Source of the DNA: a virus
Length of the DNA: 29,575 nucleotides
Reading direction: 5' to 3' (one strand)
IMG/VR virus record: IMGVR_UViG_3300035698_009561
Span: 1 to 29,575 of that record
Position numbers and translations under genes: made by a program. Position 1 is the stretch's first letter. Each line of letters begins with the position of its first letter. This document shows, piece after piece, positions 1-29,575 of the stretch. The notes beneath the pieces are model-generated. The model made no database searches, was not told where the DNA came from, and worked only from the letters and a program-made list of their open reading frames with translations.

Positions 1-309
1 CAGGACAGAATCATGGATCTTTGAAATGGCCTCACCAAAAGGACTCGACTCGGCCTGCTTCACAGCATCACCAACGCCACCGGGCAGAGAAAAACTGTAA
101 ATGCTGGCATCGTAAATCCTGGTGGAGTCGGAACCGCCGCCGCTAGGCATCGAAGAATCCCCACCCCTCGAGAAAACCTGAACGGCGCGGTATCCGCCCC
201 GAAAAACAGCGGTGACTATGCCTTGAGAAACGAAGTTACCGGTCTTAGTGACAACTGTCACGTCCATCCCAACTTCAAGTTCCCGTATATCGACTGTTTC
301 TCCAATCAT
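1..309 (-). CDS. Hypothetical protein, 3' end cut by window edge
   Basis: The first 103 codons of a gene that runs off the left edge. The ATG at 309 sits in an ATGA overlap with the stop of the gene upstream, and a GGGTGG-type SD precedes it by about six bases. The visible part starts MIGETVDIRELEVGMDVTVV, looks rich in short beta strands, and has a Gly/Ser-rich stretch near residues 53-64. I do not recognise the family. Its place directly after the capsid gene and one small gene suggests a head or head-completion role, but that rests on position only. Confidence 0.75.
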   Translation of the reverse strand, partial: MIGETVDIRELEVGMDVTVVTKTGNFVSQGIVTAVFRGGYRAVQVFSRGGDSSMPSGGGSDSTRIYDASIYSFSLPGGVGDAVKQAESSPFGEAISKIHDSVL

Positions 310-725
310 TTCGACCCACCCTTCTTCTTGCCGCTCTTGGGAATCTTCGAGAGTTTTTCCTTCCCAGAGCCGTTCCCAGTATCGAGGTCAACCTCTATAG
401 GCTTCGACTCGACAACAGGAACAGGAATCGCAACGTCAGGCTTCGTGTCGTATTTCCCGGCAGGAGACTTCCCGCCCTTCCACGCCTCGTTGACTTTGGG
501 CGTAGACGGGTCATCAGGAGAAAAGGTGCCATTGGGCTCCCTCTCACGCTCAGGAATCTGGGAAGTAACATCGGAAATCAAACCGGACTCCACCCATGCA
601 GTGAGATCCTCAGTCGTCATGGTCGGGACACCGCTACACGAAACCATCACTATGGCCCCACTAGCGGAAGTCAACGGCCATACCCGCTTCTTGTTCTTCA
701 AATCATTTGGTCTGTATGCTTTCAC
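306..725 (-). CDS. Hypothetical protein downstream of the major capsid gene
   Basis: A 139-residue protein with a GTG start at 725, chosen because AGGAGG lies seven bases upstream. The N-terminal half (to about residue 60) looks folded. The C-terminal half is rich in Pro, Lys, Gly and Ser and ends in a Lys/Gly-rich tail, so it is probably disordered. There is no signal peptide or membrane segment and I recognise no family. The gene follows the terminator-like hairpin after the capsid gene and overlaps the next gene by ATGA. A minor head or neck protein is a guess from position. Confidence 0.8.
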   Translation of the reverse strand: MKAYRPNDLKNKKRVWPLTSASGAIVMVSCSGVPTMTTEDLTAWVESGLISDVTSQIPEREREPNGTFSPDDPSTPKVNEAWKGGKSPAGKYDTKPDVAIPVPVVESKPIEVDLDTGNGSGKEKLSKIPKSGKKKGGSK

Positions 726-746
726 GAATCAACCTCCTACGAGAAA

Positions 747-774
747 GCGGGGGATGGCTTTCACCACCCCCCGC
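747..774 (-). terminator. Rho-independent terminator after the capsid gene
   Basis: The inverted repeat GCGGGGGATGG / CCACCCCCCGC has an 11-bp stem with one mismatch and a six-base loop. Read on the minus strand it is followed by TTTCTC, a short and imperfect U tract. It lies just after the capsid stop codon (788) and before the SD of the next gene (AGGAGG near 733-738). It probably ends, or partly ends, the late head transcript so that capsid mRNA is in excess. Confidence 0.65.
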
Positions 775-787
775 AATCAGAATCCAA

Positions 788-2350
788 CTAGACAGTCGTG
801 ATGGTCGGCAAGCTGCTGACGGTGATCACGCCGTAGAACTGCGGGCGCAACATCGCTTTGGCATACCGGGTGCGGAGCCCCTTCTTGTAACCCTGGGTGT
901 CAGGGTCGTTGAAGGTCGGGGTGGCCTGAAGCGGGACGTACGGGGCGTACACATACCCGGCATCCAAGAAGCTGTTTCCCTTGAGGCCCACGAGGACTTT
1001 GCCCTGGGTCAAGAAGGGATCTTGGTAGACGGCGTACTTGTTCGACAGCGTACCCACTCGGGTCACACCAAAGTTGCTCATCATCGGGCCGTAGCTCGAA
1101 GGCGTCACGGTGTCGGCAATCCGGTTGATCGCCATGTAGTCTCCGTGCGTGGTAAGCTGCGAGAGCAACGCACCAACTGCGGGGGACACAACCAGGAAGT
1201 TCGCCGGAGCTCTCATGCTACCGGTGTGGATCTTGGCACTCATGGCTTCAATCATCGTCAACAGGGCTCGAATCGACTCGAGTTCGCCCGGAACCGTGGC
1301 CGAATAGGAATAGGTCGCGGTGTACGCTGCACCAGCAACAAGATCCTCAATGATCTCTCTGTCGAGTTCAAGGGCGATCTCATTGGCAATCCCTGCCACG
1401 AGTTCGGTTTCAGCATTCTCGCCGTGAAGCGCACGAAGGTCATCCAGAGCCTCGGCAGACCAAACTGCCTTGAGCTTCCGGGTGACAACTTCGAGAGTCG
1501 TCATCGTAATATCGATGCTGATCTCAGGAATCTTGGCAACCTGGTCGGCCCCTGCGTAGGTCGTGGTGGAGATCCCTGCGCCCGGAGCAGTGGTGGAACC
1601 CACTTTCTCGCTATCGTAGGTGTACTCCATCCAAATCACGGTCGCTGCGGTCGGAATGTTTCCGGTCGTGTCAAGCTGCCACCCACCGGTGGTCAAATTG
1701 ACGGTGAAGCTCGCACCATCGCCAGTACCGGAATCAACGCCGGCTGCACCAACGGAACGCTCCTTGGCCACACCACCAGTAACCCAGTGAGCAGTCACTC
1801 CAGCGATCCCCTTGTTCGCATTGATATCTGCGATCGGAAGCCACTTCAGAGGGATTCTCTCTTTCGGGTTCGTGCCATCAACCCACTTGACCTTCGTGCC
1901 GTCGACGTTCGCTGCGGCAACTGCCACGTGATAGTCGACGTACTCGGAGGAGTAGTGCGTGTCGAAGTCTTCAATCAGGTTGTCGCTGGCTGCAACGGTG
2001 CCCTTGGCGTCGACGTACTTATACTCGTACGTGAACACACCACCAACAGGGGCGGTCATGGGCTGCACACTCACGATCTGGTGCGCAATCAGGTTCGGGA
2101 ACACCCGACGAAGAATCGGGAAGATGTACTTCGTGAACGAACCAACGCCGGTGCTCAGGGTTTCTTCGTTCAAGCCTTCCAGCCAGGACATCTCGTTCTC
2201 CAGGATGATCCCCATGGAGCCACGCTGGTAAGGATCATTCAGACCCTCCAGAAGCGGTGCCCATTTGGAACACACTTGCTGGATGTACGACTCGTCAAGA
2301 GCCGTCTTCTTCAGCTTCCCTCGTTGTTCAAGAATCTGTCTTGCGTCCAT
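788..2350 (-). CDS. Major capsid protein, T4 gp23-like
   Basis: A 520-residue shell protein, almost exactly the length of T4 gp23 (521). The N-terminal third carries the recognisable gp23-type segment FPNLIAHQIVSVQPM followed by APVGGVFTYEY, and the middle has an insertion-rich beta region. The start is the ATG at 2350 with AAGGAG eight bases upstream; the longer open frame adds 14 codons without an SD. A possible protease site, L-D-E|S at residues 18-21, fits the T4 gp21 rule (L/I-x-E before a small residue) and would give a short propeptide. The gene follows the protease-scaffold gene as in T4 and is closed by a terminator hairpin at 747-774. Confidence 0.95.
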   Translation of the reverse strand: MDARQILEQRGKLKKTALDESYIQQVCSKWAPLLEGLNDPYQRGSMGIILENEMSWLEGLNEETLSTGVGSFTKYIFPILRRVFPNLIAHQIVSVQPMTAPVGGVFTYEYKYVDAKGTVAASDNLIEDFDTHYSSEYVDYHVAVAAANVDGTKVKWVDGTNPKERIPLKWLPIADINANKGIAGVTAHWVTGGVAKERSVGAAGVDSGTGDGASFTVNLTTGGWQLDTTGNIPTAATVIWMEYTYDSEKVGSTTAPGAGISTTTYAGADQVAKIPEISIDITMTTLEVVTRKLKAVWSAEALDDLRALHGENAETELVAGIANEIALELDREIIEDLVAGAAYTATYSYSATVPGELESIRALLTMIEAMSAKIHTGSMRAPANFLVVSPAVGALLSQLTTHGDYMAINRIADTVTPSSYGPMMSNFGVTRVGTLSNKYAVYQDPFLTQGKVLVGLKGNSFLDAGYVYAPYVPLQATPTFNDPDTQGYKKGLRTRYAKAMLRPQFYGVITVSSLPTITTV

Positions 2351-2385
2351 GATCTCTCTCCTTCTCGGTTTCAGACTACCACTCA

Positions 2386-2465
2386 CAGTCAAAGTGACTG
2401 AACAATACCCAGTTCAAAACGAATCTTCTACTTTGTGGCATCACCTTACCGATCAACCCGGTGAT
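2386..2465 (-). promoter_or_regulatory. Capsid mRNA leader with two hairpins
   Basis: The 149-base gap between the protease-scaffold stop (2500) and the capsid start (2350) holds no convincing gene. On the minus strand it contains ATCACC...GGTGAT (2440-2465, 14-base loop) and the perfect hairpin CAGTCA-CTT-TGACTG (2386-2400). Neither has a U tract, so terminators are unlikely. They may protect the 5' end of a processed capsid mRNA or regulate its translation. I could not find a convincing -10/-35 pair, nor a T4 late TATAAATA box. Confidence 0.3.
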
Positions 2466-2499
2466 CTGCGCGTCAACAGCAACAAGCGGGAAGAACAAT

Positions 2500-4137
2500 C
2501 TACTGGTCCTTGAGCCCACTCAATCTCTTGATTTTCCCAATGTCAAAACTGATACCAAGGCCGTCGAAATCCTCAGTCAATGCCCCTGTCGGGCCTGAAT
2601 CGACGTGGCTGGAGTCATCGGTGTCGTGCCGAACCCTTGTCCTCGTTGCACGTTCCCTGGCCTCCTGCATGTCACGCCTTGCCATTTTGGTCCGCCCATT
2701 CGACTCGACAAACCGATCAACAGCTTTTCTCGAATCGAAGTCCTCCATCTCATCCACCAACTCCAGGCCATTGACGAACCCAACAGCGGCCCGAGCCTTG
2801 TACTCGGACAACTTCAGTTCTTCAATTTCCTCATTGAGCTCGTCGATCTCGGACTTCCGCTTGTTCGCCGAAGCAACAGCCTTGGCAATCTTCGCATCCG
2901 CAGCCTCGGAGAAGCCACGCAACTTCTGAATCTTGACAACCAGTTCGTCACGCTCGGCCCGGACACCGCCCAGTTCGGATTCGAGTTCGCCAATACGTTC
3001 CTCGAAGTCCCCGGACAGTTCACTCTTCTTCGCCAATTCACGATGTTCGGTCACGTCACGGAACTCGTCGACAAGATCCGCAAGGGCTTCTTTCAAGTCC
3101 TCAAGACCATCGAATCGTCCATAGTCACCCAGGGCCGTCTTGATCGTCTTCTTCATCGGATGGCTTCCGACCTGGCGCTCGACAAACAACTCGTACCCGG
3201 CACGCTTCAGGAGAGAGGTCAACCCCTCAACCTTATCGCTGACACCGGACAGTTCCATTTCCTTCGCTTTCAGAGCATCACGCAGGGCAGGAACATCGCT
3301 GTCGCCTCCATACTCCTCCAGCATCCCGGCGATATGACGGAGAACCGCCACGGCACCACCACGCCTCGGGTCCGAATCGAACCCTTCCCTGAGGTCCGCC
3401 TCGATCTCGTCCCTGGACTCGGTGAGGGCAACGGCAAGCTGCCGCTCGAACTTCTCAGTCATATCCTTTCGCACAGAACCAACATGCGATTCAAGGGCAT
3501 CCTCGACAGCCTTCTTTGCACGTTCCTCGGCCTTCTTCTCCTGGTCGCCTGTCACACTCTCCACGATCTGGTCAACCAACCCAGGAAACTCGTGACGAAG
3601 CGTATCAGCGGTGAACCGGAAGTCCTCGTCCATATCCTCGCTGAAAATCTCAGGATAAGCACTCTTCACAGCAGGGTCCGCAACGAAGTCAAACGTCTTC
3701 AGGACAAAGTCCTCACCAACGACCTGACGACCATCTGAAGCCTTCGTGATAGTACCGAACCCACGAGAACTCACAGCCACACTCCCACCGGCCAGGATAA
3801 TGGCTTTCAGGATCTTCCCGTTTGGGGTATCCAGAACCTCGGCCTCACCGTGGATCTCGCCGTCGTTCTTCACGTCCAACGAAAGCATCATGTGAGAAAC
3901 CCTGGCCAGCTTCGTCTTGCCGTCTGCCGGATGGTCGAGTTCGCCATACACACGCCGCTCGCCCATGTCTTCCTTCAGGCGGGCAGTCTCGCGAACCATG
4001 ACCTTCCGAGTATACACTCGTCCGTTCTTCGTGGCCTCATCGACAAGCCCGAATCGCCCACGGGCAATCACCCGTCCGTCCTCAGACTCAGTTAGGCTCA
4101 GTTTGATCGGGCAGCTTTCAATGAGTAGTTTCTTCAT
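2500..4137 (-). CDS. Prohead protease-scaffold fusion, T4 gp21/gp22-like
   Basis: A 545-residue protein whose N-terminal ~165 residues are a prohead serine protease. It has GELDHP with the likely catalytic His at 69, SSRG with the likely nucleophile Ser at 123 or 124, and FDFVADPA with Asp at 150 and 154. From about 190 to 520 it is highly charged, Glu/Lys-rich heptad-like sequence typical of a coiled-coil scaffold; it ends with a conserved-looking GLGISFDIGKIKRLSG. In T4 these are separate genes 21 and 22; here they are one frame. Several L/I/F-x-E|small sites (e.g. LTE|S, LRE|G, FSE|A) could be self-cleavage points. The start overlaps the previous stop as TAATG. Confidence 0.88.
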   Translation of the reverse strand: MKKLLIESCPIKLSLTESEDGRVIARGRFGLVDEATKNGRVYTRKVMVRETARLKEDMGERRVYGELDHPADGKTKLARVSHMMLSLDVKNDGEIHGEAEVLDTPNGKILKAIILAGGSVAVSSRGFGTITKASDGRQVVGEDFVLKTFDFVADPAVKSAYPEIFSEDMDEDFRFTADTLRHEFPGLVDQIVESVTGDQEKKAEERAKKAVEDALESHVGSVRKDMTEKFERQLAVALTESRDEIEADLREGFDSDPRRGGAVAVLRHIAGMLEEYGGDSDVPALRDALKAKEMELSGVSDKVEGLTSLLKRAGYELFVERQVGSHPMKKTIKTALGDYGRFDGLEDLKEALADLVDEFRDVTEHRELAKKSELSGDFEERIGELESELGGVRAERDELVVKIQKLRGFSEAADAKIAKAVASANKRKSEIDELNEEIEELKLSEYKARAAVGFVNGLELVDEMEDFDSRKAVDRFVESNGRTKMARRDMQEARERATRTRVRHDTDDSSHVDSGPTGALTEDFDGLGISFDIGKIKRLSGLKDQ

Positions 4138-4340
4138 TATCGTCTCCAGTCCTTGTACTTGAACGGCGTCCTGTCAACACCGAACACGCCAGCCACTTTC
4201 TTCCGCTTCACCTTCTTAGAAACCTTCCGCCGAGTCTTGTTCCCATCCCCGTACAACGACAGGATAGGCAGGATTAGACCAGCAAGCTCGCGCCGCCCAC
4301 TACTATAAGCGGTGCGGCGCTTCCTGCCGGTTTCAGTCAG
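4137..4340 (-). CDS. Small basic head-core protein candidate, CTG start
   Basis: An open frame of 67 codons fills the gap between the 282-residue gene and the protease. It ends in TAATG with the protease start. No ATG, GTG or TTG lies near its beginning. The best start is CTG at 4340, forming a CTGA overlap with the upstream stop that imitates the ATGA couplings used elsewhere. The product is strongly basic, with Lys/Arg clusters such as KTRRKVSKKVKRKK, and ends FKYKDWRR. T4 has the small core genes 67 and 68 at the same place, so a core role is reasonable. The start codon is uncertain. Confidence 0.5.
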   Translation of the reverse strand: MTETGRKRRTAYSSGRRELAGLILPILSLYGDGNKTRRKVSKKVKRKKVAGVFGVDRTPFKYKDWRR

Positions 4341-5185
4341 TTTCCCGCTTGCTCGTCGATCTTCTTCAGGCCGGTGGCAATCACGGACATGACAGGCTTG
4401 GCCCTCTCGAAGAAGTCTTCATCCGAGAGACTCTCGGAAAGAACACTCCTGAAAAGGTCGGCCATGGCGTCTTCCATGACTTCCCCAGCGGACTCGTCGT
4501 CCAGGTGCCACGCCACAAGCTCGACCACGTTGGCCAAAGACTCGATTAACCCGTCATAGCCCGTTCGTGTCTTCGTGTTCTCGAGGATCGAGGCGAACTC
4601 TTCGGCAACACTGGACATCGCAGTTTCTTCCGAGGAGGCAAGGCGCTTCTTGAGCCGGCTGATCAAGTTGCCTTTGCGGGCACGCTTGCGCATCAGCTTT
4701 TTCGCCCCAACCTTCTTGTACTTGCGACGACCCATCTTGATCTTCGCACGACGCTTGCGGCGAGAACGCTTGTCCTTCAGCTTCGCAGCACCGGTCTTGA
4801 TTTTCTTCTTAATGATCTTCCCAGCGGCGGAAACCATTTTCTTGAACCGCTCGGTGATCTCGCTGGCATCGTCCTCATCCAACGCAGGATCGATCTGCTT
4901 CGATTCCAGGTCGGCAAGGAACTCTTGCGCCGTTTCGAGATCCGCAGACTCGAGATCAAGATCCTCGATCCGGTCCAGAAGCTCAGTCGTGACGAAGGGA
5001 CCGTCAATGGGATCGTACTCCCCGTCACCGGACCCTGCGTTGTTGTCGCTCTCGACAACCAACCCGCCGTATGCAAGCTCGGTTGATGTCTTCGTGGCCA
5101 TGCGAACCATGTTGTCCCGGTGCTTGCCAATACCGAGAGCCTCGAACTGTTCTTCGAGAGTCTTGACTTTTCTGTCCTTCAGCAT
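4337..5185 (-). CDS. Head-core candidate with highly basic centre
   Basis: A 282-residue protein with a striking charge pattern. Residues 45-112 are acidic, 114-182 are very Lys/Arg-rich (for example KDKRSRRKRRAKIKMGRRKY), and 183-282 are acidic and helical. I know no family for it. The basic centre could bind nucleic acid or the acidic scaffold. The start at 5185 has AAGGAGGA about eight bases upstream, and the gene follows the previous stop by two bases. Its place between portal and protease matches the T4 core genes 67 and 68, so it is probably packed in the prohead core. Confidence 0.8.
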   Translation of the reverse strand: MLKDRKVKTLEEQFEALGIGKHRDNMVRMATKTSTELAYGGLVVESDNNAGSGDGEYDPIDGPFVTTELLDRIEDLDLESADLETAQEFLADLESKQIDPALDEDDASEITERFKKMVSAAGKIIKKKIKTGAAKLKDKRSRRKRRAKIKMGRRKYKKVGAKKLMRKRARKGNLISRLKKRLASSEETAMSSVAEEFASILENTKTRTGYDGLIESLANVVELVAWHLDDESAGEVMEDAMADLFRSVLSESLSDEDFFERAKPVMSVIATGLKKIDEQAGN

Positions 5186-5187
5186 CC

Positions 5188-6021
5188 TCAGTCCTCCTTG
5201 GTGGCACCAATCTTAGCCACGTAACCCTCGACTATTACTAGATCCACGAGCCGTCGAGACAGAGCATCGTGAACTTCGGCCATAACACCGATGTCTTTTT
5301 TTCGTGCAACTCGCAGGAGGCTCCTCCCGAGAGCGGACAATGTTCCGACGTCTTCAACCAACGACTTCATGGACCGTGTATCGAACAAGTCTACAGGCCC
5401 GGATCCTTTCAGCGTATTCTCAGCCTTCTCAAGAATATCTACCATGAAACCGATAGATTCTTCAAGCTCAATTCGCATGTCAGCCAATCCATCCGACTTC
5501 ATCGAAGAAAACTTGGCAGACGGGACGACACTTTCCAGCTTCGCCAAACTCCCATACAAAGCCTTCCGAACAGCGTCACGGTTGTCATCGTAACGCAGCA
5601 ACCAGTCTGGCTCACCGGACAGGTCTTCGAGCATTGGAACAGAGAAGTCGGAGGCCCAATACGAACCGTCCTTCTCAGCCAAAGCCGAAACTAGGCGCAA
5701 TCGATTGCGTGGAACCTCACCAGAAAGAATGGCATCCACGGCATCACCGAGACTCTCCCCAACGAACCGGACCACGTTCTCTCCGACAAGTGCTGAATCG
5801 ATCTTCGTCGTTGTCTCGACAGCCAGCCCGTCATCACTTTCCTTGAACGTGATCTCGTACGTGTCATTGCCGACAGCGTAAACGGAAGAATCCGGCTTCG
5901 TCGACAGCAAGACTGCACCATCATGGTTGACCACCACAGCAGCCGTTCTTGACTCAGCGATAGACTCAAACGAGCCCTCACGGAGCCGGTCAAGTTCATC
6001 TCTCGGTATGATCGTACCCAT
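5188..6021 (-). CDS. Hypothetical protein between portal and core genes
   Basis: A 277-residue soluble protein with an ATG start at 6021 and GGAGGA just upstream; it overlaps the 3' end of the portal gene by 26 bases. The N-terminal half looks like alternating strands (AAVVVNHDGAVLLSTKPDSS, then YEITFKE), the C-terminal half like long helices. No catalytic motif, signal peptide or membrane span is visible and I do not recognise the family. Conserved placement next to the portal suggests a role in early prohead assembly. One copy of the GCAATCGATTGC palindrome lies inside the coding region (5697-5708). Confidence 0.8.
   Translation of the reverse strand: MGTIIPRDELDRLREGSFESIAESRTAAVVVNHDGAVLLSTKPDSSVYAVGNDTYEITFKESDDGLAVETTTKIDSALVGENVVRFVGESLGDAVDAILSGEVPRNRLRLVSALAEKDGSYWASDFSVPMLEDLSGEPDWLLRYDDNRDAVRKALYGSLAKLESVVPSAKFSSMKSDGLADMRIELEESIGFMVDILEKAENTLKGSGPVDLFDTRSMKSLVEDVGTLSALGRSLLRVARKKDIGVMAEVHDALSRRLVDLVIVEGYVAKIGATKED
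5697..5708. repeat. GCAATCGATTGC palindrome, copy 1
   Basis: Perfect 12-bp palindrome, extended to 14 bp as CGCAATCGATTGCG (5696-5709). It lies inside the 277-residue gene, where it encodes R-N-R-L-R. It is one of five identical copies in the window. Confidence 0.9.
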
Positions 6022-7726
6022 GGCTTCCTCCGGTGTCCTTTCTGTTCCCAGACCTAGCAGCGAACCCGGAACGGGTCATCCGCTCCATCCTCTTCATCGA
6101 GGGGCGTCCAGACCGGACCGTTCGCTCCAAGTCATCTATCCTTTCCAGTAAAACCTTACTTGTTGTGAGGAGTTCGTCAACAGCTTTCGAGACACCTTCC
6201 TTCGTTTCGTCCTTCGGGGGCTCGGGCTCCCCAGCAGGGTCAACGTCGGGGTACTTCTTCATGATGGCGCTCTGGACCTCTGCATTATCCATGGCGTCAC
6301 CCTCCATCTCCTTTTTCTTCGCATCAATCACGAACAGGGCATCGCCGTCGGTGAATCCAAAGATATTCTGAAGCCTCCACTCTTTCGGGAACAGTTCACT
6401 CAGCCGGTCGGCGGCATCGGCACGTGCGTTCAATAACTCGATCTGAGCCAACTCGAATACGGCGGAAGGCGTCGACATCTCCTCGTCGTGGTCTACCGAA
6501 TCAGGATCTATGCCGACAATGGCAAGGTGAATATCGTCCAGGCGCTTGTATCCGTTCCTAATCTCTCGCTGTAGCCGCATCACGGTCCTGGCGAACCGGA
6601 CATCTTCCTGCGACAACGCTGCCCTGCTAGTGTCCCCACCGAAACCCAGGTAGGCCCGAGGAACCTTCACAGCCGAGAACAGCTTGCCACGGTAGTATTC
6701 TAGATCCTCGACGGCCTGGTAGTCAGGCCCACTGACTACATCGATCCTGGCTTGCTCCACACCGTTCCGCATCGGAAGCCAGAAATCTTCGTCTGGCGAC
6801 AACGGATTGGTGCGATAATCGACCCTCCCACTCGAGGGCTCAAAGACTTTCTTCTTCTTATACATTCGCTTGACACGGTTGATATGCGCTACGGCTTCAG
6901 GCGACGGGAGATCGCCCACGTCAATGTAGTAGGCGAACCTTGCAGGGCTCCTGGTGAGCTTGTAGACAAGGGCAGAATCTTCGGCCATAACCAGACGACG
7001 CCACACCCATCTCGCAGACTCAAGAACGCTCCAGCCGTAAATCGACCTGACAAACTTTCCCATCAACCGCCAATGAATAACCTCCCAGGGATGAAAAGCG
7101 GTCACGCCACGCATCGACTTCCCGGAAGCCAGGATCTCCTTGAACTCATCGATCGTGACAGAAAAATTCCCACTCGAGTCCTGCATAAACCCGACAAGTG
7201 AGCCCTTGTCAGTCTCTACCCTTCGCATGGTCGGTGGAGGGAGAAGGTTCAACCCAATCACCCCAGTCTCATCTGCCAGGACTTCACCGTAACAGTTCCC
7301 GTACTTCGCCACGGTCCTCGAAACGAGGTAGACATCTTCCTCTGTCCGAAGCCTTTTCGTGTGCAACTCAGTTAGAACGTCCCGGACCTTCTTGTTCTTC
7401 GAGACAGGCCATATCGACCGCTTGTGCTTGAAGTCTGGGATCGTCGCATCGTCCGCATAAATATCGAGAACGCTGCCCAACTCGGGGTAGTCATCCATGT
7501 CCTCGTAATCAGCGAACCGCTCCATCATACTGTCTGAGAGCTGGAGAATGTCCTGCAGGGCACTTTGGCCACCCGACCCACCACCAAGTACGTTCCCTGC
7601 CATTTGACCAGCAGGAACGAGACTCACGGCTGTCGTCTCACCACGTTTGAGCTTAGCGGCCTTCTCCGACGAACCGGAATCAAACCACTTTTGCACAAGT
7701 GCTGTCACGCCAGATTTGAGGCCCAT
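5996..7726 (-). CDS. Portal vertex protein, T4 gp20-like
   Basis: A 576-residue protein (T4 gp20 is 524) that forms the dodecameric ring at the special vertex, where DNA enters and the neck attaches. Diagnostic segments are KLTRSPARFAYYIDVGDLP in the middle, then RVKRMYKKKKVFEPSSGRV and DEDFWLPMRNG, and later RAYLGFGGDTSRAALSQED, all typical of the gp20 family. The last ~75 residues are charged and Pro-rich. The start at 7726 has AGGA a few bases upstream and sits just behind the TerL stop. The gene order terminase, portal, core, protease, capsid supports the call. Confidence 0.95.
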   Translation of the reverse strand: MGLKSGVTALVQKWFDSGSSEKAAKLKRGETTAVSLVPAGQMAGNVLGGGSGGQSALQDILQLSDSMMERFADYEDMDDYPELGSVLDIYADDATIPDFKHKRSIWPVSKNKKVRDVLTELHTKRLRTEEDVYLVSRTVAKYGNCYGEVLADETGVIGLNLLPPPTMRRVETDKGSLVGFMQDSSGNFSVTIDEFKEILASGKSMRGVTAFHPWEVIHWRLMGKFVRSIYGWSVLESARWVWRRLVMAEDSALVYKLTRSPARFAYYIDVGDLPSPEAVAHINRVKRMYKKKKVFEPSSGRVDYRTNPLSPDEDFWLPMRNGVEQARIDVVSGPDYQAVEDLEYYRGKLFSAVKVPRAYLGFGGDTSRAALSQEDVRFARTVMRLQREIRNGYKRLDDIHLAIVGIDPDSVDHDEEMSTPSAVFELAQIELLNARADAADRLSELFPKEWRLQNIFGFTDGDALFVIDAKKKEMEGDAMDNAEVQSAIMKKYPDVDPAGEPEPPKDETKEGVSKAVDELLTTSKVLLERIDDLERTVRSGRPSMKRMERMTRSGFAARSGNRKDTGGSHGYDHTER

Positions 7727-7728
7727 TG

Positions 7729-10179
7729 CTATCCTATGATAATGGGGAGCGGATCATTTCTTCCGATACTCGGACCCCGCTCCTCTTTCCCTGTCACCGG
7801 TCTGCTTTTCCCTATCACCCAGGACACGTCATCCTTTTGCGAAGACTCTTGGTCCCCTGCGTAGATCGGACCATTCAGCTTCGACAGATTCAAACCCATC
7901 ACTACACCCGCCACAGCATCGGCAACATCCTTGGAACCGGCGACGGGGTGATCTACCTTGCCCGCCAGTCTGTCATACTCCAAAGACTCGACTTCTTCAA
8001 GTAAAGGCTTGTAATCGTAAATCCGAATCCGGTCCTCGTAGAACGCACTCTTCAGAGCATCATAGGCATCCGTTGTCCTGTCAACAGACAATATCTTCGA
8101 GTTCAAGACACGCTGCTTCATGTGCTGGAGTGTCTCGGCACTCTGGTACGAATCCGTTGAAAACCCGCTCAGGCGAAACCCATGACCCATCAACTCGTAA
8201 ACCAGCCGCCTCACGTCGGGAATGTATATCTGCTCGTTCGGTGGAGGGATGATTCGCAGCATGAAGTCTATCACGATAAACGGAGCAACGTCGGTGTAAA
8301 CAGTACCGTCTCTGGCACGCCTCACAACCTCTACCGTCCTGGCAATGTGCCCCATGGCAAGGCCCGTACAGTCACCACTTAGCGACGGGTCTATATGGAT
8401 GTGCCTCGCCGCACCTGGGTTCATCCTTGGCTGCCACACGGCCTCCTTGTGGCCACCGCGTAGCCTCCGCTCTCCACGCACAGCAATCTTGTCCCAGATA
8501 AAATCACCGTGAACGCCGTACGCAAACTCCTGGACAGTGAACGGATGCTCCCTCTTGTCAATGCAGTTGTGGACAGCTTCCTTCCGGTGAATAAAGGGGC
8601 TGATAGCGTGCGTACTGACCCCGGCAATGTCCCGAATCGCACTCTCAAGATCCCTCGTAAAATCCTCGTAGTATTCCACCGGCACGTTGATAATAGTGGA
8701 GTCCTCGTCAACGTAAGCAGCCTCATCTACCTCCAGGACACGGGAACTCGACGAAGATGACCCAACCAATACCCTGAACGTCTCTCCACAATAATCCGAC
8801 TCTGCCCGAACATCCCAGGCAGCATAGTCCATCACGAACACGGAAAAATCCTTCTCGACCTCCTTGATCCGCCTGTCAATAAACGAATTGAGCGTGTTCG
8901 CCGAACTAAGCAAAATCATCATCCCCGGAAGATCCGACGACGCCTTCAGGAACCTCGACTTGATTCTTCGGATCAGACTGGCATAGGTTTTCTCGGCAAG
9001 GTCGAATGAGGCCACGGTCTTTTTCTTCCCACCAGTCTCGGCCATGACTTGACCCTTCGTCGTCATAAAGTTGGCCTCATCCATGCAGTTATGGCTGCAA
9101 ACAGGTGGCAGGTCTTTGTCAAGCCCAGTATAAAACCTGTGAGTCCCCGGCACGTTGACAACATCGTAGACATCGATGGGCTTCCCGTATTCGCCTATCT
9201 CAAGAACCTCGGCACAACGAACATCATCTTTTTGCAACAAACGATCGCCTACAGCCAAGTCATCGGCGTAAACCCAATCAAAAACCCCTCCCCTGAGAAC
9301 CATCCACCTGTGCTCCTTCGTGCATAACAATCTCTGACCGGTAGACAACCGAACAGGGCGCACTGGCTTCCTTCCTGTCATCTGCACCATCACGTCACCG
9401 GAAAGGTACTCGTGGCCATCATCATCCGAAGTCCACACAGAGACACTTTCCCCGACCAAACCATCTATCCGCTCTGGGCCGTTCGCTGTCCATACCAGAT
9501 GCTCGCCGGACAGACACCCTCCGACGATGTTCATCCCGAGGACTCTGTCCGAATTGCAGCTACCGATCGTGAGGCGGATATTCTCCGGGAACTCCGTGTT
9601 GTCCCGGCCATATTTCGGCTTGAAGTTCTCAGTGAAGTAAGGGGAGATTTTCAACTTGTCATCAATCGCACTCTTCATCACGGTACGGGCAAGGTGAAGG
9701 CTTTTCGACATGGCAGCAAACACGATCTCGGAACCAGGGCTCAACCCGTACGCCAACTGCGGAGAACGCAGGCACGAGATCAAGTAGAGCATCCGGCACA
9801 CTCCGATCGAAGCAAACGTCGTCTTCCCGATACCGATGGCTCCGGTAAGGATCGCTTCCCGGTAGGCATTGCCGTCATCGATCTCAATCAAATCACGCCG
9901 CAGCTTTGGAAACAACGTCTTGCACGAGTCTCCGAGATAGTACGGGTCCGTCAAGAACGTGGTCATCGAAACAGGATCCCGCTTCCACCTATACTCCCGG
10001 CAAGCATCTAGAATATGGGTGTCTCCCCGCCTCATGTCGTCGAGAAGCGCAGTGACCAACTCACGCTGATCCGGGGTCATATCGTCCATCTCTTTCTCGA
10101 GAATCGCCCGCTCCTCGCCAGCAGTCCGCACAGACCGTCTCGAAACACGGCCACTCGGATCCTTGACTTGCCGGATCAA
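7729..10179 (-). CDS. Terminase large subunit (gp17-like) containing an intein
   Basis: An 816-codon frame: a DNA-packaging ATPase-nuclease split by a 143-residue intein. The host protein (~673 residues) has Walker A GAIGIGKT at 113-120, Walker B ending MDEA (Asp367, Glu368), a coupling-type motif ILLSSAN near 422-427, and an RNase H-like nuclease domain with IDPSLSGD (Asp597), GFSTDSYQS (Asp676) and KDVADA (Asp751/754). The intein sits immediately before the Cys of Walker B. The only supported start is TTG at 10179 in a TTGA overlap with the previous stop, with GAGG seven bases upstream. It works with the portal and small terminase. Confidence 0.95.
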   Translation of the reverse strand: MIRQVKDPSGRVSRRSVRTAGEERAILEKEMDDMTPDQRELVTALLDDMRRGDTHILDACREYRWKRDPVSMTTFLTDPYYLGDSCKTLFPKLRRDLIEIDDGNAYREAILTGAIGIGKTTFASIGVCRMLYLISCLRSPQLAYGLSPGSEIVFAAMSKSLHLARTVMKSAIDDKLKISPYFTENFKPKYGRDNTEFPENIRLTIGSCNSDRVLGMNIVGGCLSGEHLVWTANGPERIDGLVGESVSVWTSDDDGHEYLSGDVMVQMTGRKPVRPVRLSTGQRLLCTKEHRWMVLRGGVFDWVYADDLAVGDRLLQKDDVRCAEVLEIGEYGKPIDVYDVVNVPGTHRFYTGLDKDLPPVCSHNCMDEANFMTTKGQVMAETGGKKKTVASFDLAEKTYASLIRRIKSRFLKASSDLPGMMILLSSANTLNSFIDRRIKEVEKDFSVFVMDYAAWDVRAESDYCGETFRVLVGSSSSSSRVLEVDEAAYVDEDSTIINVPVEYYEDFTRDLESAIRDIAGVSTHAISPFIHRKEAVHNCIDKREHPFTVQEFAYGVHGDFIWDKIAVRGERRLRGGHKEAVWQPRMNPGAARHIHIDPSLSGDCTGLAMGHIARTVEVVRRARDGTVYTDVAPFIVIDFMLRIIPPPNEQIYIPDVRRLVYELMGHGFRLSGFSTDSYQSAETLQHMKQRVLNSKILSVDRTTDAYDALKSAFYEDRIRIYDYKPLLEEVESLEYDRLAGKVDHPVAGSKDVADAVAGVVMGLNLSKLNGPIYAGDQESSQKDDVSWVIGKSRPVTGKEERGPSIGRNDPLPIIIG
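9088..9516 (-). other. Mini-intein in TerL (143 residues, no homing endonuclease)
   Basis: Residues 222-364 of the TerL frame do not belong to a terminase. They start with Cys (CLSGEHLVWT), contain a block-B-like CTKEHRWMV, a block-F-like VYDVVNVPGTHRFYTG, and end VCSHN followed by Cys (+1), which is the standard His-Asn/Cys splice junction. No LAGLIDADG or HNH segment lies between B and F, so this is a mini-intein near the minimum size. Removal joins NIVGG to CMDEANF and restores Walker B. All splicing residues look intact, so it should be active. Confidence 0.92.
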
Positions 10180-10841
10180 TTCACGTCCTCATCCCTCATC
10201 GAATCAAGCCGGAGCAAACTCTCAGCAATGGCCAGCGCTTTCCCGGTTGAATTCGGGTCACGCATCCGCAGTGCGATCTGTTCCCCGTACCTTTCAGCGA
10301 TATCCTCACCAAGCTCCGGCCTCACACCCAGGGTGCCCAAATTCCTGCCACCGTCCAACCCGAGGTCCATCTTTATATCGTGCCTCTTCTGGAGTAGCGC
10401 AGCGGCCAAGGCAATCTCCTGATTCATGTGCCTATTTAGGATACGTGTTTTCTGCTCGAACGACCCACCAATGTCGATCCGGTCCATCTGCTTCTTGAAC
10501 AGTTTTTCAAGCCACTCAAGCTCGTCAACGCCACGTTCAATCTCAAGACTGGCCTTCCTGGCTGCCCTCGGGAGAAGCTCGCCCGAACGCCTCGCCGGTG
10601 GCAGGTCATTCCTGTACCTGGACAACACGACAACAAGACTATCCCTCGCCATGTCAGTGCACTCTGATTTTTCTTCGTGGAGCCACTTCGCAATGTCAGG
10701 CATAGACATGCCGTGGAAGATCATATCGTCAAGCTCGGCCCGGCACTCAAGGTCAAGGAAGCGGGCATGTTTCTTCTTCTTCGGAGCCCGCTTCTTCTTC
10801 GCCTTTACCTTGTTACCAACGTCGTCAACTGACTTCACCAT
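10176..10841 (-). CDS. Probable terminase small subunit
   Basis: A 221-residue protein directly upstream of TerL and overlapping its start. It begins with a Lys-rich tail (KAKKKRAPKKKKHAR) and then has a helix-turn-helix-like segment around MSMPDIAKWLHEE, followed by mostly helical sequence. Small terminases bind packaging DNA with such an HTH and form a ring that activates TerL. Sequence similarity to known small terminases is not obvious to me, so the call rests on the HTH and on position. The ATG at 10841 is chosen because GAGG lies about six bases upstream; TTG at 10856 and ATG at 10844 are alternatives. Confidence 0.6.
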   Translation of the reverse strand: MVKSVDDVGNKVKAKKKRAPKKKKHARFLDLECRAELDDMIFHGMSMPDIAKWLHEEKSECTDMARDSLVVVLSRYRNDLPPARRSGELLPRAARKASLEIERGVDELEWLEKLFKKQMDRIDIGGSFEQKTRILNRHMNQEIALAAALLQKRHDIKMDLGLDGGRNLGTLGVRPELGEDIAERYGEQIALRMRDPNSTGKALAIAESLLRLDSMRDEDVN

Positions 10842-11601
10842 CATCAACCTCGCCAATGATGCTGTCAGCCACCACAGTCACTGCTTCAAAAAAAGCGCCA
10901 GCATCTACGCCCGCAGCGTCTACCTTTTTCATCATGGATTCTACAGCCTTGAAGGCCTTGGCGTCAACCTCCACGTACAAGTGCTTCTTGCCGCCCCAGT
11001 CAAAGTACATGAAGTGCTTCTCCACGGTCTCGCCGTACTTCCTGAAAATCTTGTGAAGAATCTCACTCATGTTGTCAACCGTACGAAGCTCCGCATCCAC
11101 GTTGTCAAGCTCGTTCTGGAACTCATCCACAGCCTCTTTCGGGAGCCCGGCATCAACCATGCTTTTCTTCGTCGATTTGATCAGCTTCAAAAACTCGGCA
11201 TCATCGGCGAAACCCATCATCTCAGCCATCAACTCGTCGTCGTGTCGGTCCGAGACATCGTTGTAAAGCTCCAGGAACTTTCCAGGGTGAAGAGAGCCCT
11301 TGATGATATTCAGGCGCATCGTCTCAAACTTCTGGCGGTCAACGTCCTGCCATTTCTCGTCCGACAGCACCACGCACGGGATCTCCTCGTACCCAAGCAG
11401 CTTGCAGGCGGCAAACCTGTGGGCTCCCCCAATGATCCTGTATTTGTCACCGTCCGGCACCACCTGGATAGGGTCAATCATGCCCGAGTTGGTGATATTC
11501 TCGACAAGCAAGTCGAACTCCTTGTCTGTCATCACATTCGGGTTCCACTCGTTTGCATCAATCTTCCCAACCGGGATCTCCACGAAGTCTCCACCCAGCA
11601 T
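10825..11601 (-). CDS. ParB-like nuclease-domain protein
   Basis: A 258-residue protein. Residues 8-80 are a ParB/Spo0J N-terminal (sulfiredoxin-fold) domain: an IPVGKIDANEWNPN opening, then IQVVPDGDKYRIIGGAHRFAA containing the GGxHRxxA motif at 58-65, then GYEEIPCVV. In ParB proteins this fold binds CTP. The remaining ~180 residues are helical and unlike ParB's HTH domain. The ATG at 11601 has GGAGG seven bases upstream; longer starts lack an SD. Its place between the sugar cassette and the terminase suggests a role in DNA recognition or packaging, or in binding repeated sites such as the palindrome found here; that is inference. Confidence 0.8.
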   Translation of the reverse strand: MLGGDFVEIPVGKIDANEWNPNVMTDKEFDLLVENITNSGMIDPIQVVPDGDKYRIIGGAHRFAACKLLGYEEIPCVVLSDEKWQDVDRQKFETMRLNIIKGSLHPGKFLELYNDVSDRHDDELMAEMMGFADDAEFLKLIKSTKKSMVDAGLPKEAVDEFQNELDNVDAELRTVDNMSEILHKIFRKYGETVEKHFMYFDWGGKKHLYVEVDAKAFKAVESMMKKVDAAGVDAGAFFEAVTVVADSIIGEVDDGEVS

Positions 11602-11603
11602 AA

Positions 11604-12269
11604 TCAACCTCCATTGTCGCAAGCAAATATAATCCTGACGGCACCATACGGCTCGGCCAAGTCCATGCCGGCCTGTGCACCAAACCATTGAGAAGACAAC
11701 CTCACGCCCCACTCAGATCGCAAATGCGGCCTTTCCCTGGCCTCATCCCTGTATAACGCAATCGATTGCGCCTTCAAACCGACCTCTTCTTCCGTGAGTT
11801 CCATGTAGGCCGTTGCCTTGAATTCATCTACCTGTCTCGATGACTGTGAACTTCCTCCCGGAACAAAGTAAGTCATAACAGTCAAGCCCCTTGAGGCGAT
11901 CATGCCCGCCCTGTGGACCGCACGGTGGTCCTGGTGGAGATCCCCGTGGTCAGGCAACAAAACAACATTCGGCTTGAACGCCAAAACCGCAGCCTCTATG
12001 TGGCGCAGCACGTCGACGAAGTGGCCACCAACCAACTCGTCTGGGAAGGCGGAAGGGAACAGAGCCCCATAGCCCAATAATTCTCGAACACTCTCTGCGT
12101 ACCCACGAGCATCCTTCGTGAAGATACCACCATATTCATGCGAATAGGATCTCCCCGCAACAAAAACAACCGCTGCGTCGGCACCCTTCCTGGCAAGCAA
12201 CCCGCCACAGCCAAGAACTTCATCATCGTAATGTGGAGCTACCACCAAAACTCTTCCACCTATCTGCAT
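11604..12269 (-). CDS. PIG-L/LmbE family N-deacetylase
   Basis: A 221-residue zinc hydrolase of the family that removes acetyl groups from N-acetylated sugars and related conjugates. The N-terminal metal motif is APHYDDE (residues 11-17, usual form AHPDDE), and the second is HGDLHQDH (108-115, HxDxxxDH). Length is normal. It has no signal peptide, so it acts in the cytoplasm. The SD GGGGGTG lies upstream of the ATG at 12269. It is the last gene of the sugar cassette before the ParB-like gene, and probably frees an amino group on a sugar made or transferred by its neighbours. A GCAATCGATTGC copy lies inside it. Confidence 0.9.
   Translation of the reverse strand: MQIGGRVLVVAPHYDDEVLGCGGLLARKGADAAVVFVAGRSYSHEYGGIFTKDARGYAESVRELLGYGALFPSAFPDELVGGHFVDVLRHIEAAVLAFKPNVVLLPDHGDLHQDHRAVHRAGMIASRGLTVMTYFVPGGSSQSSRQVDEFKATAYMELTEEEVGLKAQSIALYRDEARERPHLRSEWGVRLSSQWFGAQAGMDLAEPYGAVRIIFACDNGG
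11758..11769. repeat. GCAATCGATTGC palindrome, copy 2
   Basis: Perfect palindrome, extended to CGCAATCGATTGCG (11757-11770). It lies inside the PIG-L gene and encodes A-Q-S-I-A, the same peptide as copy 5. Confidence 0.9.
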
Positions 12270-12283
12270 ACAACACCCCCTTG

Positions 12284-13780
12284 CTAGACATCTTCTGGTA
12301 GTGTTTTACTGCCAGGACGTTGCAATACAACGCTATCTTTTCCAACATCTATCCACCCTGCATTGAGGAAAGCATGACGCAAAGACACATCTGGAATCAA
12401 CTTCATTATCCCGTCAACGTCCGCATCGTGAGCCATCGCCATCCTTGCTTCCCTCAGAGAAAGGGAAGGTGCTGTTATGTTACCAGCCAAATCAGCAAGC
12501 CACCTCGTCACCCTGACCTTCCTTGAATCCACAGCCGCACCCCAACAAACAGACACCATTCGCCTCGCTACATTCTCCACATAGAACGTGTCCTCAAACC
12601 AATCATACGCCCCGGAATCAGCCACCGCCCTTCTTGCAAAAGGAACATCCAAAACTATCTTGCGGAGCATAGCAACCAACCCTTTCCAGTCACCCTTCTC
12701 AACAACAAACGGATAGTTCTCTGGCAGCAAACCGTCAAGCCATGGGAACCGCATGAACACTCCAACCAAACCAGAAGCAAACATCTCCCACCAGCTAACC
12801 CCACCACTCTCTGTCTCCGAAACACAAATGAAAACATCCGCACTCTGCATAACTGGCAAGTAGTCTTTCCCGTCCATGTCATAACGAACACCCAGAAAGC
12901 CGCCACCAAGAGACTCGATAGCCTTCGACTCCGTGCTTGGTGACTCCATCGTTGTAATCAGAAAGCGCAAGTCAACCCCAAGCTCCCTGACCCTCTTGGC
13001 TGCTTGGATTTGCCGGTCAACATTCTTGACTTTCGCCGAAGTCAACCTTCCACCGTAGAACACAACAGGGGGATCGTTGACATGGCCTACTTTCTCTATG
13101 ACCTTGATGTCAATGGGCAGTCCGACCACCTTTGCTTCCGAGAACTTCACTAGCGTACTAGGTCGCAAAACCTTGCCCAGCGCCCTGATCCACAGTCGTT
13201 TCTCGTTCTCAAAAGTGAACGTCGGAACATCAACAAGCGCACCGAGACACTCCTGCATCTCTAGCGCCCACCGTCCACAAAACCACTTCTCTTCAACCAA
13301 AATGTCACTGGCGATATTCACAATCGGCACGTCCACCAAGTAAACGCTATCAGACATACCAAAGCCGGACACCATCGCCTTTATGCTTGGGCTAAACGAA
13401 GGTATCCAATTCAGAATCACGTCAACAACAGGGAGCCCTCTTCTCTGTCCGAAGAAATGAGCCATCTCCGGCGTTGGAGCCATGTATAGCCACGGAGAAG
13501 ACAACATCTCAACGTCCACTGCATGCAAACCTTCGTACAGGTCATCCCTTACAACCCAATCCACCCAACCAACAACCTTCCTTGAATCGATCTTCTGCCG
13601 TCTGTACGGAATCGGTCGAATAACAGTTACATCGCAGCCGAAGTCAACCATCGCCCTAGCTAGACGCAGGGCAGAAAGAACGCTACTGCACGAACCGACA
13701 GGATTCATCCAATAATCAGGCACCACCAGCACTCTCAAAGTCTCTTTTGGCGATCTGACTGCACCATTCACAAAAACCAT
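12284..13780 (-). CDS. GT4-type glycosyltransferase
   Basis: A 498-residue GT-B glycosyltransferase. The N-terminal half opens RVLVVPDYWMNPVGS, an acceptor-domain start. The C-terminal half has VVFYGGRLTSAKVKN near 240 and the donor-binding ExxxxxxxE motif at E324-E332 within SETESGGVSWWEMFASG, typical of GT4. The ATG at 13780 follows GGGGGT about seven bases upstream; the longer frame has no better SD. It lies two bases after the formyltransferase stop. It would transfer a nucleotide-activated sugar; neither donor nor acceptor (virion protein, DNA base, or surface glycan) can be read from sequence. Confidence 0.85.
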   Translation of the reverse strand: MVFVNGAVRSPKETLRVLVVPDYWMNPVGSCSSVLSALRLARAMVDFGCDVTVIRPIPYRRQKIDSRKVVGWVDWVVRDDLYEGLHAVDVEMLSSPWLYMAPTPEMAHFFGQRRGLPVVDVILNWIPSFSPSIKAMVSGFGMSDSVYLVDVPIVNIASDILVEEKWFCGRWALEMQECLGALVDVPTFTFENEKRLWIRALGKVLRPSTLVKFSEAKVVGLPIDIKVIEKVGHVNDPPVVFYGGRLTSAKVKNVDRQIQAAKRVRELGVDLRFLITTMESPSTESKAIESLGGGFLGVRYDMDGKDYLPVMQSADVFICVSETESGGVSWWEMFASGLVGVFMRFPWLDGLLPENYPFVVEKGDWKGLVAMLRKIVLDVPFARRAVADSGAYDWFEDTFYVENVARRMVSVCWGAAVDSRKVRVTRWLADLAGNITAPSLSLREARMAMAHDADVDGIMKLIPDVSLRHAFLNAGWIDVGKDSVVLQRPGSKTLPEDV

Positions 13781-13782
13781 CG

Positions 13783-14664
13783 CTATACCCCCATGCAATC
13801 GATTGCGCCAAACGTGCCACCGGACACAGGCGAAAAGTCGACAGGACACTGCACTACTATGCTGTTTCCGTCACCACACCCGACGACTAACATCCCACCA
13901 TCCACAAGAAAACACCCAGGGGGCTGAACATGCTTCGACACGCTAACCGGCGACGAAAACATAACCACGATCCCTTCGCTCAAAGAAAACGCTAGAGGGT
14001 AAGGAGCCGACAATGCCCGTATAAACCTAGCCACCCGAAGCGCAGGAAGCGACCAATCAATCTCACTCTGGCTCGGAACTCTCTGCTTCACAACACCGGA
14101 ACCAGCAAAAGCACCAACAGGAACAACGACACTGCCAGCCATAGCAGCCTCAATAGCAACACCAGACTCTTCCCGGCACACATCTGCAACCTTCCTATGA
14201 AACCAAGTGGCATCGACGTCGCTCGGAAGACTAAATACTGATTGGTGAAAAACGTCCCCTTTATCAACCTCTCCTGTCATCCTAAAGAACGACACAGCGC
14301 CCTCGCTTACCCCGGACATTACTGCCGCAAACACAGGAGCCCCACCACGACCAAACGGCAACCTTGAAGGATGGACACCTACACACAACCACCTACCCCA
14401 AACATCCTCGTGAACCATCAAAGACCAACCACAAAACAGAACCACATCTGGGGACAATCCTTCCAGGAACCGGACAAGATCGCTCTTGCGTGCTTTCCAC
14501 TTCACCTGGAGAGCTCGATGAACCTTCACCCTCGCCCGTATATCACTCAAATGAACAAACCCTGACTGCGTTGGATTATAGTTGTGAATGACCCCGCACA
14601 CCCCACCAAGACCCTCTATGGCTGCCAGTCCCCAACCGTCATTTGTAGCCACAACAACTCTCAT
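13783..14664 (-). CDS. Formyltransferase-fold protein with altered active site
   Basis: A 293-residue protein resembling methionyl-tRNA and sugar N-formyltransferases, which move a formyl group from 10-formyl-THF to an amine. The core motif is VGVHPSRLPFGRGGAP at 95-110 followed by FFRMTGEVDKGDVF at 126-139. The usual active-site triad is Asn-His-Asp; here His98 and Asp134 are present but the Asn two before the His is Gly96. The C-terminal ~100 residues form a second domain. In this cassette an amino sugar is the likely substrate rather than Met-tRNA. With the Asn missing it may be inactive, slow, or use another chemistry. The C-terminal codons carry a palindrome copy. Confidence 0.8.
   Translation of the reverse strand: MRVVVATNDGWGLAAIEGLGGVCGVIHNYNPTQSGFVHLSDIRARVKVHRALQVKWKARKSDLVRFLEGLSPDVVLFCGWSLMVHEDVWGRWLCVGVHPSRLPFGRGGAPVFAAVMSGVSEGAVSFFRMTGEVDKGDVFHQSVFSLPSDVDATWFHRKVADVCREESGVAIEAAMAGSVVVPVGAFAGSGVVKQRVPSQSEIDWSLPALRVARFIRALSAPYPLAFSLSEGIVVMFSSPVSVSKHVQPPGCFLVDGGMLVVGCGDGNSIVVQCPVDFSPVSGGTFGAIDCMGV
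13795..13806. repeat. GCAATCGATTGC palindrome, copy 3
   Basis: Perfect 12-bp palindrome in the last codons of the formyltransferase gene (encoding A-I-D-C), about 15 bases upstream of the GT4 glycosyltransferase start. The flanks here are T and G, so the 14-bp form is not kept. Confidence 0.9.
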
Positions 14665-14700
14665 GTCTCCACCAAGTTAGGAATCCAAGAAAACACCCGC

Positions 14701-16086
14701 TCAAACATCGCCATCCTCCAGCTTACTGTAATCCAGGCGATAGACAGGCTCCGGTCCATCCAGCACATCCTCTATGGCCGGATGGCTCATAAGATAATCG
14801 TGAATCAGCTTCCTTGTGATCCACCGCCCAATGCTCTCCTTCTTGACACTTCCACCCTCCTGCTCCAGTCTCCTGATCACCTCAGATAATGAAGCCTCCC
14901 CACCGGCAGAAGCAACCTTCTTCAAGAAACCTCTCGTCCTTACACTCTCCCTAGACATCTTTCTGCCGAGTTCAACCGCATCGACACAATAGTCGTATAC
15001 CCTAGAATACATCGCATACACATCCAGGTGCTTCACTCTATCGTAGCCACCCCACTCCATGAATCTCGACTGCTCCTTTGGCCAATAGCGAACCACACGA
15101 ACCAACATAGCAACCAAGTCGGCCTTGTTGCTCCATATATTCCAATAATCCACCGGCAACTCGGGAAGCCAAACAGAATCTTGCGCCAACTCAACAACAT
15201 CCAACGCCATTGCCTCTACAGACTGCGTAACACCGGCTGCAGTGCCACCAAGAACCATAACGTGAGCACGTGACAGGATGTCAAGGAAATCGTCCCTAGA
15301 ACAGTCCGTCTTGATCGAAACTCCAATATCCTCCAAGGGGACACGAATCGAATCCGCTACCAAGGAATCTGGAGTGGTGACAACAATATCTACGTCACAC
15401 CCCAATCTGAAGAGATCGATCAGCGCCCCGGCTATGACCTCCGAATTATGAACACCATTCAGCCTCGACCCAAACACCACAGTCAGTTTCTCGTTCTTCT
15501 TTGTTCCGGCGAACCTTTCTCGCAACTTGACAACTTCTGGACACACAGGAATGACCGTTGACCTATCGAGGGAAGAATTCATATATGAACCCTTATAGAT
15601 ACCCCCAAGCCGATCCACGTAGGACTGACGGTCCTTCTCCCCAATAAAAATCTGCCTGTACCGGGAACAAAAGTCTATCCACTTCGAGCTTTTCATGTAG
15701 TAAAACATCGGGTGCCACAGAACAACGGGAACATTGAACGGGCTCTCCCCCTCCAACCTGAAACTGTTGGCAGCAAGGTCCACCGTCAATGCCTGTTGCG
15801 GAGAGTTCACGAGGACAGCATCAATCACATTCTTTCCGTCCTCTATACTGAACAAATCCCCTATGTTTCTCATGCTACAGAAGGACAGCGGGCCGTCATC
15901 TCTCCAAACGGTAGACCTCGGCAATGTGCCAGTAGCACCAATGGTCCCCTTCGGGACAACGACGTGGTTCCAACCACGGTCCTTGTTGGCCTCAAGCAGC
16001 TTTATGATCTCCGTCCAGTCCCCAGAATGGTGTAGCTTCGGATGTGTGGAAGGAACAACCATCAACCGTATCCCTTTACGCCCCAT
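14701..16086 (-). CDS. GT-B-like glycosyltransferase with winged-helix-like C-terminus
   Basis: A 461-residue protein. Residues 1-180 resemble an acceptor domain with VPVVLWHPMFYYMKSSKW; 200-330 resemble a GT-B donor domain (LTVVFGSRLNGVHNSEV near 201, VMVLGGTAAGVTQSVEAMA near 276-295). Residues ~398-455 look like a winged helix: ASLSEVIRRLEQEGG, then KESIGRWITRKLIHDYL, then a strand VYRLDY. That tail is unusual for a glycosyltransferase and could bind DNA. The ATG at 16086 has GGAG eight bases upstream; the longer frame (16110) lacks one. It overlaps the radical SAM gene by 11 bases. No close named homologue is recognised. Confidence 0.72.
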   Translation of the reverse strand: MGRKGIRLMVVPSTHPKLHHSGDWTEIIKLLEANKDRGWNHVVVPKGTIGATGTLPRSTVWRDDGPLSFCSMRNIGDLFSIEDGKNVIDAVLVNSPQQALTVDLAANSFRLEGESPFNVPVVLWHPMFYYMKSSKWIDFCSRYRQIFIGEKDRQSYVDRLGGIYKGSYMNSSLDRSTVIPVCPEVVKLRERFAGTKKNEKLTVVFGSRLNGVHNSEVIAGALIDLFRLGCDVDIVVTTPDSLVADSIRVPLEDIGVSIKTDCSRDDFLDILSRAHVMVLGGTAAGVTQSVEAMALDVVELAQDSVWLPELPVDYWNIWSNKADLVAMLVRVVRYWPKEQSRFMEWGGYDRVKHLDVYAMYSRVYDYCVDAVELGRKMSRESVRTRGFLKKVASAGGEASLSEVIRRLEQEGGSVKKESIGRWITRKLIHDYLMSHPAIEDVLDGPEPVYRLDYSKLEDGDV

Positions 16087-17524
16087 ACTTTTTCTCCAAA
16101 ATAGCATCAAGTCTTCGACTCAACCCGAAACCGGCAGCACTATCAACAGCAAGCAGAGCAATCAAACCATTCAACCTGGTCGGAACGTGCTCTATTGCGA
16201 ACCTGCCACAAACAGAATCCCTCGTGCCGGAAAGCAACCCAAGAAACCTATCAGCCACAAGTAACGCCCCTGCATCCCTCGGCATGATGCGCTCGCCACC
16301 ACCCGGATAGTCCGCAAACATCTTTGTCCCAGGAATCGGAATCACGAAAGGCTCCACAGCAATATCCACACCCATCTCTATCCAATCGACACACCGAACA
16401 GCCGTGCTCTTGATATCCTCCACTGTCGTCATCGGAGAAAAGAGGATCACGTTAGCGAACACCCCGATACCAGCAGACAACGAAGCATCTATGGCAAAGT
16501 CCGCCTTGTCGGAAGTGAAGCCCTTTTGGAACTCGGCAAGAACACTGTTGCTATACGATTCCACGCCGTAACACACAACCCTCACACCAGCAGAAGCCAT
16601 CAAATCGAGAATGGACTTACTCACCTGATCAACCCTAGTAATGACCGTGAACCGGAGTCTACGCCACAGAGAATCCGCAAGCCTCTTACTGATTATGGCA
16701 CGAAGCAAAGACACACCGGAGCGCCTCGGAATAAAGAAATTGTCATCCGAAAAAACAACCTGCCTGACATCGTGTGAGGCCAAAGCTCTGTCTATGAACC
16801 CGAGAACGGAATCCTCAGACACTCGCTCTACCCTCACCTTGCACTCATAGGAAAAATCAAGGAACATAGGTGACGAACAAAAAGAGCAGGAATAAGGGCA
16901 CTTGTTTCCGCTCACAACACGGATAGACCTGATCTCCTCAATGGGAGGGTCTTTATATCCCTCCTCCATTCGGTCCCAGTACGCCTCGTAAGGCATCGAC
17001 TTGACATCTATCCTCTCGTACGCCAAAGCTAACTGCTCTCCCGTCAACGGAGAAGACGGGGAGTTACGGACAGCAACACCGTCACGAACAACAGCCATGC
17101 CGTTTGTGCTCAGAGCCCTATCAACACCTCCGCCCGCAAGACCATTGACAAAGGAAGCCAGCGCCACTTCCCCCTCTCCCATGCAAACAGCATCAACGCA
17201 GTCATTACTCAGAACATCCTCATACGCCAACGAGGCATGAACCCCACCGAAAACAACCAAACAGCGACCTACCTCCTTAGCTGTCCTAGCAACTTCAAGG
17301 TCGAAACCAAAAGTCCAATACGTCGTACTTACACCGACAACATCTGCCAAAGAGAAAAGGCGCTCAATCTCAGAGGCAGCATCAATAACAGGATCTACAA
17401 CATCGCAACGAATCGACTCAGACCGCAACCAGCCAGCTATCCTATGGACACCCAAGGGCGGCGAAATAAACCCGGCAATCCTATCTGAACGACCCTGGCT
17501 CGGGCCAACCAAAACAACCCTCAC
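16076..17524 (-). CDS. B12-binding-domain radical SAM enzyme
   Basis: A 482-residue protein. The N-terminal ~150 residues form a cobalamin-binding (Rossmann-like) domain with PPLGVHRIAGWL at 22-33, VFGGVHAS at 91-98 and VCMGEGE at 113-119, as in BchE-like and related B12-radical SAM enzymes; there is no DxHxxG motif, as is usual in this class. The radical SAM 4Fe-4S motif CPYSCSFC holds Cys209, Cys213 and Cys216. Family members methylate unactivated carbons or rearrange carbon skeletons. The GTG at 17524 has AGGAG about seven bases upstream. In this cassette it could C-methylate or ring-modify a sugar; that is inferred. Confidence 0.9.
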   Translation of the reverse strand: MRVVLVGPSQGRSDRIAGFISPPLGVHRIAGWLRSESIRCDVVDPVIDAASEIERLFSLADVVGVSTTYWTFGFDLEVARTAKEVGRCLVVFGGVHASLAYEDVLSNDCVDAVCMGEGEVALASFVNGLAGGGVDRALSTNGMAVVRDGVAVRNSPSSPLTGEQLALAYERIDVKSMPYEAYWDRMEEGYKDPPIEEIRSIRVVSGNKCPYSCSFCSSPMFLDFSYECKVRVERVSEDSVLGFIDRALASHDVRQVVFSDDNFFIPRRSGVSLLRAIISKRLADSLWRRLRFTVITRVDQVSKSILDLMASAGVRVVCYGVESYSNSVLAEFQKGFTSDKADFAIDASLSAGIGVFANVILFSPMTTVEDIKSTAVRCVDWIEMGVDIAVEPFVIPIPGTKMFADYPGGGERIMPRDAGALLVADRFLGLLSGTRDSVCGRFAIEHVPTRLNGLIALLAVDSAAGFGLSRRLDAILEKKYGA

Positions 17525-17533
17525 GGCAATCTC

Positions 17534-18601
17534 CTACAAAAACGGACTGTAATCGGCCAAAGCAGAATCAAGCACTTCGTTATGCTCCACGAACCGGCAC
17601 GAGGGGCACCTCGCCACCACGGACTCGTCCTCAAACAACTTGCAGATCCTTCTTCGATTCTCGCCCAACCATATCTCTAAAAAGGTATTCTCATGCAGCG
17701 AACCGAAGACAATATCGTCATGCACTTGCTTGAACCCGTCCGCACCTTCCTGCATTGCCAAGGCACAACAAACGTAGACCAGCCCATTGGCCGCCACATG
17801 CGCAACAAAATTGTGCGATCTGCAAGCCGAAAAAGACCTCTTGTTGTGGTCTTTGTCCGTTCTCGACGTGTAGACACTGAAAGAGTCCGATTCCATCACC
17901 TTCGATTCTTCGATGTGCCCAATGGAACTAGGGAAGTCACGGTCAAGAACATCATACGAATCCTGATCGTGAATCATGGCCTTGAAGTGGACATAGGAAC
18001 ACCCAATGCTCTTGGCAATGTGCGCAGCGGTAACAATCTCGTCCACATTGCTTTCGCTCACAATGAACGAATACCCGATCACCATCGAGCTATTCGACTC
18101 TCGCAACACTTTTATGCCGTCCATTACGGCGGCAAACCTGCCATGGTCGCAACCATGGTCCTTTGCGTACGTCAACGGAGAACCAGCATCCACACTAACC
18201 CGACACCAATCAGCGCACTCAGCAATGGCTGACCTCTTGTCAGGGTCCATCAAGCCATAGCCGTTCGTAATAACACCGCTCCGCAAACCGAGGCGGCTTG
18301 CTTCTCGTAAAGCAGGAGCAAAATCCGGCGAAACCGTGGGCTCCCCACCGCCCTCCCAGACAATAGACTCACCACCAAGGGACTTAAAGTCGGCCAATAA
18401 AGACCGGACAACATCCATGTCAAGACTCGAAGCTCTGTTTGCTTCACGCCTTACCTTGTCACTGCACCACCAACACTTCAGGTCGCAAGCATTTGTGAGG
18501 TGGACCTCAGCCGTCACCGGGCCAAAAGGCTTCCCTTTTTGCAAGTCGGATATTCTTGAAGCATACTTCAAAACCTTGAACTTCCCATACTGTCTCTTCA
18601 T
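17534..18601 (-). CDS. Radical SAM enzyme with twitch/SPASM domain, copy A
   Basis: A 355-residue enzyme with the radical SAM motif NACDLKCWWC (Cys39, 43, 46) and SAM-binding WEGGGEPTVSP (82-92). The C-terminal part has C-x13-G-x4-C (ACRSHNFVAHVAANGLVYVC) and a late CPSC pair, the pattern of a twitch domain with one extra Fe-S cluster. Such enzymes include the aminocyclitol dehydrogenase BtrN and peptide-modifying enzymes. The ATG at 18601 is preferred over GTG at 18604 because AGGTGG is then well placed. It lies eight bases after a clear paralogue and probably acts in the same pathway. Confidence 0.9.
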   Translation of the reverse strand: MKRQYGKFKVLKYASRISDLQKGKPFGPVTAEVHLTNACDLKCWWCSDKVRREANRASSLDMDVVRSLLADFKSLGGESIVWEGGGEPTVSPDFAPALREASRLGLRSGVITNGYGLMDPDKRSAIAECADWCRVSVDAGSPLTYAKDHGCDHGRFAAVMDGIKVLRESNSSMVIGYSFIVSESNVDEIVTAAHIAKSIGCSYVHFKAMIHDQDSYDVLDRDFPSSIGHIEESKVMESDSFSVYTSRTDKDHNKRSFSACRSHNFVAHVAANGLVYVCCALAMQEGADGFKQVHDDIVFGSLHENTFLEIWLGENRRRICKLFEDESVVARCPSCRFVEHNEVLDSALADYSPFL

Positions 18602-18609
18602 CACGCCAC

Positions 18610-19635
18610 CTATAGAAAATTCTTCGTCTTAGACGTTCTCGCCCCATGGAACAATTTATTGAACTTCGTCATCCTGCACACCGGGCAATTCTCGCTACAA
18701 AAATCGGCATGTCTAACTAGATTAGCCTGGTGCTTCCTCGCTTCCCCCAGCCAGATACTCATGAACGTGTCATCGTTCAAATCACCAATCGGAGGCCACG
18801 AATCTTCCACATTCAGCCGCCCGCACAAATAAACCTTCCCCGAACCGTCCACAATCGCACTCAAACTGTGGGCAGAACACGGCAACCCGGCATTGCCACA
18901 AACCCCATTCTGCTCAAGCCCAGAAAGCATTACATCGAACACATCTGACTTCAGAGACTTCAAGCCATCAATGGGAACAAGGTGCTCTCCCCTCATGTCG
19001 TCATGATCTATGACTGACCGCAACTGAACATAGTTCACACCGAGATCCCTGAGCTTCACCACGACCCCGAGGAGATCCGAAGACCCATGCCTCGTCACGA
19101 CAAAGCTGACCCCGACAACCGGCCCCGTTCTGGCTACTCTGGCGATATTGTCAAGCACCACACCAAACAGACCTGTTCGACCGCCGGCCTTCATCTCCGC
19201 AAACTCAGCATCCGTACTCACGTCCAAAGAGAATCTGATCCAGTCGAAGCAATCGGCAACCTCGACAACTTTCCTCGACACACCGTTCGTAATCAACCCG
19301 ACAGGAAGCCCAATCTCTCTTGCGTACCTCACGACCTCGACAAACCCAGGATGGACAGTCGGCTCACCACCACCCTCAATCGTCACGCCACGCACACCAA
19401 ACTCCTTGAAGTCTTCTAGTAGCCCGAGAAGACGGGCAGTGGACATCTCACCACCATTCCTCTCCCGGACAGAGGCATCGCTACACCACTGGCATTGCAG
19501 GTTGCACTTGTTTGTGAACGACAACTCGACGACGATTGGCTGGCTCAGATCCGTCACGCCAAAGTTGTCGGCACGCAATATCGCCTCTAGTTTTCGTGGG
19601 AACAGAAACAGCTTTTCCGGGCCAATCTCAGACAT
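18610..19635 (-). CDS. Radical SAM enzyme with twitch/SPASM domain, copy B
   Basis: A 341-residue paralogue of the next gene. It has TNKCNLQCQWCSD with Cys44, 48 and 51, IEGGGEPTVHPGF at 87-99 and LITNG. The C-terminal region has C-x13-G-x4-C (PCSAHSLSAIVDGSGKVYLC) and a final FCSENCPVC, one more Cys than copy A, so its extra cluster may be ligated differently. The start at 19635 has GAGGA upstream and overlaps the aminotransferase stop by eight bases, so translation is coupled. A radical-based oxidation or epimerisation of a sugar or amino acid is likely; the substrate is unknown. Confidence 0.9.
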   Translation of the reverse strand: MSEIGPEKLFLFPRKLEAILRADNFGVTDLSQPIVVELSFTNKCNLQCQWCSDASVRERNGGEMSTARLLGLLEDFKEFGVRGVTIEGGGEPTVHPGFVEVVRYAREIGLPVGLITNGVSRKVVEVADCFDWIRFSLDVSTDAEFAEMKAGGRTGLFGVVLDNIARVARTGPVVGVSFVVTRHGSSDLLGVVVKLRDLGVNYVQLRSVIDHDDMRGEHLVPIDGLKSLKSDVFDVMLSGLEQNGVCGNAGLPCSAHSLSAIVDGSGKVYLCGRLNVEDSWPPIGDLNDDTFMSIWLGEARKHQANLVRHADFCSENCPVCRMTKFNKLFHGARTSKTKNFL

Positions 19636-20719
19636 CTAAATCCTCGCAAACAGCGGAGTCAATGGATCGGCTCAACAATTCACAACATTCAGCAGCGGAA
19701 GCTCTAGCATCCGAATCAGACCACGACCTCTTGTACGGAAGGTTGACGTGTATTCTCGAGAACCTCTCAGCGCCCGAGAACCCAGGGGACAGCGTGAAGT
19801 CATAGGTTGAACCGGAACACAACCCGGTTCTCTTGTACGAACTCACAGCCAGACACGACTGAACCACCACCGTATACTTGTAGCACGTCGAACCGGCACC
19901 CTGTAGCAACGAAAGGCCATGCTTACCCAACTCTTCCTCGTAGGCCTTGCGGACCATCTCCCGGTGGGCAACGATTGTGTCACTTGAATCAATCTCGGCC
20001 AACATCACAGCGGCGGACAACTCGGAAACCCGGAGATTGTACCCAGGGCTATCGAAGACACCGCCACCACGATCCTTCCCTTGGTTCGCAAACTTCACAG
20101 CGAAACCAAAATCGGCATCGTCCCGAAAGCTGGATATGCCACCCTCTGACGAAACAAAGACCTTCGTCGGATAGAAGCTCCACGCAGCGTAATCGGCCAC
20201 CGTGCCCGCCAAACCATCCCCTTCCGCATACTTGCACAAGTGCGCATGGGAACAGTCCTCAACAAGCACCGCATTGAACTCGTCACAGACACCCTTGATG
20301 GCTTCAAAGGTTCCGTCGAAAACCCCGCCGTTGTGGACGTAGCAAACAACTGCCTTCCCTTGTTGTTCGCTGAGGGTGTCTCTCAAGCAACGTGGGCTCA
20401 TAAGCCCACTCACCCCAACATCGACAAAGCGGACACGGAACCCGGCTCGCTCAAAAGCCGTCCCGACCATCGGAATCGTCATCACTGGGATCAAGACAAC
20501 CTCAGCAAGAGACTTTCTGGCAATCGTGTGCGCTATCAGTTCAAGGGCCGTCGTGCCACTCGATACGGCCACACAACCGCCCGAAACGAAGCCATGCAGA
20601 CCACCCCACTCTTCCTCGACACGCTCTGTCAATGGGCCAACACTAAGAAGCCCGGAATCCAAGGCACCGGCAATCAAGGAAAGAATTCTCGATTTATCTT
20701 GCTCTCCAAACATCTTCAT
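19628..20719 (-). CDS. DegT/DnrJ/EryC1-type PLP aminotransferase
   Basis: A 363-residue PLP enzyme of the sugar aminotransferase family, which converts keto sugars or keto-cyclitols to amines. It has GCVAVSSGTTALEL at 48-61 (phosphate-binding region), VEDCSHAHL with Asp155 (contacts the pyridine nitrogen), and SFYPTKVFVSSEGG with Lys186 as the Schiff-base lysine. The length is normal. The ATG at 20719 sits in an ATGA overlap and has AGGTGG six bases upstream. It would supply the amine that the formyltransferase or deacetylase later acts on. Glutamine or glutamate is the usual donor in this family. Confidence 0.92.
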   Translation of the reverse strand: MKMFGEQDKSRILSLIAGALDSGLLSVGPLTERVEEEWGGLHGFVSGGCVAVSSGTTALELIAHTIARKSLAEVVLIPVMTIPMVGTAFERAGFRVRFVDVGVSGLMSPRCLRDTLSEQQGKAVVCYVHNGGVFDGTFEAIKGVCDEFNAVLVEDCSHAHLCKYAEGDGLAGTVADYAAWSFYPTKVFVSSEGGISSFRDDADFGFAVKFANQGKDRGGGVFDSPGYNLRVSELSAAVMLAEIDSSDTIVAHREMVRKAYEEELGKHGLSLLQGAGSTCYKYTVVVQSCLAVSSYKRTGLCSGSTYDFTLSPGFSGAERFSRIHVNLPYKRSWSDSDARASAAECCELLSRSIDSAVCEDLDV

Positions 20720-21849
20720 CGCACCACCTTTGAACAAGAACCATAAGACAACAGCACTCTTTTGGGAACAAAAACAGACTCCCATGGAACCTCTATGGTT
20801 CCATGCTGCTCAAACGCAAGATACCTCCAGAGCGTCCCCCCAATATCACCGGAATACCGAAGATCAACGCCAAGCGGCATAGGCTTTTCCCAATCTATCT
20901 CGTGACCAACCTCGCCAAGCCGCACCTTTCCTTTCCACGTATGAACATCGAAAACGTAAGGCTCTGGGTACGGGACATCAATCTGACAGCCATCTTTTAC
21001 CGGGAGAACCTCATCATCCTTGTCGGTATACGTCCTCGATAACAGACGCCACAAAACCAAAACCTCCTCGTCGTGACCAGCCGAAGCCAGCCTACCAACG
21101 ATCCCAAGATTCTCTTTGCTCAAAACAGAATGAGACTGAACAGCATGAACCATGGACAATCGAACATTTTTCTTGATTCTCTCTGCAGTCGGAGTCCAGC
21201 ACGTAGACATAACAACCAACTCGTAAAGATCCTCCATGGCGGAATCTTCGCCACCGGCAAAGGCAGCAGCTTTCTCCGCAATAAACGACGAAACATCCTT
21301 CGGGTACTTGTATTGGGGCGGATCGATTTTTGCCTCTGTGTCCTCGTAGCGCCAGCCATACGACGCTGCCACACCCATCCAGTAAGGAGAGAACAAACTC
21401 CTATCTCTCAACTCCCAGTCCTTCGCCGTGGCACAAAAACCACGGACCAACCTATACGTAGGCAAACCAGCGTACAACGACCGAAGCACCTGGAGAGAAC
21501 TCATCTCTTCTCCCCAAATACTACGAAGGTACTGCCGGGCAGAACCCTTCTTTAGTGAATCCAAGATCCGAGCATAGGCCAGCGCCCTGCCATAGTTCCG
21601 AAGCCTTACTTCTTTGTGGAGTCCGCTCTTTGAGTTGTACCAGAGCGACTTGTTCCTCGCCTTGTAGTCACCAAACATAGGGTGCCCCGGAACGCTTCCC
21701 CGAAGATCAACGACCTCAACACTCCCATCTTTCATCTCGACCCGGACAGTGGACGTATCACCAAACAGCATCTGCTCCTCCAACTTTGCACCAACCAGCG
21801 TCCCAGCAAACTCACGGGCGAACGGAACTAAGGCAAGACAAGGAAACAT
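20716..21849 (-). CDS. Unknown 377-aa protein heading the sugar cassette
   Basis: A 377-residue soluble protein that I do not recognise. The centre is helical and Trp/Tyr-rich, e.g. RYEDTEAKIDPPQYKYP. The C-terminal third has short strands ending in EVPWESVFVPKRVLLSYG. There is no signal peptide or membrane span and no nucleotide-binding motif. The start at 21849 has GAGGG about eight bases upstream. It overlaps the aminotransferase by ATGA, so it is co-translated with the cassette and is probably part of that pathway or of its target. The 72 bases before it show no terminator or promoter. Confidence 0.8.
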   Translation of the reverse strand: MFPCLALVPFAREFAGTLVGAKLEEQMLFGDTSTVRVEMKDGSVEVVDLRGSVPGHPMFGDYKARNKSLWYNSKSGLHKEVRLRNYGRALAYARILDSLKKGSARQYLRSIWGEEMSSLQVLRSLYAGLPTYRLVRGFCATAKDWELRDRSLFSPYWMGVAASYGWRYEDTEAKIDPPQYKYPKDVSSFIAEKAAAFAGGEDSAMEDLYELVVMSTCWTPTAERIKKNVRLSMVHAVQSHSVLSKENLGIVGRLASAGHDEEVLVLWRLLSRTYTDKDDEVLPVKDGCQIDVPYPEPYVFDVHTWKGKVRLGEVGHEIDWEKPMPLGVDLRYSGDIGGTLWRYLAFEQHGTIEVPWESVFVPKRVLLSYGSCSKVVR

Positions 21850-21921
21850 GCCCGGAAGCCCTCAAGGTCCGGTCACGGCTCTTGTGGACTCCCAGGTCAC
21901 GATTCCCGAATTGCCAGCCGA

Positions 21922-22893
21922 TTACTCTTCGGTATCAGCGAGGTCATCACTCGGTTCTGCGTCTTCGACCGGATCCGGGTCTTCAGCCGGGGCCTTCCCT
22001 TCTTCGGACTCGCCGACCAGCTTATCAATCACCTCGTCACCGTACACGATCGCATCCTCTGTCGGATCGTAACCGATCAGCTTGATCCCAAGCTGGCGCT
22101 CGACATTCAACAGATACTCGGAGACTGTCTCAATACCCGAATTCGTGGCCAGGAAGTCTACGCAGATCATGTCAAGGGCGTGACCGTCCTTGTCAGAATC
22201 GGCCATCTGCTTCGCCTTCGACAAGGCACGCTCGACGTTGGAATTCTGATCCACGAACAAGGAGAAAGACTTTCGGATCAACTTGTCCTGGCTGGTGGAT
22301 GCAACGTCCGGGGAGTCGCTATCCATCCCGCCACCGTCACCACCCTTCAGGTGCTCCATCAATTCCTTGTACGAAGCCCCGTTGAGCCTTGCCATCCACT
22401 CCTCGGCGTTGTCGTCCGTGACCACATTGACAAGCTCCTTCGCCTTCGTCCAACCCATCTGCTTGATCCATTCCTGGACATCGGGGGACATGCGCCCGAA
22501 CCAGTCACGAATCGAAACAAGGTACTGCGCCTTCCGCAGATTGAATTCGAGATCAACCTCGATGTACTCCTGCCACGTCTTGAAGCCCCACGCAATGTAG
22601 TAGCTCTCGTTGTAAATCTCATGAAGGACCGAACTCAGATCCCAGTACGACTGTTCCGCACGGTCGCGGGCATCCTTCGCACTCTTTCGGACGTCGGCGT
22701 GCTCAAGCTCAACATCCACCGCACCCGCAAGAATCACAGTGGGCTGATCCACTGTCGTGCCGATGTCACCGGCACAGTAGTCATCTTCCGGTGGAACCTC
22801 TTCGGCACCCAGAGCATCCTTCACGACGCTCAGCCCAACCTTCCTCTTCTTCGATTCGACGCTACTCGTCTCAACTTTCTTCTTCTTCACCAT
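21922..22893 (-). CDS. Hypothetical protein with HTH-like helical core and acidic tail
   Basis: A 323-residue protein with a Lys-rich start (MVKKKKVETSSVESKKRK), a helical core (~65-190) with FKTWQEYIEVDLEFNLRKA and SIRDWFGRMSPDVQEWIKQ, and a strongly acidic C-terminus (PAEDPDPVEDAEPSDD). The core resembles the helical regions of some phage and plasmid DNA-binding proteins, but I cannot assign a family. The ATG at 22893 is chosen because GGAGGA lies six bases upstream; GTG at 22923 and ATG at 22905 are less likely. It is the first gene after the promoter at 22957-22986. Confidence 0.75.
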   Translation of the reverse strand: MVKKKKVETSSVESKKRKVGLSVVKDALGAEEVPPEDDYCAGDIGTTVDQPTVILAGAVDVELEHADVRKSAKDARDRAEQSYWDLSSVLHEIYNESYYIAWGFKTWQEYIEVDLEFNLRKAQYLVSIRDWFGRMSPDVQEWIKQMGWTKAKELVNVVTDDNAEEWMARLNGASYKELMEHLKGGDGGGMDSDSPDVASTSQDKLIRKSFSLFVDQNSNVERALSKAKQMADSDKDGHALDMICVDFLATNSGIETVSEYLLNVERQLGIKLIGYDPTEDAIVYGDEVIDKLVGESEEGKAPAEDPDPVEDAEPSDDLADTEE

Positions 22894-22956
22894 CGCATCC
22901 TCCATGGGATAAACCGGAACCACTCGGCCCGGAACAAAAGCACATTCTCAAACCAA

Positions 22957-22986
22957 ATACTACACCCAGAACACATAGTTTGTCAA
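22957..22986 (-). promoter_or_regulatory. Sigma70-like promoter for the cassette/head operon
   Basis: On the minus strand TTGACA (22981-22986) and TAGTAT (22957-22962) are separated by 18 bases. The sequence shares CTTGACAAACTATG and GGGTGTAGT with the promoter at 27032-27060, which supports a real element. Transcription would begin near 22950 and give a leader of about 55 bases before the gene starting at 22893. The -35 box overlaps the stop codon of the nuclease gene. Confidence 0.7.
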
Positions 22987-23840
22987 GCGTTATTTAGGCG
23001 CTTGGCCTCCAGGGCACACTCGATCGAAAGGTCGCAATACCTGAACTTGTTGCCCTTTTTCGCCACACATTCAGGCAGCATCTCAGCCATGGCACCTACC
23101 GAATCAACGGCGGTGGCACAACTCTCAATGAGATCCAGTATCCTGCAGATAGCGGACTCATCACGACTCACCACATGCTCTGCCAGGACGACCATGGCAC
23201 CATCGATGTCTTTCTTGATATACACGATCCTTGCCCGGCTCAGGCCAGACAAAAGCATATACGCTTGCACCTGCAAGACATGGCCGGCCTGCGGCTTCCC
23301 GCTCATCTCGTTGTCTACCGACCGGAACCCGTACGGATTGATCGTCTTGTACTCGAGGATCTCCTGCGTCCCGTCCGGCCATTCGATCACACCGTCACAG
23401 TGCCCGGACAGCCGAATCTTCTTGTCGGAAAACTCGACCTCGACATACTCGTAATCGTGACCGTCATCGGGCTTCTCGATCCAAACATCGTTATCACCCT
23501 TGACGACCCCGCCGATCCCGTCCGCACGCTTCCACCAACCCAGCACCTTCACTCCGTCCAATGCCTGGCCCTGCATCAACCAGTGGAACATATGGCCTAT
23601 CTTGAAAATCCAGTTCAACGACGTACTGGCTTCCCCACGCATAGGCCCATCGAGCCTCATGGCCAACTGGAGGGCTCTTGGGCAGTAGTACGGCAACGAG
23701 GACGAACGGAACATCATCCCGCTCTTTGGGGGCTCTCCAGGGCCGTCACCCGACCCCAGTGCCTTGACAAGTATCTTGGAAAAACGATTGGCACGCTCCA
23801 GCTTTTGGTCGCGCACAGACCTGACCATATCTCCCAACAT
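22983..23840 (-). CDS. Cas4/RecB-like PD-(D/E)xK nuclease with Fe-S cysteines
   Basis: A 285-residue nuclease. The active site is SGHCDGVIEW (Asp149) and ILEYKTIN (Glu163, Lys165), followed by QVQAYML (Gln191), the RecB-type pattern. Cys53 (in YYCPRALQ) and Cys258, Cys269 and Cys275 at the C-terminus match the four-Cys Fe-S arrangement of Cas4 and AddB-type nucleases. Such proteins are 5'-3' or ssDNA exonucleases. No CRISPR array or cas1/cas2 is present, so a phage recombination or DNA-processing role is more likely than spacer capture. The start has GGAGG six bases upstream. Confidence 0.85.
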   Translation of the reverse strand: MLGDMVRSVRDQKLERANRFSKILVKALGSGDGPGEPPKSGMMFRSSSLPYYCPRALQLAMRLDGPMRGEASTSLNWIFKIGHMFHWLMQGQALDGVKVLGWWKRADGIGGVVKGDNDVWIEKPDDGHDYEYVEVEFSDKKIRLSGHCDGVIEWPDGTQEILEYKTINPYGFRSVDNEMSGKPQAGHVLQVQAYMLLSGLSRARIVYIKKDIDGAMVVLAEHVVSRDESAICRILDLIESCATAVDSVGAMAEMLPECVAKKGNKFRYCDLSIECALEAKRLNNA

Positions 23841-23869
23841 CTACAACCTCCACAGCCAACAACAGAACC

Positions 23870-24217
23870 CTAGATCATCTTCTCAACTTTGAATCGGTAA
23901 CGCACGAGCTTCGTGTCTTCAGCCAACGCACCGTACAGCCCCTCAAGGTTACGCTTCCAACTCAGGCGATGCGTGAAGCCCTCGTCCTCAAGCATATGCT
24001 GGGCCGTCTTCGTGTCTTCCATCCGCTCCGCAACGGTACAGGGGCGAACCGTCAAGATCACAACCCCGGCGAACTTCACTTGCTCACCGTTGGCCTTCTC
24101 GGCCACGAGGGTTTCTTTCTCTCCAGCGATCTTGGCCTTGCCAGTAGCAAGCCTCGTCACGGCAGCGGCTTTCCCATTCCGAATTCGTCTCGCTTCAAGA
24201 TCCGTTACCTTGATCAT
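23870..24217 (-). CDS. ASCH/PUA-like small protein
   Basis: A 115-residue protein. IRNGKAAAVTRLATGK near residues 12-27 recalls the GxKxxTxR element of ASCH domains, a PUA-like RNA-binding fold, and the rest alternates strands and helices (VVILTVRPCTVAERMED). The ATG at 24217 has GGAGGG about seven bases upstream. It is the first gene behind the promoter at 24263-24291, and the GCAATCGATTGC palindrome lies between promoter and SD. The next gene is the Cas4-like nuclease. The family call is tentative; RNA binding or base-modification sensing is possible. Confidence 0.6.
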   Translation of the reverse strand: MIKVTDLEARRIRNGKAAAVTRLATGKAKIAGEKETLVAEKANGEQVKFAGVVILTVRPCTVAERMEDTKTAQHMLEDEGFTHRLSWKRNLEGLYGALAEDTKLVRYRFKVEKMI

Positions 24218-24234
24218 CACTGCCCTCCATCTAC

Positions 24235-24246
24235 GCAATCGATTGC
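24235..24246. repeat. GCAATCGATTGC palindrome, copy 4 (intergenic)
   Basis: Perfect 12-bp palindrome and the only copy outside a gene. It lies about 16 bases downstream of the -10 box at 24263-24268 and just upstream of the SD of the ASCH-like gene, where a bound repressor would block transcription. The central CG dyad resembles operators of the LacI/PurR family. Confidence 0.9.
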
Positions 24247-24262
24247 ATCCGACAACACCCGG

Positions 24263-24291
24263 ACAATACACCGGTGAATTCTCCCCGTCAA
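24263..24291 (-). promoter_or_regulatory. Candidate sigma70 promoter for ASCH-like and nuclease genes
   Basis: TTGACG (24286-24291) and TATTGT (24263-24268) on the minus strand, with a 17-base spacer that contains CACCGGTG. The start would be near 24256, and the palindrome at 24235-24246 would fall at about +10 to +21. The -10 box matches only four of six positions. Confidence 0.45.
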
Positions 24292-24305
24292 CGCCGTTCC
24301 TCCAT

Positions 24306-24617
24306 TCAATCCGACCGCCTGCTGTCCGTCAAGATGGCAGTCAGTCGTCCGTCCAGGTAAGCGATCTCCTTCCGGCACACCGCTTGCCTGTCCAGTAACG
24401 CACCAAAGGCAGAACTCAGGGCCGAATCAAAGGAGTCGAACACAGCGGACCTGTGCTTCGTCGCAGCTTTCATCAGAGTAGCCCCAAAACTACTCCCGTA
24501 CCCAAGCGGGCGGACAACAGTTACGGTCTTCGTCGTCTCAGACGTGCACTCCAATTCGATGATAGAGAAGTTGCTGTGCTCGTAAATGTACCGCTTGAAC
24601 GTATCCATTTTTTCCAT
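24306..24617 (-). CDS. Hypothetical protein, 103 aa
   Basis: A 103-residue protein of unknown function. The first half is beta-like (SIIELECTSETTKTVTVVRP); the second is Ala/Arg-rich and helical (FDSALSSAFGALLDRQAV). No metal-binding pattern or membrane span is present. The ATG at 24617 overlaps the RuvC-like stop as TAATG and has GAGG eight bases upstream, so it is translated with the resolvase. A second ATG lies three codons in. Confidence 0.75.
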   Translation of the reverse strand: MEKMDTFKRYIYEHSNFSIIELECTSETTKTVTVVRPLGYGSSFGATLMKAATKHRSAVFDSFDSALSSAFGALLDRQAVCRKEIAYLDGRLTAILTDSRRSD

Positions 24618-25147
24618 TACATCATCCTCAGAAAAGTCCTGAAAATCTCGGTATAGAACGAGGACAGCACGACCGCAGCAGAATCGAAGTAGTGCTCCCT
24701 CATCGTGACCTGGAGCGGCTCAAACTTCTGCAACTCAGGGTGAAGGGCAAGCATCTTTGCCTCGACCATGGTTTTCGACGCAGATCCGGTCCCGCACAGG
24801 TCTTTCTTGACCGTCTTTGGTGGCCTCGCCACGATCGGGACTCGGAGCGCAATCAGCAACCCCTGGGAAATTCCCATCTGGTGATACGCAGCCGAATTCC
24901 TCGGGGCAGACATCGACTCTTCCGCCACCATCACTACGTTCACTCCGACGATCGCATTGTCCAACTCAGCCAGGAGGTAGCGGGCACGGTCAATGTTGTC
25001 CACGGCCACAGGAATCTTCAACTTGCTCTTTTCTGTGCGGATCACCCCGCCTCCAACAAACTTGCCAGAGCCTATATCGTACAGCGTCCAACCCAGCGAC
25101 TTGAACCCAGGATCGATTCCCAACACAACAGGTCTACCCTTGATCAT
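24617..25147 (-). CDS. RuvC-like Holliday junction resolvase
   Basis: A 176-residue RNase H-fold endonuclease. The acidic active site is visible as LGIDPGFKSLGW (Asp12), VVMVAEES (Glu76/77) and REHYFDSAAV (His152, Asp155). The central PPKTVKKDLCGTGSASK matches the basic RuvC loop. It would cut four-way or branched DNA during recombination or before packaging. The ATG at 25147 has GGGAGG six bases upstream; the longer frame adds 11 codons without an SD. The neighbours are the adenine methyltransferase and Cas4-like nuclease, so it belongs to a DNA-processing block. Confidence 0.92.
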   Translation of the reverse strand: MIKGRPVVLGIDPGFKSLGWTLYDIGSGKFVGGGVIRTEKSKLKIPVAVDNIDRARYLLAELDNAIVGVNVVMVAEESMSAPRNSAAYHQMGISQGLLIALRVPIVARPPKTVKKDLCGTGSASKTMVEAKMLALHPELQKFEPLQVTMREHYFDSAAVVLSSFYTEIFRTFLRMM

Positions 25148-25340
25148 CTTCAACCTCCCACTCACCAAATATCTGCTCAACGGTCGGCACCCAAAATGAC
25201 ACCGAACCCCATGGACTCTTCACCAACTTCCCGTTGCTGGCAACAACCAGCCACACCCCGGCATGGATCAAGTCACCACGCCACGACACCGGCCTGCATC
25301 TGGCACCGAGCTCCTGCGCAATCCGAATCGCCCGGCGCAT
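25134..25340 (-). CDS. Small hypothetical protein, 68 aa
   Basis: A 68-residue protein that overlaps the RuvC start by 14 bases. It has a short basic helix (RRAIRIAQELGARCR) and then strand-rich sequence with several Trp (WLVVASNG, SPWGSVSFWVPT) and an acidic end. The family is not recognised. The ATG at 25340 follows AGG by six bases; TTG at 25355 is an alternative. It follows the terminator at 25357-25375, so it may depend on read-through or on an unseen promoter. Confidence 0.65.
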   Translation of the reverse strand: MRRAIRIAQELGARCRPVSWRGDLIHAGVWLVVASNGKLVKSPWGSVSFWVPTVEQIFGEWEVEDDQG

Positions 25341-25356
25341 CGTCAACCTGAACAAA

Positions 25357-25375
25357 CCCCCACCTAAGACGGGGG
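25357..25375 (-). terminator. Rho-independent terminator after the methyltransferase
   Basis: On the minus strand CCCCC-GTCTTAGGT-GGGGG forms a five-bp GC stem that can extend inward, followed by TTTGTT. It lies five bases after the methyltransferase stop codon and before the small gene starting at 25340. Confidence 0.7.
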
Positions 25376-25379
25376 CTCA

Positions 25380-25952
25380 CTATATCAGACATGGATCACA
25401 GATCACCCCTGGCGGTGAAGCCCTCTCAAGCCGCACTTCCGTCACCGTCCCGTCATCATCAAAACTAGGGACCAGAGAGCACACGATCGGAGAAGCCACC
25501 TCGAACAAGTGACCCCGCTTGAACACTATCAGGACCGAAGCATGGTCCCCGCCCAACTGCTTCTCGTCCGGCACCCAGAAACCCAACCGGCCCTTCACTG
25601 AGATCAAGGCATAGCCGTTCAAGGCGTACTGGTGCCACCACTCCTGATCCGTCTTCGTCGCAGGACAAATCAACCATGTATCCGCACGCCCAGACCTGGC
25701 CTCGAAAAACGCCTTCTCCACGAACTTCGACAAGATAGACTTCTTGTACGGCGGATTGCACCAACACACACCGCTCCAGTGCGTCGACGAAGGCAAGGCA
25801 CTGTCGACCTCGGTGAAGTACCGGGCACACAGCGCACTTTCCTTCGTCGCTGCCACGTCCATATCGAAGCCGCCAATCAACCTCGACAACGCACCGAAGA
25901 AATCTCTCGGCGTCCGCCTGTCACCACGGTATGTCCCGCCATGCTTCCCCAC
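25380..25952 (-). CDS. Phage DNA adenine N6-methyltransferase (Dam family)
   Basis: A 190-residue enzyme of the phage Dam-type family. It has RTPRDFFGAL and FDMDVAAT near the N-terminus, the catalytic NPPY (66-69) in CWCNPPYKKS, and LICPATKTDQEWWH, a family hallmark. It transfers a methyl from SAM to adenine N6, commonly in GATC, to protect phage DNA from restriction or to mark DNA. The start is GTG at 25952 with AAGGAG six bases upstream. It overlaps no other gene and is followed by a terminator. The target sequence cannot be read from the protein. Confidence 0.93.
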   Translation of the reverse strand: MGKHGGTYRGDRRTPRDFFGALSRLIGGFDMDVAATKESALCARYFTEVDSALPSSTHWSGVCWCNPPYKKSILSKFVEKAFFEARSGRADTWLICPATKTDQEWWHQYALNGYALISVKGRLGFWVPDEKQLGGDHASVLIVFKRGHLFEVASPIVCSLVPSFDDDGTVTEVRLERASPPGVICDPCLI

Positions 25953-25955
25953 TGG

Positions 25956-26216
25956 TCACTCCTTGTTCGGAACACACATCTCGGCGAACTCCGTCACGGT
26001 CACAACACTCTGCGCCCCGCAGAACTCACACGTGCCACGAATCCCCTGCTGGACCTCCACCGACTGACCCTCCGTGCACTTCACACAGATACCAAGTTGC
26101 AGGTCCGCCATGGACTCAGACACAAGCATCTCGTACGAATCCGAGTACCTGTTGTCCACCGCCACCTGCTCGATCACGATTCTCTTCTGCCATTCATCCG
26201 TTTCCCATACCAGCAT
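25956..26216 (-). CDS. Small zinc-ribbon-like protein
   Basis: An 86-residue protein with an N-terminal helix (WETDEWQKRIVIEQ), then CVKC and CEFC pairs separated by about 16 residues, a likely single zinc ribbon. The ATG at 26216 is chosen because AAGGGAG lies six bases upstream; ATG at 26222 and longer starts place the SD badly. The stop lies inside the SD of the methyltransferase gene, so the two are coupled. A nucleic-acid or protein-binding adaptor is likely; the family is not recognised. Confidence 0.7.
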   Translation of the reverse strand: MLVWETDEWQKRIVIEQVAVDNRYSDSYEMLVSESMADLQLGICVKCTEGQSVEVQQGIRGTCEFCGAQSVVTVTEFAEMCVPNKE

Positions 26217-26227
26217 CGTCATCTCCC

Positions 26228-26845
26228 TTACAAGATCGTCCAGTTGCCTAAGATATCCTGATACTCGATCGAAGTACAACCAGCGTTCGGAGTCCCGAAA
26301 TCATCAAGAGGCTGGAACCCGTTCCGGGGAATCCCCGTTGCACTCGAACCGTCCGGCGACTTCTCGAACAACCGCCCCTCATAGTAAAGCTCCCCGTCGT
26401 CGTCCCTCATGCGAAACAAAACGCCAAGGCTGCGGATCGTACTCACGCTAAACACGGAACCACGAGGCCCGACAATCGACACCTCCTTCGGGTGGTCATC
26501 GTCGTCACCTTCCAAAAAATCCTTCGTAATCTCCCAAGAATACATCTCAACCTCCCACGCAATCGATTGCGCGTACAGGCAACCGCCACAACAACCGTGG
26601 CGTACCGTCTTGTTTATCTCCGAAACCGTGACGAACCGCAACTCTTCCGGGAAGCCTTCCGGCCACTTGCGGATGCTCCACAGGCCCGAATGGACACGGC
26701 CTGTCACCCTGGAGGCCAAACCGCCGCTTCTCATGCAGTGTTCGGGGAACGCCCACTCTTTGCCATCGATCACGACGACGAGATCGCCCCGGCAAAGATT
26801 CGGAAAAGCACCGCTGTATCTAATCTCGATCTCAACATTCAACAT
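26228..26845 (-). CDS. Hypothetical protein with possible internal start
   Basis: A 205-residue frame with two unlike halves. Residues 1-93 are strand-rich with a Cys cluster HGCCGGCL; residues 101-205 start MYSWEITKDFLEGDDDDH and are acidic and strand-rich. Between them lies the 14-bp palindrome, then GGGAGGTTGAG and an in-frame ATG at 26545, an SD as good as any in the window. So a 105-residue product is probably also made, or two genes have been joined. The ATG at 26845 has AGGTG upstream. No family is recognised. Confidence 0.72.
   Translation of the reverse strand: MLNVEIEIRYSGAFPNLCRGDLVVVIDGKEWAFPEHCMRSGGLASRVTGRVHSGLWSIRKWPEGFPEELRFVTVSEINKTVRHGCCGGCLYAQSIAWEVEMYSWEITKDFLEGDDDDHPKEVSIVGPRGSVFSVSTIRSLGVLFRMRDDDGELYYEGRLFEKSPDGSSATGIPRNGFQPLDDFGTPNAGCTSIEYQDILGNWTIL
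26559..26570. repeat. GCAATCGATTGC palindrome, copy 5
   Basis: Perfect palindrome, extended to CGCAATCGATTGCG (26558-26571). It encodes A-Q-S-I-A inside the 205-residue frame, two bases upstream of the internal SD at 26551-26556. Confidence 0.9.
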
Positions 26846-26857
26846 CTCAGCACCTCG

Positions 26858-27010
26858 CTAAAATACCATCGCCATGACAGCCAGGGCACAAACCAAGACA
26901 CAGTACCCGAAGAAACTGGCCACAAACTTCACCTCGGGACCGTAGAGATCCCAGGCACGAAACCACCAGCTTTCTCGGCGCTTCATCTCTTTGTATTGTC
27001 TCAGAATCAT
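26858..27010 (-). CDS. 50-aa single-span membrane protein, holin-like candidate
   Basis: A 50-codon gene with an ATG at 27010 and a GGGGGTG SD a few bases upstream, the same unusual SD used by two cassette genes. The product has a basic N-terminus (QYKEMKRRES) and one hydrophobic helix from about residue 29 to 50 (KFVASFFGYCVLVCALAVMA), so it should sit in the inner membrane. It begins about 14 bases after the predicted start of the promoter at 27032-27060 and follows the lytic transglycosylase gene. Small pinholins and lysis regulators look like this, but one span and no tail motif make the role uncertain. Confidence 0.55.
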   Translation of the reverse strand: MILRQYKEMKRRESWWFRAWDLYGPEVKFVASFFGYCVLVCALAVMAMVF

Positions 27011-27031
27011 TCGACACCCCCATTCGAGGCA

Positions 27032-27060
27032 ACACTACACCCGTCCGCATAGTTTGTCAA
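27032..27060 (-). promoter_or_regulatory. Sigma70-like promoter, sister of the one at 22957
   Basis: TTGACA (27055-27060) and TAGTGT (27032-27037) on the minus strand, with a 17-base spacer. CTTGACAAACTATG and GGGTGTAGT are shared with 22957-22986 although the intervening bases differ. It lies in the gap before the 50-residue membrane protein. Confidence 0.65.
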
Positions 27061-27090
27061 GAAAATAATCACAACTAGCGAAGGGAACTC

Positions 27091-27615
27091 TCAGGCAGCG
27101 AGGCGGGTCCAGGGCAGATCAAGCATAATCTCTACAGCGGGCTCGAGGATTCTCCTCACACGCGCAAGACCATCAATAAGGGAGTCGTAGTCACGTCTAA
27201 GCTTTTCGGCCCTGGAAAGCACCTTTGCGGCGTAGTCCCTCGAGCTATCAAAGCATTTCATCCCGCTGTTGTAGTGGCACAGCGCCTCGGCCTGCTCAGG
27301 CCACAACTGGAGACACCGCCTGTAAGCGTTCACGCCGGCCTGGACCAAATCGCATCCCTTGACACTCTTACCGGGGCAGTGATACCTCGGCAAGACCTGC
27401 AGCGGTCCCATCGCACCCTTTCTGTTCGGATCATCCTCCCAGCGATACCTCGACTCGACGAACCCGATCGCTACGACAATGAACGGGTCCGCGCCCTGGT
27501 CAATGGCTTCCCTTGCTATCGTCAAGCACACGTCGTGCTGCTCCTGTCCCACCGCCCGCTGGTGCGGATAGTACGGCCCAGACAGGGCAATCATGCACAG
27601 TAGAAACTCTACCAT
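27091..27615 (-). CDS. Lytic transglycosylase (SLT/GH23-like)
   Basis: A 174-residue peptidoglycan-cleaving enzyme. The SLT signature is IGFVESRYRWE with catalytic Glu54, followed by GAMGPLQVLPRYH at 68-80, the usual G-x-M-G-x-x-Q-x-x-P-type motif. A short hydrophobic N-terminus (MVEFLLCMIALSG) may be a weak signal or signal-arrest sequence. The C-terminal helices contain RRDYDSLIDGLARVRRI. The ATG at 27615 has GGAGG seven bases upstream. It may be the endolysin, or a wall-opening enzyme for DNA entry. The length is typical for a minimal SLT domain. Confidence 0.88.
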   Translation of the reverse strand: MVEFLLCMIALSGPYYPHQRAVGQEQHDVCLTIAREAIDQGADPFIVVAIGFVESRYRWEDDPNRKGAMGPLQVLPRYHCPGKSVKGCDLVQAGVNAYRRCLQLWPEQAEALCHYNSGMKCFDSSRDYAAKVLSRAEKLRRDYDSLIDGLARVRRILEPAVEIMLDLPWTRLAA

Positions 27616-27644
27616 GGCAAACCTCCTCTCTTGAATTGAACCGC

Positions 27645-27673
27645 AATAGACCACAGAACGTGGCCACAGTCAA
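27645..27673 (-). promoter_or_regulatory. Candidate promoter for the lytic transglycosylase
   Basis: TTGACT (27668-27673) and TCTATT (27645-27650) on the minus strand with a 17-base spacer. Transcription would start near 27638, about 23 bases before the transglycosylase ATG at 27615. The -10 box matches four of six positions, and the element does not share the extended sequence of the two stronger promoters. Confidence 0.4.
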
Positions 27674-27679
27674 ACCTCG

Positions 27680-27742
27680 TCACCTAACCCGCATGTCCTT
27701 CCCTGTGTCGTAAGCCACGACAACAGGAAAAAGCACGGGCAC
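27680..27742 (-). pseudogene. 20-codon remnant or micro-ORF resembling the 28945-29181 gene
   Basis: A GTG-started frame, MPVLFPVVVAYDTGKDMRVR, with AGG six bases upstream. PVVVAYDT matches PIVVAFDT near the end of the 78-residue gene at 28945-29181, and about 22 of 30 bases agree there. The rest of the homologous gene is missing. It is best read as the tail of a decayed duplicate, although a real micro-gene cannot be excluded. Confidence 0.3.
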
Positions 27743-27773
27743 CTGTCACCTACTTTCGGTTTTCGTTTCATCC

Positions 27774-28361
27774 TCATCCCTCCAATTGTTTTTTGTTGGC
27801 CACGATCCCGTCGGACGGGACGCCATCAATCAACAGTGTACGGAGTTGCTCTCCGGCCGCATCCATCGCAGCAGCCGTCGCCGCATCCGCCGCCCACACA
27901 GCAGCATCCGCAGCAACAGCATCCGCAGCAGCATCCGCAGCAGCATCCGCCGCCCACACAACAGCATCCGCAGCAGCATCCGCAGCAGCATCCGCCGCCC
28001 ACGCAGCAGCCGTCGCAGCAGCCGTCGCCCACGCAGCAGCCGCAGCAGCATCCGCCGCCGCAGCCATCGCAGTGGCCCTAAGTTCCTCGTCACCTGCCCG
28101 CAGATAATCACGCACGACCTGTGGAGCATCCCACAGGTGAAGCACCTGACTGGCACACCAGCGAGCTAGATACCTCGAAACCTCCTCGTGCCCATCGCAG
28201 GTACACAACGCCCAGATAGCATCATCCGGGCCATTGTTGTCCAGAATTTCCAGTAGTGGAATCTCGGCATCGTCGTCCTCTGGAGCCCACGTACACAGGA
28301 AATCATACCGTTCCTCGCAGGCGTAATTTTCTCGCAACTTCCGTTTCGTCGTGCTCAACAT
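27774..28361 (-). CDS. Ala-rich repeat protein, possibly Imm-5-like
   Basis: A 195-residue protein. Residues 1-95 are a normal globular sequence (LLEILDNNGPDDAIWALCTC, then RYLARWCASQVLHLWDAP and VVRDYLRAGDEELRATA). Residues ~96-170 are almost entirely Ala and Asp with periodic Trp, built on a 5-residue period (VWAADAA repeated 15 and 20 residues apart). The layout of a short domain followed by an Ala helix resembles the Imm-5-like putative immunity proteins found in phages and bacteria, from memory only. The ATG at 28361 has GGAGGGGG upstream. Function unknown; a coiled or solenoid helix is likely. Confidence 0.8.
   Translation of the reverse strand: MLSTTKRKLRENYACEERYDFLCTWAPEDDDAEIPLLEILDNNGPDDAIWALCTCDGHEEVSRYLARWCASQVLHLWDAPQVVRDYLRAGDEELRATAMAAAADAAAAAAWATAAATAAAWAADAAADAAADAVVWAADAAADAAADAVAADAAVWAADAATAAAMDAAGEQLRTLLIDGVPSDGIVANKKQLEG
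27860..28076. repeat. Imperfect tandem repeat encoding the Ala/Asp tract
   Basis: Plus-strand GCAGCATCC-type units build higher-order blocks. The landmark CGCCCAC recurs at 27891, 27951 and 27996, spacings of 60 and 45 bases, both multiples of 15 (five codons). Such a tract can gain or lose units by slippage without breaking the frame. Confidence 0.85.
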
Positions 28362-28433
28362 GATTCCCCCTCCACAATGTCGTTTGCTATTGGGCAATCT
28401 TCGCCGTGGTAAAAACTGTAATCCAAACCTTTG

Positions 28434-28718
28434 CTAGCCCCACTCTGCGTCGAAGTTTTTTAGGCACTCTTCCTCATATGCAAGGTTCTTCCTCACTACT
28501 GCAAGGACAAGCGTTATCCGCTCCCTCGCCAGTTCAATCGCCTGCTCTCTGGAGGTAGCCAGCATACCTTCGCTATCCGAATACTTCTCAACTGGAACCT
28601 CCATGTGAGGGCACCTCCCCCGGACGTAGATATACGAAGGAGTCTCTCGAATGGAGTCGTACACTGCCATCTTCTTGTCTAGCCTAATTCTGAACCACTT
28701 CCTCTGTTTGTCCTCCAT
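28434..28718 (-). CDS. Hypothetical protein, 94 aa
   Basis: A 94-residue charged protein. The N-terminal half has strands (WFRIRLDKKMAVYDSI, SYIYVRGRCPHMEVP); the second half is a helix (SREQAIELARERITLVLAVV). No family is recognised. The ATG at 28718 has AGGAG eight bases upstream and lies one base after the stop of the 20-codon micro-gene. The 72 bases after it, up to the Ala-rich gene start, show no terminator. Confidence 0.75.
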   Translation of the reverse strand: MEDKQRKWFRIRLDKKMAVYDSIRETPSYIYVRGRCPHMEVPVEKYSDSEGMLATSREQAIELARERITLVLAVVRKNLAYEEECLKNFDAEWG

Positions 28719-28719
28719 C

Positions 28720-28782
28720 TCAACTCTCCTCTACCTGGCAGACTGGGAGTTTCCGGTACTCGACCTTCGTGGTATTACTCAT
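28720..28782 (-). CDS. 20-codon micro-gene
   Basis: The frame MSNTTKVEYRKLPVCQVEES exactly bridges the gap between two genes. Its ATG lies in the ATGAGTAA overlap with the upstream stop, AAGGAG sits seven bases upstream of it, and its TGA is followed after one base by the ATG of the next gene. Such tight tiling with a strong SD is unlikely by chance, though a leader or coupling peptide is as possible as a functional protein. Confidence 0.5.
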   Translation of the reverse strand: MSNTTKVEYRKLPVCQVEES

Positions 28783-28948
28783 TGGGTTTCTCCTTCTCGG
28801 GCGTGACGATTATGGAAGGGTCGTAACCGTCGTGGTCAATGAGTGATTGCTTGACGTAATCAGCCTTGCAGTCGCAAGTGAAGTAGACCGTCGTCAGGTA
28901 CTCCCCGTCCTCCAAGTAGACTCTCCACCCTACCACTTTACTTGTCAT
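28775..28948 (-). CDS. Small hypothetical protein, 57 aa
   Basis: A 57-residue acidic protein with strands VGWRVYLEDGEYLTTVYFTC, a CDC motif at residues 25-27, and a charged end. The ATG at 28948 has AGGAG seven bases upstream and overlaps the previous stop as ATGA. No family is recognised. The last codons supply the SD of the micro-gene that follows. Confidence 0.75.
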   Translation of the reverse strand: MTSKVVGWRVYLEDGEYLTTVYFTCDCKADYVKQSLIDHDGYDPSIIVTPEKEKPNE

Positions 28949-29181
28949 GGCGTTCTCCTAGAACTTGATTCGCTGGTCCTCTCCGTATCGAAAGCCACAA
29001 CAATCGGAAGTGGTTCGTAGGGAAGGGCGTTAGTCTCCATAACGAAGTGAATGACCTGAACCACCTCAAGGAAGACGCTGCCATGGGGAATGGTATCTCC
29101 TCCTCTGGGGAGGGCCACTGACTGTACTTCCGACTCCTCTGGTACTCCTGAACAAACCGAATGCAAAATCAACTTAGTCAC
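28945..29181 (-). CDS. Small hypothetical protein, 78 aa
   Basis: A 78-residue protein with strands FLEVVQVIHFVMETN and LPIVVAFDTE, no Cys pairs and no membrane span. GTG at 29181 is preferred because AAGG lies seven bases upstream and the previous stop is next to it; TTG at 29214 would overlap the upstream gene without an SD. A short fragment resembling its C-terminal part lies at 27680-27742. Function unknown. Confidence 0.7.
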   Translation of the reverse strand: MTKLILHSVCSGVPEESEVQSVALPRGGDTIPHGSVFLEVVQVIHFVMETNALPYEPLPIVVAFDTERTSESSSRRTP

Positions 29182-29183
29182 AG

Positions 29184-29540
29184 CTACACCTTTCTCTTTC
29201 GGGTTGTCATCCAACGAGGGCCGTCCTCGTAGTAGCCGCCCTCGACGTATTCCTTGTAACGGTCTCCCCGCTTGATTTTTCCGTCCTTGTGGTCCTTCCG
29301 GGCCGTACGGATCTTCGACACCCGACTAAACGTCTGGTGACCGAACCCTTCGCAGGAACAATCCTCTCTAGAATCACCGCAGACATCGCAACGCTCGTAC
29401 GCTTCGTCGTCGTCTGTGTCTCTGTTGTTCGGGCAAGACGAGTTCTCGCAACTCGGGCCGTCCGAATATCCGCTCCACCCGCAAGTGGGGCATTTTACGT
29501 GCTGGAACCCGTGGTCTTCGGCCCATTCTCTTCTAGACAT
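29184..29540 (-). CDS. Cys-rich zinc-ribbon protein, 118 aa
   Basis: A 118-residue protein with CPTCGWSG near 17, a pair CENSSC near 31-36, then CDVCGDSREDCSC near 51-63, enough cysteines for two zinc sites. The C-terminal third is basic (KIRTARKDHKDGKIKRGDRY). It probably binds nucleic acid or a host protein; the family is not recognised. The ATG at 29540 has AGGAGA upstream. The 35 bases before it are too short to assign. Confidence 0.8.
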   Translation of the reverse strand: MSRREWAEDHGFQHVKCPTCGWSGYSDGPSCENSSCPNNRDTDDDEAYERCDVCGDSREDCSCEGFGHQTFSRVSKIRTARKDHKDGKIKRGDRYKEYVEGGYYEDGPRWMTTRKRKV

Positions 29541-29575
29541 TCCATCTCCTGGCCCGTAAGGGCGTTCCGGGCCGG

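Follow-up and report, generated by a model that had tools for sequence, protein, structure and literature searches.

Nine genes of a T4-like phage form an exchangeable amino-sugar island that occupies a fixed slot in the head operon, between the gene u21922 and the ParB-TerS-TerL genes. We propose, with a probability of about 0.5, that the products of this island (tailoring enzymes, glycosyltransferases and a PIG-L deacetylase) decorate the phage DNA with an amino sugar before packaging. The window that we analyzed is the whole of a virus record of 29,575 bases (IMGVR_UViG_3300035698_009561), which is a fragment. Phage sugar clusters and DNA-modifying glycosyltransferases are already known kinds of system. 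Literature text searches found no paper on this gene set, and as far as the literature shows, neither the fixed slot nor the RarA-C partner nor the radical SAM variant has been described.

The island and its slot beside the packaging genes

All recognizable genes of the window are on the minus strand. In the direction of transcription (falling coordinates), a Dam-type methylase and RuvC- and Cas4-like genes precede u21922 and the cassette. The cassette is followed by ParB, a TerS-like gene, TerL and a T4-type portal. Two unknown genes, an S77 prohead protease and the gp23 capsid gene come next. The initial annotation had placed the cassette inside a phage head operon, and the matches to gp23 capsid, S77 protease, gp20 portal and TerL on its flanks confirm this. 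The nine genes run from 21849 to 11604 in the order U377, DegT, rSAM1, rSAM2, B12-rSAM, GT2, formyltransferase-like, GT1 and PIG-L (Table 1). The eight enzymes named earlier were all recovered, with Pfam or PHROG matches, and so was the one further gene. The genes are also as tightly coupled as had been described: the reading frames are intact, and with probable starts neighbors overlap or are at most ~40 bases apart.

Table 1. Genes of the cassette and its borders, with the evidence for each assignment
Feature	Position	Strand	Evidence
u21922 (PHROG 17202)	21922..22923	-	PHROG 1.2e-31; conserved upstream border of the slot; adjoins ParB in empty-slot relatives
U377, RarA/MgsA C-terminal-domain protein without ATPase domain	20716..21849	-	Family profile against PDB; orthologues L038, L045, L102
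DegT/DnrJ/EryC1/StrS sugar aminotransferase	19628..20719	-	PF01041 1e-36; PLP lysine motif SFYPTKVFVSSEGG present
rSAM1, radical SAM with SPASM/twitch-type C-terminus	18610..19635	-	PF04055 7e-16, PF13186 1.6e-5; CNLQCQWC
rSAM2, radical SAM/SPASM	17534..18604	-	PF04055 2.8e-15, PF13186 2.7e-9
B12-binding radical SAM, C-methyltransferase-type	16076..17524	-	PF02310 3.6e-15, PF04055 4.6e-12; PDB TokK 3e-5
GT2, divergent glycosyltransferase, GT4-like; extra domain at the C-terminus	14701..16086	-	PHROG 30253 1.1e-5; aligns with GT family
Formyltransferase-like protein (ArnA/Fmt family)	13783..14664	-	Formyl_trans_N PF00551 2e-9, Formyl_trans_C PF02911 6e-10
GT1, glycosyltransferase of GT4 fold; winged-helix-like domain at the C-terminus	12284..13780	-	Glycos_transf_1 PF00534 7e-9; AF2 model
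PIG-L/LmbE-type de-N-acetylase	11604..12269	-	PF02585 2.9e-14; metal motifs PHYDDE and HQDH present
ParB-like protein (PHROG 26387 family)	10825..11601	-	PF02195 1e-9; PHROG 1.6e-56; backbone gene, kept where cassette absent
TerS-like gene	10176..10856	-	Position; homologous to the genes that separate ParB from TerL in RcZahn/RHph
Terminase large subunit (TerL) with mini-intein	7729..10179	-	PHROG_2; intein Pfam match

Base composition sets the cassette apart. Its genes have a GC3 of 0.49-0.61, versus 0.65-0.72 in most neighbors, and ATA and AGA codons are commoner in them than in the neighbors; both features are consistent with a later acquisition of the cassette. A C5-methylase neighbor of the cassette is ruled out, since the methyltransferase of the window is a Dam-type N6-adenine enzyme; a C5-methylase is present in only 3/50 relatives. 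The mini-intein in TerL spans residues ~222-364 (edges CLSGEH...HNC), and homologues split around it. A promoter and terminator scan gave a result at chance level.

A ParB-anchored scan of viral loci returned 62 loci, and co-occurrence was counted in the 47 that have at least 7 kb upstream. The glycosyltransferase family is present in 32 of these 47, at least one sugar gene in 34, and none in 13. u21922 and ParB occur without an island in L037, L039-L046 (except L045, which bears a cassette), L078, L080 and L081. The slot is thus empty in several T4-like relatives: in L037, L039, L041, L043, L044, L046, L078, L080 and L081 the two genes are 73-282 bases apart. The ParB of L037 is 56% identical to that of the window. 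Because the u21922-ParB pair is present without the island in these relatives, ParB is not a cassette gene that moves with the sugar genes. Most other ParB-anchored loci have the slot filled by sugar genes centered on a glycosyltransferase. Backbone relatives with portal identity of ~39-45% (L004-L016) carry, for example, a DNA polymerase A or an SNF2-type helicase at the place of the cassette; a search of eight contigs of this group turned up no radical SAM gene.

The slot beside ParB-TerS-TerL is common to T4-like phages and siphophages. Among named phages, the order GT-ParB-TerS-TerL is found in RHph_Y1_11, JP1, RcTiptonus and V-YDF132, in RcZahn (running across the genome ends) and, from the published gene table, in DLP3. 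Single-protein scans found no close relatives of individual cassette proteins in viral contigs; such relatives surfaced only through an alignment-based search. The set also occurs in a second phage, the viral contig L102 (IMGVR_UViG_3300009149_003859), which has DegT, rSAM1, U377, rSAM2, a glycosyltransferase, PIG-L, ParB, TerS, TerL and portal in one row. The shared proteins from DegT to PIG-L are 31-43% identical to those of the window (DegT 42%, GT2 33%). In L102, however, U377 is not the first gene but separates rSAM1 from rSAM2, and a FemAB/GNAT-like protein and a CxxCxxCC protein replace the B12-rSAM, the formyltransferase-like protein and one glycosyltransferase.

Enzymes of the cassette and their relatives

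Catalytic motifs are intact in DegT, PIG-L and the three radical SAM enzymes, and the CX3CX2C motif and C-terminal auxiliary-cluster cysteines of SPASM/twitch radical SAM enzymes are present. In trees, rSAM1 clusters with bacterial enzymes (support 99/94) and rSAM2 with its L102 counterpart (support 100/99); judged from their sequences, rSAM1 and rSAM2 are two families and not a recent duplication. At the Pfam cut-off, radical SAM genes were found in 0/49 ParB-linked contigs. The formyltransferase of the initial annotation keeps its family assignment and loses part of its Asn-His-Asp triad: in an alignment with ArnA, His and Asp are kept and the catalytic Asn is Gly. Formyl transfer by this protein is doubtful because of that substitution.

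Bacterial relatives of rSAM1 are 40-46% identical to it and many are ~570 residues long; the one scanned (L184) is fused to a cytidylyltransferase domain, CTP_transf_3. DegT lies within 3 kb of these relatives in 18/47 cases and PIG-L within 4 kb in 5/47, and one cluster also carries an O-antigen ligase. A B12 enzyme is nearby in only four, whereas the window carries one, and neither ParB nor U377 nor packaging genes were found in the bacterial cytidylyltransferase-radical SAM/DegT/PIG-L loci. Because the rSAM1 relatives adjoin DegT, lie near PIG-L and in one case accompany an O-antigen ligase, the likeliest source of the cassette would be a surface-polysaccharide amino-sugar pathway. The presence of rSAM1, DegT and PIG-L relatives in loci of this type is a point against DNA as the acceptor.

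These relatives also bear on the parallel with aminoglycoside clusters that had been drawn for the cassette. PDB searches with the two twitch/SPASM enzymes gave no BtrN match at E<=0.01, DegT (taken as BtrS/NeoB-like) matches the butirosin-type structure 2c7t only well down the PDB list, and the nearest rSAM1 relatives are those in the surface-polysaccharide-type loci. We reject an aminoglycoside-type pathway, because similarity to BtrN is missing and closer bacterial relatives exist. As the initial annotation had it, no sugar-precursor synthase is seen among the genes of the window; 2-deoxy-scyllo-inosose synthase is absent from the genes scanned on this fragment.

Both glycosyltransferases stand, GT2 by its PHROG match and family alignment, with no Pfam match. 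The AlphaFold (AF2) model of GT1 is good (pLDDT 81.6, pTM 0.85). Its core is a GT4-type GT-B fold, with MshA and BshA among the nearest solved structures in Foldseek. Beyond the core are ~65 residues with a predicted helix-strand-helix-helix-strand-strand order (alpha-beta-alpha-alpha-beta-beta), that of a winged helix. In a library of viral models, the top full-length matches include an unnamed 479-residue protein (TM 0.80) and glycosyltransferases of the Arthrobacter phages Kitkat (0.79) and BeatusComedenti (0.73), both of them ParB-linked; most glycosyltransferases of ~370 residues align to GT1 only at TM 0.42-0.60. On these models, the C-terminal extra domain appears to be common to other ParB-linked phage glycosyltransferases. 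Pfam does not recognize the domain, and for this reason we say only that it might bind DNA.

The first gene, U377, had been left as an unknown in the sugar row; it is present there and is not a sugar enzyme. Its family profile matches the RarA/MgsA C-terminal domain in the PDB (2qw6, 2.3e-13; 2r9g; 3pvs, 3.2e-8), and U377 has a C-terminal MgsA_C-type helical domain with no ATPase Pfam match. The AF2 model is weak (pLDDT 55), and its top Foldseek match, the RarA domain 2r9g, has a non-significant E-value. The family is present in 20/34 sugar loci versus 0/13 others (Fisher p=1.7e-4, uncorrected for relatedness) and in 5/5 sugar-bearing T4-like loci (the window, L038, L045, L102 and L103). Similar proteins occur in the sugar cassettes of RcZahn (gp141), KarBoss and RHph_Y1_11. 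We considered U377 as a backbone replication gene and dropped the idea, the RarA-C family being confined to sugar-bearing loci. We suspect instead that U377 is a putative DNA-associated partner of the cassette.

Candidate acceptors of the sugar

From gene content, slot, co-occurrence and folds we infer a possible order of chemistry, acceptor and timing. DegT, the two SPASM/twitch enzymes, the B12-rSAM and the formyltransferase-like protein would tailor an activated host sugar. A twitch enzyme would convert a sugar hydroxyl to a ketone by radical oxidation and DegT would transaminate the ketone, oxidation ahead of DegT being the simplest reading. The B12-rSAM might C-methylate the sugar, and one or two GT4-type transferases would attach it to the acceptor. 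Judging from its fold and pairing, PIG-L would strip an N-acetyl group to leave a free amine, like its counterparts in the MshA/MshB and BshA/BshB pairs. The acceptor would be the phage's own DNA, decorated before packaging, and ParB probably helps only as a neighboring DNA-binding protein. The analysis supports the earlier proposal that the phage encodes, in its head and packaging operon, the synthesis and attachment of a rare amino sugar. That proposal left the target as virion or DNA, and context argues better for DNA.

DNA is the likeliest acceptor because the glycosyltransferases have a winged-helix-like C-terminal domain and because the first gene encodes a DNA-repair-type RarA-C protein found only with such islands. 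It is also favored because the cassette sits beside the packaging genes and because two actinophages have a glycosyltransferase and PIG-L together with base-modifying enzymes. Klevey has ParB, a Tet/JBP-like gene (its match is below the curated cut-off), a glycosyltransferase and PIG-L, and Indlovu has the same arrangement with a queuine transglycosylase, so named by annotation. The ParB and glycosyltransferase proteins of both phages have no detectable homology to those of the window.

Further observations count against DNA. Tet/JBP (PF12851) was found in 0/49 ParB-linked relatives, a count that may miss divergent members since control genomes gave no match either, and a thymidylate-synthase-type gene (PF00303) in only 2/49; the rarity of C5-methylase genes (3/50) counts against DNA as well. 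Neither type of base-hydroxylating enzyme is among the genes scanned in the window, itself a fragment. The near absence of both types leaves the usual hydroxylated base unaccounted for. The evidence from palindromes is weak, because the hosts differ: six-base palindromes have a mean observed/expected ratio of 0.49 in cassette-bearing and 0.73 in cassette-less phages, and fully protected DNA should relax such avoidance. We had considered relaxed restriction sites as support for DNA modification and discarded this, as palindromes are avoided at least as strongly with the cassette.

The sugar might instead be placed on a virion protein (capsid, tail or fiber), made late beside the head genes, with U377 and ParB as bystanders. 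Some phages are known to glycosylate their virions, the island lies within the head and packaging operon, and the podovirus MW202801 has rSAM-GT sugar genes among its structural genes, shortly after the major capsid gene. A virion acceptor leaves unexplained, however, the confinement of the RarA-C family to sugar-bearing loci and the extra C-terminal domain common to the glycosyltransferases, and we consider it possible and somewhat unlikely.

We think it unlikely that the island changes the host surface polysaccharide, for superinfection exclusion or receptor masking, in the manner of cyanophage LPS clusters or seroconverting phages. The closest bacterial set (rSAM-cytidylyltransferase fusion, DegT and PIG-L) does lie near polysaccharide genes such as the O-antigen ligase, a cyanophage rSAM homologue sits in a heptose/LPS-like cluster, and LPS modification is one of the two options, with DNA modification, that the authors of the DLP3 study suggested for its glycosyltransferase without a test (PMC7326821). 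Yet no membrane protein, membrane-bound transferase, flippase or polymerase is recognized among the nine genes, and the slot by ParB-TerS-TerL is fixed in T4-like phages and siphophages alike.

Returning to DNA as the acceptor, we speculate that DNA glycosylation without Tet or hydroxymethylase is widespread. A GT4 enzyme with a DNA-binding C-terminal domain, aided by an ATPase-less RarA-C protein, would link an amino sugar directly to a base, or to some other site on the DNA, shortly before packaging; in the variant of the window, the sugar would be made by radical SAM chemistry. We hold this extension and its variant tentatively, as rather unlikely. If DNA is the acceptor in phages with no known base hydroxylase, this would be a route of phage DNA modification for which we found no description in the literature, and the radical SAM version would add a set of sugar-tailoring enzymes.

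Relation to known systems

In mycothiol and bacillithiol synthesis, the partners of MshA and BshA are PIG-L deacetylases. The window has the same pairing, a GT4 transferase of GT-B fold adjacent to a PIG-L de-N-acetylase with its metal motifs, which fits the first two steps of these pathways. The product could then be a soluble small-molecule glycoside, such as a thiol or signaling compound, rather than an adduct on a macromolecule. This is highly improbable: there is no ligase or cysteine-adding enzyme, and the glycosyltransferases extend beyond the MshA/BshA-like core. The window also differs from those pairs in having two glycosyltransferases, sugar-tailoring enzymes and a phage location.

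The nearest phage systems are those of DLP3 and DLP5 (Delepquintavirus), RcZahn (Rhodobacter), KarBoss (Vibrio) and RHph_Y1_11 (Rhizobium), which share GT-ParB-TerS-TerL with the window, in most cases with a short gene between the glycosyltransferase and ParB. Their cassettes have DegT and, except in RHph_Y1_11 as annotated, PIG-L. RcZahn, DLP3 and KarBoss pair DegT with an NAD-dependent epimerase/dehydratase, whereas the window has none and carries three radical SAM enzymes instead. In V-YDF132, the deacetylase has been labeled an endolysin by the authors. Scattered, mostly unnamed phage genes become one testable system: a sugar island next to the packaging genes, in T4-like phages as well as siphophages, accompanied by a DNA-repair-type partner that is seen only where the island is present. 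Cultured phages that carry the simpler version (DLP3, RcZahn, Kitkat and V-YDF132) are available for settling the acceptor.

TET-dependent pathways of phage DNA glycosylation exist, and the window and nearly all of its relatives differ from T4- and TET-type glycosylation in having no hydroxymethylase or Tet that we could find. The likeness is in the attachment step: in T4 a phage-encoded glycosyltransferase modifies DNA (PMC11404850), and the window also encodes a glycosyltransferase as the proposed DNA modifier.

Terminase intein and genes outside the sugar island

In the window, the large terminase subunit TerL is split by a mini-intein with the edges CLSGEH ... HNC. The long TerL reading frames of relatives (viral contigs L010, L011 and L016, and phage RcTiptonus) suggest that they also carry insertions, and that of L010 is an intein with an HNH-type domain. 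The Dam-type methylase lies outside the sugar island, with replication and recombination genes downstream of it.

Features of the window and comparison loci
Feature	Locus	Coordinates	Strand	Remark
TerL with mini-intein	window	7729-10179	-	intein ~residues 222-364
Dam-type N6-adenine methylase	window	25380-25952	-	
PHROG 18326 protein	window	27774-28397	-	long alanine-aspartate repeat tract
CxxCxxCC (zinc/iron-chelating) protein	L038	9468-9959		~160 residues
CxxCxxCC (zinc/iron-chelating) protein	L102	6860-7342		~160 residues
PIG-L deacetylase	L262 (Vibrio phage V-YDF132)	3743-4420		
Cytidylyltransferase-radical SAM/SPASM fusion	L184 (bacterial)	4923-6623		
RapZ C-terminal-domain protein	L018 (RcZahn cassette)	4496-4840		
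RapZ C-terminal-domain protein	L034 (RHph_Y1_11 cassette)	2371-2706		

Genes of related cassettes

The CxxCxxCC protein is found repeatedly in cassettes of the window's lineage. The V-YDF132 deacetylase, named an endolysin in that phage's genome paper, belongs to a GT-ParB-TerS-TerL cassette of the same type.

In L184, the fusion gene adjoins DegT aminotransferase and PIG-L genes, and relatives of rSAM1 (the first of the window's two radical SAM/SPASM enzymes) about as long as this fusion are present in several phyla. In the literature searched, no paper on such a fusion was found.

In the RcZahn and RHph_Y1_11 cassettes, the RapZ C-terminal-domain gene directly precedes that for RarA-C (the RarA/MgsA C-terminal domain without the ATPase). 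RapZ senses glucosamine-6-phosphate in E. coli, and such sensing would fit an amino-sugar pathway.
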